Below, one piece after another: positions 1-64,000 of a stretch of DNA of 64,000 nucleotides (the stretch's first letter is position 1; every line of letters starts with the position of its first letter). This stretch comes from Aurantiacibacter rhizosphaerae (GTDB lineage Bacteria; Pseudomonadota; Alphaproteobacteria; Sphingomonadales; Sphingomonadaceae), in NCBI RefSeq assembly GCF_009807005.1, contig NZ_WUBR01000002.1, positions 1-64,000 of the forward strand, given 5' to 3'. Below the pieces are notes generated by a model, which was given only the letters and a program-made list of their open reading frames with translations, made no database searches and had not been told where the DNA came from. Made by a program: the position numbers and the translations under genes.

Positions 1-122
1 GCAGCATGGGCGGCGTGGGCTATGCGGGCGTCGACAATGACGTGTTCTACATGGACCAGACCATGATGCTGCTCAGCGATGCCAAGAAGATGGTCGAGGA
101 AATCGTGAAGGCGATGGATTGA
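1..122 (+). CDS. pntB: NAD(P) transhydrogenase beta subunit, C-terminal end (partial)
   Basis: The window opens inside this gene; 39 codons remain before TGA at 120-122. The visible peptide contains [11 protein letters not shown] followed by a [13 protein letters not shown] tail. This matches the extreme C-terminus of the NADP(H)-binding domain III of PntB, where E. coli has GYAGVQN and a LFGDAK segment. PntB is the membrane subunit that couples proton entry to hydride transfer from NADH to NADP+. A long hairpin follows the stop. Identification rests on a short tail only, so it is likely but not certain. Confidence 0.82.
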
Positions 123-130
123 TAAAATAC

Positions 131-177
131 CGGCGCGGGACTGGGATGGCGCATCACTGCCCACCGGTCCCGCGCCG
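131..177 (+). terminator. Long hairpin after pntB
   Basis: CGGCGCGGGAC (131-141) pairs perfectly with GTCCCGCGCCG (167-177), and TGGG/CCCA can extend the stem inward. It starts 9 nt after the pntB stop. No clear T-tract follows, so it may act as an RNA-stabilising hairpin or a weak terminator. Confidence 0.5.
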
Positions 178-184
178 AATTGTT

Positions 185-210
185 AAAAGAGCGGCGCGCA
201 GCCGCTCCTT
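185..210 (-). terminator. Terminator of the Rieske ferredoxin gene
   Basis: GAGCGGC (189-195) and GCCGCTC (201-207) form a stem with a 5-nt loop. Read on the minus strand, the stem runs into CTTTTAAC just after the stop codon at 214-216. A-rich and T-rich flanks on both sides would let it work in both directions, serving the convergent pntB end too. Confidence 0.6.
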
Positions 211-213
211 TGC

Positions 214-552
214 TCAGGCTTCGCCAATATCGCTCATGACCTTGTCGCCCTCGATCTGGACAGGGTAAGTCCGCAGGCCGCCGCGAATGTTCAGATCCAT
301 GAACAGGATGTGCGGATCACGCAGAACCTCTCCCGAATTCAGGTCAAAACGCGCGCGGTGAAGCGGGCACATCACTGTTTCCCCCTCCAGCTTGCCCCGG
401 CACAGGTTCACGCCAAAATGCGGGCACTTGCGGTCTGCCACATAAAAGCGGCCATCCACATTGACCACCATCAGCTTGCGTTTGCCGATGGTGACGGCGC
501 GCATTTCTCCCGCGGGGACTTCAGACGATCGGATGATGTTTGTGTAGCTCAT
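214..552 (-). CDS. Small Rieske-type [2Fe-2S] ferredoxin
   Basis: A 112-residue protein that is a single Rieske domain. The cluster ligands are C43-P-H45 and C62-P-L-H65, 17 residues apart as in bacterial Rieske ferredoxins and the N-terminal domain of ring-hydroxylating oxygenases. The length is right for a free soluble electron carrier of the BphA3 type. The start was set at ATG 552, preceded by AGGAAG; the frame stays open for 64 codons further but that part looks non-coding. No oxygenase or ferredoxin reductase lies nearby, so its redox partners must be elsewhere, or it serves an enzyme of the adjacent cluster (inference). Confidence 0.85.
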   Translation of the reverse strand: MSYTNIIRSSEVPAGEMRAVTIGKRKLMVVNVDGRFYVADRKCPHFGVNLCRGKLEGETVMCPLHRARFDLNSGEVLRDPHILFMDLNIRGGLRTYPVQIEGDKVMSDIGEA

Positions 553-777
553 GTTCTTCCTATCAGCTGAATGGAACACTTCCTTACTATATGGATGCCT
601 TACCAATCTTGCGAGGCATAATTGGAGAATGCCTGCGACACCTCTCAGTGGCGGTTCAGCAAAACAGCACTTTTTGCCCGCGCCGATGCGAAATCGACAA
701 GGAGGAGGGCAGGGCAAGGCGTAACTTCGCAACCAGAATGGCAATCAATGTCGCGTGTGGGAGCGGAGGGAAAAACA

Positions 778-1734
778 GTGCGTGAAGATCGATCATCCAA
801 GGGTTCGCCGGCCGTCATCGTCACGGGCGCGGCAGGTGGCGTAGGCCATGATGCGGTGCAGACCCTGCGCGACAGGGGATACCACGTCTATGCTGGTGCG
901 ATTGATCCGTGGGAGTGGGACATCGTGTCCGCTCTGGCCGCACAGCCAGCGAGTGCGGGCGAACTGACGCCCGTCATGTTGGACCTGCGCAAGCATGAGC
1001 AGATGGCGGAGCTGGCGGAAAAGATTGCGGCATCGGGGGAGCGCCTGGCAGGGCTGGTGTTGAACGGTGCGGCCTCGCCCGAAGGGGTTCCGGCAGAGCA
1101 CACATCGGTTGCCCTTTTGCGCGATACTTACGAGACGAATGTCATCGGCAATTTTGCGGCGATCATGGCCTGCCTGCCTTTGCTGAAGCGGGATCGCGGG
1201 CGGATCATTTTCATCAGCTCTGCCACCACCTTTGCCCCGCCGCCGATGGTGCTGCCTTATGTCACGGCCAAGTGCGCGATGAACGGAATGTCTCACGTGC
1301 TGCGGCGGGAATTGAAGAACACGGGCATCGGCGTCAGCCTGCTGCTGCCGGGGGTGATCAAGCACACGTATATGGCGCAGGGCCTGCACGAAGCCACGAA
1401 GCACAGGCTGGCGGAAATTCGCGGATGTACACCTGAAGAGGTGACGCATCGCAGTTATGAGCGGGATCAGAACACCGCTCTGATGCAGCCCGAAGGTGGC
1501 GCGGATCCGTTTTACGAACAGATGCTGCAGGGTCAGCTGACCACTATCGGTGTTGGGCTTGAAACCGGCTTCATGCCGTCGCTCGTCACGAAGGATATCG
1601 TGAAAGCGCTGGAGGCGAGGCGGCCCAAGCCGGTTTACGTGCAGGGCGTGGCATCGCACGCCTTCCGCTTCATATCCTGGTTGCTGTCTTTCCGCGCGCT
1701 GGACTGGGTGACGCGGCGCATGGGTTATCGCTGA
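778..1734 (+). CDS. Short-chain dehydrogenase/reductase
   Basis: A 318-residue classical SDR. The dinucleotide-binding loop TGAAGGVG is at about residues 16-23, an NGA segment near 97-99, the catalytic serine in ISSAT near 148, and the YVTAK active-site tyrosine and lysine at 161 and 165. GTG at 778 was chosen because GCGGAGGG lies 7-8 nt upstream; an in-frame ATG at 748 is less well placed. The C-terminal 100 residues extend past the usual 250-residue SDR core and probably form the substrate pocket. It is transcribed away from the Rieske gene. The substrate is unknown; retinol- or hydroxysteroid-type SDRs have this general shape. Confidence 0.8.
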   Translation: MREDRSSKGSPAVIVTGAAGGVGHDAVQTLRDRGYHVYAGAIDPWEWDIVSALAAQPASAGELTPVMLDLRKHEQMAELAEKIAASGERLAGLVLNGAASPEGVPAEHTSVALLRDTYETNVIGNFAAIMACLPLLKRDRGRIIFISSATTFAPPPMVLPYVTAKCAMNGMSHVLRRELKNTGIGVSLLLPGVIKHTYMAQGLHEATKHRLAEIRGCTPEEVTHRSYERDQNTALMQPEGGADPFYEQMLQGQLTTIGVGLETGFMPSLVTKDIVKALEARRPKPVYVQGVASHAFRFISWLLSFRALDWVTRRMGYR

Positions 1735-1736
1735 AT

Positions 1737-2075
1737 TCAGCCCGCGATCTTCGGGGTCGAGAGGTTGAGGCCGATGGCCCCGATCAGGATCAATGCCATG
1801 AACCCGGTTTGCGCAAGGGACAGGTTCTGGCGGAACACGGTCCACCCGATAAGAGAGATCGCCACGATCCCCACGCCAGACCAAACGGCGTAGGCGACCC
1901 CCATGGGTATGCGCGTCATCGCCATGGCCAGCAGCCACAGGCACACGCCGTAACCCGCCATTGCGGGCAGGCCATATCTCCACCGGGTCAGACCCTGGGA
2001 AGCGTTCAGCAGGCTGGTCGACACCACTTCAAGCGCGATCGCCGCCAGCAACAACACCCATGCATTAATGGCCAT
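1737..2075 (-). CDS. SMR-family efflux protein (EmrE/SugE-like)
   Basis: A 112-residue protein with four predicted membrane helices, the normal size of small multidrug resistance transporters. The essential membrane glutamate is at residue 16 (AIALEVVSTSLL), and the family segment AYAVWSGVG lies in helix 3. SMR proteins act as dimers that exchange protons for cationic compounds. AAGGA precedes the ATG. It lies 111 nt after the NTF2-like gene on the same strand and may be the last gene of the leftward accessory operon, perhaps exporting a product or toxic intermediate (inference). It converges with the SDR gene with a 2-nt gap. Confidence 0.87.
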   Translation of the reverse strand: MAINAWVLLLAAIALEVVSTSLLNASQGLTRWRYGLPAMAGYGVCLWLLAMAMTRIPMGVAYAVWSGVGIVAISLIGWTVFRQNLSLAQTGFMALILIGAIGLNLSTPKIAG

Positions 2076-2186
2076 CTGCGCAAATCCTTATGATGAGGGG
2101 CGGCCCCTTGTAAGGACCGCCCCATGAAATGGACGAAGCTTTATGCAGCCATGCGGTCAGCAGATCCAGCCGTCCGCCGCATGGGT

Positions 2187-2627
2187 TTACCTCAGGTGCT
2201 GGCGATAAGCCTCTGGCACCTGCGCCCAGCCTTCCTGCTGAAACTGGACTTTGCCCTCTGCATTCAGCCTGAAATATGTGAAGCCATCGAATTCGATTGC
2301 CGCATCGCCGGAATCATAGGCAGCTTCGCCTTCGAACCCTTCGCCGGAGTGCATGAAGAAGCCCCACCGCACGAATAGGTTTCCTTCAGACAGTGCCCAT
2401 TCCTGAACCGTCAGGCCAACTTTCGCCGCGCTTTGGAAATGCATGAAGGCGTTGCCGTATGCCTCCCAGCTTTCATAAGTCTGGCCGGGGTCCTCAAAAT
2501 GCAGATCGGGCGAGTAGTAGGCCTGGAGACGCTCCAGATTTTCCTTCGATGGCTGGTTGGCCATCGTCGAGAACGCATTCAGGAACTCCTGCGCGCTGTC
2601 GTTATCCGTCACCTTGTCTTTATGCAT
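2187..2627 (-). CDS. NTF2/SnoaL-like protein (1)
   Basis: A 146-residue protein of the NTF2-like fold (SnoaL/ketosteroid isomerase superfamily). It has an N-terminal helical half, then FEDPGQTYESWEAYGNAFMHF and a curved-sheet half ending VQFQQEGWAQVPEAYRQHL. Members act as isomerases, cyclases, hydratases or binding proteins. It starts 17 nt downstream of the DapB-fold gene (subfamily A, copy 1), so the two are almost certainly co-transcribed. It is only distantly similar to the three other NTF2-fold proteins of the cluster. The reaction is unknown. Confidence 0.75.
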   Translation of the reverse strand: MHKDKVTDNDSAQEFLNAFSTMANQPSKENLERLQAYYSPDLHFEDPGQTYESWEAYGNAFMHFQSAAKVGLTVQEWALSEGNLFVRWGFFMHSGEGFEGEAAYDSGDAAIEFDGFTYFRLNAEGKVQFQQEGWAQVPEAYRQHLR

Positions 2628-2644
2628 GATCGATCTTTCCCGTC

Positions 2645-3754
2645 TTATCGTAGCTTCAGGGCGAACCGGCCACCGTGGCGCGGCGTTTCGAAGAACAGGC
2701 GCCAGCCCGGTTCGGCATCGACAATGCTTTCAACGGCGTTCACCAGCCGCGCCGACGTCATCGCCATGGCATCGGACCAGCCACGTCCGGTTCCCTCATC
2801 ATAGCCGAAAGGAAATTCTGCATTGATCGGCGGGTAGCCGGCGATGTGAACGGCGTAGCCGCCATCATGGCCGATGTTGCGGAAGTCTGGCCCAGCCTGC
2901 GGCCCGATGCGGGTGACATGGTTGATGCCGAACACATCCTTGCCCTTGTAAACACCGGCGACGCGGAACATCATCGCCTCTATCGATCTTTCCGCGATCT
3001 CCAGACCTGCCTGCCCGGTGTAGGCTTCCTTGGCGAGGGCGACATCCACATCCAGGCGAATATCATCCAGTTCAATATGGAAGGCATCCGCCAGCACGTG
3101 CAGCGCGCCGCCCCAGCCGATCTTCAAGGTCTCCAGCCCTTCCGGCGGCATATCCTGCGGACGTGCGCCAAAGCCCAGCATGCGCACTGTGTCGAGCGCA
3201 CCGTAAGAGCCGTAATCGAGAATTTCCCAGGTATCGATGGAATCGATTTCGCCCGTCGCCGTGCTGGCAAAGAAGGCGAAGGCATCGGTGACGTAACCCG
3301 GATCCAGCCCGGCACCCAGCAGGCTGGCGTTGCCTGCCTTCGCTGCATCTTCCAACCGTGCGCGCAGGGCGTCCCCATTCTTGAGGTGGCGCCAGTGCGT
3401 GAAGGAGAGGATCGGCGTCAGCACATTCTTGCCGCTCCGCAGCAGCGCCTCGATATGCGGCACGGATTGCGATGAAGGGGAGCCTTCAATTGAAGGATCA
3501 GCCAGCGCATCCTTGGGCGCATAGATTACCACGTCTGCATCCAGCGCCATGAAGGCGTCCACGTCATTGCTCACCTTGATGCCGCTGTCGGGATGATCCC
3601 CATCGGCAAGCTCTGCCGCGTCCTTGCCAACCTTGTCGTCAGACCAGCACAGGACGCCCACCAGATCCAGCTCCGGGCGACCGAGAATGTAGCGCAAGGC
3701 GTACTGGCCGATCATGCCGGTGCCCCACACTGCGACTTTGAAGGATTTACTCAT
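2645..3754 (-). CDS. DapB-fold NAD(P)-dependent oxidoreductase, subfamily A copy 1
   Basis: A 369-residue protein with an N-terminal Rossmann domain (WGTGMIGQ at residues 10-17) and a C-terminal domain like 2,4-diaminopentanoate dehydrogenase and dihydrodipicolinate reductase. Conserved stretches shared with the other copies are SGKNV, a GxDPG loop (GLDPGYVTDAF) and a closing AEPGWRLF. It is much longer than true DapB (about 240-270 residues), so a role in lysine synthesis is unlikely. Its closest relative here is the gene at 12555-13661: both have IGQYALRY or VGQYALRY at the start, HWRHLKNG and HDGGYxxxIxGxPP. It lies 63 nt downstream of a seven-helix membrane protein gene. The substrate is unknown; an imine or a carbonyl next to an amine would fit the family (inference). 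Confidence 0.75.
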   Translation of the reverse strand: MSKSFKVAVWGTGMIGQYALRYILGRPELDLVGVLCWSDDKVGKDAAELADGDHPDSGIKVSNDVDAFMALDADVVIYAPKDALADPSIEGSPSSQSVPHIEALLRSGKNVLTPILSFTHWRHLKNGDALRARLEDAAKAGNASLLGAGLDPGYVTDAFAFFASTATGEIDSIDTWEILDYGSYGALDTVRMLGFGARPQDMPPEGLETLKIGWGGALHVLADAFHIELDDIRLDVDVALAKEAYTGQAGLEIAERSIEAMMFRVAGVYKGKDVFGINHVTRIGPQAGPDFRNIGHDGGYAVHIAGYPPINAEFPFGYDEGTGRGWSDAMAMTSARLVNAVESIVDAEPGWRLFFETPRHGGRFALKLR

Positions 3755-3817
3755 GTCTCAAATCTCCTCGGATCAGCTTTCGCTGTAAACGTGAATTCTT
3801 TTCCTGCGTTCAGCGGC

Positions 3818-4618
3818 TCACAAGGCCGATGGCGCGGTGCCCAGCGGCGCGAAGGTCTGGCCTTTGCCCTCGATACGGGCGATGCGGCGAAGACCGCGAA
3901 GGGCGAGGGCAGCAAGCGATGTCGCGATGATGCAGCTGGCGATTGCACCGGCCCAAGCATAGGCATAGTTGCCGGAATCAAGCCCGGATGCGAGCGGCAG
4001 GATCATGAAGACGAAGACGCCCGGCGCGATCAGCGGCGCCAGCGGCACCAGCAGCCAGCGCGTGCCGCCCTGGAATGTCGCAAACCAGATGCGCGCCACC
4101 AGCACGAAGGCCAGCGCCTGCGTTGCATTCACCAATCCCATATAGGCCGGGAAACCGCCGATCATCATAGGCTGCGGACCGTAATAGGTGAGCATGCCGA
4201 TGTGGGTCGCGTAAACCTCGAAAGCGCCTTCGGAAACGACAAGATAGAGCCAAGTGCCCCAGAACGCCTTGCCCGATACGCCGGTGCCGAAAGACTTCAG
4301 CATCAGATATCCGCCAAGCCCGAAGAACACGATGTAAAGCAGCGCCATCCACCAGGGCACGTGGACGCCAAAGGCCTCAAACGCCTCGTACTGGCCCACG
4401 GGCGAGTGATCGACCTTGATCAGGAAAGCGGCAAGGCCTTCCTCCAGCGTCAGAAACAGACCGGCAAACATCAGGATCAGCATGCGGTTGTCACCCTTGG
4501 ACAGCATGCGCAGCGCGTAGATCAGGGAGAGGACCACAAGCACGCCGAGGATCACCATGATCACCATCTGCGGCATGGCGGGCATTACGGCGTCTACCGG
4601 TTTTGGTATGATGTTCAT
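3818..4618 (-). CDS. Seven-helix membrane protein of unknown function, copy 1
   Basis: A 266-residue hydrophobic protein with about seven predicted membrane segments and short loops. I do not recognise a characterised family. It is clearly related to the protein at 13743-14534: a membrane-embedded glutamate (E59/E60 here), PW at 88-89 within a helix followed by A-L-x-Y and F-G, a second glutamate at 130, the motif PQP at 148-150, and N164 are all shared. Conserved acidic residues inside helices suggest a membrane enzyme or proton-linked carrier rather than a structural protein (inference). It is 84 nt downstream of the FAD oxidoreductase gene and 63 nt upstream of the subfamily A oxidoreductase. 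Confidence 0.7.
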   Translation of the reverse strand: MNIIPKPVDAVMPAMPQMVIMVILGVLVVLSLIYALRMLSKGDNRMLILMFAGLFLTLEEGLAAFLIKVDHSPVGQYEAFEAFGVHVPWWMALLYIVFFGLGGYLMLKSFGTGVSGKAFWGTWLYLVVSEGAFEVYATHIGMLTYYGPQPMMIGGFPAYMGLVNATQALAFVLVARIWFATFQGGTRWLLVPLAPLIAPGVFVFMILPLASGLDSGNYAYAWAGAIASCIIATSLAALALRGLRRIARIEGKGQTFAPLGTAPSAL

Positions 4619-4702
4619 TTGCCTTGTTCCTCATCCTCTATCGGCCAGCCAGCACTCCTTATCGGCGGAGAAGGCGGCCTGTAATTTTCGGCAATTGGCG
4701 CT

Positions 4703-6061
4703 TTATGCTTTCAGTTCGGCCAAGCTCTCTGCGGGAGCATTCCGGCGGCCGATATGCTTGATGATATTGTCCGCGGCCCGCTGCCCCCAATGGATGGCGG
4801 AGTTCTGGCCGGTGGTGGTGAAATAGTCCCCCGCAAGCTGAATGGGGCCGGCAGGATCGATCCGACCCTTCATCTCATTCACTGCGCGATAGTGGCCGGG
4901 CGTGGGATGCGGGATGGCAAGGTTCCAGCGGGACACTGCCATCATGTCCTGATGCCCCTTCAATTCCGGATAGAGCTTTTCCAGATAGTCGGCGGCGATC
5001 TTGCCGTATTCCTCGTCACTGCCCGATTTCACATCGTCCAGCGCGGCTTCGTCAAAATACACGGTGAACAGGCCGTGGCCGGGCGGGGTGATGTCATCCT
5101 CGCCCTTGTTATGCTCCAGCCAGATCAGCGCGATATAGGGGTTCTCAACCGTCGGCACCATCACACCGACAGAGCGGGTTTTTGGCTTCACGCTGTAACC
5201 CAGGTGAACCAGGAAACCGCGATTGTATTCGATGCGGCTTGCCAGTGGCTTTGCCACCTCAGCCATCTCTTCGCTCATCTCCACCGCCTCTGGCAGGCGG
5301 GTCGCCAAGACGCAGGCATCGGCGGTGAGGGATTGCGGCACGCCGTCCTGGGTGAAGTTTACCTCCACGCCGCCAGTGGTGCGTTTGACATCGGTAACGC
5401 GCGCATTCACCCGCGTATCCACCTTGGCGGCGAGCAGGTGCGACAGGCGCTGCACCCCGCCGCGCAGGGTGATGAACTTCACCCCGCCAAGTGTTGAGAG
5501 TGCAGAGAACCACTCCAGCGCCGAAACCGCGTCACCCCGGTTCAGCGTGCATGCCCGCATCAGCGGGTCGACCAGCACGTCGTAACTCTGCTGGTTCATC
5601 CGCTCCATCGCGAAATCCTTCGCGGTGCGGCCATCGTCCACGGCGTGGTTCGCGCTCATGTCCAGCGGGCTGAGCTTTGGCTCCATCGCGCGCATTTCCA
5701 TCATGGAGCGCGCGATCAGATATTTGCTGCGCAGGCTGAGAGCACCCGTCAGTGCGACGGTGAGCGGTTTCGTGCCGTCAATTTCGTAAAGCTTACCATC
5801 GCGGATCAGGCTGACCATGTTGCTGCCGGCAACGAAATCATCATCCACGCCCAGCTCTTTGCACAGCGCGATGTAATCGTGATAGCCGGTGGACACCTGC
5901 GTGGCGCCGGTGGGAATGGAATATCCGTTGCGCTCAATCATCTTGGCGCGCCCGCCTACTTCCTCGTCAGCCTCCAGAACGGTGACTTCCCATCCGTTCT
6001 TGTGCAGCCTGTATGCTGCACCCAAACCGGCCAATCCGCCGCCTACTACGATCGCTTTCAC
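4703..6061 (-). CDS. FAD-dependent oxidoreductase (amine oxidase/phytoene desaturase-like)
   Basis: A 452-residue flavoprotein. The FAD-binding motif GGGLAGLGAAYRL is at residues 7-19, with the ribose-binding glutamate of VLEADEEVGGRAK near residue 30. A C-terminal second FAD segment includes IQLAGDYFTTTGQNSAIHWGQRAADNI. This layout is that of the amine oxidase/protoporphyrinogen oxidase/carotenoid desaturase superfamily. GTG at 6059-6061 is the start, with AGAGGA 8 nt upstream on the minus strand. It sits inside the leftward accessory operon between an SDR and the seven-helix protein. It could desaturate an isoprenoid or oxidise an amine; the sequence does not decide. Confidence 0.8.
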   Translation of the reverse strand: MKAIVVGGGLAGLGAAYRLHKNGWEVTVLEADEEVGGRAKMIERNGYSIPTGATQVSTGYHDYIALCKELGVDDDFVAGSNMVSLIRDGKLYEIDGTKPLTVALTGALSLRSKYLIARSMMEMRAMEPKLSPLDMSANHAVDDGRTAKDFAMERMNQQSYDVLVDPLMRACTLNRGDAVSALEWFSALSTLGGVKFITLRGGVQRLSHLLAAKVDTRVNARVTDVKRTTGGVEVNFTQDGVPQSLTADACVLATRLPEAVEMSEEMAEVAKPLASRIEYNRGFLVHLGYSVKPKTRSVGVMVPTVENPYIALIWLEHNKGEDDITPPGHGLFTVYFDEAALDDVKSGSDEEYGKIAADYLEKLYPELKGHQDMMAVSRWNLAIPHPTPGHYRAVNEMKGRIDPAGPIQLAGDYFTTTGQNSAIHWGQRAADNIIKHIGRRNAPAESLAELKA

Positions 6062-6167
6062 AGCAAATGTCCTCTAATCTTACAGGGCAGGGCAGGGTGC
6101 CCGCGTGGGGGCGGCGCCGCGTCGATAGGCGCACTTGTGAGTGCGTGCCGACGGGGCGCCGCCTGCA

Positions 6168-6953
6168 TCACAGATTGCTCACCGTGGTGGAGCCGCCATC
6201 GGCCACAATCGCCTGACCGGTGATGTAAGCGCCAGCGTTTGTGGCAAGGAAGGCGCCCAGGCCGCCGATATCGGCAGGCTGGCCCATGCGGCCCAGCGGG
6301 GTCGTCGCCTCGAAATGGGCGAGCAGCTCCTCGTTTTCCCACAATCCGCGAGACAGTTCTGTCTGGATCAGGCCGGGCAGGATCGCATTGATCCGAACGT
6401 TCTGGCTGCCCCATTCGACCGCAAGCTGCCGCACCAGGCCAAGCTCTGCCGTCTTTGACACCGAATAGACCGGCGCCGCCAGCGTGCCGAATAGCGCACC
6501 GTTCGATGAAATGATGGTGAAGCTGCCACCGCCCTGCTTGGCGATTTCTGGCAGCGTCAGCTTGGCCAGCTGGACCACGGCCTTCACATTGACGGCCATC
6601 ACGATGTCCCAATCCTCATCAGGGCGCTGCGTAATCGGGCCCATGCCGGGATTGACGGCCACATTGGCCACCACGTTGTCGATACGCCCGAAGGCTTCCA
6701 GCGTCTTCTTGGTAAGAGCCTCGAGGTCTTCCTTCTTGCTCATTTCGACAGCCACGGCCAGCGCCTTGCCGCCCGCCGCCTCGATAGCGTCAACGGTGTC
6801 CTGCGCGTCTTCCACCTTGCGCGCGGTGACGACTACGGACGCGCCAAGCGCTGCGGATTCCTCTGCAATCGAGCGGCCGATGCCGCGAGACGAGCCAAGC
6901 ACGATCGACACCTTGCCGGCGAGCGAGAACAATTCACTGGGTGCGTTTGCCAT
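6168..6953 (-). CDS. Short-chain dehydrogenase/reductase (FabG-like)
   Basis: A 261-residue classical SDR. The cofactor loop GSSRGIG is at residues 20-26, the structural asparagine in VNVKA at 122, the catalytic serine in ISSNGA at 149-150, and Y163-SVS-K167. The tail ITGQAIVADGG (245-254) is typical of FabG-type enzymes. The usual NNAG segment reads NVAV, a mild departure. AAGGA is 8 nt before the ATG. It lies 45 nt after the 131-residue NTF2-like gene and before the FAD enzyme. It probably oxidises or reduces a hydroxyl/keto group of the cluster's substrate (inference). Confidence 0.83.
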   Translation of the reverse strand: MANAPSELFSLAGKVSIVLGSSRGIGRSIAEESAALGASVVVTARKVEDAQDTVDAIEAAGGKALAVAVEMSKKEDLEALTKKTLEAFGRIDNVVANVAVNPGMGPITQRPDEDWDIVMAVNVKAVVQLAKLTLPEIAKQGGGSFTIISSNGALFGTLAAPVYSVSKTAELGLVRQLAVEWGSQNVRINAILPGLIQTELSRGLWENEELLAHFEATTPLGRMGQPADIGGLGAFLATNAGAYITGQAIVADGGSTTVSNL

Positions 6954-6998
6954 ATCAATATTCCTTAAAAATCAGCGGCGCGGGCCATGGAGGATGGA

Positions 6999-7394
6999 TC
7001 AACCGAACACATCGTCCACAAGGCGCGTATCCATGTATTCCGTCATCGAATGGACCTTGCCATCCGCGATATGCAGGATGAAGAGATACTGATTGTCGTA
7101 GGCCTTGCCGTCCACGCTCTTGCCCTTGCCTTCCATCTCGATCGCCACGCGATCACCCTCTGCAATCATGCTGAGGATTTCGGTCTGGACCGGACCGTCG
7201 AGCTTCGCGCTCATCTTCTCGGTCAGCGCGGGCATATCGGCCATGGTGCGCTCACCGGAGAGGACAGAAGTGCCCTTCGTGATGATTTTGAAATCATCGG
7301 ACACCAGCGACATGATGGTGGCAGCGTCGAAATTGGACACGGCCTCCATGTATTTGCGGGCGATTGCCTTCTTGTCTTCGAGCGTGTCGGACAT
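6999..7394 (-). CDS. NTF2/SnoaL-like protein (2)
   Basis: A 131-residue NTF2-fold protein. Helices at the N-terminus (KKAIARKYMEAVSNFD) lead to the sheet half with GKAYDNQYLFIL and the signature SMTEYMDTRLVDDVF at the C-terminus. The EY-x-D signature is typical of the SnoaL-like group. It is a clear paralogue of the protein at 8638-9048, which has GKPYNNTYLLLF and SMTEYLDSILVNEVF. The two paralogues flank one subfamily B oxidoreductase. A gap of 129 nt upstream leaves room for an internal promoter. Function could be isomerase, hydratase or epoxide hydrolase; unknown. Confidence 0.78.
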   Translation of the reverse strand: MSDTLEDKKAIARKYMEAVSNFDAATIMSLVSDDFKIITKGTSVLSGERTMADMPALTEKMSAKLDGPVQTEILSMIAEGDRVAIEMEGKGKSVDGKAYDNQYLFILHIADGKVHSMTEYMDTRLVDDVFG

Positions 7395-7523
7395 TGTCTG
7401 TTCTCCCTAACTATTTCCGCTTTGCGGCCACATGCTGGCCTGCCTTGCGGTGAGTCCTCAATCTACGCGACAATCCTGCCGCGCTCCTAGAATGATCATG
7501 CTGCGACGGTACTATTTTTGCTG
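7395..7523. promoter_or_regulatory. Gap inside the leftward operon with an ACGGTACT element
   Basis: This 129-nt non-coding gap is the largest between genes of the leftward operon in its core. It carries ACGGTACT at 7506-7513, also found at 12521-12528 in front of the subfamily A copy 2 gene; the extended ATAGTACC (minus strand, 7508-7515) recurs at 12354-12361. An internal promoter or operator is plausible. No -35/-10 pair can be called with confidence. Confidence 0.3.
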
Positions 7524-8606
7524 CTATCGGCGCAGGTCCGGTTTCCAGTAAAACTCCGGCATCTCTGCGATCATGATGCCCGGTTCGGCATCGATAACCT
7601 TGGGGATGGCCTGCACCGATGGGGCCATGGTGGCGAGGTAGGCGGCCGGCGTCGGATCCCTGTCCGTTATGGCCAGATTGTCCTTCATCGATCCCTTGAT
7701 CTCCAGCCCCAGACGCGACGACGGCGTGCCTTCAACCTCGATGATCCAGTAATCGTCCGATAGCGCAGCGTCGGGCCGCATGGAGCGGTCAAGATACCAG
7801 ACCACCTGCACCTGGAACATCGGGGTGTCATCTTCAGCATAGGCGATCCATTCGAAGGATACGGTGCCCACGGTGCCGGCCTTTGCGCTGAAGCCATTGT
7901 TCAGATTGATGTCGCTGTCTGTCAGTTTGTGGTGACTGCGACGTTCGATATTCTTGATCGGAACGCCAAGGTGATCGGCCAGGTACTGAATGCCCATGGT
8001 CAGATAGTTTTCGGCCATGGTGGATGGAACAGCGTTCTGCTCCAGCTCTTCCAGGCTGGTGCCAAAGCCGTAGAGCTTCAGGATCTCTCCGTTCTCCAGG
8101 CCGGAACAGTTGAAATATTCTTCAAGCCGGATCTGGGTAATCTCGTTCGACATCCCCGTCATAGTGGCGGCCAGACGTTCATACAGGAAACCCGGATCGA
8201 TGCCCGTGCCGTGCAGCGTTGCACCGCCCTTCACGGCTGCGGCCTGCAACTTGTCATGCGCGTCCTGCCCGCGCGCTATGGGGTATTGATAGGGCAGCAC
8301 GCTGATGACGTTGATCCCCGCTTCCAGCAGCGCGATGATCTCCTCGTCATTGCGGAAATCGCCAAAATCGCGCGCGGTGTGCAGCACGACTTCGGGCTTT
8401 GCGGCAACGAAGGTGTTTATGTCCGTGGTGATCTGCACGCCGGTTTTCGGCAGGCCGACAAGGTCACCTGCATCAACGCCGTTCTTTTCCGCGCTATAGG
8501 CCATGACGGCCACCAGATCGGTTTCGGGCAGGCGCAGCAATTGCCGGATGGCGCTCTGGCCCAGGCTTCCGGGGCCCCAGATGCCAACACGATATGGCTC
8601 ACGCAT
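7524..8606 (-). CDS. DapB-fold NAD(P)-dependent oxidoreductase, subfamily B copy 1
   Basis: A 360-residue relative of 2,4-diaminopentanoate dehydrogenase/dihydrodipicolinate reductase. The Rossmann loop is WGPGSLGQ at about residues 10-17. It shares long stretches with the gene at 9905-10990: HTARDF, NVISVLPYQYP, ARGQD, KGGATL, GTGIDPGF and NYLTMG. The subfamily A copies have different residues at these places, so A and B are distinct. GAGAGA precedes the ATG. It lies between two paralogous NTF2-like genes, 31 nt after the upstream one. The reaction is probably NAD(P)H-dependent reduction of an imine or carbonyl, or the reverse (inference from family). Confidence 0.75.
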   Translation of the reverse strand: MREPYRVGIWGPGSLGQSAIRQLLRLPETDLVAVMAYSAEKNGVDAGDLVGLPKTGVQITTDINTFVAAKPEVVLHTARDFGDFRNDEEIIALLEAGINVISVLPYQYPIARGQDAHDKLQAAAVKGGATLHGTGIDPGFLYERLAATMTGMSNEITQIRLEEYFNCSGLENGEILKLYGFGTSLEELEQNAVPSTMAENYLTMGIQYLADHLGVPIKNIERRSHHKLTDSDINLNNGFSAKAGTVGTVSFEWIAYAEDDTPMFQVQVVWYLDRSMRPDAALSDDYWIIEVEGTPSSRLGLEIKGSMKDNLAITDRDPTPAAYLATMAPSVQAIPKVIDAEPGIMIAEMPEFYWKPDLRR

Positions 8607-8637
8607 TTCTCTCTCCTCGATATTTTGTTGAATAACG

Positions 8638-9048
8638 TCAGGCTGCTGCGAACACCTCGTTCACCAAGATGCTGTCGAGATATTCGGTCATCGACACGAC
8701 GCGCCCGTCGCGCACTTTGAACAGCAGCAGATATGTGTTGTTGTACGGCTTGCCCGATGCCGAAGTGGCAGTGCCCGTTGCCTGCACGATCACCGCATCA
8801 CGCTCGGCAAACATGTCCGTGATATGCAGCTGGATGCCGTTGGGCAGAGTGGCAGTAATCTTTTCGGCCAGGGCGGGCATTTCGGCTGCGGAGTACGTCC
8901 CGTGAAGCACCGACGCCGGTGTGTGAACGATGGTGAAATCATCGGTGATCCACTTCGCCATTTCCGGCGCATTCATCGCGGACATGTGCTTCAGAAACTC
9001 GCGCACCACACGCTTGTTCGCCTCACCCGACTTATCTGCGCTTTCCAT
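8638..9048 (-). CDS. NTF2/SnoaL-like protein (3)
   Basis: A 136-residue NTF2-fold protein, paralogue of the one at 6999-7394 and sharing its C-terminal SMTEYxDxxLVxxVF signature. The start at ATG 9048 was preferred over an open extension to 9156 because GGAGG lies 4 nt upstream and the extension overlaps the spacer to the next gene without family similarity. It is the second gene of the leftward run, 43 nt after the 159-residue NTF2-like gene. The exact reaction is unknown. Confidence 0.78.
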   Translation of the reverse strand: MESADKSGEANKRVVREFLKHMSAMNAPEMAKWITDDFTIVHTPASVLHGTYSAAEMPALAEKITATLPNGIQLHITDMFAERDAVIVQATGTATSASGKPYNNTYLLLFKVRDGRVVSMTEYLDSILVNEVFAAA

Positions 9049-9091
9049 AAAACCTCCGCAAACCTGAATGTGCCCAAGCGCCGCCAGCGCG

Positions 9092-9571
9092 CTATTCCTT
9101 GGACAGGTAATCAACCTCGCCGGTTTCCCAATTGATGGGGAAGGAGCCGTGCTCATGCTGAACTACCCAGCGCCCGTTCTGCTTCACCAGCACATGGGTA
9201 ACGCGCAGCACCACGCTCATCTGCGTTCCGTCGAGCATGGTGAGATCGGATGAGTGAAAAAGGAAACCGCCCGCCAGATCGCCCGCTTCGGAAACCCACA
9301 TGGTCGGCTCGCTGGAGCTGTAGCTGTCGAGTGACTTCACCTTGTTTTCAAGAAAGTCGTTCCAGATGTCGATCATGGCCTGCCTGCCGTTGTACTGGCG
9401 CGGCGTCATCTGGTCGAACAGCACGAGGCTGTCATTATCGACATAGTGGGTCATGACTTCGGGAATATCGAGGCGCGCTATCGCCTTGGACATATCCGCT
9501 TCCATCTGACGAATAGCTTCCAGTTCCCTGGCCTTGTTGGCGCCAGGGCCATTTGCTGTGTCTGCCATCAT
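9092..9571 (-). CDS. NTF2/SnoaL-like protein (4), DUF4440 type
   Basis: A 159-residue NTF2-fold protein closer to the DUF4440/ketosteroid-isomerase-like branch. After a helical start (ARELEAIRQMEADMSKAIARL) come DIPEVMTHYVDND, the substrate-pocket loop YNGRQAMIDIWNDFLE, and the C-terminal sheet VVLRVTHVLVKQNGRWVVQHEHGSFPI. It has a tandem ATG start (9571 and 9568) behind GGAGAGCAGG. It is the promoter-proximal gene of the leftward accessory run. It is divergent from subfamily B copy 2 across a 333-nt gap. Confidence 0.77.
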   Translation of the reverse strand: MMADTANGPGANKARELEAIRQMEADMSKAIARLDIPEVMTHYVDNDSLVLFDQMTPRQYNGRQAMIDIWNDFLENKVKSLDSYSSSEPTMWVSEAGDLAGGFLFHSSDLTMLDGTQMSVVLRVTHVLVKQNGRWVVQHEHGSFPINWETGEVDYLSKE

Positions 9572-9904
9572 CCTGCTCTCCTGTAGAATGCCTTGTCGCC
9601 CCGGTTTTCCGGCCAGATGCCGACACCGCGATCATTGTGGGATGATCCGCCACTGCGCGGCGCGAGAATCTGCGCCAGCGATCGGGAAGTCACCGCATTT
9701 CAGCAGGCTAGGTGGAGCAGCGGCAGGCAGCTTGTACAAAGCCGCTGCGAAGCATCCAATCGTGCTGCTATGTATAGTATGCTGACTGCCGATGGTTGCC
9801 AAGGGAAGGTGGGCTTTTCACAATTCTACTCCTGCAAGGGCCTGATTGCCGGGCTCATCATGTCGCGCCCAGGCGGAAAACCGCACGGGCCAAGGGAGAA
9901 GAGA
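9572..9904. promoter_or_regulatory. Divergent control region at the centre of the accessory cluster
   Basis: This 333-nt non-coding gap separates the leftward NTF2-like gene from the rightward subfamily B oxidoreductase. An inverted repeat GCAGCGGC (9717-9724) / GCCGCTGC (9741-9748) has 16 nt between its arms, with the small palindrome TTGTACAA in the middle. An AT-rich run with TATGTATAGTATG follows near 9770. Both directions are probably controlled here. The frame is open upstream of 9905 but shows no protein-like content. Confidence 0.45.
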
Positions 9905-10990
9905 ATGACCCGTAAACCCTATCGCGTCGCCGTCTGGGGGCCAGGAACAATGGGCAAGGCCGCGATCCGTGAGATCCTGCGCCTGCCAGAAGTCGAACTG
10001 GTATCCGTGCTGGGATACAACACGGATAATAACGGCCGCGATGTGGGCGAGTTTCTGGGCAAGGAGCCATGCGGCGTGGCGATCACCACGGATATGGATA
10101 CATTCCTCGCCGCAAAGCCCGAAGTCATCCTGCACACAGCCCGCGACTTCGCCGATTTCCGCGCCGATGACGAGATCGTGCATGTGCTGGAACAGGGCTT
10201 CAACGTCATCAGCGTGCTGCCCTATCAATATCCCGCCGCGCGCGGGCAGGATGTGCATGACAGGCTGCACGCCGCCGGCGTGAAGGGCGGGGCAACGCTG
10301 TATGGCACCGGCATCGATCCGGGCTTTTTCTACGAACGCCTTGCCCCGTTGATGACTGGCCTTTCCAGCGAGATCGAACAGATCAAGCTGAAGGAATACA
10401 CGTCCCTCATCAATCAGGGGCCGGACATTCTGCCGCTGTTCGGCTTCGGCACGACGATAGAGCAGGTGGAGAAGGATCCGATCGCGGCGACCATGGCAGG
10501 CAATTACCTGACCATGGGCATGCATTATCTGGCGGATCATCTTGGTCTGCACATCGACAGGATCGAGCGCACGGCGCACCACGTTCTTGCGCCGGAGAAA
10601 ATGTCCATCGACAGCGGTTTTTCCGTCGAACCCGATACCGTTGGCATGCTGCGTTATGATTGGGTGGGTTATGTGGATGAGAAGCCCATGTTCCAGATCG
10701 AGGTGTTCTGGTATCTGAACGAGGTGCTGCGCCCCGATAATGTGCCCTGCGATGATTACTGGGTCATCGAGATCGAGGGCAGGCCGTCCACCCGGCTGGG
10801 GCTGGAAGTTGTCGGATCCTTAAAGCGGGCAGAACGGCTGGTGCCGGATAATCCCGCGCCGCTGGCCTATATCGCTTCGATCATTCCAGCCATTCAGGCG
10901 ATCCCGGCCGTGGTCCGCGCCGATCCCGGTATTCTGGACACCGAAATGCCGCAGTTCCACTGGCTGCCCGATCTGCGCGACGCGAAGTGA
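9905..10990 (+). CDS. DapB-fold NAD(P)-dependent oxidoreductase, subfamily B copy 2
   Basis: A 361-residue paralogue of the 7524-8606 protein. The Rossmann loop WGPGTMGK is followed by LRLPEVELVSVLGY; HTARDF, NVISVLPYQYP, KGGATLYGTGIDPGF and NYLTMG are shared. The C-terminal end reads IPAVVRADPGILDTEMPQFHWLPDLR against VIDAEPGIMIAEMPEFYW in copy 1. ATG 9905 was chosen behind GGGAGAAGAG; the frame is open further upstream without protein-like content. It is the only gene of its run before a strong hairpin. Substrate unknown. Confidence 0.75.
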   Translation: MTRKPYRVAVWGPGTMGKAAIREILRLPEVELVSVLGYNTDNNGRDVGEFLGKEPCGVAITTDMDTFLAAKPEVILHTARDFADFRADDEIVHVLEQGFNVISVLPYQYPAARGQDVHDRLHAAGVKGGATLYGTGIDPGFFYERLAPLMTGLSSEIEQIKLKEYTSLINQGPDILPLFGFGTTIEQVEKDPIAATMAGNYLTMGMHYLADHLGLHIDRIERTAHHVLAPEKMSIDSGFSVEPDTVGMLRYDWVGYVDEKPMFQIEVFWYLNEVLRPDNVPCDDYWVIEIEGRPSTRLGLEVVGSLKRAERLVPDNPAPLAYIASIIPAIQAIPAVVRADPGILDTEMPQFHWLPDLRDAK

Positions 10991-11012
10991 ATTTCATTCA
11001 AATAGAAAAGAT

Positions 11013-11037
11013 GGCGCCGGTCAGGTTGACCGGCGCC
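11013..11037. terminator. Hairpin between convergent genes
   Basis: GGCGCCGGTCA (11013-11023) and TGACCGGCGCC (11027-11037) form a perfect 11-bp stem with a 3-nt loop. It lies between the ends of the subfamily B copy 2 gene and the AraC-type gene. On the minus strand it runs into ATCTTTTCTATTT, a fair terminator tail; on the plus strand there is no T-run. Confidence 0.6.
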
Positions 11038-11091
11038 TAGGGAGAGATTTGGGAGAGGGTGAGGCGCTGCGAATTGCAGCCCCGTCAGTGA

Positions 11092-12117
11092 CTAATTGCC
11101 ATCCACCAGCGTGTGCCTGCTGGATCGTCCGCAGCTTCTCAGGAAAGTCGCGGGCGGCAGGCCATAGGATTGCTTGAAGGCGCGGGTTAGATGCGCCTGA
11201 TCGGAAAAACCCGCCACGGCCGCAGCTTCACCCACGGAATAGCCGGAGTAGATGGCGTGCCGTGCCTTCTTCAATCGCAGGTCAATGATGAACCGCCACG
11301 GCGTGGTACCGGTGGATCGTTTGAACTCGCGGGAGAAATGGGCGGATGAAAGTTCCACGCGGGCGGCCATGTCGGCCACGGATAGCGACTGGTCCAGCCG
11401 CGATTCCGCCCAGCTTTTCAGCGCGCGAAGCTGGCTGGGTGCGATACCGCCCTTGTTGACGCATGCGCCAACCCGCTTGCCGAACCGCATGGCCAGCGCA
11501 TCCAGAAAATTGCCGATGATCTCGTTGGAAAGCTGGCGTGTCTTCTCGTCCGCCTGCTGTTCAAACAGACATGCGATCATCGCTTCCATCAGGCTGGCGA
11601 GGAGGCGATCGGAGGCACCGCAGACATTCTGCAGCGCGCAATGATGGCCCACGCGATTATCCAGATATCCGCCGTCTATCAGGCAGGTAGCGAAATAGGT
11701 GTGGCTCGAATGGCGAAGGGAAAATGGATGACCTTCGGTGTTAATCCAGAATGATTTTGGCGGAAGGCTGGCCGATACCCATTCGTCATCACGCTTGGTT
11801 TCCAGCTCAATCGTTTCTTCGCCAAGGTTCAGCACCAGATAGTGGCCGTCGACGACAAGATCCTCGACATCCAGCCCGCGGCTAACGCCCACTTCCAGCT
11901 TCATGCCTTCCCAGTTCAGCGCACGCGATGATGCGACAAGGTTGATCCCGTCGAGCGGGTTGACCTGCGCCCCTGTCAAAAGCTTGCGAAAACGCACCTC
12001 CGTCTCGAGGCGAGACCGCGTTTGCGGCGCGAAGGACACATTTTCCATCCGGTGGTGCGGGGCGTTGCCCGGTTGCAGCGGGGCAGGGCGGCTGGCCGTT
12101 TGAACACTGGCTGACAT
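11092..12117 (-). CDS. AraC-family transcriptional regulator
   Basis: A 341-residue regulator with an N-terminal sensing half and a C-terminal AraC/XylS DNA-binding domain over about the last 100 residues. The first helix-turn-helix is in LSVADMAARVELSSAHFSREFKR; the second in YSVGEAAAVAGFSDQAHLTRAFKQ, followed by the conserved GLPPATF. ATG 12117 has GGGGAGG 7 nt upstream and was preferred over 12186. It lies within the accessory cluster and is divergent from the subfamily A copy 2 gene; repeats in the shared gap are likely its operators. It probably activates the cluster in response to its substrate (inference). Confidence 0.87.
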   Translation of the reverse strand: MSASVQTASRPAPLQPGNAPHHRMENVSFAPQTRSRLETEVRFRKLLTGAQVNPLDGINLVASSRALNWEGMKLEVGVSRGLDVEDLVVDGHYLVLNLGEETIELETKRDDEWVSASLPPKSFWINTEGHPFSLRHSSHTYFATCLIDGGYLDNRVGHHCALQNVCGASDRLLASLMEAMIACLFEQQADEKTRQLSNEIIGNFLDALAMRFGKRVGACVNKGGIAPSQLRALKSWAESRLDQSLSVADMAARVELSSAHFSREFKRSTGTTPWRFIIDLRLKKARHAIYSGYSVGEAAAVAGFSDQAHLTRAFKQSYGLPPATFLRSCGRSSRHTLVDGN

Positions 12118-12554
12118 CTTAAGCCTCCCCCTCATTTGCAAACCGGGGGGCCGCTGCTTTGCGGGCCACCGCAGTTGCAGTGACACGAAGAATGCTCGAA
12201 TTTGCAGTATCGAGCGAATGATGGCGCAAGTTCATGCCTTATTCCTCTCCATCGAGATTCTTGTCATCAAACACCGGGTATGGCCCATGCTTGCGCTGAA
12301 TCTTCGATCACGAATGCCAGCCTCGATTAGTGTAGGCTAGCTAACCATACGGCATAGTACCATTTATTTTCGTGAGAGCAAGGTGTCTTGAGCAGGTTTG
12401 TAAAATGGCGCGCAGATTTGAACGATAATCGCGGCCAATCACCTTATGAGGCTTCCGCAGTTTTACAAACCAAGTCGAGACGTATTAGAATCGCTAGCAT
12501 ATTGTAAGCTAGCGATTGATACGGTACTGATGTTCCAGCATGAGGAGAGAGCGG
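12118..12554. promoter_or_regulatory. AraC-regulator/subfamily A divergent control region with nested repeats
   Basis: A 437-nt gene-free, AT-richer region with three kinds of repeat. (1) A direct repeat GCTAGC-N5-ATACGG at 12336-12352 and 12508-12524. (2) A perfect 10-bp inverted repeat AATCGCTAGC (12489-12498) / GCTAGCGATT (12508-12517) with 9 nt between arms, 38 nt before the GTG start. (3) A perfect 11-bp inverted repeat GGTTTGTAAAA (12395-12405) / TTTTACAAACC (12461-12471), arms 55 nt apart. This density fits operator sites for a dimeric or looping regulator, most simply the AraC-type protein alongside (inference). Confidence 0.6.
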
Positions 12555-13661
12555 GTGGATTCTTACAAGGTCATCGTCTGGGGCACGGGCATGGTTGGGC
12601 AATATGCCCTTCGTTACTTGCTGCCGCGCCCTGATCTGACGCTGGTCGGCGTGAAATGTTATCACGATGCCAAGGTGGACAAGGATGCGGCCAATCTTGC
12701 CAATGGCGAACATGCGGCCACCGGGATAACCGCTACGAATGATCGCGAAGCCATTCTGGCGATGGATGCCGATGTCTGCATCTTCGTGCCGTTCGATGCT
12801 CTCACCGATCCGAGCGTGGAGGGCACGCCGTCATCTGCATGGGTGCCCGATCTGCTGGACCTGCTGCGCAGCGGCAAGAATGTGGTCACCTCTATCCTTT
12901 CCATTTCGCACTGGCGCCATCTGAAGAATGGAGAGGCGTTCAAGGCTGGGGTGGAAGCCGCGTGCCAGGAAGGTGGCAGCTCGCTGTATGTCGGCGGTAT
13001 CGATCCCGGCTTCGTGCCCGATGCGCTGGGCTATATCTCCAGCTGCATCGTCAGCGAGATCACTTCGATCGATACGTGGGAAGTGCTGGACTATGGCTCC
13101 TACGAAATCCTGCCTGCCATGCGCATGCTGGGCTTTGGCTCCAGGCCGGAGGATATGAGCGCCGACGGGATCGAGACCCTGCGCACCTGCTGGGGCGGAT
13201 GCCCGCACATCATGGCAGATGCTTTCGGCGTCACCCTGGACGATGTGCGCGTGGATGTGGATGTGGCGCTGGCAAAAGAAGCCTATGTCTCCGATTCAGG
13301 GCTGGAAATTGGCGAGGGAACGATAGAGGCGATCAAGTTCCGCGTGGCCGGCGTGCGCAATGGGAAGGACCTGTTCGCAGTCAACCACGTCACCCGCATG
13401 GGGCAGCAATCCGGCCCCGATTTTTACCGGATCGGCCATGATGGCGGCTATGGTATCGACATCAAGGGCTTCCCGCCCGTGAAGGCCGATTTCCCCTTCG
13501 GTCTGGAAGGCGGCACCGGCAAGGGATGGTCAGATGCGATGGTGATGACATCATCCCGCCTGGTGAATGCCATTGAAAGTATCACGCTGGCAGAACCGGG
13601 CTGGAGGCTCTTCACCGAAATGCCGCGCCAGGGCGGGCGTTTCGCGCTGAAGGACGCGTGA
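12555..13661 (+). CDS. DapB-fold NAD(P)-dependent oxidoreductase, subfamily A copy 2
   Basis: A 368-residue paralogue of the 2645-3754 protein with WGTGMVGQYALRY at the N-terminus, SGKNVVTSILSISHWRHLKNG, GIDPGFVPDAL and a C-terminal AEPGWRLF-EMPRQGGRFALK. GTG at 12555 is preferred to ATG 12540: GAGGAGAG is 6 nt before it, and the resulting start (DSYKVIVWG) lines up with SKSFKVAVWG of copy 1. It is followed after 81 nt by a seven-helix membrane protein gene, the same partner as copy 1. The pair is divergent from the AraC-type gene. Substrate unknown. Confidence 0.76.
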   Translation: MDSYKVIVWGTGMVGQYALRYLLPRPDLTLVGVKCYHDAKVDKDAANLANGEHAATGITATNDREAILAMDADVCIFVPFDALTDPSVEGTPSSAWVPDLLDLLRSGKNVVTSILSISHWRHLKNGEAFKAGVEAACQEGGSSLYVGGIDPGFVPDALGYISSCIVSEITSIDTWEVLDYGSYEILPAMRMLGFGSRPEDMSADGIETLRTCWGGCPHIMADAFGVTLDDVRVDVDVALAKEAYVSDSGLEIGEGTIEAIKFRVAGVRNGKDLFAVNHVTRMGQQSGPDFYRIGHDGGYGIDIKGFPPVKADFPFGLEGGTGKGWSDAMVMTSSRLVNAIESITLAEPGWRLFTEMPRQGGRFALKDA

Positions 13662-13742
13662 TCATCACCCGTTCTGGCCACCCCGAACTATATACCATCA
13701 ATTTGCGAGTGAAGCGGATATCGAGACGCTGTGGAGAGACCC

Positions 13743-14534
13743 ATGAATCCTGAAAGCACCATTCCAGTCGCCCCGGCACTCAGCATGCCGGAGCCGCTGC
13801 AGACGATCTTCTTCTGGGTGTCGCTGGTGGCGGCAATCGGCATGCTGATCTACGCGATTTTCGTGGCGCGCCGCTTCGGCTCTTTCATCCCGGTGTTCCT
13901 GGTCATCGGTGCGTTCTGCTCGATCCCGCTGGAATCGCTGGCGGGCTATCTGGGGCACGTCGTCCATCCGGCGGGAGGCAGCATCGCGCTGTTCAGCGCT
14001 GTTGATCGCACGATCCCCTGGCACATCGCGCTGGGTTACACTGCGGGCTTTGGCGCGGTTTACCTGGTGATCTACCAGAAGGCGCTGCACGGAACGCTCT
14101 ACCGCTCCACCGTCTTCAAGACCGCGGCGACCACGGCGGTTCTATATTTTCTTGGCGAGACAATCGGGGTGTCGACGGGCCTGTGGGTCTATTTCGAGCC
14201 GCAGCCGCTGTGGATCTGGAAGATGACGGAGCCACCGATCTGGGGCATTCTGAATGCGTCGTCCGAGATTTTCGGAGCCTGCCTGATCGTGTTCCTGCTG
14301 CCGCATCTTACCGGCATCAAGCAGGCACTGGTGATCGTGATCTGTCCGATCGCGACTTTGATGGCGCATTTCGGCGCGGGCTTTCCGTGGTACAACGCAA
14401 TCAATTCATCGGCATCGCCAGCGTTCATGACCGCTACGACGTTCTTGAGCATGGGGCTGGCATTCGTGGTCTGGTGGATTTCATCCATCCTCGCCACTAC
14501 GCATGACAATTCGATCAAGACAGCGAAGCGGTAG
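13743..14534 (+). CDS. Seven-helix membrane protein of unknown function, copy 2
   Basis: A 263-residue protein with about seven predicted membrane segments, homologous to that at 3818-4618. Shared features are E64 in a membrane segment, PW at 92-93 with A-L-x-Y-x-x-x-F-G after it, E139 (GETIGVSTGLWVYF), the motif PQP at 153-155 followed by an aromatic/isoleucine stretch, and N171 (GILNAS). GGAGAG lies 7 nt before ATG 13743; an in-frame ATG at 13731 lacks a site. It follows the subfamily A oxidoreductase, so the pair A + 7TM occurs twice in the cluster, though in opposite order. Function unknown. Confidence 0.7.
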   Translation: MNPESTIPVAPALSMPEPLQTIFFWVSLVAAIGMLIYAIFVARRFGSFIPVFLVIGAFCSIPLESLAGYLGHVVHPAGGSIALFSAVDRTIPWHIALGYTAGFGAVYLVIYQKALHGTLYRSTVFKTAATTAVLYFLGETIGVSTGLWVYFEPQPLWIWKMTEPPIWGILNASSEIFGACLIVFLLPHLTGIKQALVIVICPIATLMAHFGAGFPWYNAINSSASPAFMTATTFLSMGLAFVVWWISSILATTHDNSIKTAKR

Positions 14535-14564
14535 AACTCGCGGGCGCTAGCAGGAGAACGACTG

Positions 14565-14777
14565 GTGGAACTTAAGACGATCGATAGCGACTCCCTGATG
14601 GACGTGAAGGCGCTGCGCAAGGATGGCGACAACCTCGTCATCGAAGGGCGCATCATGGGCGCGCTTCCCATTCAGGCCATGCTGACGCCGGATCAGGCGA
14701 GGGCGGCCTTGAAGCTTCTCGACTTCAAGACGCTGCTGTTCCTGCTCACGATCCTGTTTCGCAAGGGGCAGCGCTAA
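14565..14777 (+). CDS. Small conserved-looking hypothetical protein
   Basis: A 70-residue protein starting with GTG at 14565, behind CAGGAGAAC. It reads like a real short protein: a charged N-terminal half (SLMDVKALRKDGDNLVIEGRIMGALP) and a C-terminal helix LLFLLTILFRKGQR. It follows the seven-helix gene by 30 nt on the same strand and is probably the last gene of that run, since a GC hairpin follows. No family recognised. It could be an accessory subunit or a stand-alone small protein. Confidence 0.55.
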   Translation: MELKTIDSDSLMDVKALRKDGDNLVIEGRIMGALPIQAMLTPDQARAALKLLDFKTLLFLLTILFRKGQR

Positions 14778-14782
14778 TAGTT

Positions 14783-14803
14783 AGGGGGGCATTTTGCCCC
14801 CCT
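14783..14803 (+). terminator. Hairpin ending the rightward accessory run
   Basis: AGGGGGGC (14783-14790) pairs with GCCCCCCT (14796-14803) around an ATTTT loop, just after the small hypothetical gene. The stem is strong but no T-run follows, so termination may be partial. Confidence 0.45.
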
Positions 14804-14843
14804 GAAGAATTACCGGATCTGATGCAGGCGTCTCTGCCGGCGC

Positions 14844-15599
14844 TTAGGCGAACAGGGCCTTGTCATTCAAGGCTTTGCCGAGGGCCACCACGAAGCGCGC
14901 CGCATCCGCACCATTGATCACGCGGTGATCGTAGCTGAGCGATACCGGCAGGAACAGCCGCCACTCCGGTGCATCATCCGCGCCGCGCACGGGGCGTTCG
15001 ATCAGCTTCGTCAGCCCCACAATCGCCACGTCCGGCGAATTGATGATCGGCGTGAAAGACGTGCCGCCGATATGGCCCAGCGAACTCACCGTGATGGAGC
15101 TGCCGCTCATTTCCGCCATGCTCAGCCCCTTGTCGCGCGCCTTTTCAGCAAGGATAGCCATGCTCGCGGCTATTTCGGCGGTTGTCTGTGTGTTGCACCC
15201 GTGGATCACCGGCACCAGCAATCCGTTCGGCGTATCCACCGCGATGCCGATATTGAAATAACGCTTCAGGATCAGCGCGTCCCCATCTTCTGACAGGGAG
15301 GCGTTGAACATGGGAAACTGGCGCAACACCTCTACCAGCGCCTTTGCCGCCATCGCCACCGGCGTGATCTTCTCTTCGGGATTATCCGCATTCCAGGCGC
15401 GGCGATTGGCTTCAGCCTCGGTCACATCAACCTCGTCATTGTGCGTGACGTGAGGAATGCCCACCCAGTTGCGGCCCAGGAATTGCCCGGTAAGTTTCTG
15501 ATAGCGCGTGGTGGGCGTGATCTCGACCTCACCCCATTCGGAAAAATCCATGGCCGGGAAGGGGGCCAGTCTGTCGAGCAGCTCTGTAATCTTGGTCAT
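14844..15599 (-). CDS. 2-oxoacid dehydrogenase E2-type acyltransferase, catalytic domain only
   Basis: A 251-residue protein covering only the catalytic domain of dihydrolipoamide acyltransferases. The active-site segment is SYDHRVINGAD near the C-terminus, with GHIGGTSFTPIINSPDVAIVG before it. Typical E2 enzymes have about 400-550 residues with one to three lipoyl domains and an E1/E3-binding domain; all are absent here, and the start at ATG 15599 leaves no room for them. The residue four after the histidine is Asn; some active E2p enzymes also have Asn there, so it does not prove loss of activity. No E1 or E3 gene is adjacent. It may use free lipoyl partners or another acyl carrier (inference). 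Confidence 0.8.
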   Translation of the reverse strand: MTKITELLDRLAPFPAMDFSEWGEVEITPTTRYQKLTGQFLGRNWVGIPHVTHNDEVDVTEAEANRRAWNADNPEEKITPVAMAAKALVEVLRQFPMFNASLSEDGDALILKRYFNIGIAVDTPNGLLVPVIHGCNTQTTAEIAASMAILAEKARDKGLSMAEMSGSSITVSSLGHIGGTSFTPIINSPDVAIVGLTKLIERPVRGADDAPEWRLFLPVSLSYDHRVINGADAARFVVALGKALNDKALFA

Positions 15600-15790
15600 G
15601 CATGCATCCTGAAAGCTGAAAAATCGGTACGATGCTAAAAGGTAAGCTTGCTTACGACAAGGACAAAGTGCGCTTTGGGGAAGGGTGTCCGTTTTCGCAA
15701 GAAAGCGCCACGGTTCGCGCAATTGTGGCGAGGCCAACAGAGGGTTAGCGCGCCGGATGAAGATCGTGCCGCTTTTGGAATGAGATAAAG

Positions 15791-16318
15791 ATGACCGAAC
15801 GCCAAGTAACCCTTGTGCCCGCAGAGGAAGCCGATTTCCCTGAATTCAAGCGGGAACTGCAAGCAGCCTTCTCGCTCCCGCTGATGGAACTGCTGGGGGA
15901 GGTGCCGAAGGGCGCCATCCCGTCTGACGAGGATCTGGACGGGATGATGAGCGCTGAGAATGCGCAGGTCCTGCATATCCTTCACGATGGGCGCAAGGTT
16001 GGTGGCGCGGTGGTGACGATCAACGAAGAAACGCAGGAAAATTCGCTGGACCTGCTGTATATGGCAGTGGGCAACCATAGCCGCGGGCTGGGCCAGGCAG
16101 CGTGGCTGGCGATCGAGGCGATGTTTCCGAACACGCGCAGCTGGGAAACCCACACTCCCTACTTCGAGAAGCGCAATATCCATTTCTACGTCAACGTCTG
16201 CGGCTTTCAGATCGTCGAGTATTTCCATGCGCGCCATCCCGGATCGCATGAGCCGCGCCCGGAAGGGATGCCGGAGAATGGAGAGATGTTTCGCTTTATC
16301 AAGAAGATGACGCCGTGA
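15791..16318 (+). CDS. GNAT-family acetyltransferase
   Basis: A 175-residue GNAT protein. The acetyl-CoA loop is recognisable in YMAVGNHSRGLGQAAWLAIEAMFP (Q/R-x-x-G-x-G/A as SRGLGQA), followed by HTPYFEKRNIHFYVNVCGFQIVEYF, the usual motif B with a GF turn. The acceptor substrate cannot be inferred. It stands alone between the E2-like gene (divergent) and the two-component genes. Confidence 0.75.
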   Translation: MTERQVTLVPAEEADFPEFKRELQAAFSLPLMELLGEVPKGAIPSDEDLDGMMSAENAQVLHILHDGRKVGGAVVTINEETQENSLDLLYMAVGNHSRGLGQAAWLAIEAMFPNTRSWETHTPYFEKRNIHFYVNVCGFQIVEYFHARHPGSHEPRPEGMPENGEMFRFIKKMTP

Positions 16319-16486
16319 TGCCGCTCCTGCCCTCGTAGGGGCGCCCCCACTGGCCACGGTTTCGACGTGATCTGGACGTGGTCGCCAAACGCTGGGTCGC
16401 ACCATGCGGCTTCTACTTAGTAGCCTGCACATTAACCAACAAGTTTACCGCCTTATGCCGTTCCCTGTACTGATCAGGGAAAAGAT

Positions 16487-16894
16487 ATGGCGCGTATTAT
16501 CGTAGTAGACGACCATGAGATCGTTGGGGCTATCCTCAGCGAAACACTGATCGACGCAGGCCATAGCGTGGGCTGGTTGAGCGATGGGGAACAGGCCCTC
16601 GCCGCCATGAAACGGCGCCCACCACATCTCGCCATCCTTGATCAGAACATGCCCAATATCAGCGGCAGGGACGTGCTGCGGGCAATGCGGTCTGACGCCA
16701 ATCTGGTGATGACGCCTGTCATGATGCTGACAGCCATTTCCGGGGAAGAGGACGAGCGCATCTCCTATTACGAGGGCGCCGATTGTTACATGACGAAGCC
16801 TTTCGATCCGCAGGAGGTGCTCTTCTGGGCTGAAGAGCTGATCGCGAAAAAGATCACGCGGACATCGCCGCTTGGCTGCGCCACGCATCCGTGA
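16487..16894 (+). CDS. Single-domain response regulator
   Basis: A 135-residue receiver domain without an output domain. The acidic pocket is D8-D9, the phosphoacceptor D52 (AILDQNMP), the switch threonine T82 and the conserved lysine K104 (MTKPF). The stop TGA overlaps the GTG start of the hybrid kinase (GTGA, 16891-16894), so the two are translationally coupled. Such CheY-like proteins shuttle phosphate or bind a target directly. It is a natural partner of the next gene. Confidence 0.87.
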   Translation: MARIIVVDDHEIVGAILSETLIDAGHSVGWLSDGEQALAAMKRRPPHLAILDQNMPNISGRDVLRAMRSDANLVMTPVMMLTAISGEEDERISYYEGADCYMTKPFDPQEVLFWAEELIAKKITRTSPLGCATHP

Positions 16895-19728
16895 ATAGCA
16901 AGATGACGCAGGTTACCGACAGACAGCCCGGCTTCTCGATCCCAAGACTGGGCGCAGTCTCGTCCATCCAGTTGGGGATCTTTTGTGCCACCGCGCTGGT
17001 GTTTGGCGTGCTGGCCTATTTCAGCGTGATGCTGACGCGCGACGAGACGCGGATTGCTGCGGTATGGATTCCCAATGCGGTGCTGGTGGCGCTGATCATC
17101 CGGCAACGCGAAGGCCACTGGCCCGCCATGCTGATCGGCGCAGTGATCGGCAATTTTTCCGCCAACATTCTGGGCGGCGACGAGACGTTGCGTGCAGCTT
17201 CCCTTGCGCTTGCCAATGTGATCGAAGTGATGGTGGTGCTGCTGCTGTTGACGCGCCTTGGCTGTGAGCGGCCCAATTTTTCTCGCAACACTGACATCGG
17301 GCTATTCGCGCTTGCGGCAGTAGGTGCGGCATCATGCTCCGGCCTTGCGGCTAGCCTGGTGCTGAACCCAGCTGGCCTTGCCGGGGCTTTCGATTTCTGG
17401 TGGCCCTGGGCGCGCGGTGATGCATTGGGTCTGCTGCTGTTTGTCCCGGCCATCACGATCATTCTCGATGCCTTTGAGAACCGCAAGGCGCTGACGAAGC
17501 GAGCCTTTATCGAAGCCTGCCTGATCATCTGCTTCGGCACGGCGGTGAGCGTCTTCACCTTCTGGCAGACAAGCTATCCCTTCCTGTTCCTGGATGCGCC
17601 GGTGGTGCTGCTATATGCCTTGCGCCTCGGCACGCTGGGCAATGCCATTGCCATCATCAACCTGGCAATCGTGGCAACGGTCGCCACCTCGCTGGGTTAT
17701 GGGCCGATCAATCTGGTTAAGGGCGGCATGGCAGACAAGCTGATGGTGCTGCAGGTCTTCCTCACCAGTTCATTCGCCGTCGGCCTGCCGTTTGCGGCGC
17801 TGGTGCAGTCTCTGAAAGAGCGCAAAACGAGCTATCGGCTGCTGGCGGAAAATCTGGCCGATGCAAATCGCACATTCGATACGGTGGCGCAGATTTCTCC
17901 TGCAGGCATCTTCCGTTGCGATCTGCAGGGCAAGTGTACCTATGCCAATGCCAAATCCCTGAAGCTGAGCGGGATGACATTGGAGGAGGCGACGCAGGGA
18001 AAATTCGCCCGCCATGTGCATCCGGAAGATCGTGACCGCCTGCTGGAACAATGGGCCGCCGAAGTCAAAACGGGCAGGGGTTACGAGGTGGAATTCAGGA
18101 TTTGCGTTCCGGGAGAACCCGTGCGCTGGATCCATTCGCAGGTTGCACCGGAGCATGACAGCGAAGGCAAAATCATCGGTTACGTCGGCGTGCAGATGGA
18201 CATTACTGCGCGGCACCACATAGAGCAGGAATTGCGCGACGCGCGCGACAAGGCCGAAAGTGCCGACCGCGCCAAGACCAGTTTCCTGGCGAATATGAGC
18301 CATGAGATCAGAACGCCGATGAACGGCGTGCTGGGCTTTGCCGATCTGTTGCTGACCACCAGCCTGGATGAAAAGCAGCGCCAGCATATCGAACTGATCG
18401 CGGAATCCGGGCGATCCATGGTTACACTGATTGACGATATCCTGGACCTTTCGAAGATCGATGCCGATGCGATGCGCATCGCCTCTGTCCCGATCGACGT
18501 GCGCCATACGGTGGACGGGGCAGTCCGGCTGATGCGCGCCACGGCCACCGCCAAGGGGATCGATCTGAACCTGAGCATTGCCGGAGATCTTCCCACCACG
18601 ATGGCGGGGGACAAGCTGCGCATCCGGCAGGTGATCTCGAACCTGCTGGGCAATGCCATCAAATTCACCAAGGAAGGCGCGATCAATGTGCAGGTGGCAT
18701 GCCACCCACAGGGCGATACGAAGTGTATCGAGATACTGGTGAAAGATGACGGCATCGGCATCGCGGAAGACCGGCTAGAAGCGATTTTCGGTGAATTCAC
18801 GCAGGCGGATGGCGCTGTTGCCTCGAATTATGGTGGCACCGGCCTTGGCCTGGCCATCAGCCGCAGACTGGCTCGACTCATGGGAGGAGATATCACTGTG
18901 ACAAGCAGAGTTGGCGAAGGTTCTACCTTCCGTTTCGTACTGCCTTTCAGGGATGTCGAGAGGTCAGACCCACAGACTGTTGAGAGAAGCCCTGAAAGGC
19001 CCTTGGCGAGTGAGCCTGAGGCAAGCAGCGGCAAGATCCTGATCGTGGAGGATCACCCGATCAATCAGGAACTGATCTCTGCGCTTGTCGGCAATCTGGG
19101 CCATGATTTCGATCTGGCGGTGGATGGACTGGAAGCCATCGAAATGGTGGAAAAGACGGCGGGGCAGGGCGTCTACAAGCTCGTGTTGATGGATATCCAG
19201 ATGCCCCGCTGCGACGGGGTTACCGCCACCAGGAAAATTCGCGAGGCGGGGCACAGCCCGCAGGACCTGCCGATCGTTGCGCTGACGGCCAATGCCTTTG
19301 GCGATGACGTGGAAAAATGCCTGGATGCAGGGATGCAGGCGCATCTTGCGAAGCCTATCAATGCCGGCAAGCTGGAGGCCTGCATCGGCCAGTGGCAGCG
19401 CGAAGCCCGCAGGCCTGCAAAAAGCGATGGCAACAGCGTGGTGGAGCGGATGCGGCCCAAGTTCGATGAGCTGAAAGAGCAGGTGCACGCCGCCGCGACG
19501 GACTGGCTGGCAGGGGCGGAGGGCAAGGAGCCTGCCTGCGCGCAGCAGCTGCGCATACGCCTGCACCAGATCGCTGGCGTAGCGGCGCTGTTCGGGGACG
19601 AAAAGATCGGCACGCTCGCCTCTCGCAGCGAACGCTATTTCACTCTCAACGCAGACACACCCGCAGCGCAATCCGCCGATGGTGAAATCGGTGATGCGCT
19701 GCGAGAGCTGGTGCAGCTTACCCGCTAA
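16891..19728 (+). CDS. Hybrid sensor histidine kinase (MASE1-PAS-HisKA-HATPase-REC-HPt)
   Basis: A 945-residue sensor. Residues about 25-310 form a multi-helix membrane sensor of the MASE1 type. A PAS/PAC domain (about 325-450) follows. The H-box SFLANMSHEIRTP places the phosphohistidine at H471; the ATP-binding domain has DDGIGIAEDR and GGTGLGLAISRRL. A receiver domain starts with ILIVEDHPINQEL and has its phosphoacceptor at D768 (LMDIQMP). The C-terminal 100 residues contain LHQIAGVAALFG, an HPt-like helix with H892. Together with the upstream single receiver this is a full phosphorelay without a DNA-binding output. GTG start, 4-nt overlap with that gene. The signal is unknown. Confidence 0.85.
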   Translation: MNSKMTQVTDRQPGFSIPRLGAVSSIQLGIFCATALVFGVLAYFSVMLTRDETRIAAVWIPNAVLVALIIRQREGHWPAMLIGAVIGNFSANILGGDETLRAASLALANVIEVMVVLLLLTRLGCERPNFSRNTDIGLFALAAVGAASCSGLAASLVLNPAGLAGAFDFWWPWARGDALGLLLFVPAITIILDAFENRKALTKRAFIEACLIICFGTAVSVFTFWQTSYPFLFLDAPVVLLYALRLGTLGNAIAIINLAIVATVATSLGYGPINLVKGGMADKLMVLQVFLTSSFAVGLPFAALVQSLKERKTSYRLLAENLADANRTFDTVAQISPAGIFRCDLQGKCTYANAKSLKLSGMTLEEATQGKFARHVHPEDRDRLLEQWAAEVKTGRGYEVEFRICVPGEPVRWIHSQVAPEHDSEGKIIGYVGVQMDITARHHIEQELRDARDKAESADRAKTSFLANMSHEIRTPMNGVLGFADLLLTTSLDEKQRQHIELIAESGRSMVTLIDDILDLSKIDADAMRIASVPIDVRHTVDGAVRLMRATATAKGIDLNLSIAGDLPTTMAGDKLRIRQVISNLLGNAIKFTKEGAINVQVACHPQGDTKCIEILVKDDGIGIAEDRLEAIFGEFTQADGAVASNYGGTGLGLAISRRLARLMGGDITVTSRVGEGSTFRFVLPFRDVERSDPQTVERSPERPLASEPEASSGKILIVEDHPINQELISALVGNLGHDFDLAVDGLEAIEMVEKTAGQGVYKLVLMDIQMPRCDGVTATRKIREAGHSPQDLPIVALTANAFGDDVEKCLDAGMQAHLAKPINAGKLEACIGQWQREARRPAKSDGNSVVERMRPKFDELKEQVHAAATDWLAGAEGKEPACAQQLRIRLHQIAGVAALFGDEKIGTLASRSERYFTLNADTPAAQSADGEIGDALRELVQLTR

Positions 19729-19751
19729 GCCGCGATGATCGCTGGCTGGGC

Positions 19752-21638
19752 CTAGTCAGGCTTGCGGTTGTGCTGCGACTTGGGCTTGCCTGATTTGAAC
19801 GGCTTGCCCGATTTGCCACCATTAGGCTTTCCCCCGGCGGGCTTTCCGCCAGAAGGCTTGCCATTAGCAGGCTTTGCGTAGGGCGGCTTCCCGCCAGCCG
19901 CGTTGGGCCCGTCCTTGCGCTTCTTCGCCTTGTCGAATTTTTTGCCGTTCGACTTTGGCTTTACGCGGAAGCCGCCGGCATTATCGCTGTTCGGCCCACG
20001 TTTGCGATTGGTGCGCGCTTCCACGCGCGGCCCGGTTTCGGACTGCGTGATGGTGACGGGTTCGTCATCCGGGTCCGCACCAGCGGTGCGAGCGGCAGCA
20101 TCGGCGAATTTCTCGGCAATAGTGCGCGGGATCTGAAAGAAGGTTTCGGCAGGGCCGATGCGAATGGCGCCAATCTCGTTGCGGGTGATATGGCCCCGGC
20201 GGCACAGCAGCGGCAGGATCCAGCGCGGATCGGCGTTCTGGCGGCGGCCAATGTCCATGCGGAACCACACCGTATCTTCAAAGCCGGGACGATGCCGTTC
20301 CTGCTGCGCGGCCTTGCGCGCTTCGGGCGTGTTGGCGATCAGATCTTCCGGCTCCGGCATGGCAGAGCGATGGGCGTGGACCAGCATGGCCGCGATTTCG
20401 GCCGGGGTCTTTTCCTGCAACAGCCGATCCGCCAGATCGCGGTCGGCATCTTCCACCTCAACGGGTTGCAGCAGCTTTTCCAGCAGGCGCTCGCGATCCT
20501 TGGTCTTGATAGCCTGCCGGTCTGGCGCATCGGTCCATTCGGCAGTGATCTTTGCGCTGCGCAGCATGGATTCAACGCGCTTGCGACGCGAGAACGGCAC
20601 GATCAGCACAGCCGTGCCCTTGCGCCCGGCACGGCCCGTGCGGCCGGAACGGTGCTGCAAGGCCTCCGCATCGCGCGGAATTTCCACATGCACCACCAGG
20701 CTGAGCGAGGGCAGATCGATACCGCGCGCCGCAACATCGGTGGCAACGCAAACGCGCGCCCGCTTATCTCGCAAGGCCTGCAGCGCCTGGTTACGCTCCG
20801 ACTGCGAATGCTCGCCCGACAAGGCGACCACGGCAAAGCCGCGTTCCTGCAGGGTGGAGTGCAAATGGCGCACCTTTTCGCGCGTGGCGCAGAACAGGAT
20901 TGCCGTCTCCGCCTCATGATAACGCAGCAGGTTGACCACCGCGTTCTCGATCTCTGGCGGTGATACGGTGACGGCCTGATATTCGATATCGCCGTGGCCG
21001 CGGCCTTCGTTGATGGTGGCAATGCGCAGGGCATCGCGCTGATAACGGCGGGCCAATGCCTCGATCGGCTTCGGCATGGTGGCGGAGAACAGCAGCGTGC
21101 GGCGCCCCTCTGGCGTGGCGTCGAGAATCTCTTCCAGCTCTTCACGAAACCCCATGTCCAGCATTTCGTCTGCCTCATCCAGCACGACGGCGGCGAGGGA
21201 GGACAGGTCCAGCGCGCCGCGTTCCAGGTGATCGCGCAGGCGGCCTGGCGTGCCCACCACGATGCTGGCGCCTGATCGCAGGGACTTTCGTTCCTGCGAG
21301 GGGTTCATCCCGCCAACGCAGGTGGCAACGCGCCCGCCGGATTTGCCGTAAAGCCACGCCAGTTCGCGGCTGACCTGAAGCGCCAGTTCACGCGTGGGCG
21401 CAATCACCAGGGCAAGCGGGGCGGTGGCAAAGCGAATACGCTCATCATCGCCCAGCAGTTGTTCTGCCATCGCCAGCCCGAATGCCACGGTCTTCCCCGA
21501 TCCCGTTTGCGCGGAAACGACCAGGTCGCGCCCGGCTGCCTCTGGCTGGAGAACTTCGGACTGAACCTTGGTGGCAGAAGCATACTCACGTTCGGCAAGG
21601 GCAGCTTCAAGGGTGGATGGCAATTTGGGGAAAGTCAT
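19752..21638 (-). CDS. DEAD-box ATP-dependent RNA helicase (CsdA/DbpA-like) with basic GKP-rich tail
   Basis: A 628-residue helicase. Motifs in order: AQTGSGKT near 43-50, PTRELALQ, VLDEADEMLD, FSATMPK, and HRSGRTGRAGRKG (motif VI). After the two RecA-like domains, residues about 440-540 resemble a DbpA-type RNA-binding domain. The last about 90 residues are a lysine/glycine/proline tail with repeated GGKP and GKP units, ending KSQHNRKPD. Such tails bind RNA and are common in cold-shock and ribosome-assembly helicases. It converges with the hybrid kinase. It remodels structured RNA, probably in ribosome assembly or mRNA decay (family knowledge). Confidence 0.88.
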   Translation of the reverse strand: MTFPKLPSTLEAALAEREYASATKVQSEVLQPEAAGRDLVVSAQTGSGKTVAFGLAMAEQLLGDDERIRFATAPLALVIAPTRELALQVSRELAWLYGKSGGRVATCVGGMNPSQERKSLRSGASIVVGTPGRLRDHLERGALDLSSLAAVVLDEADEMLDMGFREELEEILDATPEGRRTLLFSATMPKPIEALARRYQRDALRIATINEGRGHGDIEYQAVTVSPPEIENAVVNLLRYHEAETAILFCATREKVRHLHSTLQERGFAVVALSGEHSQSERNQALQALRDKRARVCVATDVAARGIDLPSLSLVVHVEIPRDAEALQHRSGRTGRAGRKGTAVLIVPFSRRKRVESMLRSAKITAEWTDAPDRQAIKTKDRERLLEKLLQPVEVEDADRDLADRLLQEKTPAEIAAMLVHAHRSAMPEPEDLIANTPEARKAAQQERHRPGFEDTVWFRMDIGRRQNADPRWILPLLCRRGHITRNEIGAIRIGPAETFFQIPRTIAEKFADAAARTAGADPDDEPVTITQSETGPRVEARTNRKRGPNSDNAGGFRVKPKSNGKKFDKAKKRKDGPNAAGGKPPYAKPANGKPSGGKPAGGKPNGGKSGKPFKSGKPKSQHNRKPD

Positions 21639-21952
21639 TACATACGCTCATATAGGGGCACCCCCCGCAAGAGCGCGGCGAGCAACAGTTTGGCTTTGGA
21701 AAGCTGGAGGCGGCATTCGCGCCAGCCTCTCTTCGCGGGTTCCCATAGGCGTATTGTGCGCGTTTGGCTTCAAAAAAGTGCGGCCAGTAGCGGTGTCATG
21801 TGTCGCGGTGCGAGCGGTCGGCCTTTTGGGATGTAGGCAATGCCGCAGGAAAACCCTGTTTTTCAGCGTATCCTCCAGCGGGTCCGCATCAAGAGCTGCA
21901 CGCTGCGCAGGCTTTCTTGACGTTGCAGGCTGTCTCGTTAGACGGGCTGTCC
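21639..21952. promoter_or_regulatory. Divergent intergenic region between helicase and trehalose operon
   Basis: A 314-nt gap with no gene-like content. TTGACG at 21917-21922 followed after 16 nt by TTAGAC-like sequence near 21938-21944 is a possible promoter for otsB, leaving a very short leader. I see no operator, riboswitch or strong hairpin. Confidence 0.3.
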
Positions 21953-22687
21953 ATGCAGAACCTTCCGCCCCCGCCAAGCTTTGAAGCGCTACTCTCCTCG
22001 CAGGATATAGCGCTGTTTCTGGATTTCGATGGCACGCTGGTGGAGCTGGCGGAAACGCCGGACGGGATCGATGTGCCGCAGCATCTGGCCAAGAACCTGC
22101 ATGCCCTTTTCGACAGGCTGAACGGCCGTCTCGCGCTTGTGAGTGGCCGGGCAATTGTCGATCTGGAGCAGCATCTTGGCCCGCTCACCATTGCCAAGGC
22201 CGGGTCGCACGGCGGCGATTGCCGGCATGCGGACGGAAAGAACATCGGCAAGATCCCCAAAGGGCTGCCGCCCGAACTGCTGGCCCGCGTGGCGGAATTT
22301 GCCGAGCGTCGCGGCTTTACGCTGGAGGACAAGCCCCACGGCGCGGCGCTGCATTACCGCTCCGATCCCTCGCTGGAGGAGGAGGGCGTAGAATTTGCGC
22401 AGGCCATGGCGGAGGAGGGCGACCTTGATATCAAGCGCGGCAAATGCGTGATCGAATTGGTCGGGCGCGGCGCCAACAAGGGGTCTGCGCTGCGCGGTTT
22501 CATGGAATGCGCGCCCTTTGCAGGGGCCATGCCAATCTTTGTGGGGGATGATATTACCGACGAAGACGGCATGCGCGCCGCCCGCGACATGGGCGGTTTT
22601 GGCGTGCTGGTGGGGGAAAGAGAGCCCACGGTTGCGAAATACGGTCTTGCCAGCCCTGCTGCAGTGCACCATTGGTTGGAACTGTGA
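21953..22687 (+). CDS. otsB: Trehalose-6-phosphate phosphatase
   Basis: A 244-residue HAD-superfamily phosphatase. The nucleophile motif DFDGTLVEL is near residue 24, a SGR segment (ALVSGRAI) follows, and the third motif is VGDDITDEDGM. This is the layout of OtsB, which removes phosphate from trehalose 6-phosphate. ATG 21953 (QNLPPPPSFEALL) was chosen over a long upstream extension; the ribosome site is weak. It heads a three-gene operon: its TGA overlaps the GTG of the GH15 gene by 4 nt, and otsA follows. Trehalose protects against osmotic and desiccation stress. Confidence 0.92.
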   Translation: MQNLPPPPSFEALLSSQDIALFLDFDGTLVELAETPDGIDVPQHLAKNLHALFDRLNGRLALVSGRAIVDLEQHLGPLTIAKAGSHGGDCRHADGKNIGKIPKGLPPELLARVAEFAERRGFTLEDKPHGAALHYRSDPSLEEEGVEFAQAMAEEGDLDIKRGKCVIELVGRGANKGSALRGFMECAPFAGAMPIFVGDDITDEDGMRAARDMGGFGVLVGEREPTVAKYGLASPAAVHHWLEL

Positions 22688-24486
22688 CAGCCCATACTAG
22701 TGATCTCGACCTTTGGCCCATCGGCAATTGCCAGGTTTCCGGCCTCATTGATAATCGCGGCGGCATCGTGTGGGGCTGTGTGCCCCGCGTTGATGGCGAC
22801 CCTGCCTTTTGCGCGCTGCTGAACGGCGATTCGCAAGATGTGGGCGTGTGGCGCTTTGAACTGGAAGGGCAGGTCAGCGCCCACCAGGAATATATCCGCA
22901 ACACGCCAATCCTGCTGACGCGGCTTGAGGCTGAGGATGGCAGCGCGGTGGAAATCCTGGATTTCTGCCCCCGCTACGAAGGGTCTGGCCGGATGTATCG
23001 CCCGGTCGCCTATGCCCGGATCGTGCGGCCCGTTTCCGGCAATCCGCGGATCAAGGTGATCATCAAGCCGATGAAGAATTACGGTGCTTCGCTGGCAGAC
23101 AGCACCAATGGCACCAACCATATCCGCTATCTCACCAAGGGGCAGGCGCTGCGCCTGTCTACCGATGCATCCGTCGGTTACATCCTCGAAAACCGGACCT
23201 TCCGGATCGAGAACGACACGCATTTCTTCCTTGGCCCGGACGAGCCCTTCGTCGGCAATCTGCGAGAGCAGGTGCGGCGGATGGAGCAATCCACGCGCAG
23301 CTATTGGCAAAACTGGGCGCGCAGCCTGGCGACCCCGTTCGAATGGCAGGCAGAGGTTATCCGCGCCGCCATCACGCTGAAACTGTGCCAGCACGAGGAA
23401 ACCGGCGCCATCGTCGCCGCCCTCACTACCTCGATCCCCGAAGCGCCTTATTCGGAGCGGAACTGGGACTATCGCTACTGCTGGATCCGCGATTCCTATT
23501 ACACCGTACAGGCGTTGAACCGCCTAGGCGCGCTGGATGTGCTGGAGAAGTATCTCGGCTATCTGCGCAATATCGTGGACGATGCGAAGGGCGGACAGAT
23601 TCAGCCGCTGTATTCCGTCATGGGCGTTGCCGAATTGAACGAAACCACGGCCAGCTGGCTGGCGGGCTATCGCGGCATGGGGCCAGTGCGGGTGGGCAAC
23701 GCCGCCTACAAGCAGGTGCAGCACGATTGCTATGGCCAGATCGTTCTGCCGACAGTGCAGGGCTTTCTCGACAAGCGCCTGCTGCGCATGGCCGATGATC
23801 ACGATTTCGAAAGCCTTGAGCAGGTGGGCGAAATGGCGTGGAAGATGCACGATCAGCCCGACGCCGGCCTGTGGGAATTCCGCACGCGTACGGAGGTGCA
23901 CACCTACTCCGCCGTGATGAGCTGGGCCGCGTGTGATCGCCTTGCCAATGCCGCCGCTCATTTGAACAAGGATGATCGCGCGGCGTTCTGGCGCGACCGG
24001 GCCAACACCATTGCCGCCACGATCGAGGCGAAGGCGTGGAAGGAAAACGGCGGGGAGGGCGGCCATTATGGCGCCAGCTTCGAAAGCGATTACCTCGACG
24101 CCAGCCTGCTGCAATTGCTGGAACTGCGCTTCATCGATCCCGATGACGACAAGTTCGTCTCCACCTTCGAGATGATCGAGAAGGAACTGCGCCGTGGAGA
24201 GCACATGCTGCGCTATGCCGCGGAAGATGATTTCGGCGCGCCCGAAACGGCCTTCAACATCTGTACTTTCTGGCTGATCGAGGCGCTGGCGCTGATGGAC
24301 CGCAAGGAAGAGGCGCGCACCCTGTTCTGCACCATGCTGGACCACCGCACTGGTTCCGGCCTTTTGTCGGAAGATATGGATTTCGAAACCGGTGAATTGT
24401 GGGGGAACTTCCCCCAGACCTATTCCTTGGTTGGTATAATCAACTGCGCCTCGCTGTTGTCGAAAAGCTGGAACACCGTTCGCTAG
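22684..24486 (+). CDS. Glycoside hydrolase family 15 protein (glucoamylase/trehalase type)
   Basis: A 600-residue soluble enzyme with a N-terminal beta-rich domain (DLWPIGNCQVSGLIDNRGGIVWGC) and an (alpha/alpha)6 catalytic domain. Typical GH15 segments are NWDYRYCWIRDSYYTVQAL, ESDYLDASLLQLLELRF and APETAFNICTFWLIEALALM. GTG at 22684 overlaps the otsB stop. Its place between otsB and otsA suggests a role in trehalose turnover, either as a trehalase (known for actinobacterial GH15 members) or by releasing glucose from alpha-glucans (inference). No signal peptide, so it acts in the cytoplasm. Confidence 0.87.
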   Translation: MTAHTSDLDLWPIGNCQVSGLIDNRGGIVWGCVPRVDGDPAFCALLNGDSQDVGVWRFELEGQVSAHQEYIRNTPILLTRLEAEDGSAVEILDFCPRYEGSGRMYRPVAYARIVRPVSGNPRIKVIIKPMKNYGASLADSTNGTNHIRYLTKGQALRLSTDASVGYILENRTFRIENDTHFFLGPDEPFVGNLREQVRRMEQSTRSYWQNWARSLATPFEWQAEVIRAAITLKLCQHEETGAIVAALTTSIPEAPYSERNWDYRYCWIRDSYYTVQALNRLGALDVLEKYLGYLRNIVDDAKGGQIQPLYSVMGVAELNETTASWLAGYRGMGPVRVGNAAYKQVQHDCYGQIVLPTVQGFLDKRLLRMADDHDFESLEQVGEMAWKMHDQPDAGLWEFRTRTEVHTYSAVMSWAACDRLANAAAHLNKDDRAAFWRDRANTIAATIEAKAWKENGGEGGHYGASFESDYLDASLLQLLELRFIDPDDDKFVSTFEMIEKELRRGEHMLRYAAEDDFGAPETAFNICTFWLIEALALMDRKEEARTLFCTMLDHRTGSGLLSEDMDFETGELWGNFPQTYSLVGIINCASLLSKSWNTVR

Positions 24487-24496
24487 GAGGCTGAAA

Positions 24497-25897
24497 TTGC
24501 CACGTCTTGTTGTTATCTCGAACCGCGTTGCCGTACCCAAGGCGCGCGGGGTTGCGGGAGCGCAGGGCGGGCTTGCCGGTGCTCTGAATTCCGCGTTGAA
24601 GGCCAATGGCGGCATCTGGTTTGGCTGGTCCGGCCAGGAGACAGAGGAATTCACCGGATCGATCAACTACGTGAAGTCTTCGGACGGCGTGACCACGGCC
24701 ACCATCGATCTGGAAACGCAGGATCTTGACGAATATTACAACGGCTACGCCAATTCCACGCTGTGGCCGCTGTTTCACTATCGCATTGATCTGACGAAGT
24801 ACGAACGCGAGTTCGGCAAGGGGTATGAGCGCGTAAACGAGCGGTTTGCCGAAAGTGCGCTGCCGCTGATTTCCGATGGCGATCTGGTGTGGGTGCATGA
24901 TTATCACCTGATGCCGATGGGCGAGCGCCTGCGATCCATGGGCGTGACAAACCGCATGGGCTTTTTCCTGCACACGCCGTGGCCGCCCACCAATCTGTTC
25001 GTATCGCTGCCCTATCACGAGCGCCTGGTGCGAGCCTTGCTGCATTATGACCTGCTCGGCTTCCAGAACGACACCTGGCTGGACAGCTTCCTGCACTATT
25101 GCTGGAAGGAACTGGGTGCGGAGGTGAATTACGACACTGGCGAAGTGACGGTTGACGGCAAGACCACCATCGCGCGCGCCTATCCCATCGGTATCGATTA
25201 CGACTTTTTCACCGCAAAGGGCGAAACCGGCGAAGCGCGGCAGGCCTCGCAGCGATTGCTATCCTCCACCCGCCACCGCACCGCGATGATCGGCGTGGAT
25301 CGCCTCGATTATTCCAAGGGTCTGCCAGAGCGACTGGACGGCATTGCCCGCTTTTTTGATCGGCATCCGGACCGTGTGCGGGACCTTGTGTTCATCCAGA
25401 TCGCGCCGCCCAGCCGGGAAGATATCGGCAGTTACCAGCAGATCCGTGAAACGCTGGAGCAGAAGGCGGGCCAGATCAATGGCGCGCGTTCCGAAGTGGA
25501 TGTGGTGCCCATCCGCTACGTCAACCGCGGGCATACGCAGGAAGAGCTTTACGGCTTCTACCGCGCCGCAAAGATCGCCCTTGTCACGCCATTGCGTGAC
25601 GGGATGAACCTTGTGGCGAAGGAATATGTCGCGGCGCAAGACCCCGAAGATCCGGGCGTGCTGATCCTGTCGCGCTTTGCCGGCGCGGCGCAGCAACTGG
25701 ATTGCGATGGGGAGGGCGCGCTGATGATCAATCCGCACAGCGCGGACGATATCTCCCACAACATCCGCCTTGCGCTCGATATGCCATTGGCAGAGCGCAA
25801 GGTGCGTTACGAGAAGATGATCGTAACCGTGCGCGAGGAAAACGTGCAGCGCTGGACCGAGAACTTTATCGAGGACCTTGCCGATACCGGCCAGTGA
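24497..25897 (+). CDS. otsA: Trehalose-6-phosphate synthase
   Basis: A 466-residue GT20 glycosyltransferase that joins UDP-glucose and glucose 6-phosphate. Recognisable segments are RLVVISNRVAVPK at the start, the HDYHLMPMGERLR loop, DRLDYSKGLPERLDG with the phosphate-binding Arg and Lys, and PLRDGMNLVAKEYVAAQ. The start is TTG at 24497, backed by AGGAGG 6 nt upstream; no better ATG exists. The length equals that of E. coli OtsA. It is the third gene of the otsB-GH15-otsA operon, 10 nt after GH15. Confidence 0.93.
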   Translation: MPRLVVISNRVAVPKARGVAGAQGGLAGALNSALKANGGIWFGWSGQETEEFTGSINYVKSSDGVTTATIDLETQDLDEYYNGYANSTLWPLFHYRIDLTKYEREFGKGYERVNERFAESALPLISDGDLVWVHDYHLMPMGERLRSMGVTNRMGFFLHTPWPPTNLFVSLPYHERLVRALLHYDLLGFQNDTWLDSFLHYCWKELGAEVNYDTGEVTVDGKTTIARAYPIGIDYDFFTAKGETGEARQASQRLLSSTRHRTAMIGVDRLDYSKGLPERLDGIARFFDRHPDRVRDLVFIQIAPPSREDIGSYQQIRETLEQKAGQINGARSEVDVVPIRYVNRGHTQEELYGFYRAAKIALVTPLRDGMNLVAKEYVAAQDPEDPGVLILSRFAGAAQQLDCDGEGALMINPHSADDISHNIRLALDMPLAERKVRYEKMIVTVREENVQRWTENFIEDLADTGQ

Positions 25898-25918
25898 TCG
25901 CCTGGCCGATCGGTCGCC

Positions 25919-26341
25919 CTAAATCGTGATCAGCAGCGCGCGGACTGCCATGATCGTCAGTGTTATGCTGGAAATCATGAACAGCGTGATGCGGATGGGG
26001 ATCGTGTTCACCAGCGATTGCCAGAACGAATGCACCACGCGCACGCCGACATAAAGCCAGGCAAGGATAAGGTCGAACTGCGATCCGCCTACCAGCGCAA
26101 GGATGATGACAATCGCATAGAACACCGTAGGTTGTTCCATCAAATGATTGTAATTATGCGCTTTCCACTGGATATTGTCCGGGATAACCCCGTCCAGATC
26201 TGCGCCACGACCACCGCGTGACTGTTCAGACGGCATCTTCAATTTCGCCAGCGCAGGCAGTCGCGTTGCGGCCATCCATACCAGCATGATCATGGACCAC
26301 ACAGCAAGCGCGGCAGCCGGGGCAAGCATTTCGATGTTCAT
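25919..26341 (-). CDS. MAPEG-family membrane protein
   Basis: A 140-residue protein with four predicted membrane helices, the size of bacterial MAPEG proteins (membrane-associated eicosanoid/glutathione family). Typical features are a first helix followed by a polar loop, then KAHNYNHLMEQPTVFYAIVIILAL and LYVGVRVVHSFWQSLVNTIPIRITLF. ATG 26341 (NIEMLAPAAAL) was chosen behind GGGAGAGGA; an upstream ATG at 26386 adds an unlikely basic leader. Some bacterial members have glutathione transferase or peroxidase activity; the substrate is unknown. It converges with otsA. Confidence 0.82.
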   Translation of the reverse strand: MNIEMLAPAAALAVWSMIMLVWMAATRLPALAKLKMPSEQSRGGRGADLDGVIPDNIQWKAHNYNHLMEQPTVFYAIVIILALVGGSQFDLILAWLYVGVRVVHSFWQSLVNTIPIRITLFMISSITLTIMAVRALLITI

Positions 26342-26432
26342 AGGTAAGGTCCTCTCCCTGGATCGGGGTGGAGCCTGCGTGTTCAAAATTACATTGTCAA
26401 TTGCAACGCAACGCGGGCCTGTGCAGCTTTAA

Positions 26433-27404
26433 TCAGCTGTTTGCGATCACCTTGGCGAATTGCTGCGGATCGACATTGCCGCCGGAGAGGATGATGACCG
26501 TGGTGCCATCCAGCTTTGCCTTGCCAGCCAATGCCGCCGCCAGCGCCACCGCGCCGCCCGGTTCCAGCACAAGGCGCAGGTTCGCAAAGGCAAAGCGCTG
26601 GGCTTCCTTCACCTCCTCCTCCGTCGCGCGCAGTCCGTGGTCGCAGCGCTCTTTCAACACGGCAAAGTTGATCGGGCTAGTCTGAAAGGTTTGCAGGGCA
26701 TCGCAAGCCGTAGTCGGGGGACAGGCGCCAACGGACTGGATCGCCCCTGTTTCGAGTGAGCGGCATACGTCGTCCCAGCCTTTGGGCTCCACCGGCACGA
26801 TCTGCGCCTCAGGGCAGGCGAGGGCGAGGCCGGCGGACAATCCACCACCGCCGCAACAGGCCAGGATGCGGGTAGGAGGCGGCGCGCCCTGCTGCTGTAA
26901 TTGCGCAAGCACTTCGATCCCGGCGCTGCCCTGTCCCTCTATCACCCATGCATCCGCGAAAGCGTGGACATAGGCCGCCCCCTTTTCCGCCGCGAGTTTC
27001 TGGGCGATTTCCTCACGGTTCTGCGTCATCCGGTCATAAGTCACCACCGTTGCGCCAAGCTGCTTCGTCCGCTCCAATTTAATGGGCGGGGCATCGCGCG
27101 GCATGACGATGGTGGCCTCTATCCCCAGTCGCCGTGCTGCCCAGGCAACGCCCTGCGCATGATTGCCGCTGGACACTGCGACAACGCCCCGCGCTCTCTC
27201 ATCCTCGTCCAGCGCGCTTAGCCGGTGCCACGCCCCGCGTATCTTGAACGCGCCCACGGGTTGGAGGCATTCCGCCTTCACCCAGACCTGTGCCTCTCCG
27301 ATTTCGAGCGGGATAAGCGGCGTTGCAGGCAGTATGGCGCTTACCTTGCGGGCTGCCTTAAGAACGCCGTCACGGGTTGGCTGTCGGATAGTATGCTCAG
27401 TCAT
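26433..27404 (-). CDS. Threonine/serine dehydratase-like PLP enzyme
   Basis: A 323-residue fold-type II PLP enzyme. The cofactor lysine is in GAFKIRGA, the substrate loop is SSGNHAQG, the phosphate-binding loop is CGGGGLSAG, and a late SGGNVD fits the ring-nitrogen contact region. The absence of a C-terminal ACT domain makes it like catabolic threonine dehydratase or serine racemase rather than the feedback-controlled biosynthetic IlvA. It would convert threonine to 2-oxobutyrate and ammonia, or act on serine or hydroxyaspartate. Divergent from the deoxyhypusine synthase homologue; a conserved 31-nt element lies between them. Confidence 0.85.
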   Translation of the reverse strand: MTEHTIRQPTRDGVLKAARKVSAILPATPLIPLEIGEAQVWVKAECLQPVGAFKIRGAWHRLSALDEDERARGVVAVSSGNHAQGVAWAARRLGIEATIVMPRDAPPIKLERTKQLGATVVTYDRMTQNREEIAQKLAAEKGAAYVHAFADAWVIEGQGSAGIEVLAQLQQQGAPPPTRILACCGGGGLSAGLALACPEAQIVPVEPKGWDDVCRSLETGAIQSVGACPPTTACDALQTFQTSPINFAVLKERCDHGLRATEEEVKEAQRFAFANLRLVLEPGGAVALAAALAGKAKLDGTTVIILSGGNVDPQQFAKVIANS

Positions 27405-27566
27405 CGGGCGCCATTCTATGGCGAAACTGGCGATGGGTGGCCAGCGCCTTCACGCTTTCCTACCACGGGCCTCGCGAACATGCCGCCGGGATGCTTTTCA
27501 CTCCGGCCAATTTCCGCAGATATCCCCGGCTTGTCGCACAGTTTGCAGGTGCCCCAAAGTTTTGGG

Positions 27567-27597
27567 TCAGGACAGTGTTCCAGGTGTTCCACATTAG
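27567..27597 (-). repeat. 31-nt dispersed intergenic element, copy 1
   Basis: On the minus strand this reads CTAATGTGGAACAC, then C, then TGGAACACTGTCCTGA. The sequence at 45212-45242 (plus strand) is identical except for A in the middle position. The core is a tandem TGGAACAC-N-TGGAACAC. It lies in the 282-nt divergent gap before the dehydratase (minus) and deoxyhypusine synthase homologue (plus). Probably a regulator site or small dispersed repeat. Confidence 0.65.
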
Positions 27598-27686
27598 TTG
27601 GAAAACCCCTTCCATTTGGCAGCATTTTAGGGAACGGGGAGCCGCGCATCCCGTTTTCCGGGCAAGACGGACAGGAGAATACCACA

Positions 27687-28742
27687 ATGACCGATTCGAA
27701 GATCAACGACACGCGCAAGGCAGAGCTGCTTTCCACCACTGTCGAGCATATCGACATCACCAGCTTCGATGCGCGGCCGATCATCGATTCGATGAAGAAG
27801 ATGAGCTTCACCAGCCGCGATCTGGCCAATGCCACGGGCATCTACAACCAGATGCTGGAGGACAAGGATTGCACCATCTTCCTCGTCATCGCCGGGTCCA
27901 CCAGCGCGGCGGGCTGCATGGATCTGTATGCAGAGCTGATCCGATCAAACATGGTCGATTGCGTGGTAGCCACCGGCGCCACCATCGTGGACATGGATTT
28001 CTTCGAAGGCCTTGGCCACAAGCACTATCAAGCGCTTGAAATTCCTGACGATGATACGCTGCGCAGCCTGTATATCGACCGTATCTACGACACTTATATC
28101 GATGAAGAGCAGCTGCAGGATTGCGACTTCACGATCAACAAGATCGCCAATTCGCTTGAACATCGCGGCTATTCAAGCCGCGAGTTCATCCGCGAGATGG
28201 GCAAGTATCTTGTCGAGAACGGCAAGAAGGAAAACAGCCTCGTCAAGCTGGCGTATGAACATGACGTGCCGATCTTCTGCCCCGCCTTCGTGGACAGCTC
28301 TGCCGGTTTCGGCCTGGTGAAGCACCAGGTCGACCAGATGGAGAAGGGCGAGGGTTACATGATGATCGACGCGGTGGCCGATTTCCGCGAGCTGACCCAG
28401 ATCAAGATCGAGGCTGGCGAAAGCGGCCTGCTGATGATCGGCGGCGGTGTGCCCAAGAATTTCATTCAGGACACGGTGGTTTGCGCCGAGATCCTGGGTC
28501 ACGAGGATGTATCCGTGCACAAATACGCGGTGCAGATCACCGTGGCTGACGTGCGTGACGGCGCCTGTTCATCCTCCACGCTGCAAGAGGCAGCAAGCTG
28601 GGGCAAGGTGAACACCGGCATCGAACAGATGGTGTTTGCAGAAGCCGGATCGGTCATGCCGCTGCTGGCAAGCGACGCCTATCACCGCGAACACTGGAAA
28701 AGCCGTGACAAGCGCCGTTGGGCAAAGCTGTTCGACAAGTAG
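27687..28742 (+). CDS. Deoxyhypusine synthase family protein (probable polyamine aminobutyltransferase)
   Basis: A 351-residue NAD-dependent enzyme of the deoxyhypusine synthase family. The active-site lysine is K257 in GGGVPKNFIQDT; NAD-binding segments include GSTSAAG and DSSAGFG. In eukaryotes and archaea the enzyme modifies eIF5A, which bacteria lack; bacterial homologues are thought to transfer the aminobutyl group to free diamines, giving homospermidine. An ornithine-type decarboxylase 1.8 kb downstream would supply putrescine (inference). ATG 27687 has ACAGGAGAA upstream. Confidence 0.85.
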   Translation: MTDSKINDTRKAELLSTTVEHIDITSFDARPIIDSMKKMSFTSRDLANATGIYNQMLEDKDCTIFLVIAGSTSAAGCMDLYAELIRSNMVDCVVATGATIVDMDFFEGLGHKHYQALEIPDDDTLRSLYIDRIYDTYIDEEQLQDCDFTINKIANSLEHRGYSSREFIREMGKYLVENGKKENSLVKLAYEHDVPIFCPAFVDSSAGFGLVKHQVDQMEKGEGYMMIDAVADFRELTQIKIEAGESGLLMIGGGVPKNFIQDTVVCAEILGHEDVSVHKYAVQITVADVRDGACSSSTLQEAASWGKVNTGIEQMVFAEAGSVMPLLASDAYHREHWKSRDKRRWAKLFDK

Positions 28743-28763
28743 GGTTGGTGCAATCGTGGCGGG

Positions 28764-29720
28764 CTATCTGTAGCCCGTCACCGGTTCCCTGCTGTTAAGC
28801 TCTCTGGCCAGATCCGCGATGCGGCGAAACTGATTGATAGTGGTTTCCATCCGGCGCCGATCATTGCGCGCGTCGATATGGCCGCTTTCGAACATATTGC
28901 CGGTTTTCAGGGTCACCACCAGGCTGCCATCGTGGAAGATCGTGGCAACATCCTCGCCCTGATAGCTGTCCTCCACCGCGATCAGCCGCTCAACATACAG
29001 CGGGTCGATTAGGTGCCGCGCCTCGGTCTGGTCTGAGGTGTAGATGTCGAACTTGTCCTCGAAATCGGGATGGGTCATCTCGGCATAATCAAGCTGCTTG
29101 CCGATCACCTTGATGGAGTCTTTCTTGGTGCCGAAGAAATGCTTGTAAGCATTGTTGCGCACCAGCAGTGTGGTGCCATAGAAACGGCGGGAATAGCCGA
29201 CGCTCATCACCAGTCCGCGAAACACGGTGACCCAGCGCTTGTTCTTGCCGGAGCCTCTGCGCTCCTCCAGCTTGGCCTCGTGTACGGTGATGGCAATATC
29301 GCCCAGCTGGCCGCTCCAGTGGTCTTCAAAATGGGCGCGATCGTACTTGGGTAGGAGCTTACATGATTTCGCCAGTTCGAACGCGGCATCCGGCTCGCAA
29401 TCGTGGCGGTATTGCAGGTCCAGCGCATCGGCAATCGCCTCGTTGATGCCGATTTTTACTGCTCTCACGGCATTGGTCACCGGCCTTTGCGCCCATGCAA
29501 ATGCGATCCCGCCCAGAACCGCGGTGCCCCAGATGACGGGCATTAATTCCATCTGGAACGCTATCAGCACAAACAGAGCAAGCGGCAGCAGAACGATGAG
29601 AACCAGAAACCGCCGGTTCCAGGTCTTTTTCTTGGCATCCGCGCGAACCTGTTCCTGGTCAACCAGCCACTGGCCCAGCGGACCGGCCATCAACAGGTCC
29701 ACATCCGGGTGCTCGATCAT
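28764..29720 (-). CDS. DUF3137 membrane protein
   Basis: A 318-residue protein with two adjacent predicted membrane helices at about residues 40-80 (FLVLIVLLPLALFVLIAF and MPVIWGTAVLGGIAFAW), then a cytoplasmic domain with DIAITVHEAKLEERR and LVVTLKTGNMFE. These match DUF3137, a family of unknown role often found beside LemA genes, as here: lemA starts 100 nt away in the opposite direction. The two may act together at the membrane (inference). Confidence 0.83.
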   Translation of the reverse strand: MIEHPDVDLLMAGPLGQWLVDQEQVRADAKKKTWNRRFLVLIVLLPLALFVLIAFQMELMPVIWGTAVLGGIAFAWAQRPVTNAVRAVKIGINEAIADALDLQYRHDCEPDAAFELAKSCKLLPKYDRAHFEDHWSGQLGDIAITVHEAKLEERRGSGKNKRWVTVFRGLVMSVGYSRRFYGTTLLVRNNAYKHFFGTKKDSIKVIGKQLDYAEMTHPDFEDKFDIYTSDQTEARHLIDPLYVERLIAVEDSYQGEDVATIFHDGSLVVTLKTGNMFESGHIDARNDRRRMETTINQFRRIADLARELNSREPVTGYR

Positions 29721-29820
29721 GCAATTCCCCCCTTTTCATGAAGACTAATAGCGAAACCTTTGCCTTTGTCCGCCATCATGGCAAACCTTCATCTATCAAG
29801 GTTGAGTTTGGGGGATCATC

Positions 29821-30372
29821 ATGGAACTGATTATCGCGATTATCGTCATCGTGCTGCTGCTGCTGGTGCTGATCGGCATTTATAACAGGCTGGTGGCGCT
29901 GCGGCAGAACGTGAACCAGGGCGTGGCCGATATCGATGCGCAATTGCGCCAGCGGCATGACCTGATCCCCAATCTGGTGAGCACGGTAAAGGGCTATGCC
30001 GCGCATGAGCAGGATACGCTCGAGGGCGTAATCACCGCGCGCAACATGGCAGCGCAAGGCTCCATCAATTCGCAGGACGAGGCGCAGCTGCGCGTCGCGC
30101 TGGATCGGCTGCTTGCCCTTGGGGAGGCTTATCCAGAACTCAAGGCATCCAGCAACTTTCAGGAATTGCAGCGAGAATTGTCCGATGTGGAAGACAAGCT
30201 GGCGGCCGCCCGCCGCGCGCTGAATGCCGCGGTTTCCCGCTACAACACGGGGAGGGAGAGTTTCCCGGCCGTGATGTTTGCCGGCGCGATGGGCTTTGAG
30301 GAAGCCGATTTCCACCGGTTGGACGACAGTGAAAAGGGCGTGGTGGACCAGGCGCCGAAGGTGCAATTCTAA
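29821..30372 (+). CDS. LemA-family protein
   Basis: A 183-residue protein with one N-terminal membrane helix (IIAIIVIVLLLLVLIGIYN) followed by a helical coiled domain. LRQNVNQGVADIDAQLRQRHDLIPNLVSTVKGYAAHEQ and NFQELQRELSDVEDKLAAARRALNAAVSRYN are LemA signatures. The N-terminus is outside, as usual for the family. Function is not established; it is divergent from the DUF3137 gene, a recurrent pairing. Confidence 0.9.
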   Translation: MELIIAIIVIVLLLLVLIGIYNRLVALRQNVNQGVADIDAQLRQRHDLIPNLVSTVKGYAAHEQDTLEGVITARNMAAQGSINSQDEAQLRVALDRLLALGEAYPELKASSNFQELQRELSDVEDKLAAARRALNAAVSRYNTGRESFPAVMFAGAMGFEEADFHRLDDSEKGVVDQAPKVQF

Positions 30373-30515
30373 CGGCGCTTCCAATCGGGGCTCGACCCAA
30401 CCGATTTCTCTTGCAATTCAGCCGATGCGGCTTAAATGCGCGCTTCCGCTGCCCCAAGGGATTCCCACCGCAAGGCAGCTACTTGTTCGGTTAACACCTT
30501 AGGGGGTCCCTTGAA

Positions 30516-31721
30516 TTGCTCCAGTATCCTGATGCCAAGGCTGTAGTCCGCGCTCTCGAGCCGGACGAACCCGTGACCCTACTGCGCCCGCATGCGGCGT
30601 CGCGCGCTGCCCGCTTCTTTACAGATAAGTTTCCGGGCAAGGCGATGTATGCCGTGAAGGCGAACCCGTCGCCTGACCTGATCCGCATCTTGTGGGATGC
30701 CGGCGTCACGCATTACGATGTCGCCTCCATCGCCGAAGTGCGGATGGTGCGCGATACGCTGCCCGATGCGGTGCTGTGCTTCATGCACCCGGTGAAGACC
30801 AGCCGCGCCGTTCGTGAGGCTTATTTTCAGCATGGCGTGAAAACCTACAGCCTCGATACGCTGGAAGAGCTGAAGAAGGTCGTGGAAGCGACCACGGCTG
30901 AAGACGGCACGCGGGCCAAGGATCTGAACCTGCTGGTCCGCCTGCGCGTTTCCTCCGAACATTCCGAGCTGTCGCTTGCCGCCAAATTCGGCGTGGATCT
31001 GGCCGATGCAGCGCCGCTGTTGCAGGCTACCCGCCAGCATTGCGATGCGCTGGGCATCTGTTTCCATGTCGGCAGCCAGGCGATGACGCCGTTTGCTTAT
31101 GTGCAGGCGCTGGAGCGTGTGCGCGCCGCCATTGCGGAGGCCGCAGTGACCGTTGACATCATCGATGTTGGCGGCGGTTTCCCCAGCGTCTATCCCGATC
31201 TCGATCCGCCTGCGCTGGAAGATTATTTCCGCCTGATCCACGAGCATTTCGAGGCGCTGCCGATCTCCTATTCGGCAGAGCTGTGGGCAGAGCCGGGCAG
31301 GGCGCTTTGCGCTGAATATTCCTCCATCATCGTGAAGGTGGAAAAGCGCCGCGGAGACGAGCTGTACATCAACGACGGCGCCTATGGCGCGCTGTTCGAT
31401 GCAGCCCATGTCGCTTGGCGCTTCCCCGTAACGGCACTGGAAGACGATCTGCTGCAGCCGCTGGCCGAGTTCGCCTTCTACGGGCCGACTTGCGACGATG
31501 CCGATTACATGAAGGGACCCTTCATGTTGCCGGAGGATATCCAGGCAGGCGATTATATCGAGATCGGCATGCTGGGCGCCTATGGCGCGGCGATGAAGAC
31601 CGCGTTCAACGGCTTTGGCGCGAGCGAGGCCGTGGTGGTGGCGGATGAGCCCATGTTCAGCCTCTATCGCGGTGATCGCCCCGATCCGCGCGAAAGCGAC
31701 AATGTGGTGAGCCTGCGCTGA
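30516..31721 (+). CDS. Ornithine/lysine decarboxylase (alanine-racemase fold)
   Basis: A 401-residue fold-type III PLP decarboxylase of the eukaryotic-type ODC family. The Schiff-base lysine is K48 (MYAVKANPSP), followed by FHVGSQ, DVGGGFPSVYPDL, AEPGRALCAE and the catalytic cysteine C326 in GPTCDDADYM. TTG 30516 gives the start LQYPDAKAVVRAL; AGGGGG lies about 10 nt upstream and no ATG is suitable. It would make putrescine from ornithine (or cadaverine from lysine). The deoxyhypusine synthase homologue at 27687 is a likely user of putrescine. Confidence 0.87.
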   Translation: MLQYPDAKAVVRALEPDEPVTLLRPHAASRAARFFTDKFPGKAMYAVKANPSPDLIRILWDAGVTHYDVASIAEVRMVRDTLPDAVLCFMHPVKTSRAVREAYFQHGVKTYSLDTLEELKKVVEATTAEDGTRAKDLNLLVRLRVSSEHSELSLAAKFGVDLADAAPLLQATRQHCDALGICFHVGSQAMTPFAYVQALERVRAAIAEAAVTVDIIDVGGGFPSVYPDLDPPALEDYFRLIHEHFEALPISYSAELWAEPGRALCAEYSSIIVKVEKRRGDELYINDGAYGALFDAAHVAWRFPVTALEDDLLQPLAEFAFYGPTCDDADYMKGPFMLPEDIQAGDYIEIGMLGAYGAAMKTAFNGFGASEAVVVADEPMFSLYRGDRPDPRESDNVVSLR

Positions 31722-31743
31722 TTGTGCGGAGCGGCGCGGCCTG

Positions 31744-33906
31744 TCAGCTGCGCTGCACCGTCACCTGCATGAATTGTGGTTGGCTTCCTGAGCCACTACC
31801 CAGCATGGAGTCCGGGTAATTGCCCGGCGGCAGGGATGTTAGCGGCATACCGGCAGCGGCCAGCACATAAGGTGACACACGGTGGCGCGTGCACAATCCG
31901 CCGGAGCCATCGCTGATAAGCGGGTTTTCGAATTCCACACCGATGGTGGAATCTTCAGACCGGCGCACTTCGCATACGGCCAATTGGCCGCCGCCAAGAT
32001 CCAGCACCAGGCCGGTGCCTACCGGAACCCCGACCAGGCCTTCGATGCGAGATCCTGTCTTGCTGAGATCGCGCATCACCGCCTCGTAGCGGTGATCTTC
32101 GTGGATCACGCCGATGCGGCGGAAAACGCTGCGACGCTCCGGGCGATATTGATCGGGTCCGCTGGGCTTGATCTTGAAACCGCCATTGGCGATTTCATCG
32201 AGGATTTCGGCCTGTGGGCGAGCTTTTGAGTAGATCCAGCCCTGGATGTACTTCGCGCCCTTTTTGCAGACGAGATCGAACTGGTCGAACGCCTCGACGC
32301 CCTCGACCGTCACATCCATGCCCAGCGCATTGGACAGGCCGATGATGGCCGAGATGATCTTGGCGCTGTTCTGATCCTTTTGCGTACAGCTATCGACGAA
32401 GCTCTTGTCCACCTTCAACTTGTCGAACGGGGCGGAGCGCAAATAGCTGAGCGAGGAATAGCCGGTGCCGAAATCGTCCAGCGCCAGTCGAACGCCGATC
32501 CTTTTCAGCTCGGCAAAAGTCTTTTCCGTCGTTTCCAGATCGCCGACGAAGACTGTTTCGGTCAGCTCCAGTTCCAGCCTGTCCGGGTCCAGCCCGGTGG
32601 CTTCCAGAGCCTGCGTCACGCCAGCAACGAAGGTCTTGTTGGCAAACTGCTTTGCCGACACGTTCACGGCGATGCGCACGGTTTCAGGCCAGGCCGTTGC
32701 GTCCTCGCAAGCGCGGCGGATGGCCCATTCGCCCAGCCGGTTGATCAGATCGGAATCCTCTGCAACCGGGATGAAGTGGTTGGGGGGAATATTCCCCTTT
32801 TCAGGGTGTTCCCACCGCATCAGCGCCTCGAAACCAACGATGGAATTGTCACTGGTGCGCACAACGGGCTGGTAATGCAGCTTGAGGGTTTCGTTCTCCA
32901 TCGCCTCTCGCAGATCGTCCAGCATGATCTGGCGTTCCTGCTCCACGTCCTTCAGTTCCGCGGAATAGAAGCGATACATGCCGCGGCCACCGTTCTTCGC
33001 GGCATAAAGGGCAAGGTCGGCAGAGCGGGTCAGCTCATCGCGTTCCAGCCCGTCATAGGGCGCGATGGAAACGCCGACTGAGGCACCGATGATGGCTCGC
33101 TTTCCTTCCACCTGATAGGGGGAGGACAGCATTTGAATGATCTTGTCGGAGAGTTCGCCCAGCTCTCCACGGTCGTCCATATCGGGCAGGATAACCTGAA
33201 ATTCATCGCCGCCAAGACGGCCGATTTCGCCGCGATTGCCGATTACGGAGCGCAGCCTGTCACCCACTTGGCGCAAAAGATCGTCACCGGCGGGATGGCC
33301 CATCGTGTCGTTCACATATTTGAACTTGTCGAGGTCCATCATCAGCAGCGCGCAGGATCGCTTTGCGGATTTGTATGCCGCAAGCGTGGAATCCAGTCGG
33401 CGATCCATGCGGTGGCGATTGGCAAGACCGGTGAGCGCGTCGAACTCCGCCGCGCGCGAATCCTCCAGCTTTCGCTGGAACTCCAGCGTGATGTCCTTCG
33501 CGCTTCCGCGATATCCGTGGAAGGTGCCGTCTTCGGAAACTTTCGGGTGGCCGCTGAGCGCCCACCACTTGGGGCGATCGGTATCGGCCCCGAACTTCAC
33601 CACCAGATCGGATAGCTTGTTGCGGGCCGAAAGCTGGAAGTTCAGCGGCCGGTCCGATTTCTCATCCGGGTTGGAGCGATCGACCTCGAACAGCTCCACC
33701 AGCGGTTTCCCCAGCATGGCGGAAGGTTCGCGGCCCAGGCTCTGGATTGCGCGTTCGGAAAGATAGATCAGGCGACCTTCGGCGTCGCTTGCCCAGATCC
33801 AGCCAATGCCGGCCTGTTCAAAGTCGTCCAGAACCTCCCGGCGCAAAGAATCGTCTGCGACAACCTTTTCTCCAGTGAGTCCTCTGAAAAGACCTCTGAC
33901 TGCCAT
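31744..33906 (-). CDS. PAS-GGDEF-EAL-PilZ cyclic-di-GMP protein
   Basis: A 720-residue cytoplasmic protein. A PAS domain (about 25-150) is followed by GGDEF (RLGGDEFQVIL, intact), then EAL with EALMRW, NVSAKQF, ELELTET, DDFGTGYSS, KVDKSF and EGVE all present, so both cyclase and phosphodiesterase activity are possible. No RxxD inhibitory site precedes GGDEF at the normal spacing. A C-terminal PilZ-like domain has ERRSVFRR and DLSKTGSRIEG, which fit the c-di-GMP-binding motif. It would make or break down c-di-GMP and sense it in one chain. It converges with the decarboxylase gene. Confidence 0.86.
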   Translation of the reverse strand: MAVRGLFRGLTGEKVVADDSLRREVLDDFEQAGIGWIWASDAEGRLIYLSERAIQSLGREPSAMLGKPLVELFEVDRSNPDEKSDRPLNFQLSARNKLSDLVVKFGADTDRPKWWALSGHPKVSEDGTFHGYRGSAKDITLEFQRKLEDSRAAEFDALTGLANRHRMDRRLDSTLAAYKSAKRSCALLMMDLDKFKYVNDTMGHPAGDDLLRQVGDRLRSVIGNRGEIGRLGGDEFQVILPDMDDRGELGELSDKIIQMLSSPYQVEGKRAIIGASVGVSIAPYDGLERDELTRSADLALYAAKNGGRGMYRFYSAELKDVEQERQIMLDDLREAMENETLKLHYQPVVRTSDNSIVGFEALMRWEHPEKGNIPPNHFIPVAEDSDLINRLGEWAIRRACEDATAWPETVRIAVNVSAKQFANKTFVAGVTQALEATGLDPDRLELELTETVFVGDLETTEKTFAELKRIGVRLALDDFGTGYSSLSYLRSAPFDKLKVDKSFVDSCTQKDQNSAKIISAIIGLSNALGMDVTVEGVEAFDQFDLVCKKGAKYIQGWIYSKARPQAEILDEIANGGFKIKPSGPDQYRPERRSVFRRIGVIHEDHRYEAVMRDLSKTGSRIEGLVGVPVGTGLVLDLGGGQLAVCEVRRSEDSTIGVEFENPLISDGSGGLCTRHRVSPYVLAAAGMPLTSLPPGNYPDSMLGSGSGSQPQFMQVTVQRS

Positions 33907-34040
33907 TTCGATCCATCAATCCTATACGCGCCGTAATCCGGCATCCATAGGAACGCTGTGGCATGCAATGGTTAATTAGCGGCTAAATCTATCGTGAAAT
34001 TGCCCGTAGGCGAGGGTGCCTTTGAGCGAGCTGAGGCAGG

Positions 34041-35306
34041 TCAGGCGGCTGCGCGCAATTCCAGTTCCAGCCGGTCCCAGATCTCCACCAGGGCCTTGGT
34101 CAGCTCTTCCATCATGGCCTCGCTGTGGGCGGGGCCTGGGGTGAAGCGAAGCCGCTCCGTTCCGCGCGGCACCGTGGGGAAATTGATGGGCTGCACATAC
34201 ACGCCGTATTCGGCCAGCAGGATATCGCTGATCTTCTTGGCCCGCACGGGATCGCCCACCATCAGCGGCACGATATGCGTGGTGGAATCCATGACCGGCA
34301 GGCCCGCGTCGCGCAGCTTCTGCTTCAGCATGGCGGCTGCAGCCTGCTGCGCATCACGCTCCTCGCAGCTGCCCTTCAAATGCTTTACCGAGGCGAGCAC
34401 GCCTGCGACCAGCACCGGGCTGAGCGAGGTGGTGAAGATGAAGCCGGGCGCATAAGAACGAATGCAGTCGATAACCTTGCGACTGGAGGCGACATAGCCG
34501 CCCATCACGCCGAATGCCTTGCCCAGGGTGCCTTCGATCAGATCGATACGGTGTGCAGCATCGTCCCGTTCGGAAATGCCGCCGCCGCGCTGGCCATACA
34601 TGCCCACGGCATGCACTTCGTCGATATAGGTGAGGGCGTTATACTTTTCCGCCAGATCGCAGATCGCGTGGATCGGTGCCACGTCGCCATCCATCGAATA
34701 GACGCTTTCGAAGGCGATGACCTTGGGCGTTTCGTGATCCTCGGCAGCCAGAAGCTGCTCCAGATGCTCGATATCATTATGGCGGAAGACGCGCTTCTCG
34801 CAGCCGGAATTGCGAATGCCGGCAATCATGCTGGCATGGTTCAGCTCGTCAGAGAAGATCATGCAACCCGGCAGCAGCTTCGCCAGCGTGGAAAGCGTTG
34901 CATCGTTGGAAACATATCCGCTGGTGAACAGCAGCGCGGCTTCCTTGCCGTGCAGGTCTGCCAGTTCGTTTTCCAGCTCGATATGGTAATGCGTGTTGCC
35001 GCCGATGTTACGAGTGCCGCCGGAGCCAGCGCCAACATCGTGCAGCGCCTCTTCCATCGCTTCCACCACCTTGGGATGCTGGCCCATGGCGAGGTAATCG
35101 TTGGAACACCACACGGTGATGGGCTTGGGGCCGTTATGCCCGGCAAAACAGCGGGCATTGGGGTAGGCGCCCTTGTTGCGCAGGATATCGATAAAGACGC
35201 GGTAACGCCCTTCGGAATGCAGACGGTCAATCGCCTGGTCGAAGATCTGGTCGTAGTTCAGCGTACCTGTCCAAGCTGCGCCGCATCCAGAATCGCGGCT
35301 GTTCAC
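34041..35306 (-). CDS. hemA: 5-aminolevulinate synthase
   Basis: A 421-residue PLP enzyme that condenses glycine and succinyl-CoA, the C4 route to haem used by alphaproteobacteria. Segments [44 protein letters not shown] and the PLP lysine in [13 protein letters not shown] are diagnostic. The start is uncertain: the family begins at the residue coded by CTG near 35261 (NYDQIF follows), while GTG at 35306 adds 15 non-conserved residues. No ATG is available in between. It runs with murI behind it on the same strand. Confidence 0.93.
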
Positions 35307-35366
35307 GCGGCGGATTTAGTCAATAACGATGCGATTTTAAAGCCCGGAGTTTGCGAACCACTCGCA

Positions 35367-36170
35367 TTAAAACCGCGCAATTCTGCCGATGCCAAATTGT
35401 GCCAAACCGTGCAGCAGGGCGGGGTCATCCTCTCCCTCGCCGGTGACGATGGCCAGATCATCGCCCTGTCGATCAAATGACTGGCCTTGCGTGAGAAAGG
35501 CGATGCGGCGCGCGATGCCTTGCGCACCATCGATAAATTGCACCTGCTCTCCGAAAGCCTCGGCCAGTTCATCCTGCACCAGCGGAAAGTGCGTGCATGC
35601 CAGCACGACTGTGTCGATATTTTCGCCGCCATCCTGTTGCCGCAAGCCATCGGCCGCGCGCCGAAACACCGCGGGATCGGGCGTCTGGTCACGAAGCTTG
35701 CATTCAGCAGCAGCCACCAGTTCGGGCGCGGCATGGCGCAGCAGGCGGCTACCATTGGCGAACTTGGCTTCAAGATTGTCGACATAGGCCTGCCGAATGG
35801 TCGCCGCAGTGCCCAGCAGACCGATGGTGCCCGTCTTCGTCATCGCGGCGGCAGGTTTGATGGCGGGAACGGTGCCCACGATGGGCGTTTCCAGCACATC
35901 GCGCACCATGCCCAGCGCTATGGTGCTGGCAGTGTTGCAGGCAATGCAGATCAGGCGCGGTTGATACCGTTCTGCCAGGCGGCCCAGCAGCCCGGCGACC
36001 CTTGCGGCAACCTCGGCCTCCGTCTTCTCGCCATAGGGCAGACCTGCCGTATCGGCGGCATAGATGACCGGCGCCTGCGGCAATTGTGCGCGCAGGGCAG
36101 ATAGCACGGTAAGCCCGCCAAACCCCGAATCGAACAGCAGGATGGGGGAATTCGAATTGATTTTCTGCAC
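35367..36170 (-). CDS. murI: Glutamate racemase
   Basis: A 267-residue enzyme that makes D-glutamate for peptidoglycan. The two catalytic cysteines lie in CIACNTAST and LACTHFPL, and the N-terminal DSGFGGLTVL is the substrate-binding loop. The length is normal. It is transcribed leftwards toward hemA, 60 nt away, and divergent from plsY. Confidence 0.93.
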   Translation of the reverse strand: MQKINSNSPILLFDSGFGGLTVLSALRAQLPQAPVIYAADTAGLPYGEKTEAEVAARVAGLLGRLAERYQPRLICIACNTASTIALGMVRDVLETPIVGTVPAIKPAAAMTKTGTIGLLGTAATIRQAYVDNLEAKFANGSRLLRHAAPELVAAAECKLRDQTPDPAVFRRAADGLRQQDGGENIDTVVLACTHFPLVQDELAEAFGEQVQFIDGAQGIARRIAFLTQGQSFDRQGDDLAIVTGEGEDDPALLHGLAQFGIGRIARF

Positions 36171-36274
36171 TTTGTGCTAACCCTGCGCTTGTGGAATGAA
36201 GGCCATTACCGTTAACGGTGCGCTATAAGACAATGCCGTCTCCGAACAAGCTTGCGACGGGCAGGAGTAGTAAT

Positions 36275-36886
36275 TTGGACCAGATTTTCGGACTGCTGAT
36301 AGGTTATCTGGCAGGCTCCATCCCGTTTGGCCTGTTGCTGGCAAAGGCCGGCGGCATGGGCGACATCCGCAATATCGGCAGCGGCAATATCGGCGCGACC
36401 AATGTGCTGCGCACGGGATCAAAGAAACTGGCGGCGGCCACCCTGCTGCTGGACCTGGCGAAAGGCTTGGTGCCTGTTCTGGTGGCAAAGGCGCTGTTCG
36501 ATCAGCCCGCCGGAATGCCCGATGCCATGTTCGGTGCTGCGCCGCTGGCAGCGGTGGGCGCGGTTTTGGGCCATTGTTTTCCAATCTGGCTGGGTTTCAA
36601 GGGCGGGAAGGGCGTGGCCACCAATCTGGGCGTTTCGATCGGCCTCGCCTGGGAAATCGGGCTGGCCTATGCGCTGGTGTGGCTGGCGGTTGCCTATTTC
36701 TCGCGCATCAGCTCGCTGGCCGGAATGTGCGCTGTTGTTGCGGCAGCGGTTGCGGCGGCCGTGCTCGGCTACGTGGCCTATGTGCCTGCCCTCGGCGTGA
36801 TTGCGGTGCTGGTGCTGTGGCTGCACCGCGCCAATATCGGGCGGCTTTCTCGCGGAGAGGAGCCGAAGATCGGGCAGGGCAAATGA
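36275..36886 (+). CDS. plsY: Glycerol-3-phosphate acyltransferase
   Basis: A 203-residue membrane enzyme that transfers an acyl group from acyl-phosphate to glycerol 3-phosphate, the first step of phospholipid synthesis. Diagnostic motifs are GSIPFG, GSGNIGATNVLR, GHCFPIWLGFKGGKGVAT. TTG 36275 was chosen: AGGAG is 7 nt upstream and the resulting start LDQIFGLLIGYLAGSIPFG matches the family; the upstream ATGs give an unlikely polar leader. Its stop overlaps the dprA ATG by 4 nt. Confidence 0.92.
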   Translation: MDQIFGLLIGYLAGSIPFGLLLAKAGGMGDIRNIGSGNIGATNVLRTGSKKLAAATLLLDLAKGLVPVLVAKALFDQPAGMPDAMFGAAPLAAVGAVLGHCFPIWLGFKGGKGVATNLGVSIGLAWEIGLAYALVWLAVAYFSRISSLAGMCAVVAAAVAAAVLGYVAYVPALGVIAVLVLWLHRANIGRLSRGEEPKIGQGK

Positions 36887-37983
36887 GCGAGGCTCCGTCG
36901 CTTTCTCAGGAAGAGGCTTTTGCCCGCATCCGGCTGCTGCGCTCTGCCAACATCGGGCCTGTCAGCTATCGACAGTTGCTGCGCCGGTTCGGCACCGCGC
37001 GGGAGGCTGTGGAGGCTCTGCCGGATCTTGCTGCACGCGGGGCGAAGCGGAACTACAAAGCTGCCGAGCGGGAGCGGATAGAGCGCGAGGTGCAGGCTGC
37101 GCGCAAGGCAGGGGCACGATACCTGTTTCACGATCAGCCCGATTACCCGGCCAATCTGGCTGCGCTGGATGGCGCGCCGCCGATCGTCACCATGCGCGGC
37201 AACCTGTCGCTGGCATCGCGGCCCTGCGTGGCGCTGGTGGGTGCACGCAATGCCTCTGCCGCCGCAGTGAAGCTGGCGCGCGATTTCGGAAGGGAGCTGG
37301 CCTCGGCAGGCTTCGTCGTCGTGTCCGGCCTTGCCAAGGGCATTGACGGGGCCAGCCACGAAGGCGCGATGCCAAGCACGATTGGCGTCATCGCCAGCGG
37401 TATCGACATCGCCTATCCCGCGCAGCACGCCAAATTGCAGGAACAGATCGCGAGCGAGGCCCTGCTAATTGCAGAAGAGCCACCGGGAACGGAGCCGCGC
37501 GGCCAGCAATTTCCAAAGCGCAATCGCATCATCGCCGGGCTGGCCCTTGGCACGCTGGTGGTGGAAGCCGCGCCAAAGTCCGGATCGCTGATCACCGCGC
37601 GGCTCGCCGGTGAAGCGGGCAGAGAGGTGATGGCGATACCGGGCCATCCGGCAGACAGCCGGTCCCACGGATGCAACCAGTTGATCCGCGAAGGCGCCGT
37701 GCTGGTGCAATCGCCTGATGACGTGGTGGAATTGCTGTCCGGCTTCGACGGGAAACCTTTGTCTTCCGTGCGCGAAAACACCGATGAATTCATCTACAGC
37801 GATACCGATGACGAGATGCCAGCCGGCGACATTGCCGCAATCCTCTCCTCCGCGCCGGTCTCCGTTGACGAGCTGGTGCGCCAGACGGGCACCACGCCGG
37901 GCACGGTGCAGATGGCGCTACTGGAGCTTGAGATTGCCGGACGGTTGGAACGCCACGCCGGGGGGCGGGTGAGCCTTGCCTGA
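36883..37983 (+). CDS. dprA: DNA-processing protein DprA
   Basis: A 366-residue protein of the DprA/Smf family, which binds single-stranded DNA and loads RecA during transformation. The N-terminal SAM-like region is followed by the Rossmann-like core with VALVGARNAS, VVSGLAKGIDGASHEGA, PKRNRIIAGLALGTLVVEA, SGSLITARLA and IPGHPADSRSHGCNQLI. A C-terminal winged-helix region (VSVDELVRQTGTTPGTVQMALLELEIAGRLERH) completes it. It is coupled to plsY and precedes topA, the usual alphaproteobacterial order. Confidence 0.93.
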   Translation: MSEAPSLSQEEAFARIRLLRSANIGPVSYRQLLRRFGTAREAVEALPDLAARGAKRNYKAAERERIEREVQAARKAGARYLFHDQPDYPANLAALDGAPPIVTMRGNLSLASRPCVALVGARNASAAAVKLARDFGRELASAGFVVVSGLAKGIDGASHEGAMPSTIGVIASGIDIAYPAQHAKLQEQIASEALLIAEEPPGTEPRGQQFPKRNRIIAGLALGTLVVEAAPKSGSLITARLAGEAGREVMAIPGHPADSRSHGCNQLIREGAVLVQSPDDVVELLSGFDGKPLSSVRENTDEFIYSDTDDEMPAGDIAAILSSAPVSVDELVRQTGTTPGTVQMALLELEIAGRLERHAGGRVSLA

Positions 37984-38347
37984 CCTATCCGTACCATCCG
38001 CCAAATTCGCACGCCGCGTTTACATCATCGCTGCGATCTACGGGTTCCTCGCCGTGCCCGCCCTTTATTTCACCGGTGCACCTGATCCGCACCGCTTGCT
38101 GTATTTCGCCTTTGCGGGAATTGCGCTGGTGTTTCAGGGCGTGTTCCTGGTTATCGCTCGCGATCCCTTGAAACACGCGGCCTTTGTACCGCTCACCGTG
38201 TTCGAGAAAATCAGCTTCGGCATTCCCGCGCTGGCATTCTGGTCCGAAGGTCAGGCAGGTGATGACATGGCATTGGGCGGAGCGGTGGACCTGCTGTTTG
38301 CCGGACTGTTCTTGATTGTGTGGCTGAAGCTGCGAAAGGCCGCTTGA
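37976..38347 (+). CDS. Small four-helix membrane protein
   Basis: A 123-residue hydrophobic protein with about four predicted membrane helices (YIIAAIYGFLAVPALYF, LLYFAFAGIALVFQGVFLVIA, FEKISFGIPALAFW, LLFAGLFLIVWLKL). TTG 37976 overlaps the end of dprA by 8 nt, which fits translational coupling. No family or function recognised. Confidence 0.65.
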   Translation: MPDLSVPSAKFARRVYIIAAIYGFLAVPALYFTGAPDPHRLLYFAFAGIALVFQGVFLVIARDPLKHAAFVPLTVFEKISFGIPALAFWSEGQAGDDMALGGAVDLLFAGLFLIVWLKLRKAA

Positions 38348-38373
38348 CGAATCTTTGCGAAGCGCACCACCCT

Positions 38374-38401
38374 CGCGCACACGTACACACATGCACACGT
38401 A
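38374..38401. promoter_or_regulatory. 28-nt alternating pyrimidine-purine tract before topA
   Basis: Every base alternates pyrimidine-purine from C38374 to A38401, mostly CG and CA steps. Such tracts adopt left-handed Z-DNA under negative supercoiling. It lies 43 nt before the topA start codon, inside the probable promoter or leader. A perfect palindrome CTGGGCCCAG follows at 38412-38421. Confidence 0.55.
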
Positions 38402-38444
38402 AGGCCCGGTCCTGGGCCCAGTGTCAGGAATATCCGGAACCACA

Positions 38445-41042
38445 ATGCAGCTTGTCATCGTAGAATCGCCAGCCAAGGCAAAAACCATCGAGAAATATCT
38501 GGGCGGAGACTTCAAGGTCCTCGCCTCCTACGGCCACGTGCGCGATCTGCCGCCCAAGGATGGCTCCGTCCGCCCGGACGAGGATTTCGCGATGGATTGG
38601 GAAGTCTATTCCGATCAGCGCAACCGCGCGCAGGTAAAAGCCATCGCCGATGCCGCCAAGGGCGCAAGCCGCCTCGTGCTGGCGACTGACCCTGATCGTG
38701 AGGGGGAGGCGATCAGCTGGCACGTGATGGACCTGCTGAAGAAGCGAAAGGCCCTGCCAACCAAGGTGGACCGCGTCACGTTCAACGCCATCACCAAGAA
38801 GGCCGTGACCGATGCGATGAAGGCCCCGCGTGAGCTGGATCAGGACCTGATCGACGCCTACCTTGGCCGCCGCGCGCTGGATTACCTGTTCGGCTTCACC
38901 CTCTCGCCTGTGTTGTGGCGCAAGCTGCCGGGCGCGAAATCGGCAGGCCGCGTGCAATCCGTGGCGCTTCGCCTGATCTGCGAGCGCGAGCGCGAGATCG
39001 AGGTGTTCAAGGCAGACGAGTACTGGTCCGTCACCGCGAAGATGGAGCAGGACGGCACCGGTTTCGACGCGCGCCTGGTACGCTATGACGGCAAGAAGCT
39101 GGAAAAGCTTTCCATCGGGGACAAGGGCACGGCTGACGCTGCAAAAGCTGCCGTGGAACAGGGCGCCTTCACGGTTGAGGAGGTTGAGACCAAGCCGCTG
39201 AAGCGCAATCCCGCACCGCCGTTCACCACCTCCACCCTGCAGCAGGAAGCCGCGCGCAAGCTGGGCTTTTCCGCCAGCCACACCATGCGCTGTGCGCAGA
39301 CGCTGTATGAAGCGGGCGCGATCACCTACATGCGTACCGACGGCGTGCAGATGGACATGAGCGCCATCATGGCCTGCCGCGATGCGATTTCGGAACGGTA
39401 TTCGGAAGAATATCGCCCGGAAAAGCCGCGTTTCTATTCCACCAAGGCGAAGAATGCGCAGGAAGCGCACGAGGCGATCCGGCCTACCAATTTCAGCAAG
39501 GATCGCGCCGGATCGGGCGATGATGCCAAATTGTATGCCCTGATCTTCAAGCGCGCGATGGCCAGCCAGATGGCAACCGCGCAGCTGGAGCGCACCACCG
39601 TCACCATGCGTGATCCCACCGGCAAGCACGAGCTGCGCGCCACGGGTCAGGTGGTGAAATTCCCCGGCTTCCTGGCCGTCTATTCCGAAAGCTTTGACGA
39701 GAAGTCGGAGGAGGATGACGACAACCTCCTGCCGGTGATGCGCAAGGGCGATGCACCCGCGAAGAAATCTGTCGAAGCCTTGCAGCATTTCACCCAGCCA
39801 CCGCCGCGTTTTTCCGAAGCTTCGCTGGTGAAACGTCTGGAAGAACTGGGCATCGGTCGTCCGTCCACCTACGCCTCCACCATTCAGACCCTGCGTGATC
39901 GCGATTATGTGCGGATGGAGCAAAAGCGTTTCTTTGCAGAGGATTCTGGCCGTCTCCTCACAGCATTTCTGGAGCGTTTCTTCCCCCGTTATGTCGCCTA
40001 TGATTTCACGGCCAGCATGGAAGACGAGCTTGACGAAGTGTCCGGCGGCCGCGCGCAGTACAAGGCGCTGTTGGCGGACTTCTGGCGGGACTTCAAACCC
40101 AAGAGCGACGAGGTGATGGAGCGCCAGCCTTCGGAAGTGACTGAGGTGCTGGACGAATTCCTCGCCGATTTCCTCTTCCCAGAACGCGAGGATGGCCATG
40201 ATCCGCGCTGGTGTCCGCTCTGTGCGGAACAGAACCGCGAAGGCGGAGAACTGCACCTGCGCGGCGGGCGCTATGGCGCCTTCATCGGCTGCGTGAATTA
40301 TCCGGAATGCAACTTCCGCCGCAAGTTCGGCCAGCCCGGCAACGACGATGGCAGCGAAGATGGCGCGATGGGTGAAGACCCCGAAACCGGCCTGCCGGTG
40401 GAGCGCAAGTCCGGCCGCTTTGGTCCCTATGTGCAGACGGGTGAGGGCAAGGACATCAAGCGCGCCTCCATCCCCAAGGACATTGACGATTTCGATCTGG
40501 AATGGGCGCTGAAGCTGCTGGCTCTGCCCCGCGTGGTCGGCCAGCATCCCGATACCGGCAAGGATATCGAGGCGGGCTTGTGGCGGTACGGGCCGGCCGT
40601 GCGGCATGATGGCGCTTATGGGAAGCTGCAGAACACGGCCGAGATATTCGAGATAGGCATGAACCGTGCAGTCGATCTGATCGCCCAGTCCGCCAAGACC
40701 AAGGGTGGCCGTGGCAGCCGTGAACCGCTGAAGGTTCTGGGCAAAACGGAAGCTGGCGAAGAGGTAAAGCTGATGGATGGCCGTTACGGCCCCTACATCA
40801 CCGATGGCAGCGTGAACGCCACACTTCCCAAGGACAAGGACAAGGATTCGCTCACGCTGGAAGAGGCGCTGGTTCTGATCGCGGAGAAGGCGGCGAAGGC
40901 ACCCGCTAAGAAGAAGCGCAAGGCTCCGGCCAAAAAGAAGGCTCCTGCGAAAAATGCGGCGGCAAAGAAACCTGCTGCGAAGAAAGCGCCAGCCAAGAAA
41001 CCGGCGAAGAAAAAGCCCGCAGCCAAGAGCGAGGCGGAGTAG
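38445..41042 (+). CDS. topA: DNA topoisomerase I
   Basis: An 865-residue type IA topoisomerase that relaxes negative supercoils. The Toprim domain has VIVESPAKAKTI and DPDREGEAISWH; the catalytic tyrosine is Y295 (AGAITYMRTD). Zinc-finger and degenerate zinc-ribbon repeats follow: one with CPLCAEQ and CVNYPEC, others without cysteines. The last about 50 residues are a lysine/alanine/proline tail of repeated AKK and PAKK units, a DNA-binding extension common in this group. ATG 38445 was chosen (QLVIVESPAKA). It overlaps the next gene by 1 nt. Confidence 0.95.
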   Translation: MQLVIVESPAKAKTIEKYLGGDFKVLASYGHVRDLPPKDGSVRPDEDFAMDWEVYSDQRNRAQVKAIADAAKGASRLVLATDPDREGEAISWHVMDLLKKRKALPTKVDRVTFNAITKKAVTDAMKAPRELDQDLIDAYLGRRALDYLFGFTLSPVLWRKLPGAKSAGRVQSVALRLICEREREIEVFKADEYWSVTAKMEQDGTGFDARLVRYDGKKLEKLSIGDKGTADAAKAAVEQGAFTVEEVETKPLKRNPAPPFTTSTLQQEAARKLGFSASHTMRCAQTLYEAGAITYMRTDGVQMDMSAIMACRDAISERYSEEYRPEKPRFYSTKAKNAQEAHEAIRPTNFSKDRAGSGDDAKLYALIFKRAMASQMATAQLERTTVTMRDPTGKHELRATGQVVKFPGFLAVYSESFDEKSEEDDDNLLPVMRKGDAPAKKSVEALQHFTQPPPRFSEASLVKRLEELGIGRPSTYASTIQTLRDRDYVRMEQKRFFAEDSGRLLTAFLERFFPRYVAYDFTASMEDELDEVSGGRAQYKALLADFWRDFKPKSDEVMERQPSEVTEVLDEFLADFLFPEREDGHDPRWCPLCAEQNREGGELHLRGGRYGAFIGCVNYPECNFRRKFGQPGNDDGSEDGAMGEDPETGLPVERKSGRFGPYVQTGEGKDIKRASIPKDIDDFDLEWALKLLALPRVVGQHPDTGKDIEAGLWRYGPAVRHDGAYGKLQNTAEIFEIGMNRAVDLIAQSAKTKGGRGSREPLKVLGKTEAGEEVKLMDGRYGPYITDGSVNATLPKDKDKDSLTLEEALVLIAEKAAKAPAKKKRKAPAKKKAPAKNAAAKKPAAKKAPAKKPAKKKPAAKSEAE

Positions 41043-41224
41043 TGTCGAAAGAGCAATTCTCTCGGCACAAGCAACCGTGGAAATCGGATGAGGCGGCGCA
41101 GCTGAAAATGCTTGCCACCAAGGGGCAGGGCCTGAAGCAGATTGCCAAGGCCCTGAACCGCAGCGAGGAATCCACGCGCGATTTCGCCAAGAAAAACAAG
41201 ATCGCCATCGCCAAGAAACGGTGA
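41042..41224 (+). CDS. Small basic helix-turn-helix-like protein
   Basis: A 60-residue, lysine-rich protein starting with GTG in the sequence TAGTG, sharing one base with the topA stop, so it is co-translated. The central part (SDEAAQLKMLATKGQGLKQIAKALNRSEESTRDFAKKNKI) looks like a compact SANT/HTH-type DNA-binding unit. No named family recognised. Its link to topA suggests a DNA-related role (inference). Confidence 0.65.
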   Translation: MSKEQFSRHKQPWKSDEAAQLKMLATKGQGLKQIAKALNRSEESTRDFAKKNKIAIAKKR

Positions 41225-41318
41225 TCTGTCAGCGGCGCAGCAAGCGAAAAGTATTTCTGACATCGCGCAATAAAATGCTGCACTTGCACAATCACTGGCG
41301 AAGTCGCACCTGTTGGCG

Positions 41319-42725
41319 ATGAATGAGCATGGCGCGATACATCCGGGCGTGAACCCGGCGCGGGTGGTGGACGATCACCCAGGCTTGCCCAAGCCGCGCC
41401 GCTGGTGGGCCATCGCGGCCATCAGCTTTGGCACGGCCCTGCTCGTTCTCGATGGCTCCATCGCCAATGTCGCATTGCCTACCATCGCCCGCGATCTTGG
41501 CGTCAGCGAGGCCGCGGTCACCAATGTGGTGACGGTTTACCAGCTTGTGCTGGTGATGCTGCTGCTGCCGTTCTCCTCGCTGGGAGACAGACTGGGGCAC
41601 CGGCGGCTTTATCAGGCGGGGCAGGTCATCTTCATGATCGCTTCTGCCGCGTGCTATTTCGCGGATACGTTTACAATATTACTGGTGCTGCGTGGCATGC
41701 AGGCCGTTGGCGCAGGCATGGCGCTGAGTGTTTCGGCAGCGCTGCTGCGGCAGATTTACCCCGCCTCGCGGCTTGGCGCGGGGCTGGGGTTCAACAGCGT
41801 GATCCTGGCCAGCTCTGCCGCCATGGCGCCGACGCTGGGTGGCTATATCGTCGGCCATCTGTATTGGGAGCTGATCTTTGTCGCTGCCGCGCCGCTGGCG
41901 GTGATTTCGTTGATGCTAGGGCGTTTCCTGCCGGATAACGAGCCGCGCAAGCAGCCATCCAATTTCATAAACGGTGCGCTGAGCGCGCTGACCATGCTGT
42001 TGCTGGTGGGCGGTATCCAGCTGGGCACGCATGAGCAATTGCCCTGGGGCATCGCCGTGTTCGTTCTTGGCGTGCTGGCCCTCCTGCTGCTGATCGCCCG
42101 TGAAAGGCGCCGGGACGCGCCGGTATTTCCCGTGGACTTGCTGGCAAAGCCGGTAATCGGGCTTTCGATCCTGGCCAATTTCAGCAGCTTCATTTCCGCC
42201 GGCCTCCTGATGCTGGCCCTGCCGTTTCGCCTGGAGAACGGCATGGGCTATGCACCGCAGACCGTGGGGCTCTTGCTGCTGCCATATCCGCTGACGATGC
42301 TGATCGTCTCCCCATTGGCGGGCTGGGCGTCTGACAGGATCGCGGCGACCAAGCTTGGGGTGACAGGCATGGTCATTGCCATCATCGGCCTGGTCCTGCT
42401 GTCCACCATGCCCGAACAGCCCGGAGCCTTTGGCATTGCCTGGCGCCTGAGCCTGACCGCGCTGGGCTTCGGTCTGTTCTTCAGCCCCAATTCCCGCCTG
42501 CTGATCGGTCGCGCCCCGCGGAACAGGGCGGCTGCGGCGGGCGGGTTGCTATCCACCTCCCGCCTGTTCGGGCAGACGATGGCGGCGGTTGTCCTCGGCA
42601 TCGTGCTGGCAGGCGGGCTGGGCCTTGGTCCGACACCGCTTTATGTCTGTTGCGCGCTTGCCGTGGTGGCCGCGCTGGCCAGCATGGCGCGCTTCAGCCA
42701 GCGGGACAATCCGGCGAACAGGTAA
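41319..42725 (+). CDS. MFS transporter, DHA2-type drug:proton antiporter
   Basis: A 468-residue protein with about 13-14 predicted membrane helices. The DHA2 motif LDGSIANVALPTIARDLGVS is in helix 1, and GDRLGHRRLYQ is the MFS signature in loop 2-3. ATG 41319 was chosen; an in-frame TTG two codons earlier is less likely. Proteins of this type export drugs, dyes or metabolites using the proton gradient; the substrate is not predictable. It stands alone between topA's small partner and era. Confidence 0.85.
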   Translation: MNEHGAIHPGVNPARVVDDHPGLPKPRRWWAIAAISFGTALLVLDGSIANVALPTIARDLGVSEAAVTNVVTVYQLVLVMLLLPFSSLGDRLGHRRLYQAGQVIFMIASAACYFADTFTILLVLRGMQAVGAGMALSVSAALLRQIYPASRLGAGLGFNSVILASSAAMAPTLGGYIVGHLYWELIFVAAAPLAVISLMLGRFLPDNEPRKQPSNFINGALSALTMLLLVGGIQLGTHEQLPWGIAVFVLGVLALLLLIARERRRDAPVFPVDLLAKPVIGLSILANFSSFISAGLLMLALPFRLENGMGYAPQTVGLLLLPYPLTMLIVSPLAGWASDRIAATKLGVTGMVIAIIGLVLLSTMPEQPGAFGIAWRLSLTALGFGLFFSPNSRLLIGRAPRNRAAAAGGLLSTSRLFGQTMAAVVLGIVLAGGLGLGPTPLYVCCALAVVAALASMARFSQRDNPANR

Positions 42726-42755
42726 GCAGGCCTTAAGGGCGCGCGATCGTTTCGC

Positions 42756-43676
42756 TCACTTTACCCAGTCGAGGCCGATTTCCTCGTAAACTTCGCGGTT
42801 TTCGGCCCATTTCTCGTCCACCTTCACATGCAGGAACAGGTGGACTTTCACGCCGAGGATATCGCTCAGTTCCTTGCGCGCGGCCTCTCCGATTTCCTTG
42901 ATGCGTCGGCCACCCTTGCCCAGTACGATGGGCTTCTGGCTGTCGCGCGAGATGACGATCTGCTGGCGCACCTCTACGCTGCCATCCTTGCGCACTTCAT
43001 AGCTTTCGGGACGCACTGCCGCATCATAGGGCAGTTCCTCGTGCAATTGCTGGTAAAGCTGTTCGCGCGTCACTTCTGTTGCCAGCAGACGCTCGCTGGC
43101 GTCCGACACCTGGTCTTCGGGATAATGCCACGGACCCTCGGACATCAGGCCCGCCAGCGAATCCTTCAATTCGGGAACACCATCACCCGTCAGGGCAGAG
43201 ATGAAATACACCTCGCTGAAATCGGCAAGCGCGTTCAGTTCCTGCGCCAGTTCCAGCAGCGGCTCTTTCTTCGAACGGTCGACCTTGTTGAGCACCAGGA
43301 TCTTGCGCTCCTTGCGATCCTTCAACTGTTCCACCAGCGGCATCAGTTCATGCCTACGCTGCTTAATAGGGTCCACCACCAGCAGCACTGCATCGGCCGC
43401 CACCGCGCCTTCCCAGGCCGCGCTCACCATCGCCCGGTCCAGCCTGCGCTTGGGTTCGAAAATGCCCGGCGTATCCACCAGGATCATCTGCGCCGTGCCG
43501 TGCAACGCAATACCCAGCAGGCGCGCCCGCGTGGTTTGCGCCTTGGCGCTGGTGATGGCGACCTTCTGGCCCACCAGCTGGTTCACCAGCGTTGATTTGC
43601 CCGCATTGGGCGCGCCGATCACGGCCACCACGCCGCATTGGGTTTTGGCATCTGTCATATCAGCGTTCTGGCTCAT
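42756..43676 (-). CDS. era: GTPase Era
   Basis: A 306-residue GTPase needed for 16S rRNA maturation. P-loop GAPNAGKS at 21-28, switch DTPG (VDTPGIFEPKR), NKVD, and SALTG are present, and the C-terminal KH domain has IVLGKGGRRIKEIG. ATG 43676 overlaps the rnc stop by 4 nt (ATGA) and was chosen over a much longer open frame that would lie inside rnc. Third gene of lepB-rnc-era. Confidence 0.95.
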   Translation of the reverse strand: MSQNADMTDAKTQCGVVAVIGAPNAGKSTLVNQLVGQKVAITSAKAQTTRARLLGIALHGTAQMILVDTPGIFEPKRRLDRAMVSAAWEGAVAADAVLLVVDPIKQRRHELMPLVEQLKDRKERKILVLNKVDRSKKEPLLELAQELNALADFSEVYFISALTGDGVPELKDSLAGLMSEGPWHYPEDQVSDASERLLATEVTREQLYQQLHEELPYDAAVRPESYEVRKDGSVEVRQQIVISRDSQKPIVLGKGGRRIKEIGEAARKELSDILGVKVHLFLHVKVDEKWAENREVYEEIGLDWVK

Positions 43677-44344
43677 CCGTATTTCTCCATGAACAGCCGC
43701 GCAGCCTCTGTCTCGGCTTCCCGCTTGCCGCCGGCTGTGGCTTTCACCGCGCCCACATTGTGCACGCTGACCTGCACGGTGTAGAGGCGATTGTGATCGG
43801 GGCCCGACGTATCGGTAACTTCGTAATCGGGCGGGCGGCGCTGATTGCCAGCGGCCCATTCCTGCAACGCGCTTTTGGGGTGCTTGCGGCGTCCGGTGCT
43901 GCCGTCGAACACTTCGCGCCACAGCGCGCGGATCAGATCGCGCGTGGCATCAAAGCCTGCATCCAGAAAATTCGCGCCCAGCAGCGATTCCATGATGTCG
44001 CCCAGCACATTGTCACTATCCTGTGCGCCGTCTTCTCTTGCCTGTTTTCCCAACCGCACGTGGGCGGAGGTGTTGATCGCACGCGCGCGCCCGGCGCAGG
44101 TCTGCTTGCTGACCAGCGCGTTCAACCTCTGCGCCAGCTTGCCCTCTGCGCTTTGCGATTGATCGTAAAGCCAATCTGCAATCGTCAGCCCCAGCACGCG
44201 GTCTCCCAGGAATTCCAGCCTGTCGTAATCCTTGGCCTCGCCAGTGCTGCCATGGGTCAAGGCCTCGTGCCAGATGGCCTCGTTGCGGATGGTGAAGCCG
44301 TGCTGTTCCAGCCAGCTTCGCGTCCTTGGCTCCAGCGAGCTCAT
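43673..44344 (-). CDS. rnc: Ribonuclease III
   Basis: A 223-residue double-strand RNA endonuclease. The signature YDRLEFLGDRVLGL is the catalytic RNase III motif, with the acidic metal ligands repeated in ILGDIMESLLGANFLD. The C-terminal dsRNA-binding domain ends ATAGGKREAETEAARLFMEKY. It overlaps lepB and era by 4 nt each, giving a tightly coupled operon. It processes rRNA and structured mRNA. Confidence 0.95.
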   Translation of the reverse strand: MSSLEPRTRSWLEQHGFTIRNEAIWHEALTHGSTGEAKDYDRLEFLGDRVLGLTIADWLYDQSQSAEGKLAQRLNALVSKQTCAGRARAINTSAHVRLGKQAREDGAQDSDNVLGDIMESLLGANFLDAGFDATRDLIRALWREVFDGSTGRRKHPKSALQEWAAGNQRRPPDYEVTDTSGPDHNRLYTVQVSVHNVGAVKATAGGKREAETEAARLFMEKYG

Positions 44345-45141
44345 ATGCCCTTGAAGATCCGGTTCCAGCGAACGCCATTGCCGTAAGACCAGTACATGAA
44401 GCTGGCTTCGGCGACGAGGTTCTCTGTCGGCACCAGGCCGACCCAGCCGCCCGAAACCGTGGCCCGGCGGCTATCCTGCGAATTGTCGCGATTGTCGCCC
44501 ATCATGAACACGTGATCATCCGGCACGATGACAGGCGCGGTATTGTCCACGCCAACAACCCCAAGGTCCAGCACGTTATAGCTCACGTCATTGGGCAGCG
44601 TTTCGCGGAATTGGGGGTAGCGGCAGGCGGGCGTGCCATCGTCCATCTGCATGGCAAAGCGGCCGGAATAGCAGCGATCCCCGTCAGCCAGCTCGACGAT
44701 GAAATCCTCCACCCGCTCCTTAGGCACGGGCTTGCCGTTCAGATGCAGTTGCCCGTCGATCATCTGCACGGTGTCACCCGGCAGGGCGATCACGCGCTTG
44801 ATATAGTCGGTCTTGTCGATCGGATGTTTGAAGATCGCCACATCGCCATGTTCCGGCAGGGTCGCGAAGATGCGCCCGTCGCCTACGTCGATATCGAAGG
44901 GCAGAGAATAGCGCGAATAGCCGTAGGACCACTTTTGCGCGAACAGGTAATCACCCACCAGCAGGCGCGGCATCATGCTTTCGGAAGGGATGTTGAAACT
45001 GGTGAAGAAGAAGGTGCGGAAAATCAGCACCACCAGCACCAGCTTGATCAGGAACCAGCCGAAGCTCTTCCAGTCTTCCTTTTCCTCGACCTTTGCCGTT
45101 TTGGGCTCGGTCACTTCGCGCGGGGTTACAGTGTCAGTCAT
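44341..45141 (-). CDS. lepB: Signal peptidase I
   Basis: A 266-residue membrane serine protease that removes signal peptides. One N-terminal membrane helix (FLIKLVLVVLIFRTFFF), then the catalytic serine in NIPSESMMPRLLVGDYL, the general-base lysine in YIKRVIALPGD, and the conserved VFMMGDNRDNSQDSR. ATG 45141 was used; GTG at 45162 in the same frame is an alternative with an AAGG site. First gene of the lepB-rnc-era operon. Confidence 0.93.
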   Translation of the reverse strand: MTDTVTPREVTEPKTAKVEEKEDWKSFGWFLIKLVLVVLIFRTFFFTSFNIPSESMMPRLLVGDYLFAQKWSYGYSRYSLPFDIDVGDGRIFATLPEHGDVAIFKHPIDKTDYIKRVIALPGDTVQMIDGQLHLNGKPVPKERVEDFIVELADGDRCYSGRFAMQMDDGTPACRYPQFRETLPNDVSYNVLDLGVVGVDNTAPVIVPDDHVFMMGDNRDNSQDSRRATVSGGWVGLVPTENLVAEASFMYWSYGNGVRWNRIFKGI

Positions 45142-45211
45142 CGGCGGCGGTCTTGTTGCCACAGCGCGCCTTCGTCAAGCATGGCTTTGCGCGGCAGCGC
45201 GAAATTGACGG

Positions 45212-45242
45212 CTAATGTGGAACACATGGAACACTGTCCTGA
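45212..45242 (+). repeat. 31-nt dispersed intergenic element, copy 2
   Basis: 30 of 31 bases match the element at 27567-27597 in reverse orientation. The core TGGAACAC-A-TGGAACAC is a tandem repeat. It lies between lepB (minus) and pgi (plus), about 137 nt before the pgi start, so again in a divergent promoter region. Confidence 0.65.
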
Positions 45243-45378
45243 GGGGAAAAACACGGGCCAGCGCAAAACCCCTCGGCCACAGGCATGGGGCGGGGCGGGA
45301 AGGGCGGTATTTGCGGTTTTCATTCATGGCCCAAGCGACTAGCCAGCAATCTCACCGGTAGGAAAGGAATCGCCCCTA

Positions 45379-46893
45379 GTGACTAAGACCCGCGACGAAG
45401 CCTGGAAGGCACTGGCCCTCCATCCCGATCCCACGCTGGTGGAATTGTTTGCGGATGATAAAGATCGGGTGGCCAAGCTTTCGGCCAGGCTGGAACTGGC
45501 GGAAACTGGCATCCTGTTCGACTGGTCCAAAACGCACCTGACCGACAGCCTGCTGTCCGATTTTGAAGAACTGGCGGCGGCATCCGATTTCACCGCCATG
45601 CGGCGCAAGCTTTTCACAGGCGAAGTGGTGAACCCCACGGAGAACCGGGCGGCAGAACATTCCGCCCTGCGCGGCGTGGGCCTGGATACCAGCGTGGAGG
45701 AGGCAGAGGCACTGCGCCATCGCATGATGTTGCTGGTGAACGCGATCCACGATGGCGCGATGGGAGAGGTGAAGCACCTCATCCACGTCGGCATTGGCGG
45801 CAGCGCGCTTGGTCCGGCGCTGGCGGTGGATGCGCTGGGGCGTGATGCGCCCAAGGTGGATGTGCACGTCGTCTCCAACATCGATGGCGTCGCGCTGGAG
45901 GAAGCGTTCGAGGCCTGCGATCCGGCCACCACGCTGATCGCGGTTGCATCCAAGACCTTCACCACGATCGAAACCATGACGAACGCGCAGTCGGCGCTGA
46001 AATGGCTGGCCGATAGCGGGGTGGAAGACCCAACCGGCCGCGTGATCGCGCTGACCGCTGCGCCGGAAAAGGCAGTGGAATGGGGCGTGGACGAAACCCG
46101 CATCCTTCCTTTTGCGGAGAGCGTTGGCGGGCGGTACTCGCTCTGGTCCAGCATCGGCTTCCCTGTCGCGACTTCGATTGGCTGGGACGAATTTGAGCAG
46201 GTGCTGGCAGGCGCTGCCAAGGTGGATGAGCATTTCCGCGATACGGACGGGCGCGACAATCTGCCGCTGCGCGCTGCCTTTTCGGATCTTTACTACCTGC
46301 GCCTGCGCGGCTGCCAGACCCGCGCTGTGTTCGCCTATGACGAGCGTTTGCGCCTGCTGCCGGACTATCTCCAGCAGCTGGAAATGGAATCCAACGGCAA
46401 GCGCGTGACCGTGGATGGGCAGCCGAGCGGCCCCACCGCGCCGATCACATGGGGCGGGGTGGGCACCGATGCCCAGCACGCCGTGTTCCAACTGCTGCAC
46501 CAGGGCACGCACCTTGTGCCGATAGACTTCATCGCCAGCGTGGAGCCGGGCGATATGCTGGATGCCGCGCACCACCACATCCTGCTGATGAACTGCTTCG
46601 CGCAAGGAGCCGCGCTGATGTCCGGCAAGCAGAGCGACGATCCGCACCGCAGCTATCCGGGTGATCGCCCGTCTGCCACCATTCTGTGTGACGATCTGGA
46701 CCCGGCCACCTTCGGCGCGCTGATCGCGTTTCACGAACATCGCGTTTTCGCCGCCGCCGTGATGCTGGATATCAACCCGTTCGATCAGTTCGGCGTTGAA
46801 CTGGGCAAGGACATGGCCAAGAAGATCGAGGCAGGCGGCGAAAGCTTTGATGCCAGTACGGAAGCCTTGCTGAAGGCTGCCGGCCTCAATTAA
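45379..46893 (+). CDS. pgi: Glucose-6-phosphate isomerase
   Basis: A 504-residue enzyme interconverting glucose 6-phosphate and fructose 6-phosphate. Signatures are HVGIGGSALGPALAVDAL, SKTFTTIETMTNA, the PGI motif GGRYSLWSSIGFP, and NCFAQGAALMSGK near the C-terminus. GTG 45379 is the start, with AGGAAAGGA some 10 nt upstream. It stands alone, divergent from lepB; a strong hairpin follows the stop. Confidence 0.94.
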   Translation: MTKTRDEAWKALALHPDPTLVELFADDKDRVAKLSARLELAETGILFDWSKTHLTDSLLSDFEELAAASDFTAMRRKLFTGEVVNPTENRAAEHSALRGVGLDTSVEEAEALRHRMMLLVNAIHDGAMGEVKHLIHVGIGGSALGPALAVDALGRDAPKVDVHVVSNIDGVALEEAFEACDPATTLIAVASKTFTTIETMTNAQSALKWLADSGVEDPTGRVIALTAAPEKAVEWGVDETRILPFAESVGGRYSLWSSIGFPVATSIGWDEFEQVLAGAAKVDEHFRDTDGRDNLPLRAAFSDLYYLRLRGCQTRAVFAYDERLRLLPDYLQQLEMESNGKRVTVDGQPSGPTAPITWGGVGTDAQHAVFQLLHQGTHLVPIDFIASVEPGDMLDAAHHHILLMNCFAQGAALMSGKQSDDPHRSYPGDRPSATILCDDLDPATFGALIAFHEHRVFAAAVMLDINPFDQFGVELGKDMAKKIEAGGESFDASTEALLKAAGLN

Positions 46894-47206
46894 TGCAGGC
46901 CGGGTGCGGCCATTCTTCACAATTGAAGATGGCCGCACCCAAAGATTTACGCATGCAGGGCCGTATCGCGGCGCGTAATGATCGAACCCTTTCTTGAAAT
47001 AGATTGACTTTTGCGGGTCTGTCGCCCAAATGGCGTCCATCGAAGCGCGCGCCAGCGTGAAGTGGTTGTAGCGAGAAAGCTGCAAACCCCGGCAGCCCTT
47101 CGGTCCTTTTCCCTGAGACTTCCCTTTTCACGCGGGTCGTTTTGACACCCGCGCCGCGCGAGCTGTAGCTATGCGCGCCGCATATTTTGCGAGTTCAATA
47201 CTACAC
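46894..47206. other. Intergenic region with a strong hairpin after pgi
   Basis: A 313-nt gap. An imperfect palindrome spans 46902-46940: GGGTGCGGCCAT and ATGGCCGCACCC pair perfectly, the stem continues through CTTCA/TGAAG with one bulged T, and the loop is CAAT. There is no T-run after it, so it may be an mRNA-stabilising hairpin or a factor-dependent terminator. Open frames on the minus strand here run into pgi and look like shadows. I see no other clear element before the helicase start. Confidence 0.5.
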
Positions 47207-48589
47207 ATGACTATTCAATTTTCCGATCTCGGGCTGTCGCAGCCGGTGATGCAGGCGCTCGACATGCAGGGCTATAAAGAACCTACGCCTATCCAGGCGC
47301 AGGCCATTCCGCCCGTGCTGGAAGGCCGTGACCTGTTGGGCATCGCGCAGACCGGCACCGGCAAGACCGCCGCATTCATGCTGCCCAGCATCGACAATCT
47401 GCGCAAGGCCGACAACCAGATCCCGTTCAAATCCTGCCGCATGCTGGTTCTCGCCCCGACGCGTGAACTGGCCGGGCAGATCGCCCAGAGCGCCAAGGAT
47501 TACGGCGCACTGGCTGGCCTGAAGGTTCATTCCATCGTCGGCGGCACATCCGTGAACAAGGATCGTAACAAGCTGCATCGCGGTTGTGACATTCTCGTCG
47601 CGACGCCGGGCCGCCTGCTGGACCTTATCGACCAGAAGGCCTTTAATCTCTCTGGCGTGGAAATCTTGATCCTGGACGAAGCGGACCAGATGCTGGATCT
47701 CGGCTTCATCCATGCGCTGCGCCGCATCAGCGAACTGGTGCCCAGCGATCGCCAGACGCTGTTCTTCAGCGCCACGATGCCCAAGCAGATCAAGGAGCTG
47801 GTGGGCAAATATTGCCATGATCCGGTCACCGTATCGGTCACCCCCGCAGCCACCACGGCAGAGCGGATCGACCAGTATCTGTTCATGGTTCAGCAGGACG
47901 AGAAGCAATCGCTGCTCGAACTGATGCTGTCGGAAAAGCACGAGGTGCCCGGCAAGTTCGAGCGTGTCCTGATTTTCACCCGTACCAAGCATGGCGCGGA
48001 TAGGATCGTGAAGAAGCTGTCGCAGGTGGGCATTCCCGCCAACGCCATTCACGGCAACAAGAGCCAGCCCCAGCGTGAGCGCGCGCTGAGCGAGTTCAAG
48101 CGCGCCAAGACGCCGATCCTGGTGGCCACCGATGTGGCCGCGCGCGGTATCGACATTCCCGGCGTCAGCCACGTGATCAATTACGAACTGCCCAACGTGC
48201 CAGAGCAATATGTCCACCGCATCGGCCGCACCGCGCGTGCCGGCGCCGATGGTGTGGCGATTGCCTTTTGTGCCGAGGATGAACGCGCATATCTGAAGGA
48301 TATCAACAAGCAGACCGACGCCACGTTTGAGCGCCTTCCCCTGCCGGATAACTTCCGTGCCGTGGTGGAAGGCGTTGGCCCCACCAAGCCTGCGCCAAAG
48401 CAGCAGCGCCAGCGGGTTAACCCAAAGCCGCGCGGTGCATCTGCAGAGCGTGGCGATGGTGCCAAGGGTGGCCGCGGTCGCGGTGGCTCCAAGCCCGGCG
48501 GACCGCGTCGCTCCGGCGGCCCGAAGCAGGGCGGCGGACAACGTCGCGGCGGCGGTCGTGGCCGCTCGCAAGGCTCATCGCAGGGCTGA
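47207..48589 (+). CDS. DEAD-box ATP-dependent RNA helicase (RhlE-like)
   Basis: A 460-residue helicase. Q-motif region F5 and PTPIQ (Q30), P-loop AQTGTGKT at 47-54, PTRELAGQ, LDEADQMLDLGF, SATMPK, and HRIGRTARAG. The tail from about residue 385 is rich in arginine and glycine (RGRGGSKPGGPRRSGGPKQGGG), a typical RNA-binding extension. ATG 47207 was chosen (TIQFSDLGLS); the upstream ATG at 47171 adds 12 unlikely residues. Second DEAD-box gene of the window. Confidence 0.92.
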   Translation: MTIQFSDLGLSQPVMQALDMQGYKEPTPIQAQAIPPVLEGRDLLGIAQTGTGKTAAFMLPSIDNLRKADNQIPFKSCRMLVLAPTRELAGQIAQSAKDYGALAGLKVHSIVGGTSVNKDRNKLHRGCDILVATPGRLLDLIDQKAFNLSGVEILILDEADQMLDLGFIHALRRISELVPSDRQTLFFSATMPKQIKELVGKYCHDPVTVSVTPAATTAERIDQYLFMVQQDEKQSLLELMLSEKHEVPGKFERVLIFTRTKHGADRIVKKLSQVGIPANAIHGNKSQPQRERALSEFKRAKTPILVATDVAARGIDIPGVSHVINYELPNVPEQYVHRIGRTARAGADGVAIAFCAEDERAYLKDINKQTDATFERLPLPDNFRAVVEGVGPTKPAPKQQRQRVNPKPRGASAERGDGAKGGRGRGGSKPGGPRRSGGPKQGGGQRRGGGRGRSQGSSQG

Positions 48590-48706
48590 TAGCTCCACCG
48601 GCCGGTTTTCCCGGTCGGCAACAAACTGTCTGAAAAGATAGTCCAATCTTAACCATGCGCGCTCTAGGACATTCGTGTTTCAGGGCGCGCAAGGTTAGGA
48701 CTATCG

Positions 48707-49723
48707 ATGATCAGGACGAAGACCGCCATTATCATTGGCGCAGGTGCCGGTGTCGAAATAGAGATGCCGGGCGAGCGTGAATTGCTCAGCAAGATCGCCC
48801 ACGGTTTCGATTTCCAGCGCCTGGGTTCTGATCTGCAAACGCGCGAGATGCAGGATTTTGACGCGCTTTTCAAAAAGGTAAAAGGCGAAGGTGACAAGCT
48901 GCGTGAAGCAGCCCTTCGCATCCGCGCCGGTTCACGGCTCACCAGTTCGATCCACGCCCTGTTGCAGCAGCATGGGGAGGACAAGCACGTATTGGCCGTG
49001 GGCAAGTTGGCCATTGCCTATTACACGCTGCAGGCCGAACAGCAGTCCGCCATGGAAGCAGAGCCGCGCGATCCGGGCGAAATGCCCTTTCGCGGTGCCG
49101 AGAACTGGCTGTTCCAGCTTGGCCGCATGGTGGTGGACGGTGTCAGCCGATCGCGCGCGCAGAACTGCTTCGACAATCTCCACATCGTGAATTTCAACAC
49201 CGATCGCTCTATCCAGCATTACATGCCGTGGGTGCTGCATTCAGGCTTTGGTATGCCGATCACCGAAGCGCAGGCAATCTGTGCGGAGAAGCTGAACGTG
49301 GTGCAACCCTTCGGCCGTGCCGGACGCCTGGACTGGCAGACCGGATCGGAGCCAGTGGCCGCCTGGGGCGAGGAAAAGCCGGGCAATTTCTTCAAGGTGG
49401 CAGAGACTGTTCGCACGGCATCGGAATTCAGCGAAGATCGCCAACTGAAGGCGTCGATGCACAGCGGTATTTCCGGTGCTCGCCGCCTGGTGTTCATCGG
49501 CTTCAACTTCAATTCGCTCAACACCTCTTTGCTTTTTCAGGAAAAACTCTCCCACGGGCCAGAAACGCTGGTGGCGCTGGGCGAGGATGAATTGGGCCGC
49601 GCCGATGGCATTCGCCGGCTGCTGAAGACAAGTGCAGGCATCGCGCCAGAAATGCTGCTGACGATGCGCTTTGGCCCCAGCTGGCAAATGCTGGCGGATA
49701 ACGATCTGCTGCTAGAAAGCTGA
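48707..49723 (+). CDS. SIR2-like NAD-binding-fold protein of unknown function
   Basis: A 338-residue soluble protein. Several features echo a SIR2/sirtuin fold: IIIGAGAGVEIEMPG at 8-22 (compare GAGAS..AGIP), VNFNTD at 161-166 (compare TTNYD), a VVQPFGRAG turn at 198-206 where sirtuins have the catalytic His-Gly, and LVFIGFNFNSLN at 261-272 (compare the GTSLxV or GYSLxD segment). The catalytic histidine appears absent. SIR2-like domains of this divergent sort occur in NAD-depleting defence proteins and in housekeeping proteins of unknown role. It is a single gene between a helicase and gor, with no partner gene. The family assignment is tentative. Confidence 0.55.
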   Translation: MIRTKTAIIIGAGAGVEIEMPGERELLSKIAHGFDFQRLGSDLQTREMQDFDALFKKVKGEGDKLREAALRIRAGSRLTSSIHALLQQHGEDKHVLAVGKLAIAYYTLQAEQQSAMEAEPRDPGEMPFRGAENWLFQLGRMVVDGVSRSRAQNCFDNLHIVNFNTDRSIQHYMPWVLHSGFGMPITEAQAICAEKLNVVQPFGRAGRLDWQTGSEPVAAWGEEKPGNFFKVAETVRTASEFSEDRQLKASMHSGISGARRLVFIGFNFNSLNTSLLFQEKLSHGPETLVALGEDELGRADGIRRLLKTSAGIAPEMLLTMRFGPSWQMLADNDLLLES

Positions 49724-49817
49724 TCGCCTGCGCGCAAAAGGTTCGAAACCCTTGCCCGCTGCCGAACGTATGGCCATGGACCATCACGTTAACCCACAGC
49801 AGGAGCATTTCGCGCCA

Positions 49818-51167
49818 ATGTCCGAATATGATTATGATCTTTTCACCATCGGCGCAGGGTCCGGCGGCGTGCGCGCCAGCAGGGTTTCTGCGGGACACGG
49901 CGCAAAAGTTGCCATTGCAGAGGAATTTCGCGTCGGCGGCACCTGCGTAATCCGCGGCTGTGTGCCCAAGAAGATGCTGGTTTACGGCGCGCATTTTGCC
50001 GAAGATCTGGAAGATTGCCAGAAGTTTGGTTGGGAGATCGAGGGCGCCACGTTCAACTGGAAAAAGCTTCGCGATAACGTGCTGGCCGATGTGGACCGCC
50101 TGGAGGGTGCCTATACCAACACTCTGGAAAGCCACGATGTCGAAATCTTCAAGGAACGCGCCAGGCTGACCGGGCCGCATGAGGTGACTTTGGAGAGTGG
50201 GCGCAAGGTTACGGCGAAGCATATTCTGATTGCCACGGGCGCGCGGCCGCGCATGCCGGAGTGCCAGGGCGCGGAACATGCGATCAGTTCGAACGAAGCC
50301 TTCCATCTTGATGAGATTCCAAAGAAAATCATTATTGCAGGTGGCGGTTACATCGCCAATGAATTTGCCGGTATCTTCAATGAATTCGGCAGCCAAGTAA
50401 CCATAGTGAACCGCGGCGACAGATTGCTGCGCAGCTATGACGAGGCCGTGCGCGACCGCCTGCTACAAATTTCAATGACCAAGGGCATCGCTTTTAAATT
50501 CAACACGATTTTTGAATATATCAAGCCGTGTGACGATGGCGGCTATTTTGTCAAAATGTCGGATTGCGATGAAGAGCATGTCGATTGCGTGATGTTCGCA
50601 GTGGGCCGGATTCCGAACACTGAGGGCCTGGGATTGGACGATGTGGGCGTGGAGCTGGGCGAGGGCGGCGAAATCGTGGTCGACCGCTTCAGCAAGACCA
50701 GCGTGGACCATATTTACGCCGTCGGCGATGTGACGGATCGTGTGCAACTCACCCCCGTTGCCATCCGTGAGGGGCAGGCCTTTGCCGATACGGTGTTTGG
50801 CGGTCATGAACCCATCGCCGTGGATCACGGCTGCATTCCCAGCGCGGTTTTCAGTCACCCGCCCATCGCATCTGTCGGCATGACGGAGGGCGAGGCCAAG
50901 AACCAGCTTGGCTCTGTAAAAGTGTATCAGTCGGATTTCCGCCCGATGAAAAACGTGCTGGCGGGGCGCAATGAGCGATCGCTGTTCAAGATGATCTGCG
51001 ATCCCAGCAATGACAAGATCGTGGGCATCCACATGATCGCGCCCGAAGCGCCGGAAATGATGCAGGCAGCGGCAATCGCCGTGAAAGCCGGGCTGACGAA
51101 AGCCGATTTCGATGCGACCGTGGCCATCCATCCCACGATGGCGGAAGAACTGGTGCTGATGAAGTAG
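49818..51167 (+). CDS. gor: Glutathione-disulfide reductase
   Basis: A 449-residue flavoenzyme that reduces glutathione disulfide with NADPH. FAD loop GAGSGG at 12-17, redox pair C43-VIRG-C48 in the plant/alphaproteobacterial form GGTCVIRGCVPKK, NADP-binding GGGYIANEFAGIFNEFG, YAVGDVTDR, and the C-terminal base in AIHPTMAEEL. ATG 49818 was chosen; AGGAG lies about 12 nt upstream. Part of the NADP domain (about 50310-50530) is more AT-rich than the rest. A perfect 12-bp hairpin overlaps the stop. Confidence 0.92.
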   Translation: MSEYDYDLFTIGAGSGGVRASRVSAGHGAKVAIAEEFRVGGTCVIRGCVPKKMLVYGAHFAEDLEDCQKFGWEIEGATFNWKKLRDNVLADVDRLEGAYTNTLESHDVEIFKERARLTGPHEVTLESGRKVTAKHILIATGARPRMPECQGAEHAISSNEAFHLDEIPKKIIIAGGGYIANEFAGIFNEFGSQVTIVNRGDRLLRSYDEAVRDRLLQISMTKGIAFKFNTIFEYIKPCDDGGYFVKMSDCDEEHVDCVMFAVGRIPNTEGLGLDDVGVELGEGGEIVVDRFSKTSVDHIYAVGDVTDRVQLTPVAIREGQAFADTVFGGHEPIAVDHGCIPSAVFSHPPIASVGMTEGEAKNQLGSVKVYQSDFRPMKNVLAGRNERSLFKMICDPSNDKIVGIHMIAPEAPEMMQAAAIAVKAGLTKADFDATVAIHPTMAEELVLMK

Positions 51168-51191
51168 GCGCGCCAGCAACGCGCCTACTTC
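51161..51191. terminator. Bidirectional hairpin between gor and the next convergent gene
   Basis: GAAGTAGGCGCG (51161-51172) and CGCGCCTACTTC (51180-51191) form a perfect 12-bp stem with a 7-nt loop. The gor stop codon is in the left arm and the stop of the minus-strand gene touches the right arm. No T-run, but placement between converging genes fits a shared terminator. Confidence 0.55.
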
Positions 51192-51768
51192 ATCGGAAGA
51201 TGCCGGGCTCCCGCTCTCCGCGTGCGGTTGGCCCATCGGGCGGCGCCAATTTGCGGCTTGCGCGCTTCATGGCATCCTTGTCAGGCATCGTCAGCGGTGC
51301 GCCGTGCCGGATGGCAAATTCGATGTGGCGGGCGGCGACGATAAGATAGGCATCGTCCATTCGCTCATGACTTATGGCGATATCGGCCTTGCCGATGAAG
51401 GCAGCCGATGGCTGGATATGCAGCCCGTCCCAGGGCAGCAGGATCGGTGACTGGAAATAGAAATTGGGGCGGCGGGGCCGGATCGAAAGCCCTTCGCGAT
51501 GCACGCCGATACGCTGCGCAAAATATCGCCCGAAGCGCAGGTTCAGCATGTCGTGAGAGGGGACGTTCGACACAAACACGACGCCCATTGCCTCCGAAGC
51601 GATTTCGGGCGGCAATCCATATCTTGGTGTGAACCGGGCGAACCAGCGCCACGGGACAAGCCTTGTTCTCACCATCATCGTCATGATGGCCAGAAAGACG
51701 CCGAGGCCCATCGCCAAGGAAAGGCCCCGGCTGACGATGTCACCGATCTCACCAAGAAGTTGCAGCAT
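51190..51768 (-). CDS. Hypothetical single-helix membrane-anchored protein
   Basis: A 192-residue protein with one N-terminal membrane helix (GLSLAMGLGVFLAIMTMMV) then a soluble domain rich in arginine and hydrophobics (NFYFQSPILLPWDGLHIQPSAAFIGKADIAISHERMDDAYLIVAARHIEFAIRHGAP). No family recognised. Single gene, converging with gor and divergent from the DUF488 gene. Confidence 0.6.
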   Translation of the reverse strand: MLQLLGEIGDIVSRGLSLAMGLGVFLAIMTMMVRTRLVPWRWFARFTPRYGLPPEIASEAMGVVFVSNVPSHDMLNLRFGRYFAQRIGVHREGLSIRPRRPNFYFQSPILLPWDGLHIQPSAAFIGKADIAISHERMDDAYLIVAARHIEFAIRHGAPLTMPDKDAMKRASRKLAPPDGPTARGEREPGIFR

Positions 51769-51879
51769 TTCCCCGTCTCGCGCTGTTCGACGCAGTGGAT
51801 ATCACGGTAAGGAAACCACAGCGTTAATGCGCAAGTCCGCACGTTTGACCATTGCAGGGCGACGTGCGACGGTTTGCCG

Positions 51880-52326
51880 ATGATAGCCATCACAACCATC
51901 GGTTATGCCCACGCCACGCAAGACGCGCTGATCGCCGCGCTGCGGGAGGCGGGAGTTGAACTGCTCGCCGATATCCGCGCCCTGCCGCTTTCACGCCGTG
52001 CGGGCTTCTCCAAAACCTCTCTGCGTTCAGCGGTGGAGGCGGCGGGCATGGAGTATCGGCATTTCAAGCACCTTGGCACCCCGAAGGAAGGGCGAGATGC
52101 GGCACGCAAAGGCGATTATGCGACGTTGCGCCGTGTCTATGAAGGTCAGCTTGAGCTGCCCGAGGCGCTGGCGCAGATGGCCGAGATACAGGCGCTGGCC
52201 ACCGAGAAGCGTATCTGCCTGCTATGCTATTGCGAAGAAGCGGAAAAGTGCCACCGCTCCCTGCTGATCGAGCACGCATTTGGGGATGCCAATGTCACCC
52301 ATCTGCATGCCGCCATGCCCGGCTAG
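51880..52326 (+). CDS. DUF488 family protein
   Basis: A 148-residue protein of DUF488: TTIGYAHATQDALIAALREAGVELLADIRALPLSRRAGFSK-type start with the conserved DIRxxPxS, and a C-terminal LLCYCEEAEKCHRSLL with the conserved cysteine/histidine pattern. Function unknown in the family; the Cys-rich end hints at metal or nucleic acid binding. ATG 51880 was chosen over an in-frame TTG six bases earlier. Confidence 0.85.
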   Translation: MIAITTIGYAHATQDALIAALREAGVELLADIRALPLSRRAGFSKTSLRSAVEAAGMEYRHFKHLGTPKEGRDAARKGDYATLRRVYEGQLELPEALAQMAEIQALATEKRICLLCYCEEAEKCHRSLLIEHAFGDANVTHLHAAMPG

Positions 52327-52358
52327 GCACGGAACCGTGCGCCGAGCGTTGAGGGCGC

Positions 52359-52895
52359 ATGTGGTTTGATAGCTGGACGGACATCGGGCGGATCGCCCTC
52401 ACGACGCTGGTAATATATGCGGCGCTTATCGGCATCCTTCAGGTTGCGGGCAAGCGAAGCATCGCCAAGCTCAATATTTTCGATCTGGTGGTGACGGTGG
52501 CGCTGGGTTCTATCCTGGCCTCCGTCATGCTGACCAAGGCCCTGTCGATTGCAGACGGGCTTGCGGCCTTCATCGTGCTGGCGTTCCTGCAATGGCTGGT
52601 GAGCTTTGTCTCCGTGCGTTTCGGATGGTTCAAACAGGTCATCCGGTCGGATTCCCGCCTGCTGCTGAAGGATGGCAAGTTCCTGGAAGCCGAAATGAAG
52701 GCGGAGCGGGTAACACACGGCGAGATAGAGGCCGCCATTCGCGGAAAGGGCCATGGGGAGATCGAGAAGATTGCCGCCGTGGTGCTGGAATCCGATGGCA
52801 GTTTCAGCGTTATCGAGGGGCTTCCCGCCAGCCAGTACAGCGCGCTGGACCGGATGCTGAAGGGCGATACCGATACCGAAACCGGCGGGTCTTAA
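52359..52895 (+). CDS. DUF421 (YetF-type) membrane protein
   Basis: A 178-residue protein with three N-terminal membrane helices and a C-terminal cytoplasmic domain. GKRSIAKLNIFDLVVTVALGSILASVML is the DUF421 signature; the soluble part reads LLLKDGKFLEAEMKAERVTHGEIEAAIRGKG, then VVLESDGSFSVI. The family includes Bacillus YetF; its role is not settled. It overlaps the end of aroB by 4 nt on the opposite strand. Confidence 0.85.
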   Translation: MWFDSWTDIGRIALTTLVIYAALIGILQVAGKRSIAKLNIFDLVVTVALGSILASVMLTKALSIADGLAAFIVLAFLQWLVSFVSVRFGWFKQVIRSDSRLLLKDGKFLEAEMKAERVTHGEIEAAIRGKGHGEIEKIAAVVLESDGSFSVIEGLPASQYSALDRMLKGDTDTETGGS

Positions 52896-54001
52896 TGAGC
52901 CTGTAGCTGCTCGCCCAGGAACGCGGCGATGTCCGCCATATCCACCTGTTTATCAACGAATGCCTGCCCGATCCCGCGCAGCAGGATGAAGGGCAGGGTG
53001 CCTGCATCCATCTTCTTGTCATGCAGCATGTGCGCGGCCAATTGATCGCCGGAACATTCCAGCCCCAGCGATGCGATTTCCGAACGCAGCCCGGCCTTGT
53101 CTATGGCGGCAGTGATGCGCGCCGCATTGTCCAGCGAAATATACTCGCGCCGCGCGGAATAGCGCGCGGCCAGCACCATGCCCAGCGCCACGGCCTCCCC
53201 ATGCAACAGCGCGTCGGAAAAACCCGTTTCCGCCTCCAGCGCATGGCCGAAGGTGTGTCCAAGGTTTAGCAGGGCACGCGTGCCGGTGGTTTCGCGCTCA
53301 TCCTCGGCAACGATGCGCGCCTTGGCCTGCACGCTTTGCGTCACGGCATATTCCAGCGCCGCCGGATCGCGCGCGGTCACTTTCGCGCCGTTTTCTTTGC
53401 ACCATTCAAAGAAGGTGCGATCCCCAAGGATGCCGTATTTGATCACCTCTGCATAACCGGCGCCCATTTCACGCGGGGGGAGGGTATCCAGCGTGCCCGT
53501 GTCTGCCAGCACCAGAGCAGGCTGGTGAAATGCGCCGACAAGGTTCTTGCCCGCTGCGGTGTTGATCGCCGTCTTCCCGCCAACGGAGCTGTCTACCTGG
53601 GCCAGCAGTGTGGTGGGGATCTGCACGAAACCGCATCCACGCTTTAACACCGCAGCGGCAAAACCCGTCAGATCGCCAACCACGCCGCCGCCCAGCGCAA
53701 AGATGTGATCGCCGCGCTCCACTCCGCGTTCCAGCAGCCAGTCCAGCAGCTTTTCCAGCACGCCCCAGCTTTTCGCGCCTTCTCCAGGCTGCGTGATGAA
53801 CCAGTCGATGGAAACGCCCTTGGCAGCCAGCGCATGTTCCAGCTGCTGGCCGTGGGCGCGATGCGAATTGCGATCTGCCACGGCGGCCACGCGATCCTTG
53901 CGGATGAAGCCTTCTGTAAGCTCGCCTGCATTGGCCAGCAGGCCGTGGCCGACTTGCACATCATAGCCGCGCCCGGCCAGTTCCACGCCGATTACAGCCA
54001 T
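52892..54001 (-). CDS. aroB: 3-dehydroquinate synthase
   Basis: A 369-residue enzyme, second step of the shikimate pathway, converting DAHP to 3-dehydroquinate with NAD+ and a metal. Signatures are ALGGGVVGDLTGFAAA, the loop PTTLLAQVDSSVGGKTAIN, and the zinc-site region LNLGHTFGHALE with the HGEAVALGM helix. Its start overlaps the end of aroK by 10 nt, so the two are co-translated. Confidence 0.95.
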   Translation of the reverse strand: MAVIGVELAGRGYDVQVGHGLLANAGELTEGFIRKDRVAAVADRNSHRAHGQQLEHALAAKGVSIDWFITQPGEGAKSWGVLEKLLDWLLERGVERGDHIFALGGGVVGDLTGFAAAVLKRGCGFVQIPTTLLAQVDSSVGGKTAINTAAGKNLVGAFHQPALVLADTGTLDTLPPREMGAGYAEVIKYGILGDRTFFEWCKENGAKVTARDPAALEYAVTQSVQAKARIVAEDERETTGTRALLNLGHTFGHALEAETGFSDALLHGEAVALGMVLAARYSARREYISLDNAARITAAIDKAGLRSEIASLGLECSGDQLAAHMLHDKKMDAGTLPFILLRGIGQAFVDKQVDMADIAAFLGEQLQAH

Positions 54002-54567
54002 CGATCAAGCTCCTCCAGAATACGGCCAACTGCCACCACATGCGGGCCGGCATCGCTTTGCACCTTGATCGGCGCCTGCGCATAGGCAGGCTCCCGATCG
54101 GTTTTCATGCGGGTTACGATCTCGCGGGTGTCACCGTCACGCAGCAGGGGGCGCTTGTCATTGCGGCTGACGCGTTCGACAAGGGTTTCCACATCGCTAT
54201 CCAGCCACACCGTGATCCCGCGTTCCAAGATCATGGCACGGGTTTCATCTTGCACGAAAGCGCCGCCGCCCGTGGCGATCACACAGTCGCCGCCCTTTTC
54301 TTCCAGCAGGCGCGCGATGACGCGGCGCTCTCCATCGCGGAAATAGCGTTCTCCGAACAGGTCGAAGATTTCCGGAATGGTCATGTTGGCAGCGTCGGCA
54401 ATTTCCTCGTCCGCGTCGACGAAATCCATTTCCAGCACCGATGCGAGCTTACGGCCCACGGTGGATTTGCCCACGCCCATCATGCCCACCAGCACGATGG
54501 GGCGCGTGATGCGCTGGCGAATGGTGCGGATCGTCGCATCATCGGGTAGGGGCGTGGCAATGGTCAT
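53992..54567 (-). CDS. aroK: Shikimate kinase
   Basis: A 191-residue kinase that phosphorylates shikimate. The P-loop GMMGVGKSTVGRKLA, DADEEIADAANMTIPEIF, GGGAFV (shikimate loop) and the lid RPLLR are all present. ATG 54567 was chosen; the open frame upstream to 55005 lies antisense to a real gene. First gene of aroK-aroB, divergent from the small membrane protein gene. Confidence 0.93.
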   Translation of the reverse strand: MTIATPLPDDATIRTIRQRITRPIVLVGMMGVGKSTVGRKLASVLEMDFVDADEEIADAANMTIPEIFDLFGERYFRDGERRVIARLLEEKGGDCVIATGGGAFVQDETRAMILERGITVWLDSDVETLVERVSRNDKRPLLRDGDTREIVTRMKTDREPAYAQAPIKVQSDAGPHVVAVGRILEELDRWL

Positions 54568-54674
54568 TGCCGCAAGGCCTATAGTTGGGCTAGTCGCGCT
54601 GGCAAGCACGAGCCGCTTTTCAGTGGCCAAGGCGAGCTTTGTGGCTAAAGTTTTCAGCCGGGGATTTTCAGAAG

Positions 54675-54815
54675 GTGTCGAAACGGCGGATGACGATTGT
54701 GGTTTTATGTGTTCTGGCGATCGCCGTGATACTGGGCGTGGCATGGTACGATGGCGGGCGGCAGGAGCAGCGCCTGATCGTGGAGCCTGTTTCGATGACG
54801 GAGAGCAATTCGTGA
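54675..54815 (+). CDS. Very small membrane protein upstream of exported helical protein
   Basis: An open frame of 46 codons from GTG 54675 (or 41 from ATG 54690) to TGA 54815. The peptide has a basic start (SKRRM), one hydrophobic helix (VVLCVLAIAVILGVAWY) and a polar tail (DGGRQEQRLIVEPVSMTESNS). Its stop overlaps the GTG of the following gene by 4 nt (GTGA), strong evidence of translational coupling. Too short for family recognition. Confidence 0.6.
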   Translation: MSKRRMTIVVLCVLAIAVILGVAWYDGGRQEQRLIVEPVSMTESNS

Positions 54816-56668
54816 AGCGCGCCGTTTTGATGGTGACCGCGGCGGGCCTTGCGCTCACCTCCTCGCTGGCCATGGCAGGCGGGCCGGAAGACCTCTTGCC
54901 GCCGATGTTCCGTGATCCCCCGCCGCAGCAGCAGCCAACGCCAACGCCGGCGCCTTCGGCCAGCCAGACTGCCCGGCCTGCGCAGCCTTCCACCCCGGCG
55001 CCCACCAGCAGCGGCGAAGTGGTTCAACCCTTGCCCAGCGGTGGCGGCCAGTCCTCCTCCTCATCCACCCCGCGCATTGCCCTGCCGGCGGATTTCCCGT
55101 CCCTGGCAGAGATCAACGCGATGGAGGATGACGAGGTCAACGAACTGCTGGGCCTGCGCCCCAAGTTCGATATTCCCGCCGCTGCACGTCGCGCGGTGGA
55201 GAAGGTGGGTATTCTGTCGCAGGCGGAGGGCGGCTTTCCCGCCGGCTCCTTGAGAAATCAGCCCGGTGCGCTGGTGGCAGCCACATTGCAGGCCAGCAAT
55301 GGTCCTGTCGCATCGCGCTGGGGGCACATCCTTCTTCGCCGCGTGCTGGCCAGCAGGCTGGATGCGCCGCGCGGGCTGGACCCCGTGGCCTTTGCCGCGC
55401 TTCGGGCGCAGGCGCTGAATGCGATCGGGGAAGATGCCGTGGCGCGCAGCCTGGTTCAGGATATCGACGGCTCGCAATATAATCGCGCGCTGGCCGATGC
55501 AGCGTTTGCGGCATATCTTGGCACGGGCGATATCCTCGGCATGTGCCCGGTGGCCCGCTTGCAGGGCGATCTGCGCGAGGACGGCGAATGGGAACTGCTG
55601 AAATCGATCTGCTCCGCCTATCTTGGTGAAGCGCGCAGCGCAGACCGGCGTTTGCAGCGTGCATTCGGCACCGGAGTGGCAGAGGAAATCGACGTGCGAC
55701 TAGCGCAGCGCTATGCTGGCGCTGCAGGAGAAGCGAGCCGCGCGGTGAATATCGAGTGGGACGGCGTCGATGCGTTGTCTCCGTGGCGATATTCCCTCGC
55801 GCGGGCCGTGGGAGAGGACATTCCGGAAAGCCTGACGGCGGATCTTGATGCTGACTACGCCATTTCCGATGTGCTGATCCCCGCAACGCCGCTGCTGCGG
55901 CGCGTGGAAGTGGCCGATACGGCAGGCGAGCGCGGCGTGCTGTCCTCCTCCGCGATGGTCGATCTCTATTCGCAATTGTGGGCCAGCGATCTTTACGATG
56001 CTGCCGACAAGGGCACGGCCGCGCAATTGCGCGAGGCTTATGTGGCGAACTCTGCCGCTCAGCGGTTGGAGGCGATGCGCTCATTGTGGGGTGACGAGGG
56101 CGATTATGGCCGCCTTGTCCTTACCGCCTATGCCGCGGCGCGCCTTCCTGTAACGGAGACAATGGCAGACGATGCCGCAACGCTGATCGCATCCATGCTG
56201 TCTGCAGGGCTTGACCGCAATGCCATGCGGTGGAGCAGCGTCGTGCCGGAGGGCAGCCAGGGCTGGGCGCTGCTGGCGCTAGCACAGCCGGACATACAGG
56301 GCGCCGTAGATGGCGGCGCGGTGGACGAGTTTCTGGACAATGATGGCAGCGCGGACATGCGCCGATCCGCCTTCCTGGTGGCGGGCCTTGCCGGGCTAGG
56401 CCGTCTGGAAGCGGACGATCTGGAGGATTTCACCGATCGACTTGGCCGGAACCTGTCGCGCCGCAGCGCCTGGAGCGACAAGATCTCCCGCGCGGGCGAG
56501 CTTGGCAATTCCACGCTGGTCGCCATGTTGGCCGGGCTGGGGATGCAGGGTTCAGGCTGGGACCGGATGACCCCGCGCCACCTCTATTTCATCGTGCGCG
56601 CGCTGAATGCGGCGGGTCTTTCGGCAGAGGCCCGGATGATCGCGGCGGAGGCCGTTGCGCGCGGATAG
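54812..56668 (+). CDS. Exported alpha-helical protein of unknown function
   Basis: A 618-residue protein. The N-terminus (KRAVLMVTAAGLALTSSLAMA) is a clear signal peptide, cut after AMA. A proline/glutamine/serine-rich linker (about 25-85) leads to about 530 residues of mostly alpha-helical, alanine-rich sequence that may contain TPR-like repeats. No domain recognised. GTG 54812 is favoured by the signal peptide and by the 4-nt overlap; the longer open frame is antisense to aroK. Probably periplasmic or outer-membrane linked. It overlaps the xerD start. Confidence 0.7.
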   Translation: MKRAVLMVTAAGLALTSSLAMAGGPEDLLPPMFRDPPPQQQPTPTPAPSASQTARPAQPSTPAPTSSGEVVQPLPSGGGQSSSSSTPRIALPADFPSLAEINAMEDDEVNELLGLRPKFDIPAAARRAVEKVGILSQAEGGFPAGSLRNQPGALVAATLQASNGPVASRWGHILLRRVLASRLDAPRGLDPVAFAALRAQALNAIGEDAVARSLVQDIDGSQYNRALADAAFAAYLGTGDILGMCPVARLQGDLREDGEWELLKSICSAYLGEARSADRRLQRAFGTGVAEEIDVRLAQRYAGAAGEASRAVNIEWDGVDALSPWRYSLARAVGEDIPESLTADLDADYAISDVLIPATPLLRRVEVADTAGERGVLSSSAMVDLYSQLWASDLYDAADKGTAAQLREAYVANSAAQRLEAMRSLWGDEGDYGRLVLTAYAAARLPVTETMADDAATLIASMLSAGLDRNAMRWSSVVPEGSQGWALLALAQPDIQGAVDGGAVDEFLDNDGSADMRRSAFLVAGLAGLGRLEADDLEDFTDRLGRNLSRRSAWSDKISRAGELGNSTLVAMLAGLGMQGSGWDRMTPRHLYFIVRALNAAGLSAEARMIAAEAVARG

Positions 56669-57551
56669 CCTTGTGGCACATGCGATAGACAGCTTTCTGG
56701 CCATGCTGGCGGCAGAGCGCGGCGCGGTGGAAAATACGCTGGCCGCCTATCGCAGGGATCTGGAGGGCAGCGAGGAAGCCGTTGGCGATCTGGCCACGGC
56801 AGGCCGCGATGATCTGGCGAAACTGACCGGCATCTGGGCCGATCTTGCCCCGTCCACCGTGGCGCGAAAGGTTTCCGCGCTGCGCCAGTTCTTCGGCTTT
56901 TGCATCGATGAAGGGCTGCGCGAGGACGATCCCTCCACCGTGCTTCCCCGCCCGCAGGCCCGCCGCCCGCTGCCAAAGGTGTTGGGCCATACAGAGATAG
57001 AGGCCTTGTTCCAGCAGGCAGAGACGGAGGCGCAGGCAGGCCGCCGGCCCGGTGTGCGGCTGCTGGCGCTGCTGGAACTGCTTTATGGCTCCGGCCTTCG
57101 CGCAACGGAGCTTGTCGCCTTGCCCGTTGCCGCCGTGCCGCGCGATGCGCCGTTTTTGACGATCACGGGAAAGGGCGGGCAACAGCGCATGGTGCCGGTA
57201 TCCCGCCGTGCGCAGGCCGCCGTTGCGCGGTGGATGGAGGTGCGCGAAAGCGGATCGCCCTTCCTGTTTCCATCGCGGCAATCGCACATCACCCGCGTCA
57301 GGCTGTTTCAGCTGGTAAAGGATCTGGCCGCGCGCGCCGGGCTGGACCCTGCAAAGGTTTCGCCGCACGTGCTGCGCCATGCCTTTGCCACCCATCTTCT
57401 GGAGGGTGGGGCGGATCTGCGCATGCTGCAAACCATGCTGGGCCACGCCGATATCGCCACCACGCAGATCTATACCCACGTCGACTCCGCGCGCCTTGTT
57501 GCACTGGTGAATGAACGGCATCCCCTTGCAGCGGAGCGCGGGGCGCGGTAG
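56655..57551 (+). CDS. xerD: Site-specific tyrosine recombinase XerD
   Basis: A 298-residue recombinase that resolves chromosome dimers at dif with XerC. An N-terminal SAM-like core-binding domain is followed by the catalytic domain with R149 (GSGLRATELV), K173, H238-x-x-R241 (HVLRHAFATHLLEGG), H264 (MLGH) and the nucleophile Y273 (QIYTHV). TTG 56655 overlaps the previous gene by 14 nt; GTG 56673 is an alternative start. Either way the catalytic set is complete. It is a housekeeping Xer, not a phage integrase. Confidence 0.9.
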   Translation: MRADSLVAHAIDSFLAMLAAERGAVENTLAAYRRDLEGSEEAVGDLATAGRDDLAKLTGIWADLAPSTVARKVSALRQFFGFCIDEGLREDDPSTVLPRPQARRPLPKVLGHTEIEALFQQAETEAQAGRRPGVRLLALLELLYGSGLRATELVALPVAAVPRDAPFLTITGKGGQQRMVPVSRRAQAAVARWMEVRESGSPFLFPSRQSHITRVRLFQLVKDLAARAGLDPAKVSPHVLRHAFATHLLEGGADLRMLQTMLGHADIATTQIYTHVDSARLVALVNERHPLAAERGAR

Positions 57552-57561
57552 CGGCCTTGGC

Positions 57562-58521
57562 ATGACTTCATACCTCGAATTCGAGAAGCCGGTTGCCGAA
57601 CTGGAAGCCAAAATATCCGACCTGCGCAAAGCCGCGGGCGAGGATAGCGATGTCGATATTTCAAACGAGCTGAAGCGGCTTGAATTGAAAAGCGCGCAGC
57701 TTCTGGAAAACACCTATCGCGATCTCTCTCCGTGGCAGAAAACGCAGGTTGCGCGGCATCCTTCTCGCCCGCACTTCCACGATTATGTCAGCATGGGTTT
57801 CACCGATTTCATGCCGATGGGCGGGGATCGGGCCTATGGCGATGATCAGGCGATCATGGGCGGACTGGCGCAGATCGACGGCCGCAAGATCGTGCTGATC
57901 GGCCATGAGAAGGGCAATGATACCGAAAGCCGCATCCGCCACAATTTCGGCATGGGCAAGCCGGAGGGGTATCGCAAAGCCATCCGCTTGATGGAGTTGG
58001 CAGACAGGTTCGGCCTGCCGGTGGTCACCCTTGTGGACACTTCCGGCGCCTTCCCCGGTATCGAGGCGGAAGAGCGCGGTCAGGCTGAGGCCATTGCCCG
58101 CTCTACCGAGGCGTGCCTTGCGCTTGGCGTGCCGCTGATCGCTGCGATCGTGGGCGAGGGCGGCTCTGGCGGCGCAGTGGCCTTGGCCAGTGCAGAGCGG
58201 GTTCTGATGTTCGAACACGCCGTATATTCCGTCATCTCGCCGGAAGGTTGCGCCTCAATCTTGTGGCGCACGGCGGAAAAGGCACCGCAGGCGGCAGAGG
58301 CGATGAAGATGACCGCGCAGGATCTGGCCAAGCTGGGCGTGATCGACAGGATCGTGCCGGAACCCATGGGCGGTGCGCAGCGCGATCCGCAGGCAGCCGT
58401 GGCGAACCTTACAAAGGCCATCGGTGAGGAGCTGGACGAACTCTCCGGCCTCAGCAGCGAAGAGCTGCGTCGCAAGCGTGAGGATCGCTTCCTGGCCATC
58501 GGACGCGAGTCGCTTCAATAG
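57562..58521 (+). CDS. accA: Acetyl-CoA carboxylase carboxyltransferase alpha subunit
   Basis: A 319-residue subunit that pairs with AccD to carboxylate acetyl-CoA for fatty-acid synthesis. Signatures are YLEFEKPVAELEAKI, WQKTQVARHPSRPH, the oxyanion region DTSGAFPGIEAEERGQAEAIA, and IVGEGGSGGAVAL. ATG 57562 was chosen; the ribosome site is weak. It starts 11 nt after xerD, so it may be co-transcribed with it. Confidence 0.95.
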   Translation: MTSYLEFEKPVAELEAKISDLRKAAGEDSDVDISNELKRLELKSAQLLENTYRDLSPWQKTQVARHPSRPHFHDYVSMGFTDFMPMGGDRAYGDDQAIMGGLAQIDGRKIVLIGHEKGNDTESRIRHNFGMGKPEGYRKAIRLMELADRFGLPVVTLVDTSGAFPGIEAEERGQAEAIARSTEACLALGVPLIAAIVGEGGSGGAVALASAERVLMFEHAVYSVISPEGCASILWRTAEKAPQAAEAMKMTAQDLAKLGVIDRIVPEPMGGAQRDPQAAVANLTKAIGEELDELSGLSSEELRRKREDRFLAIGRESLQ

Positions 58522-58574
58522 GCTGATCTGATAGTTAGCGGGCAGAAGTAAGGGCCGGTTTCGGGAACATCCCG

Positions 58575-58591
58575 CCGCTATTGCGGTTTTT
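58575..58591 (+). terminator. Possible weak terminator after accA
   Basis: CCGC (58575-58578) and GCGG (58583-58586) flank a TATT loop, followed by TTTTT (58587-58591). The stem is only 4 bp, so this is a weak candidate. Confidence 0.3.
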
Positions 58592-58650
58592 CGGGATAAC
58601 CAGTGCAAACCTCGGTTTGTATTGACGCAATTTCCCCGGAGGAGGCCCCA

Positions 58651-60123
58651 ATGCCAATCAAGAAATTCCGCAAATTCACTGCCATGGCTCTTGCCGGGGC
58701 TGCTTCGCTTGCCCTTGGCGCATGCGCCAGCATTCCCGGCGCCAATGTCGCGCCAGGATCACCCATCACGGCGGAGGAAGCGCAGGTTGGTGCGCAGTAT
58801 CACGATCAGTTCGTGGCGGAGTTCGGCGGCGAGATGACCGGACCCTACGCCCGCTATGTCGAGCAGGTAGGCTCCAACATCGCCGTGCAATCGGGCCTTG
58901 CCACCCGGCCAGATGCGTTCGACGTGACTTTGCTGAATTCCAGCGTGAACAACGCCTTCGCCGTTCCCGGCGGATATGTTTACGCCACGCGCCAGCTGGT
59001 GAACCTGATGAACAACGAGGCAGAGCTTGCCGCCGTGCTGGGGCATGAGGTTGGCCACGTGGCTGCCCGTCATTCAGCCCGCCGCCAGGAAAAAGCGCAG
59101 CGTAACCAGCTGCTTGGCCTGCTCGGCGCAGTGATCGGTGGCGGTCTGCTGGGCAGTTCGGATCTCGCGCAGCTCAGCCTGCAGGGATCGCAGCTTGCCA
59201 CGCTCAGCTATTCACGCAGCCAGGAACTGGAGGCCGACCAGCTTGGCATCCAGTATCTGAACCGTGCCGGATATGATCCGCATGCGATGGCCACGCTGCT
59301 CACCAGCCTGGCCGCGCAGAATCAGCTGGATGCGCAGTTGCAGGGACGCGGCGATGCCACCATTCCCGCGTGGGCATCGACTCACCCCGATCCTGCCAGC
59401 CGCGTGCAGAATGCACTGCAACTGGCGCAAGGCGGCACCGGCGTCATCAATCGCGACACGTTCCTGAACCGAATCGATGGCATGGTTTATGGCGATGATC
59501 CGGCACAGGGCGTGATCGAAGGGCGGCAGTTCATCCATCCCGAGCTGCGCCTCAGCTTCACCGCGCCGCAAGGCTTTTACATGGTGAACGGCACCCGGGC
59601 GGTTACGATCAATGGCGATCAGGGCCGCTCTCAGATGACGGTGGGCCAGTTCAATGGCGATCTGAACAGCTATGTGCGCGATGTGTTCACCAAGCTGGGT
59701 GGGGAGCAGCAGCAGGTCACGCCGTCCAGCATTGAACGCACAACCGTGAACGGACTTCCCGCCGCCTATGGCACCGCGCGCGTCAACAATGGGCAGCAGC
59801 AGGTGGACGTTACTGTCTTCGCCTACGAGTTCAGCCCCAACACGGCCTATCACTTCATGTCGATCACCCCTGCAGGACAGGCAGGCACGTTCAATTCGCT
59901 GTACCAGTCGATGCGTCGGATCAGCGCCAGCGAGGCAGGCGCGGTGGTGCCACGCCGCGTTGACGTCGTGACAGCGGGCCGCGGCGATACGGTGCGATCG
60001 CTGGCCAACCGTATGGCTTATACCGATGCACAAGAAGCGCGCTTCCGCGTGTTGAACGGGCTATCTGCCAGCGATCAGATCGTGCCGGGCCAGGAATACA
60101 AGCTGGTCATCCGCTCAAACTAA
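58651..60123 (+). CDS. M48-family metalloprotease lipoprotein (BepA-like)
   Basis: A 490-residue zinc protease. The signal peptide ends with the lipobox LALGAC, so C25 would be lipidated and the protein anchored to the outer membrane. The zinc motif is H132-EVGH-136, with the third ligand in SRSQELEADQLG. The C-terminal 50 residues (VVTAGRGDTVRSLANRM..LNGL..GQEYKLV) resemble a LysM-like unit, suggesting cell-wall contact. GGAGGAGG precedes ATG 58651. M48 lipoproteins such as BepA take part in outer-membrane protein quality control (family knowledge). Confidence 0.9.
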   Translation: MPIKKFRKFTAMALAGAASLALGACASIPGANVAPGSPITAEEAQVGAQYHDQFVAEFGGEMTGPYARYVEQVGSNIAVQSGLATRPDAFDVTLLNSSVNNAFAVPGGYVYATRQLVNLMNNEAELAAVLGHEVGHVAARHSARRQEKAQRNQLLGLLGAVIGGGLLGSSDLAQLSLQGSQLATLSYSRSQELEADQLGIQYLNRAGYDPHAMATLLTSLAAQNQLDAQLQGRGDATIPAWASTHPDPASRVQNALQLAQGGTGVINRDTFLNRIDGMVYGDDPAQGVIEGRQFIHPELRLSFTAPQGFYMVNGTRAVTINGDQGRSQMTVGQFNGDLNSYVRDVFTKLGGEQQQVTPSSIERTTVNGLPAAYGTARVNNGQQQVDVTVFAYEFSPNTAYHFMSITPAGQAGTFNSLYQSMRRISASEAGAVVPRRVDVVTAGRGDTVRSLANRMAYTDAQEARFRVLNGLSASDQIVPGQEYKLVIRSN

Positions 60124-60140
60124 GACAGATCGACACAACG

Positions 60141-60173
60141 AAAAACGGGCCGACGCACTGTCGGCCCGTTTTT
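60141..60173. terminator. Intrinsic terminator of the M48 protease gene
   Basis: AAAAACGGGCCGAC (60141-60154) pairs perfectly with GTCGGCCCGTTTTT (60160-60173) around a 5-nt loop. The T-run on one side and A-run on the other make it work in both directions. It starts 17 nt after the protease stop. Confidence 0.9.
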
Positions 60174-60195
60174 ATTTTACCAAACTGGCAAACAA

Positions 60196-60225
60196 AAAGG
60201 GCGCCAGGTTTCCCTGACGCCCTTT
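60196..60225 (-). terminator. Intrinsic terminator of Flp pilin gene 1
   Basis: AAAGGGCGCCAGG (60196-60208) pairs with CCTGACGCCCTTT (60213-60225) with one mismatch and a 4-nt loop. On the minus strand it is followed by TTTTTG, just downstream of the pilin stop. Confidence 0.8.
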
Positions 60226-60245
60226 CTTGAACTAGGTCAGTCGAC

Positions 60246-60416
60246 TTAGATCGAGTTATCCAGCTTGGTCGAAACCGTGCCGAACGTGTCGTCCAGGCTG
60301 TTGCCCAGGCTCTGCATTGCAGTGATGGCAGCAACGGCGATCAGGGCAGCGATCAGGCCATATTCGATGGCGGTGGCGCCCTGTTCGTCACGGATCATGT
60401 TCTTGAAGAAGGTCAT
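60246..60416 (-). CDS. Flp family type IVb pilin (1)
   Basis: A 56-residue pilin precursor. The motif DEQGATAIEYGLIAALIAV contains the prepilin cleavage site and the invariant glutamate at +5 relative to the mature end, followed by the hydrophobic assembly helix. ATG 60416 has AGGAG 8 nt upstream. Flp pilins build thin adhesive pili with the Tad machinery, none of which lies in the window. It sits 103 nt downstream of a second pilin gene. Confidence 0.92.
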   Translation of the reverse strand: MTFFKNMIRDEQGATAIEYGLIAALIAVAAITAMQSLGNSLDDTFGTVSTKLDNSI

Positions 60417-60519
60417 TTGTAGTCTCCTGGTTAAGGTCTTCGGTTCCCGGCTCAACCGGAGTTTTCCGAGAGAGCGATTTGGTTTCTACGTATGATGTGT
60501 TGAGAAAGTGCTAATCACA

Positions 60520-60705
60520 TCAGATATTGTTTGCGTTATCGAACTTCGTCTCCACGCCAGACCACATCTCGGTCGATTCATTGGCGAAGTCCTGCAGCGC
60601 AACGATCATGCCGATCACGATAAGGCCGGCGATAAGCCCGTATTCTATGGCGGTCGCACCCTGGGTATCGTGCATCAGACGCTTGATGAATTTCTTCGCA
60701 GACAA
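60520..60705 (-). CDS. Flp family type IVb pilin (2)
   Basis: A 61-residue pilin precursor with DTQGATAIEYGLIAGLIVIGMIVAL, the same motif as its neighbour, but a longer, acidic tail (FANESTEMWSGVETKFDNANNI). TTG 60705 was chosen: AGGGGA lies about 6 nt upstream and the product SAKKFIKRLMHD is a normal pilin leader; the open frame further upstream reads as noise. The two pilins differ in the exposed tail, so they may form mixed pili or be used at different times. Confidence 0.87.
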   Translation of the reverse strand: MSAKKFIKRLMHDTQGATAIEYGLIAGLIVIGMIVALQDFANESTEMWSGVETKFDNANNI

Positions 60706-60778
60706 TGCCGGTCCCCTAAGTAAAGTACGACGACCATGGGTTTTGCAGCATTGATTTAACAAAACCTTTCAACGGCAG

Positions 60779-61186
60779 GTGAAAGTGGAAAATAATCCGA
60801 CATGGATGCTGGTGGTTGCACTGGCGCTGTTCGATAAAAGCGGCCGGATCCTGCTGCAGCAGCGATTGCCCGGAAAGCATCATGGCGGCCTGTGGGAGTT
60901 TCCCGGTGGCAAGGTGGAAAGCGATGAAACACCAAGGGTTGCCCTCGTACGGGAGATTGAGGAGGAGCTGGGCCTTCACCTGGAGCCCGGCAGCCTGACA
61001 CCGGCCTTTTTCGCCGAAGAACCGGGCGATCGGGCCGTTGTACTAAATCTTTACACCGCATCCTTCGAAGGCGGGGAACTGGTTGGCCGGGATGGGCAGG
61101 CGTGGGGCTGGTTCGCGCATGAAGACGCCGCCAATCTGCCGCTTGCCCCCATGGATCGGCAACTATTGGCCTTTCTCCACAGATAG
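60779..61186 (+). CDS. Nudix hydrolase, MutT-like
   Basis: A 135-residue Nudix protein with the full box GGKVESDETPRVALVREIEEELG (G-x5-E-x7-REUxEExGU), and a GLWEFPGGK lead-in as in MutT (8-oxo-dGTP diphosphatase). GTG 60779 is the start. It probably cleans the nucleotide pool of oxidised dGTP. It is divergent from the pilin gene and ends before tRNA-Arg. Confidence 0.88.
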   Translation: MKVENNPTWMLVVALALFDKSGRILLQQRLPGKHHGGLWEFPGGKVESDETPRVALVREIEEELGLHLEPGSLTPAFFAEEPGDRAVVLNLYTASFEGGELVGRDGQAWGWFAHEDAANLPLAPMDRQLLAFLHR

Positions 61187-61233
61187 GCCCTTGCCAAGCT
61201 GCAAAGGCCCGCTTATGTGCCCGCCTCTCAAGT

Positions 61234-61310
61234 GCGCCAGTAGCTCAGCTGGATAGAGTACCTGACTACGAATCAGGCGGCCGGAGGTTCGAATCCTTCC
61301 TGGCGCACCA
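61234..61310 (+). tRNA. tRNA-Arg (anticodon ACG)
   Basis: A 77-nt cloverleaf. Acceptor GCGCCAG (61234-61240) pairs with CTGGCGC (61300-61306), then A and an encoded CCA (61308-61310). Anticodon stem CCTGA/TCAGG encloses CTACGAA, with anticodon ACG at 61268-61270. The T-arm has GGAGG-TTCGAAT-CCTTC. ACG is normally modified to ICG and reads CGU, CGC and CGA. Confidence 0.97.
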
Positions 61311-61312
61311 AG

Positions 61313-61345
61313 AAAGCCCATCCCCGCAAGGGGGTGGGCTTTTTT
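61313..61345 (+). terminator. Intrinsic terminator after tRNA-Arg
   Basis: AAAGCCCATCCCC (61313-61325) pairs with GGGGGTGGGCTTT (61330-61342) with one wobble pair and a GCAA loop; a T-run follows to 61345. It begins 3 nt after the tRNA CCA. Confidence 0.88.
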
Positions 61346-61498
61346 GTTGGTGCGGGGGTGTGTGCGGGCGCGGATCTAATGGGAACGCCGCCTTGCGACA
61401 TGCGAACTTACCCCCTTTGGTCCATTCGGGCCGCGTGTCCGGAACCCTCCATCCGCTCACCTGTTCAGTCTGCAACAACCAAACAGGAGTTCCCCGAC

Positions 61499-61984
61499 AT
61501 GTCCGATGATATTTTTGCCCGCCTGAAGGAAGATCACGAATCGCATCGCAAGATTCTCGATCAGATGGCCGAGACCAGCGGCGAGAGTGACGAGCGCAAG
61601 GAACTGCTGGAACAGTTCACCAAGGAAGTGAAAAGCCACGCCGCAGCGGAAGAGCAGGCTTTGTACTCCACCATGCTGCGCAAGCCGCCCACCACAGACA
61701 TGACGCGCCACTCCGTTGCAGAACATCACGAGTTGAACGAACTTCTGAACGATCTGGCTGCGCAGGACATGTCCTCATCCGCATGGATGGCTTCCTTCAA
61801 GAAGCTGGACCATGATTACCGCCACCACATCAACGAAGAAGAGGAAGACCACTTCCCCGAATTCGAACCCTATCTGACCGAAGAAGACAGGCAGCACATG
61901 CGTTCCGTCTTCGATCGCCGCAAGGCCGAGGAAAAGGACGAAGCCAAAGTCACCCCCGAAAAGATGGAAGACGCCAAGGAATAG
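61499..61984 (+). CDS. Hemerythrin (HHE) domain protein
   Basis: A 161-residue four-helix protein. Histidine/glutamate ligands typical of hemerythrin HHE domains are visible: KEDHESHRKIL, KSHAAAEEQALY, VAEHHELNELL, and DHDYRHHINEEEEDHFPEF. It would bind a di-iron centre and oxygen, nitric oxide or peroxide. ATG 61499 has CAGGAG about 10 nt upstream; the longer open frame covers the terminator. The PLD-family gene begins 27 nt later. Confidence 0.87.
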   Translation: MSDDIFARLKEDHESHRKILDQMAETSGESDERKELLEQFTKEVKSHAAAEEQALYSTMLRKPPTTDMTRHSVAEHHELNELLNDLAAQDMSSSAWMASFKKLDHDYRHHINEEEEDHFPEFEPYLTEEDRQHMRSVFDRRKAEEKDEAKVTPEKMEDAKE

Positions 61985-62011
61985 TGACTGGACGTTTGAA
62001 GGGGAGGGCTT

Positions 62012-63556
62012 GTGGAAAGGCTTGAGAAACGCGTCGAGGGTTTTCACGATACCTCGATCGAGACGGGCGTGTGGCGTTATGCCCGCGCCCAACGCGTTCG
62101 TGTGGTTATCGACGGTGCGGATTATTTCGATCTGATTCAGCAGGCGATGCTGAAGGCGCGCCAGCGTATTTTGCTGATTGGCTGGGACTTCGATACCCGC
62201 ATTCACCTGCAACGTGGGCGTCGCTGGTGGCAGAAGGGCTGGCGTCGCCAGTACCCATCTCGCCTGGGCAGCTTCATCGTGTGGCTAAACAATCACCGCC
62301 CGGACCTGGAAATTCGCATCCTGAAATGGAGCTATGGCTTCCTGAAATTCTTCGGGCGCGGCGCGATGGTGTTCGATCTGATTCGCTGGTCACGCCACCG
62401 CCGGATAGATTTCAAGTTCGACACGGCCCATCCCGTTGGCTGCTCACATCATCAGAAGCTGGTGATCATTGATGACGATTTCGCCGTGTGCGGCGGGATC
62501 GACATGACAACGCGCCGCTGGGACACGCGGGAACACATTGAGGTGAACGAGGATCGCACGCAGCCCAATGGCGATCTTTATGGCCCATGGCATGACCTGA
62601 CGATGATGATGGAGGGTGACGTTGCCGTGGAACTGGAACGGCTTGGCCGGGCCAGGTGGGTGCGTGCAGGCGGGAAGCCGCTGTCCAAGCTGAAGGAAGA
62701 CAAGGGCAGCGCCTGGCCGGACAAGCTGAAACCGCATTTCGAAGATGTCGAAATCGGCATCGCCCGCACACGCGCCGCCTATGACAATGATCCCAAGATC
62801 GACGAGATCGAGCAACTCTACATAAAGCAGATCGCCGAGGCGAAGCACTTCATTTACGCCGAGAATCAGTATTTCACCTCTCGCACCATTTCCGAAGCGA
62901 TTGCGAAGCGGCTGTCGGAGCCCGACCCACCAGAAATCGTGATCGTCATGCCGATCAGTGGCGATGGTTGGGCAGAAGCTGCCGTGATGGACCCGGCGCG
63001 CGCCGAGTTGATGGAAGCGCTGGAGGAACTGGACAAGCATGACCGCTTCCACCTCTACGTTCCATTCACCGGCAAGACGCCGATCTATGTCCATGCAAAG
63101 CTGTTCATCGTTGATGACCGGATTTTGCGCGTCGGCTCTGCCAATATGAACAACCGGTCCATGGGGCTGGATAGCGAATGCGATGTGTTCATCGATTGCG
63201 ATCGTCCCGGCAATGACAAGGCCGAGCCGGTTATTCGCCGCATTCGCGAATCGCTGCTGGCGGAACACTTGGGCTGTTACGAGCAGGATGTGCCGCTGAA
63301 GATCGAGAAGAACGGTTCAATTGCCGGAATGATTGCCAGCATGGGAGACAGGAATCGCCGTCACTTGCGGCCGTTGCACCCCGGCCGGCATGAGGAATGG
63401 AGCCGCGAATTGGCCGTGCGCGAGACATTCGATCCTGAAGAGCCGGAAGAGCTTTTCGAGTTCGATGCCTCCAAACGTGGCCTTTTCCATCGCGGCGGCC
63501 TATTGGCCAAGGCGCGTAACAAGCTGAAGAGAAGGCGCGACAGGGCGAATGAGTAG
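62012..63556 (+). CDS. Phospholipase D-family protein (cardiolipin synthase-like)
   Basis: A 514-residue protein with two HKD motifs. The first is [28 protein letters not shown]; the second [24 protein letters not shown]. Such proteins hydrolyse or exchange phosphodiesters, often in cardiolipin synthesis. No clear membrane helix is present, unlike classical Cls. GTG 62012 has GGGGAGGG upstream. The tail ([12 protein letters not shown]) is basic. It overlaps folE by 8 nt. Confidence 0.87.
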
Positions 63557-64000
63557 TCTGGTAGGTCCCGATGAGGACGATCCCCGCGGCAAGCCCGCGG
63601 TTCCCGAACATGTGCAGGATGCGATCCGCACGCTGATAGAATGGGCGGGCGACGATCCAACGCGTGAAGGCTTGCTGGACACGCCAGCACGCGTGGCACG
63701 CGCGTGGAAGGAATATTGCCTGGGTTACAACGAAGATCCAGCGCACCACCTTGCCCGCGTGTTTGAGGAAGTGGGCGGTTATGACGAGATCGTGCTGCTG
63801 AAGGATATCCCGTTCCAGAGCCATTGTGAGCATCACATGGCCCCGATCATCGGCAAGGCGGCCATCGCCTATCTGCCGACCGATCGCGTGGTGGGAATAT
63901 CGAAGCTGGCCCGCGTTCTGCACGGCTATGCCCGGCGCCTGCAGGTGCAGGAGCGGCTGACGGCAGAAGTGGCGCATTGCATTCAGGAACATCTGAACCC
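63549..64000 (+). CDS. folE: GTP cyclohydrolase I, N-terminal part (runs off the window)
   Basis: 150 codons are visible from ATG 63549, which overlaps the PLD-family stop by 8 nt. [46 protein letters not shown], and [25 protein letters not shown] are GTP cyclohydrolase I signatures. Zinc ligands C93 and H96 are present; the third, a later cysteine, lies outside the window. The enzyme opens folate and pteridine synthesis. The 3' end is cut by the window. Confidence 0.95.

Follow-up and report, generated by a model that had tools for sequence, protein, structure and literature searches.

Paired oxidoreductases related to native amine dehydrogenases in Aurantiacibacter rhizosphaerae: a candidate section of a split, CoA-linked catabolic pathway

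What could four related oxidoreductases, in two pairs, contribute to one cluster in which they are interleaved with SnoaL proteins, a flavoenzyme and two membrane proteins of an unnamed family? We addressed this question in Aurantiacibacter rhizosphaerae, in a window of 64,000 nucleotides that runs from base 1 of contig C2, where the cluster's left edge may be cut. The first-pass annotation held that no known pathway has this gene set, and we found none in the accessible text of the literature matches listed. Open reading frames for the genes it named are present where it had put them, and its SnoaL/NTF2, FAD and AraC assignments were borne out by Pfam and NCBIfam; the SDR assignment also stands, but only one SDR lies inside 2187-14534, where it had spoken of SDRs in the plural. 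Reading from the left, all on the minus strand, a SnoaL_2 (NTF2-fold) protein of 146 aa (2187..2627; PF12680, E 4.5e-7, above cut-off) is followed by the subfamily A oxidoreductase A1 (2645..3754), the multi-helix membrane protein T1 (3818..4618), an FAD oxidoreductase of the amine oxidase / protoporphyrinogen oxidase / CrtI-like superfamily (4703..6061; PF01593, E 1.1e-42), the SDR oxidoreductase (6168..6953; PF13561, E 1.2e-59), a SnoaL_2 protein of 131 aa (6999..7394; Pfam), the subfamily B oxidoreductase B1 (7524..8606), a further SnoaL_2 protein (8638..9048; Pfam) that is 40% identical to the one at 6999 and whose frame is open to 9156, the start at 9048 having been picked by a codon-usage script, and a SnoaL_3 protein (9092..9571; PF13474, E 1.3e-11), the last of four SnoaL genes (2187, 6999, 8638 and 9092) and probably the first gene of a minus-strand operon. 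To its right lie B2 (9905..10990, plus strand), an AraC-family regulator (11092..12186, minus strand; PF12833, E 6.7e-21; start 12048 by the codon-usage script), A2 (12540..13661, plus strand) and T2 (13731..14534, plus strand), and the cluster probably extends rightward to a stand-alone 2-oxoacid dehydrogenase E2 catalytic domain (14844..15599, minus strand), in which PF00198 (E 1.3e-67) is the sole family and Pfam finds no lipoyl domain. Promoter and terminator counts were close to the shuffle means, and a near-DNA search of the cluster against plasmids gave no match.

The predicted structure of A2 (pLDDT 82) matches eight solved native amine dehydrogenase entries at Z 31.6-35.5, with the next family at 18.5, and the model has the full two-domain fold of that family, in which sequence would also place A1, B1 and B2 (phmmer to 6g1h, E 2.3e-13 for A1 and 1.8e-21 for B1). 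The catalytic glutamate of these enzymes (E102 in AmDH4, E108 in Cfus and E111 in MATOU, according to the accessible text of PMC9325545) is replaced here: opposite E102 of AmDH4, A2 has L120 and B2 has P106, pairwise alignments put the same letters at this site (P3) in A1 and B1, respectively, and glutamate stood in that column in none of 40 relatives in a hand-chosen set whose alignment was read by eye. All four reductases are without the ammonia-activating residue, which makes reductive amination by A and B appear unlikely. The earlier suggestion of imine chemistry, drawn from likeness to diaminopentanoate dehydrogenase/DHDPR, is weakened by this replacement and by scores of A1 and B1 far under the equivalog cut-offs, namely 86.7 and 105.2 bits against 400 for 2,4-diaminopentanoate dehydrogenase (NF040740) and 19.2 and 28.9 bits against 122 for DapB (TIGR00036), and we rejected both identities for A1 and B1.

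It could still be argued that A and B work as amine dehydrogenases, or as imine reductases, by means of another catalytic residue, and that the cluster serves to degrade or to make a compound containing nitrogen, such as a steroidal or terpenoid alkaloid. In favour, the fold and the nearest solved relatives are those of native amine dehydrogenases, all eight A-clade rows share an H-W/Y-R/K-H stretch just past the glutamate site, and the FAD enzyme belongs to the amine oxidase superfamily. We regard this reading as improbable: besides the loss of the catalytic glutamate from all four reductases, G5 members without this residue were inactive on the substrates tried, as reported in the accessible part of PMC11164908; the FAD enzyme, which stays under the cut-off in each of the 25 NCBIfam models among the matches listed, scores better with models and structures of protoporphyrinogen-oxidase type than with monoamine oxidases; and no other nitrogen-handling gene was recognised in the cluster's Pfam results.

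The two paralogous pairs that had been proposed are real (63% identity over 364 aa for A1/A2 and 57% over 358 aa for B1/B2, with 25-28% between A and B), and the DNA self-similarity in 1-20 kb consists essentially of the A (68.6%) and B (69.1%) coding regions, plus two chance-sized matches (23 and 29 bases). At a cut-off of 23.3, PF19328 (DAP_DH_C) takes in B1 (24.1, together with PF01113) and B2 (28.7) and leaves A1 (20.6) and A2 (19.4) under its threshold; an extra B-clade member over this cut-off lies on contig C4 of A. rhizosphaerae, and a fifth hit, on contig C1, is under it (14.7 bits). B1 and B2 are sisters (100/99 in a 40-row tree, 99/97 in a 10-row tree). A1 falls in an A clade supported at 100/100; it is not sister to A2 in the 40-row tree (93/96) and is so at 69/75 in the 10-row tree, and their sisterhood is not rejected (p-AU 0.231). 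The membrane proteins T1 and T2 are weakly related (25% over 177 aa, blastp E 1e-6; 21-25% across comparisons), with six separate hydropathy segments in T1 and about five in T2 at the chosen threshold, and the T1 model has, at pLDDT 39, seven long helices and one short. Pfam gave no hit for either and chance-level ones only (E 0.5 and 0.71) for six T relatives, the family had no match among PDB sequences at E<=10, and a scan of genome contigs with T1 returned no relative. T2 groups with a Sphingobium faniae protein on contig C61 (58% identical, 100/100); the best plasmid relative of T1, in Diaphorobacter, shares 33% identity over 59% of its length.

An A gene adjoins a T gene in both units, as the first-pass annotation had seen, but its further suggestion, that a single A/7TM unit was copied once by inverted duplication, is not supported for T by the tree, in which T1 and T2 as exclusive sisters are rejected (p-AU 0.0003; 0.024 for T1+T2+sfT, with long branches flagged) and T2 pairs with the S. 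faniae protein. Gene order speaks against it as well, since an inverted block keeps its internal order, whereas transcription runs 5'-T1-A1-3' in one unit and 5'-A2-T2-3' in the other; a simple inverted block duplication does not account for this order. Across the T, A and B trees the paralogue pairs appear to differ in history, which would suit an ordinary patchwork, that is, unrelated oxidoreductase genes in an accessory region, separately duplicated and serving no common pathway. The rarity of A-type genes and T across the genomes surveyed would suit it too: A scores <1e-100 in 2 of 298 genomes of S. faniae's family and reaches 1e-60 in 1 of 385 class genomes, and T occurs in 1 of 296 order genomes (A. 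rhizosphaerae itself in both cases). We nevertheless hold a patchwork to be unlikely, given that these rare families recur together in S. faniae, with A-B nearness there. Neither A nor T had a match in any of the seven same-genus genomes drawn.

Failure of the genes to co-occur in relatives had been named beforehand as the result that would speak against a single system, and S. faniae proved to have relatives of A, B, the FAD enzyme and T, partly in the same neighbourhoods. Its ten matches to the A profile include, by tree, four of the A clade and five of the B clade, and three of the four A genes have a B gene no more than 10 kb away, which 5 of 200,000 random placements reach in a test that ignores the general clustering of catabolic genes; the A gene on contig C57 has no B within the surrounding 20 kb. 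At the best such locus (L034), a row of DUF35, thiolase, MaoC, CitE-like, ACAD, MaoC, SDR and ECH genes is followed by the A2 orthologue (78%), an FAD gene (49% to ours), DUF7064, two APH kinases and a B member. FAD relatives occur at four S. faniae loci holding A, B or T, and its A/B loci repeatedly hold relatives of the FAD enzyme, APH kinases, DUF7064 and T, with the T relative standing away from any A gene. M. branderi (31 kb) and one further genome (G389, 14.3 kb) have A with no B, FAD or T nearby, and an RPE65-type oxygenase lies near a more distant relative. DUF7064 has 11 matches in S. faniae, nine of them over cut-off, and none in A. rhizosphaerae, and neither the window nor C4:1-49,990 showed an APH-kinase relative; the two gene sets therefore differ. 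Biosynthetic clusters, too, often contain SnoaL proteins, SDRs, FAD desaturase-like enzymes and membrane proteins, and FAD relatives of about 30% identity lie on Streptomyces plasmids. That the cluster tailors a terpenoid or polyketide-like natural product is nevertheless improbable: in the cluster proteins scanned, Pfam recognised neither a terpene synthase nor a prenyltransferase or polyketide synthase, and the S. faniae relatives have genes for beta-oxidation, ring-hydroxylating dioxygenase, TonB receptors and CoA ligases around them.

The A/FAD/B locus L034 of S. faniae is continuous with a CoA beta-oxidation operon, and contig C4 of A. rhizosphaerae carries those operon genes at 77-93% identity together with a B member (83%) and a DUF1295 gene (82%), followed by mutase-type and MeaB genes; none of FAD, A, APH or DUF7064 lies between the C4 operon genes. 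In Diaphorobacter, the counterparts of the E1a, E1b and lipoyl proteins of C4 share 65-67% identity with them and are encoded in one row with T-family genes and an E2, itself 54% identical to that of the window; the other three E2 hits of A. rhizosphaerae lie in frames of 441-493 aa. Judged by these similarities, the stand-alone E2 beside T2 may complete the E1/lipoyl set of C4, and the window and C4 would be linked.

On balance we lean towards an undescribed catabolic pathway, linked to CoA and split over two places in the genome, whose peripheral redox steps this cluster would supply. Its substrate would be bulky and hydrophobic, perhaps a cyclic, isoprenoid-like compound of the steroid/terpenoid type, the isoprenoid-like nature being a weak guess from the FAD/CrtI-like superfamily, DUF1295 and the RPE65-type oxygenase near the more distant relative. 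As NAD(P)-dependent oxidoreductases, A and B would in such a pathway act on a C=O or C=C bond by reduction or oxidation and not by amination, the FAD enzyme would desaturate a ring or chain carbon, the SnoaL proteins would isomerise, hydrate or dehydrate, and the SDR would act on an alcohol or ketone, with T1 and T2 either modifying a lipophilic intermediate (isomerase/cyclase-like) or moving it, and the AraC regulator inducing the cluster genes. The product would be CoA-activated and degraded by the thiolase/MaoC/CitE-like/acyl-CoA dehydrogenase/mutase-type set of C4, whose E1/lipoyl complex the window E2 would complete. More tentatively, we propose a reading that may well prove wrong, in which the glutamate-less oxidoreductases A and B, both of amine-dehydrogenase fold, form two partner classes that catalyse a new reaction other than amination and, with the T membrane-enzyme family and an FAD desaturase, open or reshape a polycyclic isoprenoid before its CoA-dependent degradation. 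If true, this non-aminating isoprenoid reading would assign a physiological role to a G5-like branch of the native amine dehydrogenases that has so far been an orphan. The pairing of A and B beside CoA catabolism offers a concrete and testable context for that glutamate-less branch and also connects families of no known function (T, DUF7064), and a pathway apparently split over two loci is easily missed in annotation.

Among known systems, steroidal glycoalkaloid catabolism of tomato Sphingobium was considered and rejected: the thiolase is about 80% identical, yet those strains are not among the A/B hits on plasmids, and neither "thiolase" nor "CoA ester lyase" occurs in the accessible main text of PMC10653915. 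2,4-Diaminopentanoate dehydrogenase and DapB resemble A and B by distant homology and the Rossmann domain. Native amine dehydrogenases (AmDH4/PetroAmDH 6g1m, TtherAmDH 7xdu, CfusAmDH 6iau, MsmeAmDH 6iaq and MATOUAmDH2 7r09) share the two-domain fold of A2 over 329-335 residues at 15-21% identity and give sequence matches for all four proteins; they have the catalytic glutamate, whereas A2 and B2 are without it and in this resemble the glutamate-less G5 members described in the accessible part of PMC11164908. The plasmid of Diaphorobacter sp. HDW4B (NZ_CP049906) has T-family genes, APH, DUF7064/7065 and an E1/E1/lipoyl/E2 set, with a related thiolase module at a distance of about 28 kb and an FAD relative at 27%, but, unlike the window cluster, no A or B relative was found there. 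No experimental account of the S. faniae locus appears in the accessible text of the literature matches listed for that species. S. faniae CGMCC 1.7749, at locus L034 (FMTU01000006) and contig C61, shares relatives of A, FAD, B and T and the beta-oxidation operon with A. rhizosphaerae; it adds APH kinases and DUF7064, and its A, B and FAD genes adjoin the operon, with its T gene on another contig.

The gene set that the first-pass annotation had reported as a mirrored redox cluster is present in the window. Genes A1 (2645-3754, minus strand) and A2 (12540-13661, plus strand) are 63% identical, B1 (7524-8606, minus) and B2 (9905-10990, plus) are 57% identical, and A and B share 25-28% identity. 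With them are the genes for the unnamed membrane proteins T1 (3818-4618, minus) and T2 (13731-14534, plus), 25% identical over 177 aa, and Pfam domains mark an FAD gene of the amine-oxidase superfamily (4703-6061), an SDR gene (6168-6953), an AraC helix-turn-helix gene (11092-12186), and four small genes with SnoaL domains. Spacing suggests that the minus-strand genes between 9571 and 2187 form a single operon, with B2 divergent from it, AraC next, and finally a plus-strand A2-T2 unit. To the left lies a small gene (1737-2075), presumably encoding a small multidrug-resistance-like membrane protein, which adjoins an SDR gene (748-1734) and a Rieske protein gene (214-552); the latter two may be cluster members. 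To the right (16487-19728), a response-regulator-like gene, recognized by eye, precedes a MASE1 hybrid histidine kinase of 945 aa.

The nearest solved relatives of A and B are native amine dehydrogenases (AmDHs). A structure model of A2 from a nine-sequence alignment (pLDDT 82, pTM 0.82) scored Z 31.6-35.5 against eight AmDH entries, with the dihydrodipicolinate reductases following as the next family, from 18.5. A and B are counted here as having the AmDH fold (A2 by its model, the others by sequence) and as lacking its catalytic signature: AmDH4 E102 aligned to L120 in A2 and P106 in B2, and none of 40 relatives in an author-selected alignment, read by eye, carried Glu in that column, one (S. 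yanoikuyae) having Glu one column later. The equivalent of E102 is described in a passage of PMC9325545 as the ammonia-activating catalytic residue, and the AmDH group G5 is portrayed in part of PMC11164908 as mainly without the catalytic Glu, such members being inactive on tested substrates.

The window cluster looks rare and accessory. T1 matched only its own genome among 147 of the order, as did a T profile among 296 and, for A, a class-level search at E<=1e-60 among 385; A1 at E<=1e-3 matched 16 of 296 order genomes including its own (27-38% identity elsewhere), and an A profile at E<=1e-15 matched 33 of 298 genomes in the family of Sphingobium faniae CGMCC 1.7749, below 1e-100 only S. faniae and one further genome (G389), all counts being from genome samples in which only first-look candidates were scored. 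The window's genome probably falls in the S. faniae family too, as apparently identical genomes came up in both family samples.

S. faniae has ten A-profile matches, nine of which fall in the A and B clades by tree (four A, five B). An A gene lies less than 10 kb from a B gene on its contigs C59, C90, and C52; a search of 20 kb around the A gene on C57 yielded no B. Random placement brought at least three of four A genes within 10 kb of a B in 5 of 200,000 trials, a test that leaves aside the general clustering of catabolic genes. The C59 locus reads CoA gene row, FAD (49% identical to the window's), DUF7064, A (78% to A2), APH kinase, a second APH kinase on the opposite strand, B, and DUF1295; further FAD relatives accompany A on C57, B at a second locus on C59, and T on C61. 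The same genome carries eleven DUF7064 matches (nine over the cut-off) besides its ten A-profile matches, a marked expansion, whereas the window's genome has no DUF7064 match. Both Mycobacterium branderi and G389 have A with APH-kinase relatives, M. branderi also DUF7064; no B, FAD, or T was found near A in either (31 kb and 14.3 kb searched), and the M. branderi plasmid has, away from the A locus, a T-like sequence containing a stop. Elsewhere, A-like genes at loci L044 and L045 (28-29% to A2) sit near SnoaL and SDR relatives of window proteins, and a Mycolicibacterium chubuense plasmid (L039:7998-13974) carries a family member with genes for a multiubiquitin-domain protein and a ThiF-family adenylyltransferase a few genes away.

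That an A/T unit was copied once, perhaps by inverted duplication, had also been proposed. A and B formed distinct clades of eight rows each in a 40-row tree (support 100/100 and 100/99), with B1 and B2 as sisters (100/99; 99/97 in a second tree). A2 grouped there with two S. faniae genes, leaving A1 outside (93/96); in a 10-row tree A1 paired with A2 at 69/75, and that pairing was not rejected (p-AU 0.231). DNA-level likeness within 1-20 kb was essentially confined to the A and B coding regions. T2 pairs with an S. faniae protein (58% identity, 100/100), and a grouping of T1, T2, and the S. faniae T protein was weakly rejected (p-AU 0.024). The T1+T2 sister grouping was rejected (p-AU 0.0003), and the transcription order is T1-A1 in one unit and A2-T2 in the other, a pattern that copying of a single inverted block does not account for.

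The S. faniae loci have ring-hydroxylating dioxygenase alpha subunits, TonB receptors, CoA ligases, and BKACE among their neighbors. At L051 (7207-14297), in another genome, a more distant B-like gene overlaps a thiolase gene (gene ends by script), with an RPE65-type oxygenase, a SnoaL gene, and AMP-binding enzymes close by. These neighbors point to catabolism of a bulky hydrophobic compound, perhaps isoprenoid-like; this substrate class is our weakest claim and somewhat doubtful, and the individual enzyme reactions of the proposed pathway are likewise putative. Six other loci (L042, L047, L048, L050, L052, and L054) have thiolase and DUF1295 relatives less than 20 kb from a B-like gene. Among the literature matches listed, from open-licence papers, no described pathway had this gene set, and the window cluster is most likely an undescribed accessory catabolic gene set.

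The window's genome has counterparts of the S. faniae CoA operon genes on its contig C4, at 77-93% identity and in the gene order of C59; a B member (83%) and DUF1295 (82%) follow, with FAD, DUF7064, A, and APH genes absent in between. Next come mutase-type and MeaB genes, then lipoyl/E1b/E1a genes 65-67% identical to those of Diaphorobacter. Together these genes, at about 11.6-29.3 kb of C4 (L057:1631-19297), make up a CoA degradation module that includes thiolase, a CitE-like lyase, mutase-type and MeaB genes, and E1/lipoyl genes. No E2 relative was detected on C4, and an E2 gene of 251 aa (14844-15599, minus) adjoins T2 in the window, which suggests, from gene content, that window and C4 may be parts of one pathway; the three other E2 matches in this genome lie in frames of 441-493 aa. 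The Diaphorobacter HDW4B plasmid shares T with the window and has APH, DUF7064, and E1/E2 genes, but, unlike for the window, no A or B was found on it. In S. faniae, E1a, E1b, lipoyl, and E2 stand together on contig C60, whereas in the window's genome the E1 and lipoyl genes are on C4 and E2 is in the window.
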